Positions 1-35,906 of a stretch of 35,906 nt of DNA are shown here, in pieces; position 1 is the stretch's first letter; every line of letters starts with the position of its first letter. A model generated the notes under the pieces. That model had not been told where the DNA came from. It ran no database searches and saw only the letters and a list, made by a program, of their open reading frames with translations. Origin of the DNA: a virus; IMG/VR virus record IMGVR_UViG_3300032299_000754, positions 1 to 35,906 of that record. One strand, written 5' to 3'. Position numbers and translations under genes: made by a program.

Positions 1-402
1 CCCACGCAACGTGTCGCAGTCCTGGTCGATGGCGGCTGCGGTCCATGATCTACTGTGCATTTCGGCAGCGCGGTCCTGCTGCGAGTCAATTGCCCGCTGG
101 ATTGCCTCCCGCTCCTCGTCGGTAAGACATTCCCGTTCGGGAAGTTTCTCGCTCTTTACGGTGCATTTTGCCGCATCTTCGCCCGCCGTCTCGCCATTTT
201 TTCCCGCTCGGAATAGCAGCCTGTCGATGACATACGCGATCTCGTTAGACTTCACGTTATCCTCGTTGGCGTATTCGTCGCACACCTGTTGCAGAACAAG
301 ACGCTCGGCAGCAGTGAGTACGTTGTCCCCGTTGGCCGCATTTTCCGGCACCGGACAATCGCCCTGCGCGGACAATCGCAACCTCTCCACAATGTCGCTC
401 AC
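1..402 (-). CDS. Hypothetical protein, GTG start, cut by left edge
   Basis: An open frame runs from a GTG at 402 to the left edge without a stop (134 codons visible). The start overlaps the stop of the upstream glycosyltransferase in a GTGA arrangement, the same coupling used by several other genes here, and this decides the start. The visible part is acidic and probably helical, with two similar stretches beginning L-T-x-x-E-R near residues 29 and 93. I see no enzyme motif or membrane segment. It is the last gene of the glycosyltransferase/methyltransferase cassette. Function is unknown, and its C-terminus lies outside the window. Confidence 0.75.
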   Translation of the reverse strand, partial: MSDIVERLRLSAQGDCPVPENAANGDNVLTAAERLVLQQVCDEYANEDNVKSNEIAYVIDRLLFRAGKNGETAGEDAAKCTVKSEKLPERECLTDEEREAIQRAIDSQQDRAAEMHSRSWTAAAIDQDCDTLRG

Positions 403-1097
403 AGGCTTGGCTCCACTTCCACAAAGTCCCGCACCGGTTCGCCTCCAACATCGTCCGCAGTCACAGGGACGTGATGATTCACCGCGTGCCACGCCGCGCT
501 CGGGACGTGTGTGCCGCCCTCGGCTCCGATGTTCTGGATACGGCTGACGGCAGGGGATGCCTCCCACCGTGCGCCTCGGATCACATGATTCACGATGATG
601 TCCCAACTCGGCCTGTCGGTGCTTGCCCAACGGGTCGCCATCTGCTCCCAGCGGTCGGGCCACGTTCCCCAGCCCCACGGGGTGAACCATCTCCGCATCG
701 CACACTCGTTGAGCCTGCCGATGCTGTACTGCCGGTAGCCGCTGACGGTGAACACGTCGGGCCGATGCCGATAGGTGTCCCTCGCCCACGAGAACCAGAG
801 CAGGGCATCGCGGGTTGGAACGCAATCGTCCTCAAGGTGAACGTGGAAGTCCGACCCCATCACATCAAAACCATATCGCAGGCTCGTGTAGATGGCATCG
901 TTGCAGCCAGCGTGCTGCGAGAGGACAAGCGACTCATACCCGTACTTGGCCGCGATGCCTTGGCTCTCCTCGGTTGCCTCGCACGGGTCAAGGAGCACGA
1001 CCACGCGGCAGCCCGCCACGCCGATGCACCGCGACACCGCTTGACAGGTCTGGTCAAGGTAAGCCGGTCGGTTGTAGCCGCTGATCGTGATGTTCAT
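399..1097 (-). CDS. GT-A-fold glycosyltransferase (GT2/GNT-I-like)
   Basis: Predicted 232-residue nucleotide-sugar transferase. The N-terminus opens with a beta strand and S-G-Y-N-R-P (6-11), the usual start of GT-A enzymes. An acidic H-L-E-D-D-C motif at 87-92 fits the metal-binding DxD position, and an aromatic F-T-P-W-G-W-G-T-W stretch (138-146) resembles the acceptor/catalytic loop of GNT-I-like and related GT2 enzymes. The chosen ATG overlaps the stop of the upstream methyltransferase (ATGA). Known: this fold transfers sugars to protein, lipid or DNA. Inferred: with the two methyltransferases beside it, it builds and caps a glycan on the virion or host surface. The acceptor cannot be read from sequence. 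There is no signal peptide, so it should act in the cytoplasm. Confidence 0.78.
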   Translation of the reverse strand: MNITISGYNRPAYLDQTCQAVSRCIGVAGCRVVVLLDPCEATEESQGIAAKYGYESLVLSQHAGCNDAIYTSLRYGFDVMGSDFHVHLEDDCVPTRDALLWFSWARDTYRHRPDVFTVSGYRQYSIGRLNECAMRRWFTPWGWGTWPDRWEQMATRWASTDRPSWDIIVNHVIRGARWEASPAVSRIQNIGAEGGTHVPSAAWHAVNHHVPVTADDVGGEPVRDFVEVEPSL

Positions 1098-1723
1098 TTG
1101 CGAACCCAAATCGCTGCACCATTTCGCACTTGCTCGCTCTCCCACACCAGCCGCCACTCGGGCGACTCCTTGAGTTCGGCGTGAGCGCGGGCGCACTTGT
1201 AGGCATGATGCACGTCATCGAGCATCATGCAGCGGCAGCGATCTTTCGCCAGCCGGTAATCGTCGTAGCCTGTGAACTCGTCGCCATCCACCAGCACCAC
1301 GTCGAACTGCTCGGTGGAGACGTCAAGGAAACCCGGAATGCTCTCGTGGTAGCAAGCCAGCGTCGCGTCCCACCACCCACGAACCGCCTCGCGAGGGTAG
1401 CGGAGGTGGTTGTGCGGCGACTCCCACACGTCCCGGTCAAACTCCTCGGGAGTGAATGAGCCCAGCGAGATGGACGGCTGCCGCAGCGGCACGACCCACG
1501 AGCGGTGAGCAACGTTCGCAACGAGAGAGCGGAACCTGTCCTCGTCGGTCTCAAGGCAGATCATCCTTGGCGAGTGAGCGTGGCCCAACGCCTCGATGAA
1601 CACTTGCGTCGAGCCGAGGCCATCAAACGATCCAATCTCCAGCACTGACTCGTAACCGGCAGCGAGGATCACGCTGCGGATGGCCTGCCCGAACTCGTCG
1701 TGTCGCGTGATTTCTGCGGGCAT
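1094..1723 (-). CDS. Class I SAM-dependent methyltransferase
   Basis: 209 residues with a Rossmann-type methyltransferase pattern: motif I V-L-E-I-G-S-F-D-G-L-G-S (27-38), the acidic end of strand 2 in C-L-E-T-D (56-60), then V-L-V-D-G-D-E (about 146-152) and M-L-D-D-V-H-H (about 171-177). The last two resemble the metal-dependent sugar or small-molecule O-methyltransferases (Methyltransf_24/CmcI-like). The ATG shares one base with the upstream TAA stop (TAATG), which decides the start. It sits between another methyltransferase and a glycosyltransferase, so sugar O-methylation is a reasonable inference. The substrate is unknown. It does not resemble a DNA methyltransferase: no N/D-P-P-Y/F motif is seen. 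Confidence 0.78.
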   Translation of the reverse strand: MPAEITRHDEFGQAIRSVILAAGYESVLEIGSFDGLGSTQVFIEALGHAHSPRMICLETDEDRFRSLVANVAHRSWVVPLRQPSISLGSFTPEEFDRDVWESPHNHLRYPREAVRGWWDATLACYHESIPGFLDVSTEQFDVVLVDGDEFTGYDDYRLAKDRCRCMMLDDVHHAYKCARAHAELKESPEWRLVWESEQVRNGAAIWVRK

Positions 1724-2304
1724 TATTTCTTCCTGCACCATGCCACGAGCAAGCCATTCCAAAATCCGTCCAAGTCGTTCTCTGTGCTGCTCTCGTAGAC
1801 CATGCGGCTCACGACTTCCACCTTGTCGGCGAGGGCAAGCAAGCCTGCCTCGCAACCTCGACGAATGTGCGGGTGAACCGTGAAATCATCCACCATGTAG
1901 AGGAACGCATCGTCAAGATGCGGCAGGGCAATCGACAGCTCGCGGGCGTGATCGGCCTCGTTGTGAGAGCCATCGTAGAAGTACACGTTAAACGTCATGC
2001 CGCCGAACACGTTGTCTGGCAGCGGCTGGAACCAGTTCAGATCATGCAGCACCGCCGGGAGGCCGAATCGGTGAGCCGTCCCGGCGAGTGCTGCATCAGT
2101 CCGACCGAACCCGCTGTGGTTGTCCACCATGTGGATCGTCTGCACGATGTTCTCGTAGCACATCGCGACAGCGGTCGAACCCATGTATGAGCCAACCTCC
2201 AGAATCCTCGCCGGAGCCATCGCCTTCACGCTCGCGTTGAGCGTGAGGCGAATGGCCTCCGACGAGAATCCAGGCACGGCGAATACGTCAGACCACGTTG
2301 GCAT
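1723..2304 (-). CDS. Class I SAM-dependent methyltransferase
   Basis: 193-residue protein with motif I I-L-E-V-G-S-Y-M-G-S-T (34-44), V-D-N-H at the end of strand 2 (60-63), F-Y-D-G-S-H (109-114) and M-V-D-D-F (137-141). The D-G-S-H then D-D pairing is typical of Methyltransf_24-type enzymes, often fed by glycan or natural-product pathways. Its ATG overlaps the stop of the exported protein by one base (TGATG). It shares architecture with the next gene, but the sequences have diverged strongly, so I would not call a recent duplication. Likely cytoplasmic; substrate unknown. Confidence 0.78.
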   Translation of the reverse strand: MPTWSDVFAVPGFSSEAIRLTLNASVKAMAPARILEVGSYMGSTAVAMCYENIVQTIHMVDNHSGFGRTDAALAGTAHRFGLPAVLHDLNWFQPLPDNVFGGMTFNVYFYDGSHNEADHARELSIALPHLDDAFLYMVDDFTVHPHIRRGCEAGLLALADKVEVVSRMVYESSTENDLDGFWNGLLVAWCRKK

Positions 2305-2633
2305 CACTCGTACCTCACGACAGCGACCCAGCCGCGACGGGCAGGACACCATGCAGTCCCGACCTCGCGGACGCGACGTTGACCGTAGAAGCACGAACGC
2401 CGCACCGCCGCGTCAGGCGATGCGGTCGAGAACCCCAAGCCTTCGTATCCGCCGCCACGCCGACCGCAGTGGGAGAACGTGTTGGTAGATGCCAACTGCT
2501 CGGCGTGCTCTTGGGCAGACACGACAACCACCTTCGGCTGACGAATGCCACACCGACCGTTGACACACACCGTGGTGTCGGCCATCGCCGCACTCGACGC
2601 CAGCACCAGCACCATCGCAAGAATCCAACGCAT
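2304..2633 (-). CDS. Exported CAP (SCP/PR-1)-like small protein
   Basis: 109 residues starting with a clear Sec signal peptide: M-R-W, a hydrophobic core to residue 16, and cleavage after A-M-A at 18. The mature part has five Cys (23, 28, 56, 81, 96), suggesting disulfides outside the cytoplasm. The pattern A-Q-E-H-A, then F-S-H-C-G (53-57), G-Y-E-G-L-G (62-67), S-P-D-A-A-V (72-77), E-V-G-T-A (90-94) and a terminal W-V-A-V-R-Y follows the order of CAP-superfamily landmarks. The second conserved His of that family is not evident. Good ribosome site (AGGAGA) before the ATG. It leads the left-end cassette. A role in host-envelope interaction is inference; a lysis role is possible but unsupported. 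Confidence 0.62.
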   Translation of the reverse strand: MRWILAMVLVLASSAAMADTTVCVNGRCGIRQPKVVVVSAQEHAEQLASTNTFSHCGRRGGGYEGLGFSTASPDAAVRRSCFYGQRRVREVGTAWCPARRGWVAVVRYE

Positions 2634-2663
2634 ACGCTCATCTCCTAGGGTTCACGAAACCTT

Positions 2664-2685
2664 GCCGCCCAATCCGTTGGGCGGC
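2664..2685 (-). other. Intercistronic hairpin
   Basis: Perfect 9-bp inverted repeat with a 4-base loop (GCCGCCCAA / TTGGGCGGC) between the HTH gene and the exported-protein gene. No U-tract follows on the transcribed strand, so it is more likely an mRNA-processing or stabilising hairpin, or a weak terminator, than a full intrinsic terminator. Confidence 0.5.
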
Positions 2686-2709
2686 GACTCTCACACCATC
2701 GCAGGGAAG

Positions 2710-2979
2710 TCAAACGGGCGGAGGCATCCACCTCGATTGCTCGTATCGCTCGTCAGGCCACGTCGCGCGGATCGCGGCGGCGGCGGCGTATATCTCCTCC
2801 ACGGTTGGATCGGACTTCGGCCTTCCGCCGTACTCGCGATCAGGGAAGCCCTCCGCGATTGAAATCTTGTAGACCGCTGACGTAGTGAGGCCAAGTTCCT
2901 CAGCGATGTCGGCCACCGACTCGCCCTCGTCCCACAACTCGCGAAGCCTCACCTTGTCCACGTCCGATGTTCGGGTCAT
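2710..2979 (-). CDS. Small helix-turn-helix DNA-binding protein
   Basis: 89 residues. Residues about 10-40 form a simple HTH: a first helix (V-R-L-R-E-L-W-D-E-G), then S-V-A-D-I-A-E-E-L-G-L, then T-T-S-A-V-Y-K-I as the recognition helix. This resembles the resolvase/sigma-like HTH found in many phage regulators. The C-terminal half is short and acidic to neutral, with no second domain. The ATG overlaps the sliding-clamp stop (ATGA) and has a strong GGAGG site. It probably binds DNA as a regulator of the left-end cassette or replication block. It is too small to be a transposase or recombinase. Confidence 0.7.
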   Translation of the reverse strand: MTRTSDVDKVRLRELWDEGESVADIAEELGLTTSAVYKISIAEGFPDREYGGRPKSDPTVEEIYAAAAAIRATWPDERYEQSRWMPPPV

Positions 2980-4076
2980 GCGTCCTCCGAAAGCGGCATC
3001 ACGACAGCGAGGTGGTCTCCACAGCGGAGCACCACGGCAGACTCTCCGTCCTTCGCGTCAACGTCCACGGTCGGCTCGGCTTCGAGCGGCAGTTCCTTGA
3101 GCCAATCGACAACGTAGCCGGGATTCAACATCACGCGGCATTCGCTGCCGCTGCTCATGACAGCACAGCGGATAGTGGATTCGCCCGCCTCGCTGCTTTT
3201 GCCCTCGACTAGCAGCGTGTCGCCGCCGAAGGTGTATCGCACGCCACGGCTCGACTCGCTGGCGACGATGGCCGCTGCCCGCGTCGCGGACTCCAGATTC
3301 GTCCGCGTGATCGAGGTGGCTGCTCCCGATTCCTTCGGGATCAGTTTCCGCCACTTGGGGAACTCGCCAGCCGAGAGCCTCACGCTGATCACCGCCACGC
3401 CGATGTCGGCAACGATGTCGCTGCCCGAGGCGTAGAACTGCACCGCCGCCTCGGGGAACTTCCCCGCGACCTTGGCGATCATCTCAATCGCCCCCACCGG
3501 AACCAGCACGCGGGCCTCGTCCATCGCCTGATCGTGCTCCATCTTGCAGGCGTACATTCGCCGCCCGTCGCTCGCGACCGTCCAAGCCTCGTCGCCAGCC
3601 ACCTCGATCAGCACCGCACCGAAGGCGTACCGCCCGCCTGTCGTGTCGGCTGCACCGCACACGCTCCACGCGGCACGGGCGAACTGGTCACACGGGATAC
3701 GGACCAGCGGCCTCGACTCGCTCTCGCGAGGCCACGTCGGGAACTCAGAGGCATCGCCGACCGGGAGCCGCCATTCGCTGCGGCCAGCCTTGACAACGCA
3801 AGATGAACCCTTGACCGTCAGCGTCAGGTCAGCCGTGCCGCACTCGTTGACGATGGCCTTTAGACGCGAGTAGGGGAGGAGCAGCGGCTCGCCTTCGTAG
3901 CCAATCTGCTCGGAGACTCGCACTTCAAGGTTCGTGCCTGTGACGGTTCCGTCGCACAAGAGCACGTTGGTCAAGACGGGGTTCGGCGTCCTTGCCGGAA
4001 CCGCGTCAGAGAGGTCATTCAGAGCGGAGCGGAGAGCCGCGACGCTCAACGTCGTTCCAGCGGTTGCCGTTGCCAT
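2976..4076 (-). CDS. DNA polymerase III beta subunit-like sliding clamp
   Basis: 366 residues, matching the usual ~365-380 of bacterial beta clamps. The order of elements fits a three-domain DnaN: N-terminal L-R-S-A-L-N-D-L helix, P-V-L-T-N-V-L-L strand (33-40), V-A-S-D-G-R-R-M-Y (about 167-175, the domain-2 D-x-x-R signature), L-V-P-V-x-A (about 191-196), and a C-terminus ending in V-V-M-P-L, like the M-P-(M/L) end of DnaN. Clamps encircle DNA and tether polymerases. Phage-encoded beta-type clamps are uncommon compared with host use. The gene follows helicase and nuclease genes and belongs to replication. Start ATG has an AAAGGA site 11 bases upstream. No clamp loader or polymerase is visible in the window. 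Confidence 0.8.
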   Translation of the reverse strand: MATATAGTTLSVAALRSALNDLSDAVPARTPNPVLTNVLLCDGTVTGTNLEVRVSEQIGYEGEPLLLPYSRLKAIVNECGTADLTLTVKGSSCVVKAGRSEWRLPVGDASEFPTWPRESESRPLVRIPCDQFARAAWSVCGAADTTGGRYAFGAVLIEVAGDEAWTVASDGRRMYACKMEHDQAMDEARVLVPVGAIEMIAKVAGKFPEAAVQFYASGSDIVADIGVAVISVRLSAGEFPKWRKLIPKESGAATSITRTNLESATRAAAIVASESSRGVRYTFGGDTLLVEGKSSEAGESTIRCAVMSSGSECRVMLNPGYVVDWLKELPLEAEPTVDVDAKDGESAVVLRCGDHLAVVMPLSEDA

Positions 4077-4188
4077 GTGAAGAAAAATCCTTTCTTCGGA
4101 GGGAACACCCGACCAGAATCCCGACCGCGAACGTCACGGCCTGGACGGTGAATCCAATCGTCACGCAGACAAGTTGTTCAATGGTCAC
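4015..4188 (-). CDS. Small single-span membrane peptide (hidden ORF)
   Basis: A 57-codon frame starting with GTG at 4188 that overlaps the upstream stop as GTGA, the same coupling seen at 402, 5102 and 29004. The product has one predicted transmembrane helix (about residues 6-29, ending G-I-L-V-G-C) followed by a positively charged S-L-R-R-K stop-transfer end and a polar tail. Its last 62 bases overlap the start of the clamp gene. Small membrane peptides of this shape are common in phages; a holin- or anchor-like role cannot be assigned. Evidence is the GTGA junction plus the clean membrane profile. Without homologues a chance frame remains possible. Confidence 0.5.
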   Translation of the reverse strand: MTIEQLVCVTIGFTVQAVTFAVGILVGCSLRRKDFSSHGNGNRWNDVERRGSPLRSE

Positions 4189-4445
4189 GGCCAATCTGGA
4201 TAAACCAGCCCTCCGTTGCCGTGCGCGTCCAACACCTCAACGGCACTCAAGCCGTTCAGCGTGTTCGCTAACTTCTCGGCCAGCATCATTGGCTGATCGT
4301 CCTCGTCGGCCAGCGTCGCCGCACAGAGTGCGAGTTCGTCCGCGTTCTCCTCGGTGTGGTCGCAGCACATAACGTCAGCCTCGATCCACAAGCGGATCGT
4401 GAGCGACCCCACCACGACTCGCCGCATCAGTTCGTAAACACGCAT
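4185..4445 (-). CDS. Hypothetical protein
   Basis: 86 residues from an ATG with a well-placed GGAGGA site; this start lies inside the VRR-NUC gene (71-base overlap). N-terminal part is basic and hydrophobic (R-R-V-V-V-G-S-L-T-I-R-L-W), the middle is acidic with two Cys (M-C-C-D-H), and the end is rich in Gly/Asn. I recognise no family. It lies in the replication operon between a nuclease and a small membrane peptide. Confidence 0.6.
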   Translation of the reverse strand: MRVYELMRRVVVGSLTIRLWIEADVMCCDHTEENADELALCAATLADEDDQPMMLAEKLANTLNGLSAVEVLDAHGNGGLVYPDWP

Positions 4446-4704
4446 CCGCTTCCTCCGTGCTGGTGACAACGTGGCACATGGCCCCGCCTTGTGTCTCAAT
4501 CTCGTTCATGCGTCTGGCTTGCAGCGGTGTGGCTTTCTTGCCCGGCTGCTTCACCTCAAGGAACACTGCCCGGCCGCCTTTAAGGCAGAGCAGGTCTGGT
4601 ACGCCAGCCAACTGATACGGACCTCCATGAATCTTCATCGCCCACCAGCCTCGGGCTTTGGCTAACCGAACAATCGCTGCGACGATGGACGCCTCTCGTG
4701 GCAC
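4375..4704 (-). CDS. VRR-NUC domain nuclease
   Basis: 109-residue stand-alone VRR-NUC nuclease of the PD-(D/E)xK superfamily. The N-terminal helix (E-A-S-I-V-A-A-I-V) is followed by G-G, then the catalytic set: G-V-P-D (34-37), E50 and K52 in F-L-E-V-K, and Q62 in the following helix. That is the full expected active site (D37, E50, K52). Start is a GTG with GGAG seven bases upstream; it overlaps the upstream gene by 43 bases, needed to include the family's N-terminal helix. Such proteins occur widely in phage replication modules and are predicted Holliday-junction or structure-specific nucleases. It likely processes recombination or replication intermediates with the nearby helicases. Confidence 0.85.
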   Translation of the reverse strand: MPREASIVAAIVRLAKARGWWAMKIHGGPYQLAGVPDLLCLKGGRAVFLEVKQPGKKATPLQARRMNEIETQGGAMCHVVTSTEEADACLRTDAASRGGVAHDPLVDRG

Positions 4705-5102
4705 GCTGACGCTCCAGATACTTCGGATAGGGAAACAATCTCCCCATCGGAAGCTGAACTGTCAAGTGCATTTTCCGCGAGGTATTCCTCGATCCGGTCG
4801 CGGAGCTTCTCGTTCGTGTCCCGCAGATGCTCCAGATACCGTCGCCCGTTCTTCTCGGTGTCGGCCTCAGCAAACGTCAGCCCCTTGAAGCGGCCGAACT
4901 GGAAGCGGAACTCGGCACGATTCGCGTTCGGCTTCGCTGCCTGTGGCCGAGCCACCGCAGGAACACGAGTCCGCAGCCCGCAGAACGCGCACTCCAGCAC
5001 GTCCTCGGGCTTGCCCTTGTGAGGGGTGAAGTCACCGATGCACTCCCACGCTGTCGCGTGGCAGCGGTGGCAGGGAGCGGCGTGCGGTTGAAGGTCAATC
5101 AC
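4662..5102 (-). CDS. Zinc-binding protein with ExoX-C/DUF3820-like domain
   Basis: 146 residues beginning with a GTG that overlaps the helicase stop (GTGA), which fixes the start. Residues 11-41 contain C-x-x-C (11/14) and C-x-x-C (38/41), a four-Cys zinc site. The C-terminal part, F-Q-F-G-R-F-K-G-L-T-F (67-77) with a downstream Y-L-E-H-L helix (89-93), matches the small domain found at the end of exonuclease X and in DUF3820 proteins, thought to bind DNA. No DEDD exonuclease residues are present, so it is not itself ExoX. Placed directly after the UvrD-like helicase and before VRR-NUC, it is probably a DNA-binding accessory in replication or recombination. Confidence 0.7.
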   Translation of the reverse strand: MIDLQPHAAPCHRCHATAWECIGDFTPHKGKPEDVLECAFCGLRTRVPAVARPQAAKPNANRAEFRFQFGRFKGLTFAEADTEKNGRRYLEHLRDTNEKLRDRIEEYLAENALDSSASDGEIVSLSEVSGASACHERRPSSQRLFG

Positions 5103-6742
5103 AGCACCTCCATGCAAGGCACGGGCTTGCCGTACCGATGCTCGTTGATCACGTACAGATTCCGCCGCGCCCGCGTCACGCCGACGTAGGCAATCCGGCA
5201 TTCCTCGTCATGCTGCTCGCGGTCATCCTCGCGTCCTTGCTCGACCCGCCTGCTGATCGTTGTGAGCATCGCCACGTTGTCGGCCTCCATCCCTTTAACC
5301 GAGTGGATCGTGCCGACCCGTATCTTAGAGTTCGATGCAAGTTCGCTGCCCCACTTCTCGGCGTGTCGCCGCCACTCCTCGCCTCGATCCACGAGGCCGC
5401 ACCAGCCGCCGCTACGAATCTTCTCAACGAGCGGCGGCGTGGCCCCAACTTGCTCCAACTCGTTGGGGAAGATCACGTCCCAATCGTCCACGTGTTTTGA
5501 CCAGCCAGCCTTCGATCCGCGAGCGAGCATCGGTTCTTTCGCTTTGTTGACCGACGGCAGCAGTTCTAACGCCCGCCCCCACTCCGCACCGCTGATCTGC
5601 TTGCCCTTCTCAAGAGCGTAGAGAGCGGCGAGGCCTTGGCCCCGCACCGATACGCCTTCGGGCTGCTTCACCCAGCGGGCAGGCTTTCCAGAGGAGTTCA
5701 GCGAGGCATACAGCCGCGATGCCTCATAGTTCGTGCGAGCGATAAACAGCCAGTCCTCATCCGGTTTTGCCACGTTCACCGGATATTCAACGTCAACTTC
5801 ATGAATGCGACCGTCGTGATCGGCAGGAGCCACCTTGCGGTCGAAGTATCCGCGATACATTCGCCGCAAGCATCGCTCGCCCAACTCAAGGATCGGAGCA
5901 GGGCAGCGGTAGGACTTCGGCATCATCCGTTCCTTCTCGGCGGGCCAACCAAGGAAGCACTCGGAACTGCTCCCTGCAAAGCCGAAGATGCTCTGGAACG
6001 GATCGCCCACGACGTAGCACCACTTCACCGACTCTGCTGAAACGAGCCGCTTGCACGCCGCGTCAAGCAGCGGGCTGGCATCTTGCTGTTCGTCAAAGAG
6101 CCACGCCTCCACAGGCGGCAACTCGCCTTCCGGCTCGACGCGATCCACGCCGTCTGACGCGCTGACGCGGATACCGGAGAACCGCAGCAGCAAGTCGGAG
6201 AAGTCCAGCCGGTCCTCCAGCCGCTTCGCCAACTCGTAGCGTTCGGATATCCGAACAACTGCCGCGAAGTCAGGCACGTTGTCATCCAGCCGCCGAGCTT
6301 TTCGCACCACTTCATCAAGCGGCTGGAGCGTGCTGCGGGCCAAGTCCCAGCACGTCAGGGCTGCTCCTTCGACGCCGCCGACAAACTTCTGCCGCCCCGT
6401 CTCATCGTCGATGGTTGTCGAGACTCGCACGCCGAGCGCGTTGCTGATCCATTCGGTATCCGCCGCTGAGCCGCCAAGCAGTTGCCCCGGCTGAACGTCG
6501 AGGCACCGCTTCGCGGTCGAGTGGACGGTGCGGAACCACCCCTCGCCGTCGAGCAAGCCGGGAGCGACGCCCCACGCTGCCGCTGCACGGCCAACCGCCT
6601 CGGCCCGTGCTGCCCGCGTGAACGACGCGAAGCCGAGCCGCAGCGGGTCGTTCCCAAGTTTTGGGAGGGCAGACTCCATGATGCGTAGGAGTTCGGTCGT
6701 TTTGCCGCTGCCAGCCGCTCCGATGAGTCTCGCTATCTTCAC
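5099..6742 (-). CDS. UvrD/Rep-type superfamily 1 DNA helicase
   Basis: 547 residues with the SF1A helicase series: Walker A G-A-A-G-S-G-K-T (8-15), motif Ia F-T-R-A-A-R-A-E-A (41-49), D-E-Q-Q Walker B (217-220), G-D-P-x-Q-S-I-F-G-F-x-G motif III, Y-R-C motif IV, T-I-H-S-V-K-G-M-E motif V near 480, and Y-V-G-V-T-R-A-R motif VI near 520. It is shorter than cellular UvrD (~720), mainly in the accessory domains. Start is GTG with a strong AAGGAGG site. ATP-driven 3'-5' unwinding in replication or repair is the known family activity. It is preceded by copy 1 of the duplicated non-coding element and followed, coupled, by nuclease-type genes. Confidence 0.9.
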   Translation of the reverse strand: MKIARLIGAAGSGKTTELLRIMESALPKLGNDPLRLGFASFTRAARAEAVGRAAAAWGVAPGLLDGEGWFRTVHSTAKRCLDVQPGQLLGGSAADTEWISNALGVRVSTTIDDETGRQKFVGGVEGAALTCWDLARSTLQPLDEVVRKARRLDDNVPDFAAVVRISERYELAKRLEDRLDFSDLLLRFSGIRVSASDGVDRVEPEGELPPVEAWLFDEQQDASPLLDAACKRLVSAESVKWCYVVGDPFQSIFGFAGSSSECFLGWPAEKERMMPKSYRCPAPILELGERCLRRMYRGYFDRKVAPADHDGRIHEVDVEYPVNVAKPDEDWLFIARTNYEASRLYASLNSSGKPARWVKQPEGVSVRGQGLAALYALEKGKQISGAEWGRALELLPSVNKAKEPMLARGSKAGWSKHVDDWDVIFPNELEQVGATPPLVEKIRSGGWCGLVDRGEEWRRHAEKWGSELASNSKIRVGTIHSVKGMEADNVAMLTTISRRVEQGREDDREQHDEECRIAYVGVTRARRNLYVINEHRYGKPVPCMEVL

Positions 6743-6801
6743 CAGATTGCCTCCTTGAGTCCTGCGCAGCGGGCTGTCGAGTGACCGCCCGAAAGTTTCC
6801 T

Positions 6802-6936
6802 CGTCAAAACAAGTTTTCCCGGCAGTTTTCCCGGCACGTTTTCGCCTTGTTTCGTAGTGTCAAACGCACTTTGCCGGGAAAACGAGTCGCTACAAAGTGG
6901 TTTTGCCCACAACTTTTTTCCCATATACATAGGGCG
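6802..6936 (-). repeat. Duplicated non-coding element, copy 1
   Basis: About 135 bp between the primase stop and the helicase start; it matches 16005-16141 in the same orientation. Exact shared blocks are CGTCAAAACAAGTTTT (6802-6817), TGCCGGGAAAAC (6872-6883) and a 27-base A/T- and C-containing block starting at 6895. Block-to-block spacing is 70 and 23 bases here, 71 and 23 in copy 2. Copy 1 also holds two tandem exact GTTTTCCCGGCA units (6813-6824, 6825-6836) and one inverted unit at 6872. An indel in the conserved block shifts reading frames between copies, so conservation is of DNA or RNA, not protein. Could be an origin, a regulator-binding region or a structured leader. Confidence 0.8.
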
Positions 6937-6937
6937 T

Positions 6938-8674
6938 TCATTCGGTCGGCTGCTCCTGCTGTGCAGGCGGGCTGCTTGAGGTCGTGAGCGTCGCCGCCAT
7001 TTCCTCTAGCACGGCAAACTCCCTCCTAGACCACACCACGTACGATTTGCGGGCTCCTCCGAGGTGGCGGAACTCGGCATGGCGGAAGTCCTCAGTGCCG
7101 CCCATACGGGCCAGCAGACGCCTCCTGAGGGCAAGCCGCTCCCCGGTCTCGACGCGGTGCTGCCGCTCGATGTCCTCCCACAGTTTCCCCCACGCGAACC
7201 ACAGCGTGCCGTCCTGCCGCCAAGCCGCCCGTCCGGTCGGGTCAGGAATGTCATCATCACTCGGCTGCGATGCCTGCGACAGCCGGTCATAAAGCCAGGA
7301 GGCCAGGAGCACGTATCGCAGACTAGATGCTCCCGGCCATTCTTCCCCCGCGTTGTCAAGGAGCTTCGCCTTGATCCCGCGTGCCGTCCGCTTGGTGGCC
7401 CGGTCGCCTGCCGAGACGTTGTCCCTAACCTTGTAGCCGCCATCCCATATCTGCCTCCACCGCTTCGGGTCATCATCCAACATGATGCGCCCCGTCGCCG
7501 CTAGCACCGCCGCCGCCACCTTCGGGGCGGATCGGTATTGGTCAATCGTCAGAGTAACGTTGCCCGTGTGATCTGCCGTGTGGTTCCGCCAGTGCGGAAC
7601 GTGCAGCCGGTACTCAATCGGGTCGCTGTGGATGATCGTCAACTCCCACTCTCCCGGCCCCCACTCGGGGTCGCTGTCCGAGTCGGGCAAGATCGGTGAG
7701 AACGACAGCCCAACCTCCGTGAACACCCGCTGCCAGCCTGTCGGTGCCAGCCCCGGCTGCCGAACCGAAACGGCTTGTGGCGTTGCCGCTTCCGACGCGA
7801 TGATCGCCGCTTCGGCCGAGACGCCAGCCGCCCGGTTCTTGCGAACGAACCCGATAGCCGAGCGGTAAATCGCCACGCACTCGCTGTCATCCAGCGGAGG
7901 CTTGCACTGGATGGAGTTGACCGCCCGAATCTTGAGGAGCAAGTCTTGCTGCTCGCGTTCGTGGTCAAGGTTCGGCCCAGCGCGGAAAGCCTCGCTGACC
8001 GCGAAGCGGTGCAGCTCGCTGTTCCTCCCGCCGGTCTGCACCGGGCGATGCAGCATCTCGCGGGCTGGCGACCGCGAGATGGAGCGAGCCTGCCCGCTGC
8101 CATCATCGTTGAACAGCAGATTGAGCAGCCGCTCGGGCAACGGCTGGAGTTCCACGTCATCCGGCGACAAGCCTTCGACCCACTCGTAGCGGACTCCGGT
8201 GTGGTGGGTGCTTGGCGGAATGACCGACTGAGCAGCCTTGCCGCCGTTGCCGATTCGCACCTCGATGCCGAGCACCTTCCGCACCGCGACGGCAGGCAAG
8301 TCCTCCTGCCACCGAAACAGCCGGTGAGGCCCGCGACCGGCCTTGTAGGTCGGCGTCCAGATTTCGCCGAGGTCGAGTTCGGCCCACGCCGCTTTCGCAT
8401 CGTCGCCGTCCAACTCCACGTCGATCACGCCAGACTTCGGGCCAAGCAAGATGCCGACGTTGACCGGCTGCTCTAGGTCAAACCAACTAAGAACCTCGTC
8501 CTCGTCGTTCGTCGCCGACAGGTGCCACGCCGTTCCGCCGCTTGGGTGCTTCCCCGGCGTGCCGCAGTCGTGGCCTTTCCAGCACGTGCAGACTCCCGGT
8601 GCCGGTACGCCGAACAGCGGCACAAGTTGCCAGCCGTGGCGTAGGTATGACGCCGCCATCGCTCCGTTGTTCAT
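6938..8674 (-). CDS. Prim-Pol type bifunctional primase/polymerase
   Basis: 578 residues. The N-terminal ~220 residues match the PrimPol family (PF09250 type): A-A-S-Y-L-R-H-G-W (7-15), a Cys-rich insert with G-K-H-P (41-44), the metal site V-I-D-V-E-L-D (83-89; D85, E87), G-R-G-P-H-R-L-F, and P-P-S-T-H-H-T-G before a V-R-Y-E-W strand. The middle and C-terminal part probably contains the helical primase C-terminal region, but no Walker A motif, so no fused helicase is evident. Chosen ATG has GGGAGG upstream; the frame is open further upstream but lacks a site. Role: priming, possibly limited synthesis, at phage replication forks. Flanked by a hairpin upstream and element copy 1 downstream. 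Confidence 0.85.
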   Translation of the reverse strand: MNNGAMAASYLRHGWQLVPLFGVPAPGVCTCWKGHDCGTPGKHPSGGTAWHLSATNDEDEVLSWFDLEQPVNVGILLGPKSGVIDVELDGDDAKAAWAELDLGEIWTPTYKAGRGPHRLFRWQEDLPAVAVRKVLGIEVRIGNGGKAAQSVIPPSTHHTGVRYEWVEGLSPDDVELQPLPERLLNLLFNDDGSGQARSISRSPAREMLHRPVQTGGRNSELHRFAVSEAFRAGPNLDHEREQQDLLLKIRAVNSIQCKPPLDDSECVAIYRSAIGFVRKNRAAGVSAEAAIIASEAATPQAVSVRQPGLAPTGWQRVFTEVGLSFSPILPDSDSDPEWGPGEWELTIIHSDPIEYRLHVPHWRNHTADHTGNVTLTIDQYRSAPKVAAAVLAATGRIMLDDDPKRWRQIWDGGYKVRDNVSAGDRATKRTARGIKAKLLDNAGEEWPGASSLRYVLLASWLYDRLSQASQPSDDDIPDPTGRAAWRQDGTLWFAWGKLWEDIERQHRVETGERLALRRRLLARMGGTEDFRHAEFRHLGGARKSYVVWSRREFAVLEEMAATLTTSSSPPAQQEQPTE

Positions 8675-8706
8675 CGCCCTTGTCCTCCCTGTGATGTGTA
8701 TGAGAT

Positions 8707-8738
8707 GCCCCGCGCCGCGTCTCCACGCGGCGCGGGGC
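8707..8738 (-). other. Strong intercistronic hairpin
   Basis: Perfect 13-bp G+C-only stem with a 6-base loop (GCCCCGCGCCGCG / CGCGGCGCGGGGC) between the 8760-9536 gene and the primase start. No U-tract follows on the transcribed strand. It may be an attenuator, an RNA-stability hairpin or a terminator of non-canonical type that lowers primase expression. Confidence 0.65.
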
Positions 8739-8759
8739 GAAATGACGAGTCCTCCCTGA

Positions 8760-9536
8760 CTATGCCGCATCCTGCGGCGCGTCGAACTGCGTCGCGATCC
8801 GCGTGAGCGGATCGGTGTAGAGAGCCTTGATCACCAGCCCTTCCTCGCGGCTAATCGTGCCGATGTTTTCGGGGACGATCTGCGAGTAGTCGATGCCGCT
8901 CTTGCTCGCCACCTTCTGCAAGGTGAGCGACACGATCACCCGGAAGTGAGCAACCTTAAGCCGCTTCACAAACGGACTGACCGTCGCGATGGAGCCAGCA
9001 CCGACCGAGAGCAGCACCGGCCACGCTTCACCCGGCTGGAGGATCGCCAGCGTGCGGCTCTCTTTGATCCGCCGCCCGACGCCACCCTTGCCGCTGCCCC
9101 AGCCAAAAGGCGAGCCTTCCTTGCCCATCGCCTCCCAGTTGTAGAGGCGATCACCGATCCGGAACGCGGCCAACTGCTCGGCGTCGATGTCGCCGAGCGA
9201 GTCGTTGGTTCGGATCGCCGTCTTGAGGTCATACGAAGTCAGCACCGGACGCTGCCCCTTCGTCGGCTCCTCGCTGCCCCACAACTGACCGAGCGGAGCG
9301 TAGTAGACGAGCAGGCCGGTGATGGCCTTCGACTCCACTTCCGCTCCGTCGCTGTTGACGTACTGCCACGTTTTCCCGCCGCCCGCTGGCGTCTTGATGC
9401 GGATAAGGTCGCTGACCGCGATGGTCTCGCCCGTTGCGAGATTGGCTGCCATCGCCTCCTTGAAATCGCTATCGCCGTGCAGCGCGAGGAAGCCTGCCTG
9501 TGGTTCCAGCACTGCGAGTTCTTTCGTCTTGCTCAT
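8760..9536 (-). CDS. Hypothetical replication-block protein
   Basis: 258 residues, AGGAG site before the ATG. No catalytic motif is convincing; a P-A-G-G-G-K-T-W stretch near residue 50 looks like a P-loop but lacks the right spacing and context. The protein has alternating beta-rich segments, basic patches near 155-165 and a mixed C-terminus ending acidic. Its position between a helicase partner and the primase, and its size, would suit a single-stranded DNA-binding or recombination-mediator protein, but that is inference only. The leader carries the recurring AACAATCA element (minus-strand TGATTGTT). Confidence 0.6.
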   Translation of the reverse strand: MSKTKELAVLEPQAGFLALHGDSDFKEAMAANLATGETIAVSDLIRIKTPAGGGKTWQYVNSDGAEVESKAITGLLVYYAPLGQLWGSEEPTKGQRPVLTSYDLKTAIRTNDSLGDIDAEQLAAFRIGDRLYNWEAMGKEGSPFGWGSGKGGVGRRIKESRTLAILQPGEAWPVLLSVGAGSIATVSPFVKRLKVAHFRVIVSLTLQKVASKSGIDYSQIVPENIGTISREEGLVIKALYTDPLTRIATQFDAPQDAA

Positions 9537-9555
9537 TCGACTACTCCTTCTTGAA

Positions 9556-9576
9556 GTTGGGAATCCTAAACAATCA
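9556..9576 (-). promoter_or_regulatory. Recurring leader element (copy A)
   Basis: On the transcribed strand TGATTGTTTAGG followed by six variable bases and AAC, then TTCAA. The same 26-base frame (TTGAAGTT..6..CCTAAACAATCA on the plus strand) recurs at 13012-13037, with shorter forms at 14522-14536 and 15430-15437. Here the TGA is also the stop codon of the upstream gene. All copies lie in 5' leaders of minus-strand genes. Function unknown. Confidence 0.45.
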
Positions 9577-10020
9577 ACCGGTCGTTCGACTACGCAGCCG
9601 AATCTTCACGAACTGGGAAATCAAACCATCGAACTTCGTCCCTTCGGCGGCTGCCTCAAGGCTTCCGCCGCTGTTCTTTGCACGCTCACTCAGCCACGCT
9701 TTGAGCGTGGACGTGTTCACCGTGATAGCGTCCTTCAAACCCTCGGCCGTCGCCGCCGCGATGATCTGCTCGCGGTTGGCGGCAGGCACCGAGACGTACA
9801 AGGCCTCGTCTACCCACCACGTTTTGCCAGCCACGCGGCAACCGTCGAGGCCGCTGGCCCCTAGTTGCTCCGCAGCCAGCGACTCAAGCGACTCCATCTC
9901 TTTCTCGACAGCCTTGATCTGTGCTGACAGGCTGTCACGAATCTCCTGCTTCGCCACCAGACGGGCTAGCAAATCAGACAGCCCCTCCGACGCCGAGACT
10001 TCCTGCACGTCAATGCTCAT
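9574..10020 (-). CDS. Hypothetical coiled-coil protein
   Basis: 148 residues from an ATG that overlaps the SNF2 stop (ATGA), with GGGAG upstream. Residues about 10-55 form a charged helix likely to be a coiled coil (L-A-R-L-V-A-K-Q-E-I, K-A-V-E-K-E-M-E-S-L). A central W-W-V-D-E-A-L-Y-V strand and helix-rich C-terminus follow, ending basic (V-K-I-R-L-R-S-R). The family is not recognised. Translational coupling to the SNF2-type helicase suggests a shared complex or pathway in DNA metabolism. Confidence 0.65.
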   Translation of the reverse strand: MSIDVQEVSASEGLSDLLARLVAKQEIRDSLSAQIKAVEKEMESLESLAAEQLGASGLDGCRVAGKTWWVDEALYVSVPAANREQIIAAATAEGLKDAITVNTSTLKAWLSERAKNSGGSLEAAAEGTKFDGLISQFVKIRLRSRTTG

Positions 10021-11381
10021 GCTACCGCTCCCGTTCTCGGAGAAAGTTGCTCCAGCACCACGTCGACAACATTGCGACGCTCCCGAAGTGCTGAATAGAC
10101 CTGTTCGTCTACCGTACCCTGCGACACAAGGTGGTAGTACCGAACACATCGCGTCTGTCCCGGCCTCCGCAACCGGGCCAAACTTTGTTCGTACTCGCCG
10201 AGGCTGAACCCCAACGAGTAGTAGAAGCAGTAGGCGGCTCTCGACAGGTCGATGCCCGCCCCGCCGCTTTGAATCTGCACGCCGATAATGGTGGCGTCGC
10301 CCGCTTGCCACTGTGCCAGCGTGTTCTCGTTGCCGCTCAGTTCGGCATAAGTCCGGCCCATCCGCCGTGCCATCGCACCAACTTCGTTGAGGTCGTTGCG
10401 AAACCGGCAGAACACGGCAACAGGCTCGGTCTCCAACAGGTCGGATAGCCGATCCTCAAGCGTTGCGATCTTTGACGGTGTGCCGTCGATCAGCACCGTT
10501 CCCGCCTCGTCGGTGCGGGCATAGCCGCCCGTCGCTTGTTGGAGTCGGAGGAGCTTCCCGAGCGCGTTGCTGACCGTGACCGTGCCAGCCTCGATTTCGG
10601 CAGTCATATCCCGCTCAAGGTCGCGGTAGTATTTCGCCGTCGCTCCAGTCATCGGCACGGGCAGCACTTCGTGAATCGCGTCGGGGAGGTCGAGCACATC
10701 ATCCACCTTGACCCGCCAGATGTGCGGGTCTGTCTTGGCTGCGAGTTCATCTTGGTTCAACCACTTCTTCACTTTGCCGGGGAAGCGGATGTCGCAGTCG
10801 GCGTAGCGGCGGCGGAACTTCACGAACGACTCGCCAAGCACCGCCGGGTCGAGGAAGCGAAACTGCCCGAAGAAATCAAGCGGGCTGTGAGGGATCGGTG
10901 TGCCAGTGAGGAGCAGTCGTTTCGCTTGAGGCTGCTGCCTCGCGAAGCGTGCCAGCCACCTCGATGCCATCCCGGTCGGGCTTTTGATGCGGTGCGACTC
11001 GTCCAAGATGATCGCGTCCCACTTGATTTCGGTGACGGCCTTGCTCACTTCGCCACGCCAGACGGAATCGTAGTTGATGATGCAGCACAGCCCGCGTCGG
11101 CCTCGCATCATCGCCTCCTGCCGCAGCCGCTTCGCACGCGCCTTGCTGTCGCCCGCGACGAGCAGCACCGGGTGCAGCGGGCCAGCGTCGAGTGCGAGCA
11201 GAGCGGTGATGCTCTTGCCCGTTCCCATATCTTTCGCCAGCATCGCGGCGTCTTTCTTCGCAGCCCATCGAGCGGCGTCGAGTTGCGACTGCCACGGCGT
11301 CACGCTGCCAGTTTCAAGCAACCCGATCTGTCGAATCCATGCTGGCCCGACCGCAATCGGGCAGACGATCAACACGTTCAT
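10017..11381 (-). CDS. SNF2-type superfamily 2 DNA helicase/translocase
   Basis: 454 residues from an ATG overlapping the upstream stop (ATGA). Motifs: Walker A D-M-G-T-G-K-S (51-57), L-D-E-S-H (126-130; DEAH-box-like DESH), L-L-T-G-T-P-I (157-163), motif V Q-S-G-G-A-G-I-D-L near 383-391, and motif VI Q-S-L-A-R-L-R-R-P-G-Q-T near 408, ending with the V-D-E-Q-V helix typical of SNF2 C-lobes. It is a minimal two-lobe enzyme without accessory DNA-binding domains. Family members translocate on duplex DNA; phage versions are linked to replication or recombination and anti-restriction. It forms a coupled set with the small genes either side. Confidence 0.88.
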   Translation of the reverse strand: MNVLIVCPIAVGPAWIRQIGLLETGSVTPWQSQLDAARWAAKKDAAMLAKDMGTGKSITALLALDAGPLHPVLLVAGDSKARAKRLRQEAMMRGRRGLCCIINYDSVWRGEVSKAVTEIKWDAIILDESHRIKSPTGMASRWLARFARQQPQAKRLLLTGTPIPHSPLDFFGQFRFLDPAVLGESFVKFRRRYADCDIRFPGKVKKWLNQDELAAKTDPHIWRVKVDDVLDLPDAIHEVLPVPMTGATAKYYRDLERDMTAEIEAGTVTVSNALGKLLRLQQATGGYARTDEAGTVLIDGTPSKIATLEDRLSDLLETEPVAVFCRFRNDLNEVGAMARRMGRTYAELSGNENTLAQWQAGDATIIGVQIQSGGAGIDLSRAAYCFYYSLGFSLGEYEQSLARLRRPGQTRCVRYYHLVSQGTVDEQVYSALRERRNVVDVVLEQLSPRTGAVA

Positions 11382-11713
11382 GCGTCGGCTCCTTGTTCCA
11401 AGAACTGGAAGATGCGTTGCTCGATCCTCTGCCAATCGAGTTCCAACTGGCGGTCAGCCCATTCTTTGATCCGCTCCATCCACGCGGGCGTGAGCGGCAG
11501 CGGAAGTGCCGAGCCTTTCGGCGGATAGACGCCCGTGATGGTTAGGCTCGTCATCTCGATGCACGCTGGCGACGAAGGCCAGCCGTCGCCGTTCGCAGTT
11601 CGCCAGCAGCCGGGATCGCCGGGGTCGATGGAATACTCCATCTCGTACTCAACCTCGACACAGCCAAGGCCGAGCGAGTCACTGGTGTCGTGCAGGCTTG
11701 ATGTATAGGTCAT
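11378..11713 (-). CDS. Hypothetical protein
   Basis: 111 residues; ATG with GAGGAGG upstream and ATGA overlap with the previous gene. The N-terminal half is acidic and beta-like with two Cys (G-C-V-E-V-E-Y-E-M-E, D-P-G-C-W-R-T) and the second half is a proline-containing linker followed by an amphipathic helix (W-M-E-R-I-K-E-W-A-D-R). Not recognised. Coupled to the SNF2-type helicase gene, so probably an accessory to DNA metabolism; no more can be said. Confidence 0.62.
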   Translation of the reverse strand: MTYTSSLHDTSDSLGLGCVEVEYEMEYSIDPGDPGCWRTANGDGWPSSPACIEMTSLTITGVYPPKGSALPLPLTPAWMERIKEWADRQLELDWQRIEQRIFQFLEQGADA

Positions 11714-11997
11714 CGTGCAACCTCCTCGGTCGTGAGGTCGCAGTGCAGAATCTCGTCGCGGAGCGTGTCGAGCTTCGCTTGATACTCGCCGATCTTGCGA
11801 ACGAAGAAGATCACAACGTCGGCCAGTGCCGCGCCGCGAGTTGTGTGCCATTGACCGTCGCGAGGAACAAGCAGCCCAGCAAACCTGACGTACTCGATGC
11901 CGTCAGGAAGCGTCCCGATAATCGTCCCCTCGTCAATGAGAAATGTTCCGGACTCTCCAACAATGCAAGCCCGATAGACCTTTGTCCCTGCGTTCAT
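11710..11997 (-). CDS. Hypothetical protein, first gene after terminator
   Basis: 95 residues, ATG preceded by AAAGGA. N-terminal half is beta-rich (C-I-V-G-E-S-G-T-F-L-I-D-E-G-T-I-I-G), with a hydrophobic but probably soluble middle and a C-terminal coiled-coil helix (G-E-Y-Q-A-K-L-D-T-L-R-D-E-I). No known family. It is the first gene downstream of the strong terminator at 12034-12084, so it probably has its own promoter or depends on read-through. I could not identify a convincing promoter between the terminator and its start. Confidence 0.6.
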   Translation of the reverse strand: MNAGTKVYRACIVGESGTFLIDEGTIIGTLPDGIEYVRFAGLLVPRDGQWHTTRGAALADVVIFFVRKIGEYQAKLDTLRDEILHCDLTTEEVAR

Positions 11998-12033
11998 GTT
12001 TCGCGTGTCCTTTGTGAATGGTTCCGTTCGTTG

Positions 12034-12084
12034 AAAAGAAAAACCGGGGCGGGCGGTAAACGGTTGGAAACCCGCCCGCCCCGG
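12034..12084 (-). terminator. Strong intrinsic terminator
   Basis: On the transcribed strand a perfect 13-bp stem (CCGGGGCGGGCGG / CCGCCCGCCCCGG, arms 12072-12084 and 12044-12056) with a 15-base loop is followed at once by TTTTTCTTTT. It lies 24 bases past the DUF932 stop. This is the clearest Rho-independent terminator in the window and separates the small-gene block from the SNF2/primase block. Confidence 0.9.
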
Positions 12085-12107
12085 TGAGCCACGCCTTGCG
12101 GCGTAAC

Positions 12108-12995
12108 TCAGACAGCCATCGTCAGTGCCAGACGTTCGGCCTGTGCCACACGACCGTCGTGGAGGGATCGGACAATCCGCTCCATCTCGGTCGGGCGACC
12201 GCGACGGATGCTGTCCCACTGCGAGTAACCCTGCACCGCGTTGTAAGCCTCCCATCCGCTGACCACGAAGTCGGCGTTCATCGGGCCTCGGCCCGTGACC
12301 ATCCGCTCACTGGAGAGTCGCCGGAAGATGGCCTCAGTGCGATTCTTGTGCATCGTCACGGAGCGTCCCTCATCGGACTTCGGTTCCCCGTAGATCGCCT
12401 TGAGGAACTCCACCATCCGAACCTCGCGTTGCTGCATCTGCTGCACCACCGCTGTCAGGTTCTCCCATCCGGCTTCCAGCGAGGCGAACGTGGCGATCAG
12501 TTCGTCCATCTGGAGACGGAGCCCCGACGTGTGACGGATCGACACGCTCGTCCCCTCTGCCATCCGCATGATCATCATGTTGCGGCAGGCATCGCGGAAC
12601 AGACCGAGCGAACCACGGAACGCCTGACCACCGTATCCCGCGTCGATCACGATGCGAGGGAACACGTTGTCCCTCGTTCCGAACACGGCAAGCCGCTGCT
12701 CCATCGTCGGCTGCACGGTGACGTAGTGACCGTTGTCGAAGTGACACCGCACATCGGCCACCCCACCGAACGCCGTGCCAGCGGCTTCGATCAGAGCGTT
12801 GATGTCATCCGTCGTGTGAGGAACGTACCGGTCACTGACCGATCCGTATCCCACCGCAGTTCCAGTGTCGCTGCGGAACAGCCCGTAGAACGGTGTCGCC
12901 ATGTTCTCCGGTCCACGCAGCGGGAACTTGTCCACGCTGAAAGGGAACGCCGCACGAATCCGGTCGGCCACGTTGCAAGTAATCATCTCGTTCAT
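12108..12995 (-). CDS. DUF932 (phage/plasmid-like) protein
   Basis: 295 residues matching the DUF932/TIGR03299 family by order of elements: N-terminal Y-V-P-H-T-T-D-D-I-N-A-L-I-E-A (about 56-70), V-T-V-Q-P-T-M-E-Q, V-I-D-A-G-Y-G-G, the hallmark S-I-R-H-T-S-G-L-R-L (about 153-162), and a C-terminal N-A-V-Q-G-Y-S-Q-W-D helix. Family members are common in phages and plasmids; function is unsettled, with links to replication or recombination. Two in-frame ATGs exist (13001 and 12995); 12995 has better spacing to GGGAG. It is followed by the terminator at 12034-12084 and has a leader with hairpin plus the recurring element. Confidence 0.75.
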   Translation of the reverse strand: MNEMITCNVADRIRAAFPFSVDKFPLRGPENMATPFYGLFRSDTGTAVGYGSVSDRYVPHTTDDINALIEAAGTAFGGVADVRCHFDNGHYVTVQPTMEQRLAVFGTRDNVFPRIVIDAGYGGQAFRGSLGLFRDACRNMMIMRMAEGTSVSIRHTSGLRLQMDELIATFASLEAGWENLTAVVQQMQQREVRMVEFLKAIYGEPKSDEGRSVTMHKNRTEAIFRRLSSERMVTGRGPMNADFVVSGWEAYNAVQGYSQWDSIRRGRPTEMERIVRSLHDGRVAQAERLALTMAV

Positions 12996-13011
12996 GGTCA
13001 TCGTCTCCCGT

Positions 13012-13037
13012 TTGAAGTTTCCGAACCTAAACAATCA
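13012..13037 (-). promoter_or_regulatory. Recurring leader element (copy B)
   Basis: Plus-strand TTGAAGTT, six variable bases, then CCTAAACAATCA. It matches the copy at 9551-9576 across 20 of 26 positions and sits in the DUF932 leader, directly below the 13043-13069 hairpin. It is not part of a stop codon here, which argues that the TGATTGTT motif is not only an artefact of stop-codon context. Confidence 0.45.
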
Positions 13038-13042
13038 GTCCA

Positions 13043-13069
13043 GCGGCACGGCCTACGTGGCCGTGCCGC
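13043..13069 (-). other. Hairpin upstream of DUF932 gene
   Basis: Perfect 11-bp stem with a 5-base loop (GCGGCACGGCC / GGCCGTGCCGC), starting 6 bases past the stop of the 13076-13354 gene. It is followed by TGGACTGATTGTTTAGG on the transcribed strand, which is only weakly U-rich. Possible attenuator or terminator. Confidence 0.55.
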
Positions 13070-13075
13070 ATGTCG

Positions 13076-13354
13076 TCAAGCCACCTCGCCGCGTCGGGCG
13101 TCCACCTTGCTGGCCGTGTCGAGCCAGTTGCCAGCCATGTCCTCGATCTCGCGGTCGTCCACCATGCGGGAAGTCAGCCGCGAGCCGAACTCGTCTTCAA
13201 GGAACGAGGTCATGTCCTGCACCGCCACGATCAGTTCCGCGATGTCTTCGCGGGTCGTCCCCTCGTCGAGCATCCCGGCCTCGCCGCCAGCAAGCATCTC
13301 AAGGGATTCCTGAGCTTCGCCCAGCATCTTCGTCAGTCGGTTGAACTCGTTCAT
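13076..13354 (-). CDS. Hypothetical acidic helical protein
   Basis: 92 residues, AAAGGA before the ATG. Strongly acidic and almost all helical, with two amphipathic helices (L-T-K-M-L-G-E-A-Q-E-S-L and D-I-A-E-L-I-V-A-V-Q-D-M). No Cys or enzyme motif. Such small acidic proteins in early phage blocks are sometimes inhibitors of host proteins, but nothing here shows that. Precedes the DUF932 gene and may share its transcript. Confidence 0.6.
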   Translation of the reverse strand: MNEFNRLTKMLGEAQESLEMLAGGEAGMLDEGTTREDIAELIVAVQDMTSFLEDEFGSRLTSRMVDDREIEDMAGNWLDTASKVDARRGEVA

Positions 13355-13396
13355 CGTCGTGGTTCCTTTAATGTTGGTGGTGTTGCGTGTGGTCAG

Positions 13397-13588
13397 TCAA
13401 GCAGGCTTCATCCCAAACTTCTTGATGCACTTGCGGTACTCGCACCGCCCGCCGTGCGTGTCGGTCGTGAACGACCAGCCCATCGACCGGCCGTCGCGGT
13501 CAAAGCTCTCGATTGACACGTTGCCGCTCGCGTGGACCGTGAACTTCATCGTCGATCCGTGCTTGTCGATTAGCTTAAAGGCCTTCAT
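13397..13588 (-). CDS. Hypothetical small basic protein under cassette promoter
   Basis: 63 residues from ATG 13588 with the GGAGAACGAACG leader end shared with the 15448-15789 gene. Beta-rich N-terminus (F-K-L-I-D-K-H-G-S-T-M-K-F-T-V), then S-F-D-R-D-G-R-S-M-G-W-S-F and a basic end with two Cys (R-C-E-Y-R-K-C-I-K-K-F). The family is not recognised. It is the first gene downstream of the best sigma-70-like promoter in the window (13643-13670), so it is probably expressed early and strongly. Confidence 0.62.
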   Translation of the reverse strand: MKAFKLIDKHGSTMKFTVHASGNVSIESFDRDGRSMGWSFTTDTHGGRCEYRKCIKKFGMKPA

Positions 13589-13642
13589 CGTTCGTTCTCC
13601 GTTTCGTTGTCCTCGTCGCGGTGTCCGCCGCGTCATGCCTGT

Positions 13643-13670
13643 ATTATACCCTATCGGCAGAAAACGTCAA
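13643..13670 (-). promoter_or_regulatory. Sigma-70-type promoter, cassette copy 1
   Basis: Transcribed strand reads TTGACG (13670-13665), 16 bases, then a perfect TATAAT (13648-13643). An A/T-rich tract (about 13673-13695) lies just upstream, like an UP element. A CCCTAT/ATAGGG inverted repeat brackets the -35 and spacer, a possible operator. Downstream, the leader has a CGCGG/CCGCG hairpin and a GGAGAACGAACG ribosome site. Nearly the same arrangement recurs at 15842-15868. Confidence 0.85.
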
Positions 13671-13705
13671 TAGGGAAAAGAAAAGATTTTTTTACCCCTG
13701 TTTTT

Positions 13706-13722
13706 CCGGTGTTTTTCACCGG
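13706..13722. other. Small hairpin at the end of the 13716 gene
   Basis: CCGGTG and CACCGG form a 6-bp stem around a 5-base homopolymer loop, and the stop codon of the 13716-13961 gene lies inside it. On the minus strand no U-tract follows, so I do not call it a terminator for the genes here. Confidence 0.4.
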
Positions 13723-13961
13723 ATCACCCCCAGGCCCGCGTCAGCCAGATCGAGGATCGCCCGCCCGACGGCCCGCAGCCGCCCCGGCTGGGGAGCCGGG
13801 GGGGCGTGCGGCGGCACAGTCGGCAGGCCTGCCAAGGGCATCACCGCCTGACGCTGTGCCGTGTCGATGGCTGCGAGGTGCAGTCGCGTCTCGATCAAGA
13901 GCGAGCAAGCCACCGCCATGACGGTGATCACGCACGCGGTGCGGAGTAGGTCGTGGATCAT
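13716..13961 (-). CDS. Small single-span membrane protein
   Basis: 81 residues; ATG overlaps the previous stop (ATGA). One hydrophobic segment (about residues 9-23, A-C-V-I-T-V-M-A-V-A-C-S-L-L-I) near the N-terminus, followed by a mostly soluble, Pro/Ala-rich tail (P-P-H-A-P-P-A-P-Q-P). The profile suits a signal anchor with the tail outside, as in spanins or some holin-associated proteins. No lipobox or lysis-gene neighbour is seen, so lysis is only a guess. It is the last gene before the promoter cassette at 13643. Confidence 0.6.
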   Translation of the reverse strand: MIHDLLRTACVITVMAVACSLLIETRLHLAAIDTAQRQAVMPLAGLPTVPPHAPPAPQPGRLRAVGRAILDLADAGLGVIR

Positions 13962-14236
13962 TGGTTCGCCTCACCTGCATTCCATCGCCGGATGATTCGG
14001 TATGCCCATTCAATCAAGTCTTTTGACGGCATCGCGTACTCGCCTTTGCGTGGGTTGCACTCAATCACGAAGTCCAGCAGGCACAGTTTCATTTCGCGAG
14101 TCAACTCAAGTTCTGTCATTGCTTGCGAAACAACTCTGGCATGTGCCGCTCCGTCTTCGTGCTTTGCAAAAGCATGTCCAATCCTGAGCAAGCCACTGCG
14201 AATGGCTTCGTGGTCACCGGGTGTGTGATTGCTCAT
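13958..14236 (-). CDS. Hypothetical helical protein
   Basis: 92 residues with GGAGGA upstream, separated by two bases from the preceding stop. Mostly helical: G-L-L-R-I-G-H-A-F-A-K-H, then T-R-E-M-K-L-C-L-L-D-F-V-I-E-C and a C-terminal D-L-I-E-W-A-Y-R-I-I-R-R-W helix. No recognised family. Tightly packed between two small genes, with ATGA coupling to the membrane protein that follows. Confidence 0.6.
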   Translation of the reverse strand: MSNHTPGDHEAIRSGLLRIGHAFAKHEDGAAHARVVSQAMTELELTREMKLCLLDFVIECNPRKGEYAMPSKDLIEWAYRIIRRWNAGEANQ

Positions 14237-14238
14237 CG

Positions 14239-14499
14239 TCAGTCCTCCTTCGTGAATGAGTGATCCATCGCATCGACCGCCGCTGCCACCGCGTCCTCCG
14301 CATAGAGGCAGGCGGCAGTCGAGAACTCCGAGTCGCTGCCAGCGTGATCAGCGAGCGTTGCTTCCAGATCGTCTAGAGCACCGAGCAAGTCGCAGTCCAC
14401 GCAGCCCTGATCGGCCAGCCGCAGGGCGGTAAGGACCGCCTGCGAATGCGAGTCAGGCAGCGTGGCGTAGTTGCTGTTTCGGATTGTGGGGTAGGTCAT
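14239..14499 (-). CDS. Hypothetical acidic protein
   Basis: 86 residues, very acidic and Ala-rich (D-D-L-E-A-T-L-A-D-H-A, A-E-D-A-V-A-A-A-V-D-A-M-D). Helical; three Cys (G-C-V-D-C-D and A-C-L). The family is not recognised. The ribosome site GGAGA and ATG at 14499 fit; another ATG five bases upstream is out of frame. The leader carries the short form of the recurring TGATTGTT element. Acidic DNA-mimic inhibitor is a conceivable role but unsupported. Confidence 0.58.
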   Translation of the reverse strand: MTYPTIRNSNYATLPDSHSQAVLTALRLADQGCVDCDLLGALDDLEATLADHAGSDSEFSTAACLYAEDAVAAAVDAMDHSFTKED

Positions 14500-14521
14500 C
14501 GCATCGCTCTCCGTTGGTTAG

Positions 14522-14536
14522 GTTTCCGAACAATCA
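14522..14536 (-). promoter_or_regulatory. Recurring leader element (copy C, short)
   Basis: Plus-strand GTTTCCGAACAATCA, the 13012-13037 element without its middle CCTAA. The TGA of the upstream HExxH gene forms part of it on the transcribed strand. Located 23 bases above the next start. Confidence 0.4.
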
Positions 14537-15175
14537 GCCCTGCCGTCGAGCGGCAACGGCTCCGTAGTAGTTCACCTTGCGGCGGTACTTGCCGACCTTC
14601 GTCTTTGCCATCTTGAGCCGCCGCTCCCACGCCGCGAGCAGTTCAGCAGCCCGTGCCGCCCGGCGATCCACAATGCTCGGCTTCGGCTTCGCTGGTCGCT
14701 GCGGCTTCTCGCGGAGCCAATCGGCCAGCAGCGTCTCGCGGGCCTCGCGGAATGCGAGCAACGCTCGCCAATCAACGGCCCGCACGCGCGGCTCGGAGTT
14801 GAGCCGCTTCCGCTCGGTGTAGTCGCGAGCGATTGCATAGCACCGGGCGTGCTCCAGTTCGTGGGCGAGGATCGCCACGAACAACTCCCACTCGTCGTGA
14901 GCATCGCGACCAGCCAACTTCTCCTCCGAGTTGTGCGCCATGCTGGTCGGGTACTCGTCGGCCGCACGGTCGCGGCAGAGCAGCACTTGAACGAGCCGCT
15001 GGCCGTGGCGATACCAGCCACCCCAGCCGAGACCGCTCTGGCTCTTGCGGTAGCCGACCTCGACGGTCAGCGTCCGCAGCACCTTCGCCTCTATGCCGAT
15101 CTGCTTCGCCGCCCAGCGGGCCGCTCGCCGCACGACGTGCGACGGGTAGCTGGGGTGATTCGTGGTGATCTTCAT
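14534..15175 (-). CDS. SprT-like HExxH metallopeptidase-type protein
   Basis: 213 residues; ATG overlaps the upstream stop (ATGA). A-H-E-L-E-H-A-R (104-111) is an HExxH zinc motif, with a possible third ligand in S-E-P-R (E128) about 20 residues later, as in gluzincin/SprT-like folds. A hydrophobic helix (E-L-F-V-A-I-L) leads into the motif. The C-terminal third is highly basic and helical (R-R-A-A-R-A-A-E-L-L, K-T-K-V-G-K-Y-R-R-K), suggesting nucleic-acid binding. Likely a cytoplasmic protease or metal-binding DNA-associated factor. The motif can occur by chance, but the helix-HExxH-helix context is good. Confidence 0.65.
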   Translation of the reverse strand: MKITTNHPSYPSHVVRRAARWAAKQIGIEAKVLRTLTVEVGYRKSQSGLGWGGWYRHGQRLVQVLLCRDRAADEYPTSMAHNSEEKLAGRDAHDEWELFVAILAHELEHARCYAIARDYTERKRLNSEPRVRAVDWRALLAFREARETLLADWLREKPQRPAKPKPSIVDRRAARAAELLAAWERRLKMAKTKVGKYRRKVNYYGAVAARRQG

Positions 15176-15366
15176 GACTGCACCGCCTTCCGCAAGCAAT
15201 CGGCAAGGTACTCGGCCACATTGCTGACGCCTCCATGCCGAGCGACAAACGCCTCCAGCGTCTCATCGTCGCGAAGATCGGTCACGGCGGAACGGCACCT
15301 GATAACGGTGCGTCCCCTGCTTTTCACGGTGATGATTAGCCCGCAGTGTTCAAAAGTCGCGTTCAT
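15172..15366 (-). CDS. Hypothetical small protein
   Basis: 64 residues; ATG with ACGGAGG upstream. N-terminal beta hairpin (F-E-H-C-G-L-I-I-T-V-K-S-R-G-R-T-V-I-R) then a helical C-terminus (E-T-L-E-A-F-V-A-R-H-G and V-A-E-Y-L-A-D-C-L-R-K). No family recognised. Coupled to the HExxH gene that follows. Confidence 0.58.
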   Translation of the reverse strand: MNATFEHCGLIITVKSRGRTVIRCRSAVTDLRDDETLEAFVARHGGVSNVAEYLADCLRKAVQS

Positions 15367-15400
15367 CGTCCCGTCCTCCGTTGAAGTCCCGTCAGTCCCG

Positions 15401-15429
15401 CCCGCGCTGCGGAACGCCCGCAGCACGGG
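15401..15429 (-). other. Leader hairpin above the 15172 gene
   Basis: Inverted repeat CCCGCGCTGCGG / CCGCAGCACGGG with 11 of 12 pairs and a 5-base loop. It sits between the recurring AACAATC element (15430-15437) and TTGAAGT, as if a hairpin had been inserted into that element. Possible attenuator; no U-tract. Confidence 0.5.
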
Positions 15430-15447
15430 TATCCGAACAATCGTTAG

Positions 15448-15789
15448 TCAGTTCGCCCAACCGCTCCCCGTATCAGTCGGCTCGGCCCAGCGAACAACCG
15501 ACATACGGTTCGAGTTGCGAAAGCCAGACGCCGACAGGCACCACCGGCCGCCTCGCTGGTAGGCAACGTAGCAACCGATCAGATGCTCCTTGCTGCCGGT
15601 CGGAAAGCGGACAACGACAGCGTGAATCGGGCGATCCGTGGCAGGCAGCCAGTTGTGCGAAGGCGACAACCGTTGCAAGGCCACGGTCTTCGTGACGCTG
15701 CCAACCGTGATCTCGGCCTCGGTCTGCTCCACCGTGTAGGTGCGGGAGGGGTCGTCGTAAAACTGCTTGGTGACCTGGGTGATCGTCAT
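15448..15789 (-). CDS. Hypothetical protein under cassette promoter copy 2
   Basis: 113 residues from ATG 15789 behind GGAGAACGAACG. Beta-rich: T-Y-T-V-E-Q-T-E-A-E-I-T-V-G-S-V, P-I-H-A-V-V-V-R-F-P-T, H-L-I-G-C-Y-V-A-Y-Q-R-G-G-R-W, then S-A-S-G-F-R-N-S-N-R-M-S. No known domain. It is the first gene after the promoter at 15842-15868, equivalent to the position of 13397-13588 in the other cassette. The two proteins are not clearly homologous, so the regulatory cassette, not the gene, was duplicated or shared. Confidence 0.62.
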   Translation of the reverse strand: MTITQVTKQFYDDPSRTYTVEQTEAEITVGSVTKTVALQRLSPSHNWLPATDRPIHAVVVRFPTGSKEHLIGCYVAYQRGGRWCLSASGFRNSNRMSVVRWAEPTDTGSGWAN

Positions 15790-15841
15790 CGTTCGTTCTC
15801 CGTTGTTGGCGTCTCGCGGTGTCCGCCGCGTTGACCCCTGC

Positions 15842-15868
15842 ATTTTAACCTATCGGCAGAAAAAGCAA
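15842..15868 (-). promoter_or_regulatory. Sigma-70-type promoter, cassette copy 2
   Basis: Transcribed strand reads TTGCTT (15868-15863), 15 bases, then TAAAAT (15847-15842). An A/T-rich tract precedes the -35, and a CCTAT/ATAGG inverted repeat brackets it, as in copy 1. Spacer sequence TTCTGCCGATAGG and the downstream GCGGCGGACACCGCG hairpin are identical to copy 1. Spacing is one base shorter and both hexamers are weaker, so this promoter should be less active. Confidence 0.75.
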
Positions 15869-16004
15869 TAGGAGGTTAGAGAAAAATCTTTTTAGGCTGT
15901 TTTTGCGGGTGAAACGAGTGGTTTCCCTTTCTTTATTTAGCCCTCTCCCCACAGGTGGTGGACCCAAAAAGTCCACGTTCACCCGTCCTGCCAAAAAGAA
16001 ATCG
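15869..16004. other. Intergenic region between HTH gene and promoter copy 2
   Basis: Together with 16005-16146 this is the longest gene-free stretch in the window (15790-16146). This part holds an A/T-rich tract next to the promoter and, at 15958-15976, a GTGGAC/GTCCAC inverted repeat with a 7-base loop. I see no coding frame with a ribosome site on either strand. Confidence 0.6.
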
Positions 16005-16141
16005 CGTCAAAACAAGTTTTCGCGGCGGTTTACTCGGGTCGATAACCCTTTTCACCGCAAGCAGTTAGGCATCACTGCCGGGAAAACTTCCTCCCGTGAA
16101 GTGGTTTTGCCCACAACTTTTTTCCCCATATACAAGGGGCG
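16005..16141 (-). repeat. Duplicated non-coding element, copy 2
   Basis: Direct-orientation partner of 6802-6936, 9.2 kb away. It keeps CGTCAAAACAAGTTTT (16005-16020), TGCCGGGAAAAC (16076-16087) and the 27-base block beginning at 16099, with spacing 71 and 23. The region between the first two blocks is diverged but alignable, and the tandem GTTTTCCCGGCA pair of copy 1 is degenerate here. It ends six bases before the stop of the HTH gene, as copy 1 ends two bases before the primase stop, so both sit at gene 3' ends. Confidence 0.8.
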
Positions 16142-16146
16142 GGAGT

Positions 16147-16389
16147 TCAGCCGGTCTTTCGCCGCCGCTTAGCTTTCGCCGCTGCAATCCAGTCGGGGTT
16201 GCCGCTGGTCGCCTTGAGGTGCGGCTTGATGAGCGGCAACTCATGCACCGCAATCGCCACCAGCCGGTGACCGTCGGCAAGGATGCCGAGGCCGTCACGC
16301 TTTGCCACTCTGCGGATGGCTGTGTTGGAGCACTTGAGCCGCGTGGCTGCGGTCTCAATCGTCAGGTAGATCACGTCATCATCCTTCAT
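16147..16389 (-). CDS. Excisionase/MerR-like helix-turn-helix protein
   Basis: 80 residues from ATG 16389 with GAGGAA upstream. I-Y-L-T-I-E-T-A-A-T-R-L-K-C-S-N-T-A-I-R-R is a winged-HTH-like start as in excisionases and MerR regulators. A wing-like stretch (G-I-L-A-D-G-H-R-L-V) and a basic tail (A-A-A-K-A-K-R-R-R-K) follow. Probably a DNA-binding regulator. It lies between the end of the late operon and the early block and next to element copy 2, so it is a candidate for controlling the duplicated promoters or binding the duplicated element. No integrase is seen, so excisionase is not implied. Confidence 0.68.
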   Translation of the reverse strand: MKDDDVIYLTIETAATRLKCSNTAIRRVAKRDGLGILADGHRLVAIAVHELPLIKPHLKATSGNPDWIAAAKAKRRRKTG

Positions 16390-16405
16390 CTGGCCGTTCC
16401 TCCGT

Positions 16406-16434
16406 ATCGTAGTTCCGCGTCCATAGGGAAGCAA
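16406..16434 (-). promoter_or_regulatory. Possible promoter of the HTH gene
   Basis: TTGCTT (16434-16429), 17 bases, then TACGAT (16411-16406) on the transcribed strand. The -35 is the same hexamer as cassette copy 2; the -10 matches consensus at four of six. It would give a leader of roughly 10 bases before the GAGGAA site, directly after the late-operon hairpin. Confidence 0.4.
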
Positions 16435-16499
16435 GTGGCAAGCGTCTGACCAACCAAAAACCGCAGCCGTGCAACGTGCTGCCTAAAATCAACTGAACA

Positions 16500-16551
16500 G
16501 GCGGGGAGCGACGCGGGGAAGGGAGTGAAAACCCGCGCCGCTCAACCCGCC
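16500..16551 (-). terminator. Probable late-operon terminator hairpin
   Basis: Long G+C-rich hairpin 7 bases after the stop of the DUF1599-type gene: nested arms GGCGGG, GAGCG and CGCGGG pair with CCCGCG, CGCTC and CCCGCC (17 pairs, with a single mismatch and a 2-base bulge). On the transcribed strand it is followed by TGTTCAGTTGATTTT, a weak U-rich stretch. It marks the end of the structural/late transcript. Confidence 0.6.
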
Positions 16552-16558
16552 GTCCGGT

Positions 16559-17029
16559 CTATTCGCTCTGCGATTCCCGAAATAGTTGAAGTGCCAGCAG
16601 CGAGTACGAAGCCAGATCGAATAAGTTGTCCTCGACCGATTCGTTCTCCAGCGTCCCGGTGACGTTGAACGTCGCGAGCCGCGTGACTTTATCTGACAGC
16701 CTCACCATCGCGGCCTTCCACGCGGGGATGCCCACGAACTTCGCACCGTTGCGAATGTTTGCCAGCGGGTCAGTGCCGGTCGGGCATCCGTAGTCGCTCG
16801 ACTTGCGGCGGTGCATCTCCTTGAGCGCGTCGCACAAGTCGAAGAACGCCTGAGATGTGGGATGCACGTCGTGCTGGTGCAAAACCTCTGCCGAAGTTTT
16901 TTCTGGCATAGGCTTCCTACCATTCACGAAATACCAATCCTCATGCGACTTGCCCGCCGCTTGATTCTCACGGCGAGCAGCCACGGCGGCTCGCACCAAA
17001 TCGTTTGCATCTTCCATCGTGTCGCTCAT
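16559..17029 (-). CDS. DUF1599/Nmad1-type nucleotide-metabolism protein
   Basis: 156 residues; ATG overlaps the phosphoesterase stop (ATGA). The second half carries the family pattern: K-E-M-H-R-R-K-S-S-D-Y-G (about 70-81), D-P-L-A-N-I-R-N, W-K-A-A-M-V-R-L-S-D-K-V-T-R (about 103-116), N-E-S-V-E-D-N-L-F-D-L-A-S-Y-S. The E-D-x-x-x-D-x-A-x-Y end is like the metal-binding helices of MazG/dUTPase-type all-alpha pyrophosphatases. Known: this domain is named nucleotide-modification-associated domain 1 because it co-occurs with phage DNA-modification genes. A role in the nucleotide pool or modified bases is inferred; no base-modifying synthase is visible here. Last gene of the late operon. Confidence 0.75.
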   Translation of the reverse strand: MSDTMEDANDLVRAAVAARRENQAAGKSHEDWYFVNGRKPMPEKTSAEVLHQHDVHPTSQAFFDLCDALKEMHRRKSSDYGCPTGTDPLANIRNGAKFVGIPAWKAAMVRLSDKVTRLATFNVTGTLENESVEDNLFDLASYSLLALQLFRESQSE

Positions 17030-18105
17030 GCTTTTCCCTTCTTGAGGTCGCGGTCACAGTAAACAGGCTTCGCCATCGTCACCTCGTTTCGCCCGTGGTC
17101 GATGACCAGAGCAGCCTGACAAGGTGCTTCATACGAGGCCTTAATGCGTGTAGCGTATGCCGAGTGTCCAATCACGCTGCCGTTGCTCACATACCGCCCG
17201 GCACGAAGCCACGAGAACTGATGCCAGTGACCGAAGCACGTCAGGTCGGCACGCTCAATCGCATCCCATGCAGCGATGGCCTTGTTCACAGGGATCGTGA
17301 TGCCGCCAATGCCACCTCCATACTTGACGGCGTGACCGTGGTGAAACCGCACGCGGAACCCATCAAGGTCGAGGTAGTTCAAGTAGCCTGTGCCAACTTG
17401 CCATCTCACGTTCTTCCGAGTCTCGTTGCCAGCGAGCGTAAGGTAGAGGTGCTGCTCAAACGAGTGATCCATCTCCGTGCCGATGCGGAGCTTCTCAGTG
17501 CTGCGGCCGTGGTTTCCGCTATTCGTAGCGACGATCACCTCGCTAGCGTTGTCTGACACCGTGTCAATGAACGCTCGCAGCCGCTCGCCGATCCACCGCG
17601 TTGCTGCGAGCGGAGCCAACTGAGCGAGTTCGGCGGTGTCATCGTGGATATGACCACTAATAAAGTCGCCCCCGAGCCACACCACCACGCGGTCGATGCG
17701 GGCGAGTTGCCGTTCGTGGTCGAGCAGCGTGAAGAAACGCTCCTCCAACTCGTTGAGGCGTGCATCGCACACGTCGAGCGAGTAGTCGTTCAGCCCGTTC
17801 ACGGTGTCGGGATCGACTCGCTCCTCGCAGTGAACGTCGGAGAGCAGCACGACCATCGTCGCGTGATGCTGTTTGGCCTTCGGCTTCGCCGTCGCAGCGT
17901 CACGTCGCTTTGCTTCGATACCCTTGAGCGAGAGCAGCGAGTCGGCCCGTGACCGCTCGGCATCGACGGCCTGGAGCGCGGCCTTGTAGCGGCCTTTCAG
18001 CGTCGCCACCTCGGAGCGGAGGCGTGCCAGTTCGGCGTCAGCGGCCAGCCGCGAGGCGTCAGCCACGGCTTCTGCCACAGCGGCGTCTAGTCTTTGGACA
18101 GCCAC
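17026..18105 (-). CDS. Calcineurin-like metallophosphoesterase
   Basis: 359 residues from GTG 18105, which has AAAGGA eight bases upstream; an in-frame ATG at 18153 lacks a site and overlaps the upstream gene more. An N-terminal coiled-coil (about 1-65) precedes a phosphoesterase core with all five metal motifs: L-S-D-V-H (88-92), G-G-D-F-I-S-G (about 150), N-S-G-N-H-G-R (about 200), H-H-G-H-A, and G-H-W-H-Q-F. Activity on nucleic acid, nucleotides or phosphoprotein cannot be told apart from sequence. The coiled coil is likely for oligomerisation. It belongs to the late operon's accessory tail, coupled to the nucleotide-metabolism gene. Confidence 0.85.
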   Translation of the reverse strand: MAVQRLDAAVAEAVADASRLAADAELARLRSEVATLKGRYKAALQAVDAERSRADSLLSLKGIEAKRRDAATAKPKAKQHHATMVVLLSDVHCEERVDPDTVNGLNDYSLDVCDARLNELEERFFTLLDHERQLARIDRVVVWLGGDFISGHIHDDTAELAQLAPLAATRWIGERLRAFIDTVSDNASEVIVATNSGNHGRSTEKLRIGTEMDHSFEQHLYLTLAGNETRKNVRWQVGTGYLNYLDLDGFRVRFHHGHAVKYGGGIGGITIPVNKAIAAWDAIERADLTCFGHWHQFSWLRAGRYVSNGSVIGHSAYATRIKASYEAPCQAALVIDHGRNEVTMAKPVYCDRDLKKGKA

Positions 18106-18332
18106 TTCACGAATCCTTTCTCTGCGCAAGTGTGCAGGCCACGCTCCCTGCATTTGTCAGAAAGAATCCTCGCCAGCGTGAGCCGCTTGATCTGGTATCC
18201 GCCGCTCTTGAACGTCTTGCGAATCTCGGCGAGTTCCCCCTGCACGTCCTTCGGCAGAGCATCCCACCAACTGATCGGCTTGCACACCTTCACGGCGTTG
18301 TTCACCTCGTCGAGCAGGCTACCCTTCGCCAT
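18087..18332 (-). CDS. Hypothetical small basic protein
   Basis: 81 residues; start overlaps the HExxH gene by 14 bases. Sequence suggests a helical DNA-binding protein: K-P-I-S-W-W-D-A-L-P-K-D-V-Q-G-E-L-A-E-I-R-K, then G-Y-Q-I-K-R-L-T-L-A-R-I-L and a terminal E-K-G-F-V-K-W-L. Residues 28-62 could be a helix-turn-helix with a linker. Comparable small proteins occur in many phages without an assigned role. Uncertain. Confidence 0.6.
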   Translation of the reverse strand: MAKGSLLDEVNNAVKVCKPISWWDALPKDVQGELAEIRKTFKSGGYQIKRLTLARILSDKCRERGLHTCAEKGFVKWLSKD

Positions 18333-18609
18333 CCTTGACCTCCTTGAAGTTGAGCATTGTCAACACACGTCGCTGTACCTTCGCCAGTTCGGTGATCGAC
18401 TCCTCAGAGATGGTCGGCCCGAGGACCGCATGGGCGATCTCGTGCAGGATCGTCTCAAGCCGCTCGCCGCCCCTCAGTTTCTCGTCAATGAGGATGCGAG
18501 GTCGCTTGGCGTTGTCGAAGTACGTCCAGCCAACCGCGCCTCCCTTGAGCCGCGTGAAGCGGAGCAGCCACCGCTTCCCGTCGATCTTGACGCTGTGATC
18601 CTCGGACAC
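18319..18609 (-). CDS. Mini HExxH metallopeptidase-like protein
   Basis: 96 residues. A helix E-R-L-E-T-I-L leads into H-E-I-A-H-A-V-L-G (56-64), the HExxH zinc motif in a hydrophobic-helix context as in ImmA/IrrE or SprT-like proteins. The N-terminal half is a beta sheet (D-G-K-R-W-L-L-R-F, G-W-T-Y-F-D, P-R-I-L-I-D-E-K) with the I-D-E-K strand typical before such a helix. E69/E70 after the motif could be the third ligand. The fold is minimal. Small cytoplasmic protease or inactive metal-binding protein; substrate unknown. It lies in the late operon directly before a small basic protein that overlaps it by 14 bases. Confidence 0.68.
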   Translation of the reverse strand: MSEDHSVKIDGKRWLLRFTRLKGGAVGWTYFDNAKRPRILIDEKLRGGERLETILHEIAHAVLGPTISEESITELAKVQRRVLTMLNFKEVKDGEG

Positions 18610-18645
18610 GGGCGAACTCCTTTCGCCGCGACTATGGCAGGCGTG

Positions 18646-19044
18646 TCAACCGCCGGGAGTGACCGGACCCCACTTGCCGACAGGGCAGGACTGATCCGCC
18701 CAAGAGAGTTTGCTTAGGTAAGCCTTCTCGCGGTTCACCGGGCATCCGCACTTCATACAAGCCGTGCCGTCGTAATGCTCGCAGCCTTGGCAGATTCTAA
18801 ACCGCTCCTCAACCTGCTCGTCGCTGCATCGCGGCATCCCAGCCGCAACGTGCTTAATCGTGGCAGAGGCAAAGTTCTTGGCTTTCTCCAGCAGCGGCAC
18901 AGCCGTCTGCCGAGGATATGCCGGGTGACGTGTATCCACTTCAATCCACCCGTCGCCGTAGTCCCTGACAATGGCGGCGTTCGCGGCGTCGCCAACGCCA
19001 CGCGACTCCATCACGCGTTTGAACTTGCTCGCGAGTATTTTCAT
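18646..19044 (-). CDS. Cys-rich zinc-binding-type phage protein
   Basis: 132 residues, ATGA-coupled to the Cys-rich tail protein. The N-terminal half is helical with D-Y-G-D-G-W-I-E-V-D. From residue 72 onward seven Cys appear: R-C-S, R-I-C-Q-G-C-E-H-Y, A-C-M-K-C-G-C-P and S-C-P-V-G-K-W. C-x-x-C...C-x-x-C-x-C is a likely zinc ribbon, and the family pattern (F-R-I-C-x-x-C followed by W-x-x-x-x-C-P-x-x-K-W) is common in phage late regions. Function not known; could be a structural zinc domain or a baseplate-linked protein. Confidence 0.7.
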   Translation of the reverse strand: MKILASKFKRVMESRGVGDAANAAIVRDYGDGWIEVDTRHPAYPRQTAVPLLEKAKNFASATIKHVAAGMPRCSDEQVEERFRICQGCEHYDGTACMKCGCPVNREKAYLSKLSWADQSCPVGKWGPVTPGG

Positions 19045-19727
19045 GGGACGAAATCTAGGGTGACTTCCGGAGCCTCATGGCCGATCACGCATTCGTATGT
19101 ATTGTTTAAATACGTCACCCCAACAATCGGTGAAACCGTTACCTCCCCCGGTACGCCGTTCACGACTTCGCATTCCCACAGCCACCAACTTTCTTCCGCG
19201 ATGCTGTTGCCAGACGGTACGCCGTCAATCAAGCACGGCGAAATCGCTTTCAGTGTGCCGATGCCGCCGGACAGGAGGCACGTCGTTGCGTTGATTTGCT
19301 CAGCACGAAATGTCTGGTATTTGTTGTTGTGCTCGTTGGTAACACACACGTTGATGTATCCCGAACCAGAGGTGGCAATGTACAAAGCCTCGCTCTCGAT
19401 TGCGTAAGTTGGTGGGTCGCATCCTGTGTCTGTGACATAAGCAACGTCATCAAGCGTCTGGCTTGGGACATCGCTCACGAGCACACCATTGTTATATTGC
19501 CTTGCGTTCCCGGGGCTAACCTGACGGCCACGCCACGTTGCGTTGATGACCTCGTATGGATCAAACGACGAAAACGGCACTCGCTCGCCGTCTACGAGCA
19601 CTGTGCAAGGATCAGGCGGCGGGGCATCAACACACTGCCCGTCAACGCATACGCACCCCTCGTCGCAGTCTTCCGAGGTTTCGCATGGGCCGCTGCACGG
19701 CGGCGGCGGGCAGCACGGGCAGACCAT
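19041..19727 (-). CDS. Distal tail protein with Cys-knot-like N-terminus
   Basis: 228 residues; ATG at 19727 shares a base with the upstream stop (TGATG); a longer frame upstream is a shadow. The first 41 residues hold ten Cys with Pro and Gly, including C-E-T-S-E-D-C-D-E-G-C-V-C-V-D-G-Q-C (15-32), which resembles EGF/EB-type disulfide modules of secreted proteins. The rest is beta-rich with N-x-T/S and further paired Cys (residues about 98-180), like a fibre or carbohydrate-binding tip. Phage tail proteins with such dense Cys are unusual. Acts at the tail tip, probably folding or oxidising outside the cytoplasm. Function is inferred from its position after the tape measure. Confidence 0.68.
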   Translation of the reverse strand: MVCPCCPPPPCSGPCETSEDCDEGCVCVDGQCVDAPPPDPCTVLVDGERVPFSSFDPYEVINATWRGRQVSPGNARQYNNGVLVSDVPSQTLDDVAYVTDTGCDPPTYAIESEALYIATSGSGYINVCVTNEHNNKYQTFRAEQINATTCLLSGGIGTLKAISPCLIDGVPSGNSIAEESWWLWECEVVNGVPGEVTVSPIVGVTYLNNTYECVIGHEAPEVTLDFVP

Positions 19728-20329
19728 CAGGGAACCCTCACGCGAAGGAACGCCGACGTGTACGAAGAAGAAATGAACACAGCCGTTGACGTTGACGGAC
19801 TGACCGACGTAATCACGGTTGCCGATCCGGTTGACTTCGACGTGGAGACGCTGATTGAGCAGTCGGTGGTGTTGAGCGTCGCGGAGACGGAAACATCGGA
19901 GACGTAGTTGATGCTTGACGAAGCAGTGCTGACGCTTGAGACGTAAGACCGCGAGACTGTATTCGTCACCATCACAGCAGTCGGGGCTTCCAACCTCGGC
20001 ACGACGAGCCACCAGTTGGTCCCCTCGCGGCCTACGAGGCAGTCCTCATTGACGTAGCCCGTCAGCGTGATCGGCCACGACAGGTTGTAGGCTGTGATCG
20101 TAGCGGTCGGCTCATACTTGAGCGTCACCGTCTTGCTGCTGCCAGTAGGCCACGAGCCGCTGAACGTAGCAACGCGGACTTGCTTCGGCATCTTGTCATA
20201 GAATCGCTTATCGAACTGGAGCGGCACGCCACCCGAAGGCGTTGTCTCCGCACGGCGCACGACGCGCGCAATCCGCTCGGCGGACTCTCTCGTGAACTGC
20301 GTGGCTGAAAGTGGGCCGATAGGCGTCAT
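19727..20329 (-). CDS. Distal tail protein (Ser/Thr-rich C-terminus)
   Basis: 200 residues, ATGA overlap with the previous gene. N-terminal helix (Q-F-T-R-E-S-A-E-R-I-A-R-V-V-R-R-A-E) followed by beta strands with W-P-I-T-L-T-G-Y-V, W-W-L-V-V-P-R. The last ~75 residues are a low-complexity Ser/Thr/Val beta stretch (S-Y-V-S-S-V-S-T-A-S-S-S, S-I-S-V-S-T-S-K-S). Such tails are typical of fibre-like or adhesin-like shafts. Third gene after the tape measure, so likely in the tail tip. The Ser/Thr-rich part would be a plausible glycosylation target for the phage glycosyltransferases, which is speculative. Confidence 0.65.
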   Translation of the reverse strand: MTPIGPLSATQFTRESAERIARVVRRAETTPSGGVPLQFDKRFYDKMPKQVRVATFSGSWPTGSSKTVTLKYEPTATITAYNLSWPITLTGYVNEDCLVGREGTNWWLVVPRLEAPTAVMVTNTVSRSYVSSVSTASSSINYVSDVSVSATLNTTDCSISVSTSKSTGSATVITSVSPSTSTAVFISSSYTSAFLRVRVP

Positions 20330-21219
20330 GCTGGCACGTCAGGGAACAATGAAGAAAAGTCCGTCTCGGGATTGACGCGACGCGGCAGAATGTCAGGGCG
20401 GCCAGTCACGTTGATGTCGCCTTGATACAACGCAACAGGGTTCGGCGAAGCAACCCACTCGCTGTTTTTGAAGTCAAACACCATCGCCCTGCGCTTCTCG
20501 CCTCCAGCGATGAAGTTCCACCCCACGTCGGGGAGTTGGAGCTTCCATCCCGTCTGTCGGTACATTATTTGGGCCGACGTTGCCCAGTAAGAAATCACAG
20601 TCCAGTTGAAGAAACCCACCGTGTATTCGGCGTTGACTCCAGTGATCTTCCAAGTGTGAGTCGGACCACCGAACCACTGCGCGTTGTTGATGCTGTTGGT
20701 GTTAGACACCAGCGATGTCGGAAAGTTCGCGTAGTTCTTTTTCATCGTGGCCTTCGTCATCGTTTCTTCCGTGACAAGGCCTTCAAAGTAGTCGTTCGCG
20801 GAGTTGGTGAGCGGTCGCATCGTGCCATTCCCGCTGCCCTCATACCAGAAGAGCGCGGGGACTTGACCCTGCGCTGCCTCAAACGACCACTGTGCCGCCT
20901 GTGCGGTCGGCGTCAGGAGGTCGTTGGCGGTGAGCAGCCCGTACTCGGCCACGATCTGAATGTGATATGGCGAGTCGCCGAACCGCTCCGTGAGCGTGTA
21001 TTTCCGCAGGCCAAGCGACGGGTACTCGGGATGCGACTGCCCCCACGTTGAAAGGCCCGCCGCTGCAGTCACCTGCGTCGCCACTGTCTCGACAGCCGCC
21101 GCCGTCAGCGTGTCATCCGACAACGTGCAGACCCACGACCGCTTCGCCACGCGGTCGCCCACGCGGTCGATGTCGTACTCGCGTGCCAGTTCGGTAGTGA
21201 GAACTACGGTCGTTGACAT
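20326..21219 (-). CDS. Distal tail / tail-tip protein
   Basis: 297 residues starting with an ATG that shares one base with the tape-measure TAA stop. Beta-rich with many aromatic residues in the middle (W-F-G-G-P-T-H-T-W-K-I-T-G, F-N-W-T-V-I-S-Y-W-A). The N-terminus has V-V-L-T-T-E-L-A-R-E-Y as first strands. In siphoviruses the gene after the tape measure usually encodes the distal tail protein. I do not recognise a family directly, so the call rests on position and profile. Confidence 0.65.
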   Translation of the reverse strand: MSTTVVLTTELAREYDIDRVGDRVAKRSWVCTLSDDTLTAAAVETVATQVTAAAGLSTWGQSHPEYPSLGLRKYTLTERFGDSPYHIQIVAEYGLLTANDLLTPTAQAAQWSFEAAQGQVPALFWYEGSGNGTMRPLTNSANDYFEGLVTEETMTKATMKKNYANFPTSLVSNTNSINNAQWFGGPTHTWKITGVNAEYTVGFFNWTVISYWATSAQIMYRQTGWKLQLPDVGWNFIAGGEKRRAMVFDFKNSEWVASPNPVALYQGDINVTGRPDILPRRVNPETDFSSLFPDVPA

Positions 21220-24200
21220 TATCGCTGCCCGAATGAGGAGTAGCCAACGATGGCCACGGGTGAGTTGAAGTAGTTGCTGCTCGCCTGCCCGATGCCAAGC
21301 GCGATGGCCTCAAGGTACTTGGTTTGCAAACGCTGCTGAATCAACGCGGGGTCTTGCCCATTGGCGATTGTTTGCAGCACGAGGCTCGCGCCTTCCGTGG
21401 TGCGAACGTCCTGCGACTTGATCGTGGTGGAGCCGAGCGTGTTCAGCTTCTCAAGCCGCTCCTCCTGCCGCTTCGCCTCGGCGGCTGCGGCCCTCTGCTG
21501 CTCCTCGAATATCTTCGCCTGCTCTTGAGCGTAGGCCTCCTGAGCCTTCTGCTGCTGTTGCTGGTAGGCGTTGGCGGCGGCCAGTTGCTGCTCTTGATAG
21601 GCCCGCTGATCCACTAGCAGTTGCTTCTGATCTACGATCTGCTTCTGGCGTCCTTCTGAGATTTGCTGCTCAACGGTCAACGCTTCCCTGAGTTGGTTGA
21701 CCCGTTCCACCGCTGCGGCCGATGCCTGCCTGTCACCTTGCTCGCGTGCGGCCTGGAGCGACTGCCGCTCAAGGTTTAACTGCTGCTCAATCGCCTCGAC
21801 GTTGAACGCGGCTTGCTGGCGACGAGCCGCAACCTCTTCGGCAGCAGCGATTTCGTTGCTTGTTTGCTGCGTCAAAAAGCCTTTCACGCGCTCGTTTGCG
21901 GCAGTTTGCTGGTTGAAAATCGCGCTCGCTGCCTCGTCGCGTGCCGCCTTCTCTTTCTGTCGCACGGCTTCAATCTGTTTGAGGCGATCTTCAAAGATGC
22001 TGCGCTGTCTGCTGATTTCCTTTTCGTACACATCGCTTGAAAGGATGACCCCATCCCTGGCTTGCTGTTGGGCCAAGGCCACACCTTCCTGCAACTTCAT
22101 CGCCGCTTCGGCCCCGGCGTTGCCAAACTCGCCAGCCTTGTCAACCAAATCGGAAACGCTTTGCGACGTGTTGTTGAACGCGTCCGCAAAACCATTAGCA
22201 AAACCTTGGTCAATCGCCTGCTGCTGATCCTCTAACTTGGCTCGCAGTTGATCGAGTTGTGCCAAGCGTACCGCAGCAGCGTCGGCGGATTCCTTGTCGC
22301 TCTTGGCCCTTGCGTCAGCCAGTTGCTTCTCCGCTGCGGCCTGCTGCTCAATGACAAACTGAATGTCCTTTTGCACTTTTGCAGCAGAGTCGTTCGGGTT
22401 CAGCAGTTCTTCGATCCGCTTCTTGTCATCTTCCGCCTTCTTCTTTGCCTCGTCAGCAGCCTTCTTGGTTGCATCGGCTACCTTCTTGATTGCATCAATC
22501 TGCTTCTCGTATTCGGCGGTAGCGTTGGCGACGCCGCGAGCGTATTGCTCAGCGTTCAAGTCTGCCTCGTTGGCCTGCTCTTGAAGGTCAGCGAGTGCCT
22601 GCTGGAACTCGTAAGCAGCGTCGAATCCAGCCTGACCAAACTCAGCGGACTTGGCGATGATGCCGTCGAGTGCCTTGCTGCCAGCCTCAAACGCCTTTTC
22701 CAAATCTTCTTGTGCCTTGATCGCTGCCTTGGCCGCGTCCTCTGTCTCCTCTGCGGTGAGGGCTACAGCCGCTGCGGTCTTTTCCGCAGTAGCCTCAATG
22801 CCGCCAAAGATAGCTCCAAGAAAACCTCGCACCGATTCAATAGCGTCGTTGATGCCCGTCCAGAACTCCGTGACGTACTTGCTCGCCTCGTCGATAGCCT
22901 GCCCAACTGCACGTCCAGCAACGGCAAGCGGCTCCAGTGCCGTCGCAATGAGGTTCAGCACAACAGACGCAACTTGAGCAATCCCGTTGATGAACAACCC
23001 AAAAACGCTCAGCACAGGCGAGAACGCGTCAAGCAGGTTGCCCAATGCCCGCCCAAACGACGTAATAGCGGGTGCGAATCCTTCGGCCAGCGACTGCACT
23101 TGCCCGATGAACGGGGTCAGCAGTTCGCGGCCGAGACCCAGCGCGCTCCGCTGCAAGTTCTCAAATGCTCCGTCAAGTTCAAGCAAGCGGTCTTTGTCGA
23201 GGTCGGTAATCGCTCCGCCAAAACGACGCACCGCCAACTCCGCGCCGGGCAGTTCGCCAAACGCACGGATCAGCGACTCGCCGCCCTTGCCAAGGACGTC
23301 AAGTTGCAGTTGTGCTTGTCGTGCTGGCTCGGGAATCTGCTCAAGCGCAGTTGCTACTCGCGAAGCAAACTCGGTCGGATCGTTCTGCCCTTGCTGGATT
23401 TGCTCTAGTGAGAAGCCCAGTTGCTGCAACCCCTTGTACGCGTCGCCCGTTCCCTTTGCTGCGTCCGATAGCCGCTTGCCGAACCGTTGCACACCAGCAG
23501 CCAACGCGTCCACCGAAACCCCAGCGCGGCTCGCTGCTTCATCCAGAACTTGAATCGCCTGGAAGCCTACGCCCGCCTGCCTCGCAGCAAACGACAACTC
23601 CTCTACCTTGCCAGCAAGGTTCGCCAACGCGGGGCTGGCTGCGGCGGTTGATGCCGCCAATGCAGCAACGCCTGCCACGGCAATCCCTACGGGGTTCGCC
23701 AGCGCAGCAAGCGCGGTTCCAGCCGCGCCTAGACCCTGCGACAGCCCACCAGCAGCCAGCCGACTGACTCCCTCGGCTGCACTCGCCAGACCGGACAGCC
23801 TGCCAGCCACATTGCCAATCGGTCCCGGCAACGCGGACAGCACGCCGCTGAGTTCGTTGAACTTGAGTTTGCCAGCGTCGCCAGCACCGGCTGACTCTTT
23901 CCCAAACTTGTCAGCGGCAAGCGTCGCCTTCGCGTAGTCTTTGGAGACACGCTGCAACGCCGTGGAATACTCGGCCTCAGTGAGCAAGCCCGCCTTGCGG
24001 AGCGCGTTGAGTTCCCGCGTCGATACTCCGTAGTCTCGTTGTGCCTTCTGCTCCTTGGTAAGATTGGCTTCAACAATCGCAGCGGCTCGCGTTGCCTGAT
24101 CCGCTCGCGTCTTGTCGGCGGCGGCAGCGGTCTTGGCCGCTTCGGCTGCTGCTGCCGCCGCAGCCTTGTTCGCACCACTCGCCTCGGCGGCAGCACGGTT

Positions 24201-24611
24201 GAACGTCTCCTGCTCAATCGCACCGAGTTTCAGCAGTTCGTTTAGCCTCGCCAGTTCTTCCGCCCGCTTCTCCTCCTCGGTTCGGTTGGCTACCGTGATG
24301 GCCGCACCTTCGCGGAACGCCTCTGCCGTCTTAGTGGCTTCTGCGGAAATCTTCTCAAACTCAGCCGCAAACTGCTCGCCGTCAATCTTGCCTGCGCGGA
24401 GAGCAGACTGCAAAAACGCAAGGTCAGTGGCGAACTGCTGCTGCGCCCTGCCCGCACCGCCGCTCGCGGTGGCAAACGTCTTGAACACCTCCGTGACCTT
24501 TGCGGCCTCGGTGTCCAGTTGCTTGAGCGCACGCTCAACAGGCGTGAGACTTTTCTGGATGCCAGTGGCATCCGCAGAAATCTTCAACGCTAGTCCGAGC
24601 ACGCTTGCCAT
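21219..24611 (-). CDS. Tail tape measure protein
   Basis: 1130 residues; ATG shares a base with the T-frame stop (TGATG). Long predicted coiled-coil stretches (Ala/Glu/Gln/Lys-rich at about 80-260 and 600-1080) flank a hydrophobic Gly/Ala-rich region (about 250-340) and more membrane-like segments near 540-580, the classic tape measure layout. It sets tail length and usually takes part in DNA entry at the membrane. At roughly 0.15 nm per residue it implies a tail near 170 nm. Gene order, right after the frameshifting chaperone pair, confirms the call. Internal repeats of the form Q-Q-x-A-x-x are abundant. Confidence 0.92.
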   Translation of the reverse strand: MASVLGLALKISADATGIQKSLTPVERALKQLDTEAAKVTEVFKTFATASGGAGRAQQQFATDLAFLQSALRAGKIDGEQFAAEFEKISAEATKTAEAFREGAAITVANRTEEEKRAEELARLNELLKLGAIEQETFNRAAAEASGANKAAAAAAAEAAKTAAAADKTRADQATRAAAIVEANLTKEQKAQRDYGVSTRELNALRKAGLLTEAEYSTALQRVSKDYAKATLAADKFGKESAGAGDAGKLKFNELSGVLSALPGPIGNVAGRLSGLASAAEGVSRLAAGGLSQGLGAAGTALAALANPVGIAVAGVAALAASTAAASPALANLAGKVEELSFAARQAGVGFQAIQVLDEAASRAGVSVDALAAGVQRFGKRLSDAAKGTGDAYKGLQQLGFSLEQIQQGQNDPTEFASRVATALEQIPEPARQAQLQLDVLGKGGESLIRAFGELPGAELAVRRFGGAITDLDKDRLLELDGAFENLQRSALGLGRELLTPFIGQVQSLAEGFAPAITSFGRALGNLLDAFSPVLSVFGLFINGIAQVASVVLNLIATALEPLAVAGRAVGQAIDEASKYVTEFWTGINDAIESVRGFLGAIFGGIEATAEKTAAAVALTAEETEDAAKAAIKAQEDLEKAFEAGSKALDGIIAKSAEFGQAGFDAAYEFQQALADLQEQANEADLNAEQYARGVANATAEYEKQIDAIKKVADATKKAADEAKKKAEDDKKRIEELLNPNDSAAKVQKDIQFVIEQQAAAEKQLADARAKSDKESADAAAVRLAQLDQLRAKLEDQQQAIDQGFANGFADAFNNTSQSVSDLVDKAGEFGNAGAEAAMKLQEGVALAQQQARDGVILSSDVYEKEISRQRSIFEDRLKQIEAVRQKEKAARDEAASAIFNQQTAANERVKGFLTQQTSNEIAAAEEVAARRQQAAFNVEAIEQQLNLERQSLQAAREQGDRQASAAAVERVNQLREALTVEQQISEGRQKQIVDQKQLLVDQRAYQEQQLAAANAYQQQQQKAQEAYAQEQAKIFEEQQRAAAAEAKRQEERLEKLNTLGSTTIKSQDVRTTEGASLVLQTIANGQDPALIQQRLQTKYLEAIALGIGQASSNYFNSPVAIVGYSSFGQR

Positions 24612-25296
24612 CAGTCAAATCCCAGTTGCTTCTTCAAGTCCATGATCGCTTCTTTCGCTTGCAAGATGTGCTGCGGTGGTGTCTCAATCGGATTGAAGTC
24701 GCTGGCTTTTGGGCATTGTCCTCGTGCGCTGTAGGGAGCCATCATCGCGGAGACGAGCAGACCTGTTTGCGCCCATGAGTCGGGGATCGCTTGAAAGTGA
24801 CGGACGTATGCCATCCACTCCGCAAGTTCTCGCGTTGTCATGCGGCGTTCCAGTTCGCCGACCGTCATTCCTAGATGCCCCGCCAGCCGAAACAAGAACT
24901 GTCTCGACGGACGGAGATTTAGTTTTTTGCGAGTTCCTCCACGTCTGCCTCGCTCATCGCGTTGTGGCTCATCGCCTTTTCAAAGAGCGTAGACACAACC
25001 TTCGCCGACTTGCTTGCGAGGCTGGCGATCTGCTCGTCGGTGAACAGCCGCTCGCCGCTCTCGGGGTGGCACAGGCAGCGGGCGAGGAACTTCGTGCGGA
25101 AGTTCTCGATGCCGCTTTCACGCTTGCCGATCCACTCGCGTTCGTAGCCGTCGCGTTCGCCGACCGTCATCACGCGGATGCCGAGCACCATCGGCTTTCC
25201 CTCAGCGTCGGGCCATTCTTTCACCGTGACCTTGAGGATGCCGAGGTCATCGGCGGCGAGGATTTGGGCTGCGAGTTCTGCTGCTGTGAGTGGCAT
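24611..25296 (-). CDS. Tail assembly chaperone GT (programmed -1 frameshift product)
   Basis: Join of the G frame (25296-24922) and the T frame (24922-24611), 228 residues. The G frame ends at an exact A-AAA-AAC slippery heptamer (24928-24922) directly before its TAA stop. A -1 slip continues as K-L-N-L-R-P-S-R and into the T frame, whose M-T-V-G-E-L-E-R-R-M and E-L-A-E-W-M-A-Y match the T-type domain (DUF4035-like) of lambda-like phages. The T frame has no proper start of its own (only a TTG without a site). Known: GT binds tape measure and recruits tube protein in a set ratio to G. Confidence 0.9.
24919..25296 (-). CDS. Tail assembly chaperone G
   Basis: 125 residues, unshifted product. 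N-terminal helix and beta strands (L-K-V-T-V-K-E-W-P, V-L-G-I-R-V-M-T-V-G-E-R-D), then a helical acidic C-terminus (E-Q-I-A-S-L-A-S-K-S-A-K-V-V-S-T-L-F) ending E-E-L-A-K-N. This matches gpG-like chaperones: the strand G-x-x-V-M-T-V-G-E-R-D is found in many. It precedes the tape measure and directly follows the tail tube genes, the fixed place for this protein. The last two codons are the slippery site. Confidence 0.85.
   Translation of the reverse strand: MPLTAAELAAQILAADDLGILKVTVKEWPDAEGKPMVLGIRVMTVGERDGYEREWIGKRESGIENFRTKFLARCLCHPESGERLFTDEQIASLASKSAKVVSTLFEKAMSHNAMSEADVEELAKN
24922..24928 (-). promoter_or_regulatory. Programmed -1 frameshift slippery site
   Basis: A-AAA-AAC in the G reading frame (X-XXY-YYZ), followed immediately by the TAA stop. 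After a one-base slip the T frame is open for 103 codons to the tape-measure start. This heptamer is among the most efficient in bacteria. Confidence 0.9.
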
Positions 25297-25298
25297 AC

Positions 25299-25622
25299 CT
25301 AAGACTCCATGACAATCTTGAAAACGCCGACGTACCGCGTCACGTCGTTGACGGCCCCGGTCGCACGAAGCGACTGACAGATGGCCTTCGTCGTGAAGGT
25401 CAGCCCGCCGCCGATCACTTGGAGCGTTGACTTAAGGCCGTACTGATCAGCCGTCAGCCGCGTCGTGGAATAGGACGATATCTCTATAGTCCCTGCGTCA
25501 AGAGTCCAGCGCGTCGAGCGGCTAAGTGGCAACTCGCCGCCACGCTGCACGTCGATCTTCGACACCTCACCGAACGCCGTGCCGTTCCAGACGGCAGTAA
25601 CACCAACGCAAGGAATCGCCAT
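25299..25622 (-). CDS. Tail tube-like protein
   Basis: 107 residues, almost all beta strand (A-V-W-N-G-T-A-F-G-E-V-S, G-T-I-E-I-S-S-Y-S-T, T-L-Q-V-I-G-G-G-L-T-F-T-T). Starts with the typical short M-A-I-P-C-V-G-V then a tube-like fold. Located between another tube-like gene and the G chaperone. It may be the major tube protein or a partner of it. The start codon and Shine-Dalgarno lie in a 7-bp hairpin (25621-25638), a possible control of output. Confidence 0.66.
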   Translation of the reverse strand: MAIPCVGVTAVWNGTAFGEVSKIDVQRGGELPLSRSTRWTLDAGTIEISSYSTTRLTADQYGLKSTLQVIGGGLTFTTKAICQSLRATGAVNDVTRYVGVFKIVMES

Positions 25623-25638
25623 GACGGGCCTCCGTCAT
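25621..25638 (-). promoter_or_regulatory. Hairpin enclosing ribosome site and start codon
   Basis: Transcribed strand ATGACGG-AGGC-CCGTCAT: a 7-bp stem and 4-base loop. The GGAGG Shine-Dalgarno spans stem and loop, and the right arm covers AT of the start codon. It may restrain translation of the 25299 gene unless the ribosome arrives from upstream. Confidence 0.5.
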
Positions 25639-25642
25639 GCAA

Positions 25643-26035
25643 CTACGAGCGAGCGATGCGGAGCGTAGCCTGCCCTCGGATCGCGTCGTTCGTCGCCAGC
25701 GTCAGCGTGCTGGCGTTGACGGTGTACGAAACGGCAGAAAACAGAGCAGTCCCGCTCACGGTGATGAGGCAAGTTCCGGTCGATGCGTCGGCGATGATTG
25801 AACGGCCGAGGTAGTCAAACTGCACCGTGCGACCCGTGTCGCTCGTGCTGCCCTGGAGCGGTCTGTCGAGCGTGGCAATAGATGCACCTTGCGTGAGGCC
25901 AAGGTGCGATACGTCGATCTTCTCTTGGTCAGCCGTCGGGTCGGTAAACGAGACAACGATGTTGGTGACGGTGTAGAGGTCAGCCCCGAGCCGCAGGGTC
26001 GTGCCTGCACCGGCGTGTGGAGTCGTGATCGACAT
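25643..26035 (-). CDS. Major tail tube-like protein
   Basis: 130 residues, beta-rich. It shows I-V-V-S-F-T-D-P-T-A-D-Q-E-K-I-D-V-S-H-L (27-46), which resembles the tube motif of long-tailed phages in which a loop precedes D-V-S/T. Ala- and Gly-rich strands follow. Ribosome site CAGGAG lies over the end of the tail-terminator gene. Together with 25299 it is the only candidate for the tail tube in the cluster; which of the two is the major tube is uncertain. Confidence 0.68.
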   Translation of the reverse strand: MSITTPHAGAGTTLRLGADLYTVTNIVVSFTDPTADQEKIDVSHLGLTQGASIATLDRPLQGSTSDTGRTVQFDYLGRSIIADASTGTCLITVSGTALFSAVSYTVNASTLTLATNDAIRGQATLRIARS

Positions 26036-26041
26036 GGTGTG

Positions 26042-26461
26042 CTATATCTCCTGCCACATGATTGAGAAAGTCTGCGTCACGCTGTAGACCGGAGGAATGT
26101 CGCCTCCCGCCAACTGGATGAACCCGTCTGCCTCGTTGTCGAGGCTTACGTTGTCCACTACTACCGAGTCTGACGGCGATCCCCCATACCCATCCAGAGC
26201 ACGTCGCACGCGGTCGGCGAGGTCTCTTACTGCCTCATACGTCTCGGCGTAGAGGTCGACAGACATCACAACGGTGGGCATTCCCATCGGGCCAGCAAGC
26301 GTGTGCGACCGCTGGACGCCAGACCGCCGCCACGTTGCAAACGGCAGAGCAGCCGTCGCCGGGGCGATCACGGGATACACTCTCGTCCCCACCACAGCCG
26401 CCACCGCCGGGTCGGACACGAGGACAGCGGCAAGACTTTGCTCAGGGCTCTTGAGGGGCAT
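26042..26461 (-). CDS. Tail terminator/completion protein (DUF3168-like)
   Basis: 139 residues with the DUF3168/gpU-like pattern: L-A-A-V-L-V-S-D-P-A-V-A-A-V-V-G-T-R-V-Y-P (about 10-30), P-F-A-T-W-R-R-S-G (about 40-48), V-D-L-Y-A-E-T-Y-E-A-V-R-D-L-A-D-R-V-R-R-A-L-D-G-Y (about 68-92) and a terminal F-S-I-M-W-Q-E. Caps the tail tube and joins it to the head. Position right after the gp10-like gene agrees. No good ribosome site is seen: a short CCGCA/TGCGG hairpin (26463-26475) sits directly before the ATG. Confidence 0.82.
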   Translation of the reverse strand: MPLKSPEQSLAAVLVSDPAVAAVVGTRVYPVIAPATAALPFATWRRSGVQRSHTLAGPMGMPTVVMSVDLYAETYEAVRDLADRVRRALDGYGGSPSDSVVVDNVSLDNEADGFIQLAGGDIPPVYSVTQTFSIMWQEI

Positions 26462-26498
26462 ACCGCACTATGCGGCACGCCCCCCCGCCCCATGCAGC

Positions 26499-27302
26499 CT
26501 AGAGCGTGTCCGTGCCGCTGGCGGAACCAGAATCCCTGTACCGGAGGGCGGCCCATGCTTGCTCCAGCGTCAACGCAAGGTCGCGTCGCAGCGAATCAGC
26601 CACGAGGGATTGCGTCTGCTCCCACGCTGTCTTGAGCGGAGGCATCCCTGTAGCACCGCCGATTGGCATCTCGGGAATGATGATTGGCGTTTTTGATTTG
26701 CGAAAAAACGCCTTCGGATAGGCGGGGTCAGTCTGCACCCGACCGTCGCCGACAGACTTCGCTATCGAGAACGGCCCGAGCTTGTTGAACGACGATGCGA
26801 TGTAGGTCGGCGTTCGTTCCTCAACGGTGTGAAGAACGCCCTTGCCCATCACCAGTTCCCACTGCCCATTCCGGCGACGTGCAAACGGCTTGGTCGGGCT
26901 TTTTCTGGCGTAGACTCGCCGCTTGGCCTGAGTGATCTTTCGCTCCTTCGTGCCGAACTCAACAAGCCCCTGATGAAACGCTCGATCCTTGCCAGCCCGC
27001 ACGCTGCCGCCTGCGGCACTACTGGAAGCACCACTACCAGCCCGCGTGTAACCGACGACCCCAACTGCCACGCCGTCCTGCTTGTAGGTGACAACCTTGC
27101 TCGAAACAGCACGCTTGAGGTTCCCCGTTGGGCCGACAGGCGTGATGTACCGAAGGTAGTTCACCGTAGGCTTGATGGCCTTGCGGATGATCGGTGCAAG
27201 GATTTCCGCAGCCTGCTTGTTCGGAAAAAACCGCTGGATTGACTGCCTCAGGTTAGTGAGTTCCGCAGTGTTGATGTCAAGCCTAATTCCGGCGACTGCC
27301 AT
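26499..27302 (-). CDS. HK97 gp10-like neck / minor tail protein
   Basis: 267 residues from ATG 27302, sharing one base with the upstream stop (TGATG). A basic helical N-terminus (T-N-L-R-Q-S-I-Q-R-F-F, A-I-K-P-T-V-N-Y-L-R), then P-V-G-P-T-G-N-L-K-R-A-V (about 57-68), typical of gp10-like proteins, followed by V-A-V-G-V-V-G-Y-T and H-Q-G-L-V-E-F-G-T (about 112-120), the family's conserved E-F-G-T. It is longer than most (usually 130-160), because of an insert with K-P-F-A-R-R-R-N-G and a C-terminal helical region. Neck protein joining head and tail. Confidence 0.82.
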   Translation of the reverse strand: MAVAGIRLDINTAELTNLRQSIQRFFPNKQAAEILAPIIRKAIKPTVNYLRYITPVGPTGNLKRAVSSKVVTYKQDGVAVGVVGYTRAGSGASSSAAGGSVRAGKDRAFHQGLVEFGTKERKITQAKRRVYARKSPTKPFARRRNGQWELVMGKGVLHTVEERTPTYIASSFNKLGPFSIAKSVGDGRVQTDPAYPKAFFRKSKTPIIIPEMPIGGATGMPPLKTAWEQTQSLVADSLRRDLALTLEQAWAALRYRDSGSASGTDTL

Positions 27303-27622
27303 CAGACCGTCTCCTGACAAATCAGTTCGTGGATGCTGCGGTTCTCATGCTCAAGGATTGAGATGATTTCCAGAGTGCGGCCACGCCACGACAGCCGCAT
27401 CTTCGATGTGAGGCCAGTGAGGTATCGCATCTTCACGCGGTGCGAGAGTTCAATCTGCTGCTGGCCCGCCAGAAGGTACTCGCGTGCCGTCACGCCGTTC
27501 ACGCTGGCCCACACTTCGGCAAACGTAGACCACTCAGAAATAGCCTCGCCCAAGCGGTTCCGATTCTCGGTCGCCTGCTGCACCGTCACGCGTTCGCGGA
27601 GCGTCCCGGCATCAAGAGCCAT
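27302..27622 (-). CDS. Head-tail joining protein (Phage_H_T_join)
   Basis: 106 residues matching the head-tail adaptor/head-closure family: L-R-E-R-V-T-V-Q-Q (8-16), W-x-x-x-x-E-V-W-A-S-V-N (about 31-42), G-V-T-A-R-E, then H-R-V-K-M-R-Y-L-T-G-L-T (about 61-72) and R-T-L-E-I-I-S-I (about 83-90). It is short, beta-rich and located between connectors and gp10 as expected. The start overlaps the end of the upstream paralogue gene by 11 bases. Confidence 0.88.
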   Translation of the reverse strand: MALDAGTLRERVTVQQATENRNRLGEAISEWSTFAEVWASVNGVTAREYLLAGQQQIELSHRVKMRYLTGLTSKMRLSWRGRTLEIISILEHENRSIHELICQETV

Positions 27623-28013
27623 ACATCACCGCCGTGTAAGTGGCTGTCCCGCTGTTGGTTCGGATGGTAAAGCCGTCGATGCCGCTTTGCTCTGGATGCA
27701 GCACGACAGGCGTATTGGCGATGACGCGGGAATATGCCGAACCAGACACCTCCGACAACTGCGCCTCGGCGGAACAGATGAACGCAATCACGCTCACGCC
27801 GTTTTCAAACGAGACGATTGAACCAGCAGCGTTTCTGTACGTTGAGGGATCAGTCAGGAAAGTTTGGTTTGACGCTCCAACAGTGCCGGTGACCACGGCC
27901 ACCTTGCCTGTCAGATACTCACGCGATGCACTCAGGCTCACGACATTGAGCGACTCGTCGCCGTCTTTGTCATGAAACGTCGCGTCAACGCTGATGCGGC
28001 CTTCGATGCTCAC
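27612..28013 (-). CDS. Small beta-rich head-tail region protein (paralogue B)
   Basis: 133 residues, ATGA overlap with the next gene upstream. It is clearly a paralogue of 28010-28426: both start M-x-x-x-G-R-x-x-V-D, followed by F-H-D, then E-Y-x-x-G-K-V-A-V-x-T-G-T and Y-R-N-A-A-G. The second half (S-G-I-D-G-F-T-I-R-T-N-S-G-T-A) is specific to this copy. No catalytic motif. It lies in the neck/tail-connector block, so probably a minor virion structural protein or decoration. Not identified further. Confidence 0.7.
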   Translation of the reverse strand: MSIEGRISVDATFHDKDGDESLNVVSLSASREYLTGKVAVVTGTVGASNQTFLTDPSTYRNAAGSIVSFENGVSVIAFICSAEAQLSEVSGSAYSRVIANTPVVLHPEQSGIDGFTIRTNSGTATYTAVMYGS

Positions 28014-28426
28014 GGGTTGAGGTTTTCGCAGAGGATGATCTTGTACGTTCCCGTCCCGACGCCACCCGTCATCTCAATCGAGGGGACGTATGCCGGATAG
28101 CAAGTCACAGCGGGAATACCCCTGAAAGAGCGCATCTGGAACTGCAAGTCGCCGTAGTCGTTCAACGCTCTCAAGTGGTCGCCGCTCCATGTGAAAATCA
28201 CTCGCTCCACCGAGTCCATGAGAACCGCTTGGCCTGCTGCGTTTCGGTAGGTTGTCTGCCCGATGGAACCAAACGTGATGGTCGCCGTCCCCGCCGTTCC
28301 CGTGATCACGGCGACCTTGCCTGATGGGTATTCCTCCGAGTGGTTCAGCGTCACGACCTTGATGGCCGACGTGCCGTTCACGTCGTGGAACAGCACGTCC
28401 ACGTTCACCCGTCCGTCGAGCGTCAT
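28010..28426 (-). CDS. Small beta-rich head-tail region protein (paralogue A)
   Basis: 138 residues; ATG at 28426 overlaps the connector stop (ATGA), and a longer start 15 bases upstream is less well supported. Shares M-T-L-D-G-R-V-N-V-D, F-H-D-V-N-G-T, E-Y-P-S-G-K-V-A-V-I-T-G-T and Y-R-N-A-A-G with paralogue B. The second halves differ: here I-F-T-W-S-G-D, F-Q-M-R-S-F-R-G-I-P and a Y-P-A-Y-V-P-S-I-E-M stretch. Tandem duplicates in a phage neck region suggest a pair with complementary roles in the virion, or one decoration and one accessory protein. Confidence 0.7.
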   Translation of the reverse strand: MTLDGRVNVDVLFHDVNGTSAIKVVTLNHSEEYPSGKVAVITGTAGTATITFGSIGQTTYRNAAGQAVLMDSVERVIFTWSGDHLRALNDYGDLQFQMRSFRGIPAVTCYPAYVPSIEMTGGVGTGTYKIILCENLNP

Positions 28427-29004
28427 GTGTATGACCCCCACGCGATGGAGTCGAGCAGCCGCTTCGCGGCGTCTGGCATCTCACCGCCGCCACGCTTCTC
28501 GTAGATTTCGTGGACACACATGAGCAGAGCGGTTTTGACTCGCTGCGGCACGTCGGCTGCGGAGCCATACCCTGCCCACCATGTGACGGCCACAGAGTTC
28601 TGGTCGAGTAGGTGCGACGGCCACGAGCCGTTGTAGATGTTGCGGATCACGCCCGGTGAAGCGTCGCGATCCACGCGGTACTCGGTCGTGGCAAGCGTAG
28701 CGGTCGCCAGCGAGTCGCCGGTCGTGTAGGTGACCGACACCGCCGTGGCTGTGCCAGCCGTCGCCATCGGTGGGCGAGGCAGTTCAATCTCGGCGGGGAA
28801 CGCATCGAGCCGCATGACGAGCTGCTGCGTGACCAAAGCACGGTCGATGTAGTCCTCGCACCACTCGCGGGCTGACGTGATGTAGCCCGTGATCAGCGAA
28901 TCGTCTGCCGTGGTGTCCACGCGGAGGTGGCTCTTGGCCTCGGCAAGTGTGATCGGCTCCGCAGCCGGGGCGGTCAGTCTCTTGAGGCTGCGGTAGCGTC
29001 TCAC
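28423..29004 (-). CDS. gp6-like head-tail connector
   Basis: 193 residues, GTG start overlapping the upstream stop (GTGA) with GAGGAG upstream. It matches the Phage_gp6/DNA-packaging connector family: L-A-E-A-K-S-H-L-R-V (about 21-30), D-D-S-L-I-T-G-Y-I-T-S-A-R-E-W-C-E (about 34-50), then a beta insertion, V-T-W-W-A-G-Y-G, and V-P-Q-R-V-K-T-A-L-L-M-C-V-H-E-I-Y (about 156-172). The protein forms a dodecameric ring under the portal. Helical start and end with a central beta insertion is the expected fold. Confidence 0.87.
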   Translation of the reverse strand: MRRYRSLKRLTAPAAEPITLAEAKSHLRVDTTADDSLITGYITSAREWCEDYIDRALVTQQLVMRLDAFPAEIELPRPPMATAGTATAVSVTYTTGDSLATATLATTEYRVDRDASPGVIRNIYNGSWPSHLLDQNSVAVTWWAGYGSAADVPQRVKTALLMCVHEIYEKRGGGEMPDAAKRLLDSIAWGSYT

Positions 29005-29201
29005 CTTTTTCGTCTCCTCGGCGTCACGTCGGCCGTCTCGGCCACCGGCTCTACGCTGGCTGTCTCAATCAAGGTCTGCTGCGAGTCGCGCACCTCGGTG
29101 GCGTACTCCCACGCGACGAGGCCTTCGGCCTGCCGCTCCGGGAGGTCGAGGACTTCGCCCGGCTTGTACGCACCATAGGGTCGGAGCATCCGTATTTTCA
29201 T
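29001..29201 (-). CDS. Small head-region protein
   Basis: 66 residues with AAGGTGGA upstream of the ATG. M-K-I-R-M-L-R-P-Y-G-A-Y-K-P-G-E-V-L-D-L-P is a conserved opening of a small protein that sits near the connector gene in many HK97-type phages, where it is annotated only as hypothetical. The end is basic (P-R-R-R-K-R). It lies between the glycosyltransferase and the connector. Confidence 0.65.
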   Translation of the reverse strand: MKIRMLRPYGAYKPGEVLDLPERQAEGLVAWEYATEVRDSQQTLIETASVEPVAETADVTPRRRKR

Positions 29202-29204
29202 GCT

Positions 29205-29936
29205 TCAATCCACCTTCCATGCAGAGGCGGGCGGCTTGCGGGTTTCCTGCCACTCGTTGCAATACTGAAACACAGGCTTCCCCAGTTCTTGGCTAGGCCA
29301 TGTGATGACGTACTCGCCGTGGCCGATTGCCACTCGCGGCGTGATGTAAAGGCGGTTGCCGCACTTCTTGAACTGCCTCCAGAACGAGATGTCGGAATCC
29401 ACTCGCCCTTCGTCCCAGCGTCCGTCTGGACCCGGCTGTTCATGGAACCACGGCCTTGCCATTCGCCGCAGGGCAGCGGTTGAGATGATCGTGCAGCCGA
29501 AGTGAGCGGTGTCCACCTGTTGCACGGGATGCCCGAACCATTCTTTCGGTACTTGCGTCACGCCTCCTTCCGGCGGGTTGTCGAGCGTGTCCAGCAGCGT
29601 GAGCATCGGCCTGCCGTCCTCACGCTTGGTTTGGATTGGCGCGAGTGCATCGCACTGGAACGTCATGGCGAGCGCGAACAGATGTTCGATGTTCTCTCGT
29701 GACACGAACGAGTCCATGTCCAGCGTGATGATGTATTCCGTGGTCGGCTCAAACTTCTCCAGCATCCGCGTGAGCACTTGACTCCAGAACGCACCCTGCC
29801 CGAGCGTCGGGCGAATGTGCAGCGGCATCATCGCTTCGATGAACCCGAATATGTTGATGAGCGGCCCGAAGCGAGGGCCAGAAAGGATCGCTTCGCACCG
29901 AACGTCAACCGACGATCCGCCGACTTGAACGAGCAT
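29205..29936 (-). CDS. GT-A-type glycosyltransferase inside the head cluster
   Basis: 243 residues. T-L-D-M-D-S-F (about 71-77) is a DxD metal-nucleotide-sugar motif. V-D-T-A-H-F-G-C-T-I-I-S (about 141-152), D-E-G-R-V-D-S-D-I-S-F-W (about 174-185; a D-x-x-F/W catalytic-type motif) and a later I-G-H-G-E (His as third ligand) match the GT-A order of known sugar transferases. No export signal. Ribosome site is weak (GGAA). It follows the decoration-like gene behind a hairpin and is close to the capsid genes, so the capsid, decoration protein or host surface could be its acceptor; that is inference. It differs from the 399-1097 enzyme in motifs and length. Confidence 0.8.
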   Translation of the reverse strand: MLVQVGGSSVDVRCEAILSGPRFGPLINIFGFIEAMMPLHIRPTLGQGAFWSQVLTRMLEKFEPTTEYIITLDMDSFVSRENIEHLFALAMTFQCDALAPIQTKREDGRPMLTLLDTLDNPPEGGVTQVPKEWFGHPVQQVDTAHFGCTIISTAALRRMARPWFHEQPGPDGRWDEGRVDSDISFWRQFKKCGNRLYITPRVAIGHGEYVITWPSQELGKPVFQYCNEWQETRKPPASAWKVD

Positions 29937-29960
29937 ATTTTTGCATTCCAGAAAGTGAGA

Positions 29961-29991
29961 ACGGCGGGGAGGCTTGCGCCTTCCCCGCCGT
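29961..29991 (-). terminator. Terminator-like hairpin after head genes
   Basis: Transcribed strand ACGGCGGGGAAGG then CGCAAG then CCTCCCCGCCGT: a 12-bp stem with one bulged A and a 6-base loop, followed by TCTCACTTTCTGG, a moderately U-rich tail. It separates the capsid and decoration genes from the glycosyltransferase and could reduce downstream transcription relative to capsid. Confidence 0.65.
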
Positions 29992-30016
29992 CTACTGTGC
30001 TCGATGTGTCAAGCGA

Positions 30017-30466
30017 TCAGCCGACCGCCTGCGTGTTCACGTTCTTCTCGGACGCGCTCATCGGACCCGCTTCAGCCTTGCTCAAGCGGCACGACGTGAT
30101 CACGGTCGAGGTCGAGGCGGGGGTCGCGAACACCGTCAAGTACCGCCTTTTGCCACGGAGGTCGATTTCAAAGCGGTGGGCATATCCCACCGACGCCGTT
30201 GCGGTCACGCCAGCAGCCACGGTGAAGTCCGTACCAGCAACGAACCCGCTGATGTTTACCTGACCGGAACCGCTCGTGTCGCTTTGAGCCACCCGCAGCA
30301 CGGTGGCGGCGGTGGTCGGAGGCGATGCGGCGGTGAACGGGCTGAACAGCACGTCAATCGACGCGTTGGCAAATCCGAGCGTGTCGATTTCCAGCGAGTG
30401 CGTGGCACTCGACGTGACCGCCACCTCGGCCTTGCTGACGCTCTTCGTAGCAGCAACGTGATTCAT
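30017..30466 (-). CDS. Capsid decoration-like protein
   Basis: 149 residues, AGGAG before the ATG. Beta-rich, low in charge, with many Ser/Thr/Ala (V-A-V-T-S-S-A-T-H-S-L-E-I-D, F-T-A-A-S-P-P-T-T-A-A-T-V). It stands directly after the major capsid gene, as decoration or stabilising proteins often do. It does not match a family I recognise, so the call rests on position and composition. Its Ser/Thr content and the adjacent glycosyltransferase make it a candidate acceptor. Confidence 0.6.
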   Translation of the reverse strand: MNHVAATKSVSKAEVAVTSSATHSLEIDTLGFANASIDVLFSPFTAASPPTTAATVLRVAQSDTSGSGQVNISGFVAGTDFTVAAGVTATASVGYAHRFEIDLRGKRRYLTVFATPASTSTVITSCRLSKAEAGPMSASEKNVNTQAVG

Positions 30467-30506
30467 GGATCAAAAATCTCCTAGGGAGTGAGTGTCAGGA
30501 TCAGGA

Positions 30507-31895
30507 TCAGCCGAACTTGAGGGCCACAACAGGACCGGCCTTGGTCGTGCTGCCGATGTCGTTGACCACCATCGCGTTGCGAGTGGTGGCGAAGGTGAGA
30601 GTCTGGTCGAACTCAATATAGCGCTCGCTGGCGGTCTTGATCGAGATGGCCCGACGCTCGCCGAAGATGGCAGCCTGCGACAAGTCGCCGAACAGGGCAG
30701 CACACCCGCCGGTCGTGCCGGTGAGGCGGCTTTCCATGCTCTGCACCAGCGTGACGGGGTAGCCGAGGAACGTCTCGCCGAAGCCAGACGCCACGTTATC
30801 GCTAGAGTTGCCGCCAGGGCCAGACGCGCCGCCGGGGAGCATAGCGAGCCGCAGCATCGCGGAACCCCAGCCAGCCGGTGAGATGTACCACCGAGCGTTC
30901 CGGTTCCGAGCGTACATCGGCAGCCGAGCGAGGAGGTCGGTGAAGTTCTTCATCGTCAGGTCGCCGAAGGTCGTGTTGCTCGTGGCAGTCACGACGCTCG
31001 CCGAATAGGCCGACTGGAGAATCTTCACGGCGATGCCGGTCACACCGTGGTAAGCCAGCGTACCGTCCCCGATGAAGCCCGAGTTGTCGAAGGCCTCGCT
31101 GAACGCCTGAGCCGTCTCGACAGCCATCGCGTCTGCAAGGTCGATCACCGAGTCCTCAAGCAGCGAGTTCGGGGTGCGGTTCGCCACGCCCCAGATTCTC
31201 GCGTTGAGTTCCACGTTGTCGAACGTCACGTCGCTGGCCGATACCTCGATGTTCTCGCCAACCGGCCGAGCGACCAAACCGCCGGTCCGACGCGGGAAAA
31301 CGAGCGTGTCGGAGTTCATCGAGACGCGCTTCGCGTACTGCGGAAACACGCCGAACTCCTCGACAAGCCGGATGATTTCGCTGCTGAGTTCCGGGCTGGT
31401 CAGCACACCGCCGAGCGAGTTGATGCCGCCTGCCTGCACTCGCAGTTCGACGCCGTGATCCTTGCACCACCGACGAGCCTCGGTGTCGCCGAACACAAAG
31501 CCCTTGATGTGCATCCCAGCGCGGTAGGCACGCTCGGAAGCATCGGGGCCGGTGAACGCCTTGAGGGGGCCATGATTCTTCGGCACAGCGTACTGACGAG
31601 TTTCCACGGTTGGCTCCTTCGCCACGGGGGATTCGATTGCCTTGGCGGGAGCGGAACGCTCCAGCACCGAACGAAGTTCCTTCTCCTTGACGGCGACCGT
31701 CTCAAGGAAGTCGATCTTGGCCTTGATCGCGTCGGCACGAGCGACGAGCGAGCGGAGCGAGTTCTCCTCGGCAGCCATCGCAGCCGGGTCGCTGCCTTCG
31801 CCTTCGGCGGCGGGAGCATCTTCCGATTCCATCGCGGCCTGAATCTCGGCGGTGACCTTCGCGAGTTCGTCCAGCAAAGCCTTGATCTTGTCCAC
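30507..31895 (-). CDS. Major capsid protein, HK97 fold
   Basis: 462 residues, GTG start with GGAGAG upstream. Residues 1-~110 form a charged coiled-coil delta/scaffold domain (K-A-L-L-D-E-L-A-K-V-T-A-E-I) probably cut by the prohead protease. The mature part has HK97-family landmarks: G-G-V-L-T-S-P-E-L (about 162-170), a long helix I-I-R-L-V-E-E-F, W-G-V-A-N-R-T-P-N-S-L-L-E-D-S (about 238-252), W-Y-I-S-P-A-G-W (about 336-343) and G-Y-P-V-T-L-V-Q-S-M (about 381-390). Length and order suit Phage_capsid. Follows protease and zinc ribbon, as expected for a maturation cluster. Confidence 0.92.
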   Translation of the reverse strand: MDKIKALLDELAKVTAEIQAAMESEDAPAAEGEGSDPAAMAAEENSLRSLVARADAIKAKIDFLETVAVKEKELRSVLERSAPAKAIESPVAKEPTVETRQYAVPKNHGPLKAFTGPDASERAYRAGMHIKGFVFGDTEARRWCKDHGVELRVQAGGINSLGGVLTSPELSSEIIRLVEEFGVFPQYAKRVSMNSDTLVFPRRTGGLVARPVGENIEVSASDVTFDNVELNARIWGVANRTPNSLLEDSVIDLADAMAVETAQAFSEAFDNSGFIGDGTLAYHGVTGIAVKILQSAYSASVVTATSNTTFGDLTMKNFTDLLARLPMYARNRNARWYISPAGWGSAMLRLAMLPGGASGPGGNSSDNVASGFGETFLGYPVTLVQSMESRLTGTTGGCAALFGDLSQAAIFGERRAISIKTASERYIEFDQTLTFATTRNAMVVNDIGSTTKAGPVVALKFG

Positions 31896-32005
31896 GGCGA
31901 TTCTCTCCTAGTGCGATTCGTGGCGACGCGGACGCATCACCTACGGTCAAACTAGGCCTCGCCCCCCACACCCATCCAGCAACGGCGAGCGCGAGAGTAA
32001 AGAAC

Positions 32006-32179
32006 TCAGGCCACCTTCGTTCGCCTGACCTCATTGGCGGCGAGGATATGCTTGTCAGTGGTTCCGCAGCAGCGGCATCGCAAGTACCGGATTTGGTACT
32101 CACCATGCTGCTGGCTTGACGCGATTAGCAGCTTCCCGTCGCGGCATTTCGGGCAGCGGTCGCCCGTCTTAGCGGCCAT
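32006..32179 (-). CDS. Small zinc-ribbon protein
   Basis: 57 residues; ATG at 32179 overlaps the protease stop by 11 bases. C-P-K-C (9-12) and C-R-C-C (35-38) make a compact four-Cys zinc ribbon, with Q-I-R-Y-L-R-C-R-C-C-G-T-T-D typical of such ribbons. It probably binds nucleic acid or protein in capsid assembly. Rarely noted between a prohead protease and a capsid gene. Confidence 0.7.
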   Translation of the reverse strand: MAAKTGDRCPKCRDGKLLIASSQQHGEYQIRYLRCRCCGTTDKHILAANEVRRTKVA

Positions 32180-33185
32180 GCTGCTTGAGGTACTCGCGGA
32201 GTTCGTTCGCCTTTGACGCTGCATTTGTCCGCGATTCGCGAATCGTGGACAGCGACTTCCGAAACGAGTCATAGGACCGCTTCGCCACCGCCACGTCCGA
32301 GTCGGGGTAGGCAGGAAACGTCGTTGGCGAAACGTCGATCAGCGAGTCAACCCGCTTGATCGTCCGCACGCTGCGGCCTTCTTCCACGCTCCACTCGTCA
32401 CCGCCCGTGCCGACTTGGAACGCGAATGACGATCCGCGAACGATGCCAGCCCGAATGTTCGCGGCGATGTCCTTGCCGTAGGTCGTGTCGGGAACTGGAA
32501 ACTCATACCGCAGACCCACCTCGTCCACGGTGAGTTTGAGCGTTTCGGGATAGCGGGCCAGCGGGAAGTTCGGGTCGTGATTCCACAGTGCTCGCGTCTG
32601 GAGCGGCTTCTTGCGGCCTCGTCGCTCAGACACAAGGTTGAAAGCACCTGGGTCCAGCCGCTCCACGAAGTCCCCCAAGTCGAGCGACAGCACGCCAAAC
32701 TTGGCCGCATACCCGACAACCCACTCGCGAGAATCGTCGCTGCCTTCCTCGCTGCGAGTCTCCACTGCGAGGAGCGGGATGTCAGACTCGATCTCGTCAA
32801 TGGAAAGGGAACGTCGTTCAATGCTCATCATCGTGCTCCTGTCGTTGTTGTCTGCGGCGTCGATCTGTTTCGTCAGTTTGCTTGCCCACGCTTGACCAGA
32901 GTCGCCGCCCCACAAGGCCCACGCGATTCGGCCAGCACTTGGGAATCCGTCCTCGCCGGGGCTCCATCCTTCGCCTTTTTTGTCCACTTCGTGGCGGGCG
33001 AAATAACTTGCCATCCGCTTCGCGGTGTCTGGCGAGATGTTCGTGCCGTTCGACAAGTCGCGAGCGCGAGCGACGCCGACCGCAGTGCCGCCACGGTTGA
33101 ACTCGTCTCTCCACGCGAGTCCCTTCGCAGCCTCGTCGCGGACGCCAGCGGGAGGCGTAAAGTCGATGTGGTCATACTTCGCCAT
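32169..33185 (-). CDS. Prohead protease with N-terminal extra domain
   Basis: 338 residues in two parts. Residues 1-~105 (P-P-A-G-V-R-D-E-A-A-K-G-L-A-W-R, R-G-G-T-A-V-G-V-A-R-A-R-D-L, S-A-G-R-I-A-W-A-L-W-G-G-D) match a widespread small phage domain of unknown role, here fused. The rest is an HK97-type protease (peptidase U35): strand G-Y-A-A-K-F-G, A-L-W-N-H-D-P (199-205; H203) and R-G-S-S-F-A-F (250-256; Ser252/253) as catalytic His and Ser. A possible internal start is M-M-S-I-E-R-R (119-125). It cleaves the capsid scaffold during maturation. Overlaps the portal end by 14 bases. Confidence 0.88.
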   Translation of the reverse strand: MAKYDHIDFTPPAGVRDEAAKGLAWRDEFNRGGTAVGVARARDLSNGTNISPDTAKRMASYFARHEVDKKGEGWSPGEDGFPSAGRIAWALWGGDSGQAWASKLTKQIDAADNNDRSTMMSIERRSLSIDEIESDIPLLAVETRSEEGSDDSREWVVGYAAKFGVLSLDLGDFVERLDPGAFNLVSERRGRKKPLQTRALWNHDPNFPLARYPETLKLTVDEVGLRYEFPVPDTTYGKDIAANIRAGIVRGSSFAFQVGTGGDEWSVEEGRSVRTIKRVDSLIDVSPTTFPAYPDSDVAVAKRSYDSFRKSLSTIRESRTNAASKANELREYLKQHGR

Positions 33186-34992
33186 CGTCGCCCTTCTTGA
33201 TCGTCTGCGGAGAATCGTCCACCCACACGTCCACCTTGATCCCTGCCTCGTCGGCGGCGTCAGCCTTGAGCGTGTCGCCGCCGACGAGCAGCACTTGCGA
33301 GAACGACTCGGCGTAGTCGCCGAGAGATGAGATCACCTCCTCTCGGTCAGACTCTGGCCTGCGAGAAATCATCACGACCGTGTTGCCATCAGCGACCGCC
33401 TGCTTCGCGAACTCGCCCCACATCTGCGGGTCGGCCGCGAACGTCCTGTCGAAGTCAATGCTGACAGTCATCGCCCGCGACTCGGGCAGCGAGCGGCCAA
33501 GCGGTGCGGCTGGGGCAGGAGCGGCCTGCTGAGGCTGCACGCTGCCTGCGGGATCGCCAGCCAACACCCCCGCAAGGATCGCCGTGACCTGATCGGCGGT
33601 GATGCTTGGGAACGAAGCAGCGATAAGTGCCGCCGCTCCTTCCTTGGTCAGCAGGCCAGCGGGGACTTGAGCAATGATGGCGATAAGGCCCGTGATCTGT
33701 GCTCCGTTAAGCGACACATCGGCGACCTGTGGCTCCTCGGGCTGTGCTGGCTGATCTGAGGCCGCAGCGTCAAGCCCGCCCTCAACAGCCTGCCCGTCGA
33801 TCCCGCTCTCCGGCTGCTGCTGTGCAAGCACGTCAGTCGCGGTCGGATTCTCTCCGAGCGTTCCCATGTTGAGTGGTCGGTAGCGAACGTCGCCGCCTTC
33901 CACCGGGTCGAGGTTCTCGGTCGCTCGAATGTCGTTCGTGCTGACCACGCCGATGTCCCACATCGCCCGATAGAACGACGAGCGGCTGGCAGCGTCGCCG
34001 CGAAGCAAGCCGCGAACGTCAAACTCAACGATGTACCGGTCATCGTCGCCGATGAGGTCGCGGGTAAACGCCGACTCAAATCGTCGCAGCCACGGCATGA
34101 TGCAGTGCGTGACGAACGCGATGTCTGCTTCTGGAGTGTCGGGAGCAAGGCCGAGTCGCGAACCGGGAATGCGAAACAGCCTCGCGATTTCCTCCAACTG
34201 ATAGCGGCGCAGTTCGATGAACTGGCTGTCGGTGTTGCTCGCCTGCGGAATGTCGTAGGGCTTAAGTCCGCCCGTGAGGACTGCCGTGTTGTGAGAGTTG
34301 CCAACGCCGCCGTGCCGCCTGTCCCACTGCGAGCGAAGTGCTTCGCGGGCCTCGGCGTTGAGTTGTCCTTCGGTCGAGAGCACGAAGCCGGGACGAGCAC
34401 CAGCCGCGAAGAACCTTGACCCGTGCAGTTCGCAAGCGCGGGCCAGGGCGATAGCGTCCTTGCACTCCTCGACAATCGAGAGGCCGTTCACGCCGTCATC
34501 GGACGGGCCGCGAATCTGGAGAATCTGATCGTTGTTGTAAGGAGTCTCGGTGCCTTTTTCTTCCCGATACTTGTAGCGGAGGTTCCCGTTTTCAATCCGC
34601 TCGATCTTCATGCGGCTAGGGTGGAGCGGAACAATCTGCCCCGCCTTGAGTTCGCTAAAAGCGTTGCCCCACAGGCCAACGTGCATCACCGCCTGCTCGC
34701 GCCATTCAAAACTCGTCTGCCAGCCATTGGGCTGCGAGTGGAGTTGCTTGTAGAGCGGGAGTTCTTTGGCGATCCGCTTGCCGCCTCCCGCTGATCGCTC
34801 AAGCACATGGAGCGGCAGGCCCGCGACCGTTTCTGCGACTACTCTCAAGCAAGAGAACACCGCCGCGACTTGGTGAGCGTTGCTTGAGTTGATCCGCACG
34901 CCAGCCGATGATTGGCTCGGCGAGTCATCATCGAACATTCGCTCCTCGTTCGGGAGCCACAGGATTCGGTGCTGCTGGTTCGGTGCGATCAT
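33172..34992 (-). CDS. Portal protein with C-terminal HAD-like domain
   Basis: 606 residues, ATG overlapping the terminase stop (ATGA); longer upstream starts run into the terminase gene and are rejected. Residues 1-~420 match the HK97 Phage_portal family: V-A-A-V-F-S-C-L-R-V-V-A-E-T-V-A-G-L-P-L (about 42-61), V-P-L-H-P-S-R-M, H-G-S-R-F-F-A-A-G-A, F-R-I-P-G-S-R-L-G. A Pro/Gln-rich linker holds a helical patch (V-S-L-N-G-A-Q-I-T-G-L) seen in other portal tails. Residues ~508-606 form a HAD-like domain: D-F-D-R-T (513-517, motif I), V-M-I-S (540-543, motif II) and V-W-V-D-D-S-P (589-595, motif IV). This fusion is unusual. Portal forms the dodecameric DNA gate. Confidence 0.88.
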   Translation of the reverse strand: MIAPNQQHRILWLPNEERMFDDDSPSQSSAGVRINSSNAHQVAAVFSCLRVVAETVAGLPLHVLERSAGGGKRIAKELPLYKQLHSQPNGWQTSFEWREQAVMHVGLWGNAFSELKAGQIVPLHPSRMKIERIENGNLRYKYREEKGTETPYNNDQILQIRGPSDDGVNGLSIVEECKDAIALARACELHGSRFFAAGARPGFVLSTEGQLNAEAREALRSQWDRRHGGVGNSHNTAVLTGGLKPYDIPQASNTDSQFIELRRYQLEEIARLFRIPGSRLGLAPDTPEADIAFVTHCIMPWLRRFESAFTRDLIGDDDRYIVEFDVRGLLRGDAASRSSFYRAMWDIGVVSTNDIRATENLDPVEGGDVRYRPLNMGTLGENPTATDVLAQQQPESGIDGQAVEGGLDAAASDQPAQPEEPQVADVSLNGAQITGLIAIIAQVPAGLLTKEGAAALIAASFPSITADQVTAILAGVLAGDPAGSVQPQQAAPAPAAPLGRSLPESRAMTVSIDFDRTFAADPQMWGEFAKQAVADGNTVVMISRRPESDREEVISSLGDYAESFSQVLLVGGDTLKADAADEAGIKVDVWVDDSPQTIKKGDDGEV

Positions 34993-35906
34993 ATGAAAAA
35001 GATTTCGGGAGTTTCGTTCGGCTTCTGCTCGCTTCCGATCCAACTCCCGATGCCTTGGCACAAGGCCACGATGCCGTCGATCCGCTCCGTTGACTTTGCC
35101 TTGCTCGGGTAAATGTTTCCGAATCTGTCCTCGTGAACGGCAACATTCCCGGCGCACCACGACAACACGGGATGACCGTTGTGCCTGATCTTTGAGTTGG
35201 CGAGAAGGTTCTCCAGCGTGCGGGCAGGCGCGCTCATGGCGCGGCCGCCCTGTGGATAGCCTCTCACCTCAACCCCATCCCCTTGCAGCATATTGGCGAG
35301 CATCTGGCCGTTGAACTTCAAGTCCACTGCCAGTTGCCGCACCTTGTACTGCTCGCAGATTTGCAAAATGTCGCGGTGGAGAATGGTGTAATCCGTGACG
35401 TTTCCATCCGTCACGCGGATATATCCGTCGCGAATCCACCCAAGGTAGTCCACCTTGTCGCGGGTCGTTCGCTCTGCGGCGTTCGCCTCTGGAATCCAGA
35501 AGAACGGCAGCACGTCAATGCTCCCGTCCTCAGGGTCGGGGCAGATAAGAACTAGAGCCGAAAGGTCATAGGTCGTGGCGAGGTCAAGGCCAGCGTAAAC
35601 AGGCCGGTCGCCAAAGTCCCGAAGCGGCACTGATCCGTTTTGCCACACCTCAGGAGACAGCCAGCGAACATCGGAAGAAGTCCAAGTGTTGAGCCGGTAT
35701 CTGAGGAAAGAGTTGAGCTTGGTCGGCGACTGCTCGGCTTCCTTTGCGTCTTGGGCAAAGTCTCCCGGCTTGATCGTCACGCCCCACGAAGGATTCGCCT
35801 GAGGCCACACGTCTGGGTCTTTCCAATCGGCGTCGGCTTCCATCTCGTGGATGCAGGAGAAGAACGTAGGGTCGTGCTTCCAGTTCGCCGCGACCGCCTT
35901 GGCGTA
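34989..35906 (-). CDS. Terminase large subunit, C-terminal part (cut by right edge)
   Basis: 305 residues visible, open to the right edge, so the N-terminal ATPase domain with Walker A is outside. The visible part holds the end of the ATPase region (N-P-S-W-G-V) and the RNase H-like nuclease: Y-A-G-L-D-L-A-T-T-Y-D (about 103-113; first Asp), a middle A-V-D-L-K-F-N-G strand, and R-I-D-G-I-V-A-L (about 280-287; last Asp). This order, and L-N-T-W-T-S before the nuclease, fits Terminase_1/HK97-type enzymes. It cuts and packages DNA through the portal encoded immediately downstream. Confidence 0.9.
   Translation of the reverse strand, partial: YAKAVAANWKHDPTFFSCIHEMEADADWKDPDVWPQANPSWGVTIKPGDFAQDAKEAEQSPTKLNSFLRYRLNTWTSSDVRWLSPEVWQNGSVPLRDFGDRPVYAGLDLATTYDLSALVLICPDPEDGSIDVLPFFWIPEANAAERTTRDKVDYLGWIRDGYIRVTDGNVTDYTILHRDILQICEQYKVRQLAVDLKFNGQMLANMLQGDGVEVRGYPQGGRAMSAPARTLENLLANSKIRHNGHPVLSWCAGNVAVHEDRFGNIYPSKAKSTERIDGIVALCQGIGSWIGSEQKPNETPEIFFI

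Follow-up and report, generated by a model that had tools for sequence, protein, structure and literature searches.

A viral record of 35,906 bp (IMG/VR), called the window hereafter, carries one ~135-base non-coding hairpin element twice, and I lean towards reading the two copies as a pair of phage replication origins. Both copies lie on the minus strand, as do the long genes examined, and are ~9 kb apart (Table 1). They occupy fixed places in the genomes, the hairpin of copy 1 covaries, and the outer blocks of the two copies evolve in concert, with inner hairpins that are copy-specific. Function and binding are what I infer from these comparisons throughout, and the protein folds are predicted ones.

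Three exact blocks were common to both copies and came in the same order: CGTCAAAACAAGTTTTC (17 nt; 6802-6818 and 16005-16021), TGCCGGGAAAAC (12 nt; 6872-6883 and 16076-16087), and AAGTGGTTTTGCCCACAACTTTTTTCCC (28 nt; 6895-6922 and 16099-16126), with a start-to-start spacing of 70/23 in copy 1 and 71/23 in copy 2. The first-pass annotation had described a repeated element with this very spacing and with both copies intergenic, all of which was confirmed together with its 12-nt block, while the blocks it gave as 16 and 27 bases turned out to be 17 and 28 nt long. The 28 nt of the longest exact repeat compare with 14-19 nt in first-order Markov controls modelled on the window (n=20), and searching copy 1 against the window's own record with blastn matched exactly two places. 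Copy 1 ends a few nucleotides from the stop of the primase-polymerase (Prim-Pol) gene (6938), and 7 nt separate the end of copy 2 from the stop codon of a small HTH gene (16147). The GTTTTCCCGGCA units that had been called iteron-like are real, with two direct and one inverted unit in copy 1, and one exact and two degenerate units in copy 2. The exact 28-nt block found no match in the viral contigs searched, and the block itself is therefore genome-specific.

On the sense strand, the element reads as a CCC-TATATA-GGG box, an AT-rich run, a mid block, arm A, a 5-nt bulge, the inner hairpin, and arms B, C, and D, where arm A is GTTTTCCCGGCA, arm B is TGCCGGGAAAAC, C is a direct copy, and D is an inverted degenerate copy. 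The A-B hairpin takes up ~60 nt of the 135-nt element. Downstream of copy 2, relatives have a CGTGGACTTTTTG-like motif and then another TATATA box.

Table 1. Positions of the element copies, their parts, and neighbouring genes in the window.
Feature	Positions	Strand	Basis
DnaN-like sliding clamp, downstream in the replication block	2976..4076	-	
UvrD-like SF1 helicase; immediately 3' of copy 1 in every relative that has the region	5099..6742	-	
Element copy 1 (inner hairpin of type 1), flanked by Prim-Pol and UvrD-like helicase	6799..6934	-	
Arm D of copy 1, TTGTTTTGACGAGG, degenerate inverted copy	6799..6812	-	
Arm C of copy 1, second direct copy of TGCCGGGAAAAC	6813..6824	-	
Arm B of copy 1, TGCCGGGAAAAC, pairs with arm A	6825..6836	-	
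Inner hairpin of copy 1, with 5-nt bulge AAGTG, stem CGTTT../..AAACG, and a loop in either orientation among relatives	6837..6871	-	
Arm A of copy 1, sense GTTTTCCCGGCA	6872..6883	-	
5' block of copy 1, made up of box 1, AT-rich run, and mid block; evolves concertedly with copy 2	6884..6934	-	
Box 1 of copy 1, sense CCC-TATGTATAT-GGG	6920..6934	-	alignment
Prim-Pol (AEP primase-polymerase), predicted C-terminal winged helix, proposed initiator; start codon guessed	6938..8674	-	
Box 2, GGGCTAAATAAAGAAAGGG, counterpart of relatives' GGCCCATATATAAAGGG	15925..15943	-	
GTGGACTTTTTGGGTCCAC, part of CGTGGACTTTTTG-like motif found after copy 2 in relatives	15958..15976	-	
Element copy 2 (inner hairpin of type 2), immediately 3' of HTH gene	16002..16139	-	
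Arms C (GCCGCGAAAAC) and D (TTGTTTTGACGCGA) of copy 2	16002..16027	-	
Arm B of copy 2, degenerate, ACCCGAGTAAAC	16028..16039	-	
Inner dyad of copy 2 (relatives: TAAC..TTGCG..GGTTT type), sequence unrelated to that of copy 1	16040..16075	-	
Arm A of copy 2	16076..16087	-	
5' block of copy 2, holds the 28-nt exact block common with copy 1	16088..16139	-	
Box 1 of copy 2, CCCCTTGTATATGGGG	16124..16139	-	
Small HTH gene (low-confidence model of MerR/Xis-like fold), adjoining copy 2 in 20/20 two-copy genomes	16147..16434	-	

Other leader- and promoter-like sequences were seen elsewhere in the window, all on the minus strand or ahead of minus-strand genes. A GGGGTCAACGCGGCGGACACCGC leader precedes an early gene at 15816-15838 (-), and several relatives have this leader after TTGAC..TATAAT-like promoters that lie downstream of copy 2. 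The only sigma-70-like promoter match within 1-18500 was TTGACG-16-TATAAT (11/12) at 13643-13670 (-). Just ahead of two minus-strand gene starts lies a 33-nt repeat, 76% identical between 9544-9576 and 13005-13037, which looks like a shared 5' leader.

A search with the UvrD-like helicase returned 38 viral loci and two contigs in Planctomycetota MAGs, one of these from Phycisphaerales. The element was found directly 5' of the helicase gene in 37/37 viral contigs that had the helicase and upstream DNA, and likewise in both MAG contigs (L119, L120); in the relatives it is present, spaced, and non-coding, contrary to the outcome that the first-pass annotation had named as refuting it. The upstream ORF was Prim-Pol wherever it had been called correctly, and the Prim-Pol stop directly preceded the element in nearly all cases, as placed by automatic ORF calling that miscalled or truncated the gene at a few loci (for example L010, L018, L024, and L120).

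When covariance model R1 was run over whole records, 20 contigs, the window among them, had exactly two full-length copies, on the same strand and 9-14 kb apart, and the others had a single copy. The second copy abutted the stop of the small HTH gene in every two-copy contig, and the copy retained in single-copy records was the one at the Prim-Pol/helicase site. Because many records are fragments, little can be read into a short contig with one copy, and the informative cases are long single-copy records of 50-70 kb (G017, G018, G022, and G034). A copy-2-specific model (R2) revealed no convincing missed second copy in the single-copy genomes. Five of these genomes carried a copy-2-like inner hairpin, assigned by eye, at the Prim-Pol site, most clearly in G017, where the score of the copy-2 model exceeded that of R1. 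Scanning beyond this phage group with the B-C arm pattern found no true copies; six further contigs that it returned were chance matches unrecognised by R1. Judged by protein sequence identity, the group is unlike cultured phages, whose nearest helicases were <28% identical and whose Prim-Pol matches reached about 32% or less. The host is probably a planctomycete bacterium, the sole hint being L119 and L120, which bear element and helicase and were binned in Planctomycetota and Phycisphaerales MAGs.

The protein encoded next to copy 1 was recognised as Prim-Pol by PF09250 (E 1.8e-22), and the best PDB match to its model in Foldseek was the Sulfolobus islandicus primase-polymerase (3m1m, E 2.6e-5), followed by NrS-1 and then pRN1 ORF904. 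Over residues ~491-561, the AF2 model has a beta-helix-helix-beta-beta-helix order (block pLDDT mostly 78-91) predicted to be a winged helix, with weak matches to the ColE2 Rep DNA-binding domain and to an oriT-binding protein. Pfam (E<=0.05) recognised Prim-Pol alone and no SF3 helicase domain in this protein, and profile searches with Prim-Pol and the HTH protein against PDB sequences returned nothing useful. The HTH protein had been put forward as the binder of the element; this is unlikely and was rejected, because the gene persists in relatives lacking copy 2 (G027, G029, G039, G041, and G042) and because its sequence classes, by inspection, do not track the genome-specific part of the element. 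One relative, G020, is probably complete, since it has a direct terminal repeat. Among its scanned proteins (a subset of ORFs), terminase, portal, head, tail, ParB-like, and QueE-like proteins were found, and no integrase, repressor, or RNA polymerase was recognised. This genome also has two Prim-Pol proteins in one early block (L111:1318-1923 and L111:8491-10275). Close to its terminase genes, a QueE-like radical SAM protein is encoded, as is a ParB/methyltransferase-like protein (L112:5173-6039 and L112:2515-3333).

The copy 1 hairpin showed compensatory changes in 12 of 22 pairs, a level reached by none of 500 shuffles, and shifting the pairing partner lowered pairing from 80.5% to at most 53%. 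The dyad of copy 2 is conserved, but covariation in the stems of that copy did not rise above shuffles. Folded as single-stranded DNA, copy 1 of the window reached -15.3 kcal/mol (z -3.4).

The two copies were then compared across 16 non-redundant two-copy genomes. Identity of the 5' block was 0.68 between the two copies in one genome vs 0.51 between genomes, and blocks C and D likewise matched better within than between genomes (permutation p<=0.0001 for the 5' block, C, and D). The inner hairpins (~36 nt) were on average 27% identical between the copies of a genome and 54-60% identical within each copy class. The concerted evolution of the 5' block and C/D suggests one trans-acting reader for both copies: the inner hairpins appear to belong to their place, and the outer blocks look as if they are read by a common factor. 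Divergence of the 5' block tracked that of Prim-Pol beyond that of UvrD (partial r 0.45, partial Mantel test on Prim-Pol domains), a confounded correlation which could reflect plain linkage.

The loop of copy 1 reads CGTAAAAACAAG in some genomes and its exact 12-nt reverse complement CTTGTTTTTACG in others, and the arms are retained in either case. Labelled by eye and aided by loop A/T content, loop orientation underwent at least four changes that are forced by well-supported branches of the helicase tree. Exact reverse complements and repeated flips suggest that the palindrome functions independently of the loop strand, and that no particular loop sequence is needed on one strand. Small inversions at hairpins have been reported for chloroplast genomes.

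The first-pass annotation had left three readings side by side, a replication origin, a regulon operator, and homology used for recombination, and the origin is the best supported of these because of the invariant place 3' of Prim-Pol, the covarying hairpin, the repeated arms, and the AT-rich box, from which I infer the function. Copy 1 would be the primary origin, and copy 2, where the late and early gene blocks meet, a differentiated second one. In such a scheme, the phage Prim-Pol or a partner would recognise the box 1 / C-D blocks, which both copies possess, the A-B palindrome would be opened or extruded beside the AT-rich box, and Prim-Pol would synthesise primers on the exposed strand; the product of the neighbouring UvrD-like helicase gene would extend the bubble, and the phage DnaN-like clamp and the host polymerase would take over. 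A further and doubtful extension is that the inner hairpin is extruded and processed during replication and its loop flipped by strand exchange or template switching, the copies being specialised origins (one for early and one for late replication, for instance) with a single initiator in common, and the site preference of that initiator driving their concerted evolution. Cumulative GC skew, which had been proposed as a check, was uninformative: it ran monotonically across whole relatives, in which nearly all genes lie on one strand, with no turning point at either copy. Copy 1 held one of the least stable 40-bp stretches per genome (top 0.00-1.5% in the 7 genomes tested), but AT-rich sequence is common between genes, a point against the origin reading. 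Also counting against it are the lack of covariation beyond shuffles in copy 2, the absence of a recognised SF3 helicase domain from Prim-Pol, and the suitable placement of the element as a 5' leader or operator of the downstream genes.

Placement of this kind would suit regulatory DNA, with the copies as two operator or promoter-proximal binding regions, one per early gene group, recognised by a phage regulator. Early genes of the same strand follow both copies downstream, half-sites are repeated, the concerted outer blocks imply a shared reader, and copy 2 is followed by the second TATATA box and, in several of the genomes, by a TTGAC-N-TATAAT-like promoter. However, a sigma-70-like promoter was found in neither copy, with promoter-like sequences lying further downstream, single-copy genomes retain the Prim-Pol-adjacent copy, operators do not usually have a long covarying hairpin with a bulge of 5 nt on one side, and the sampled G020 proteins included no recognisable repressor or integrase, all of which makes regulatory DNA an unlikely explanation.

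Somewhat more doubtful is a structured RNA leader, in which the element would be transcribed and its two hairpins would work in cis, in the way that HK022 putL/putR act on RNA polymerase within two early transcripts. Two same-strand copies ahead of two gene groups, hairpin A-B with C-D close behind, and the covariation would all fit, as would a slight excess of sense-strand wobble pairs in the arms (40 vs 17, reached by 2 of 60 shuffles). Excess folding stability was nevertheless equal on both strands (z -2.02 vs -2.00; 41 sequences, Wilcoxon p 0.87), and a sense-strand preference in MFE, apparent in raw counts, was gone once set against shuffles. The occurrence of the loop in both orientations leaves no conserved RNA loop sequence, no Rfam family came near its gathering score with copy 1, and there was no excess of intrinsic terminators downstream. 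Selection had earlier been placed on DNA or RNA; loop inversion tips this question towards DNA, while the small wobble excess leaves room for RNA. Recombination between the copies, or a mobile-element remnant, is very improbable, since the direct repeats do flank a 9 kb block but keep the same two syntenic places in 20 divergent genomes, have inner parts that are unrelated despite matching flanks, so that long homology is not kept, and gave no copies beyond this phage group in the pattern scan.

Origins of Prim-Pol phages are hardly known. Here, ~40 related phages, apparently infecting planctomycetes, have a covarying Prim-Pol stem-loop in a fixed place, and half of them have a second, differentiated copy, which provides a compact and testable origin candidate and a natural data set on the co-evolution of an initiator with two sites.

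Among known systems, HK022 has two ~70-nt two-hairpin put elements, one per early operon (PMC9378689), which resemble the present pair, but here there is no clear strand asymmetry of structure and the loop is inverted among relatives. The ssiA and ssiB sites of RSF1010 are likewise two hairpin sites for an AEP-type primase (RepB'), with iterons nearby (PMC4434180, PMC4234260), a recognition that is proposed for the phage element; they are ~40 nt long and one per strand, in contrast to ~135 nt on the same strand and kilobases apart. Closer in layout is SPP1, whose two origins lie ~13 kb apart and have direct repeats and an AT-rich unwinding element (PMC6316719). Like oriL and oriR in its ~44 kb genome, the elements described here are paired and similar (9-14 kb apart), with repeats and an AT-rich region, and one is linked to replication genes and the other lies in the late region. 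Unlike in SPP1, gp38, gp39, and the DnaB-type gp40 were not recognised among the proteins scanned (a subset of ORFs), and a covarying hairpin stands where accounts of the SPP1 origins speak of direct repeats. Replication of pRN1 depends on a ~100-nt stem-loop located 3' of its Prim-Pol gene, phage BIP-1 has a similar stem-loop 3' of its Prim-Pol gene, and the pRN1 authors proposed the Prim-Pol-adjacent 3' stem-loop from few cases (PMC4234260). The present element shares with both a long stem-loop directly 3' of the Prim-Pol gene whose structure is kept while its sequence varies, and with pRN1 a Prim-Pol with a predicted C-terminal winged helix. It differs from pRN1 in that no SF3 helicase domain like that of ORF904 was recognised in Prim-Pol and a separate UvrD-type helicase gene follows, in that half of the contigs carry two differentiated copies per genome, and in its additional repeated arms and TATATA box. 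Because SF3 is absent and the function is deduced, the element is not filed as a member of either system; by analogy, it rather seems to combine the layouts of the pRN1 stem-loop and the SPP1 origin pair, and may well work like these.
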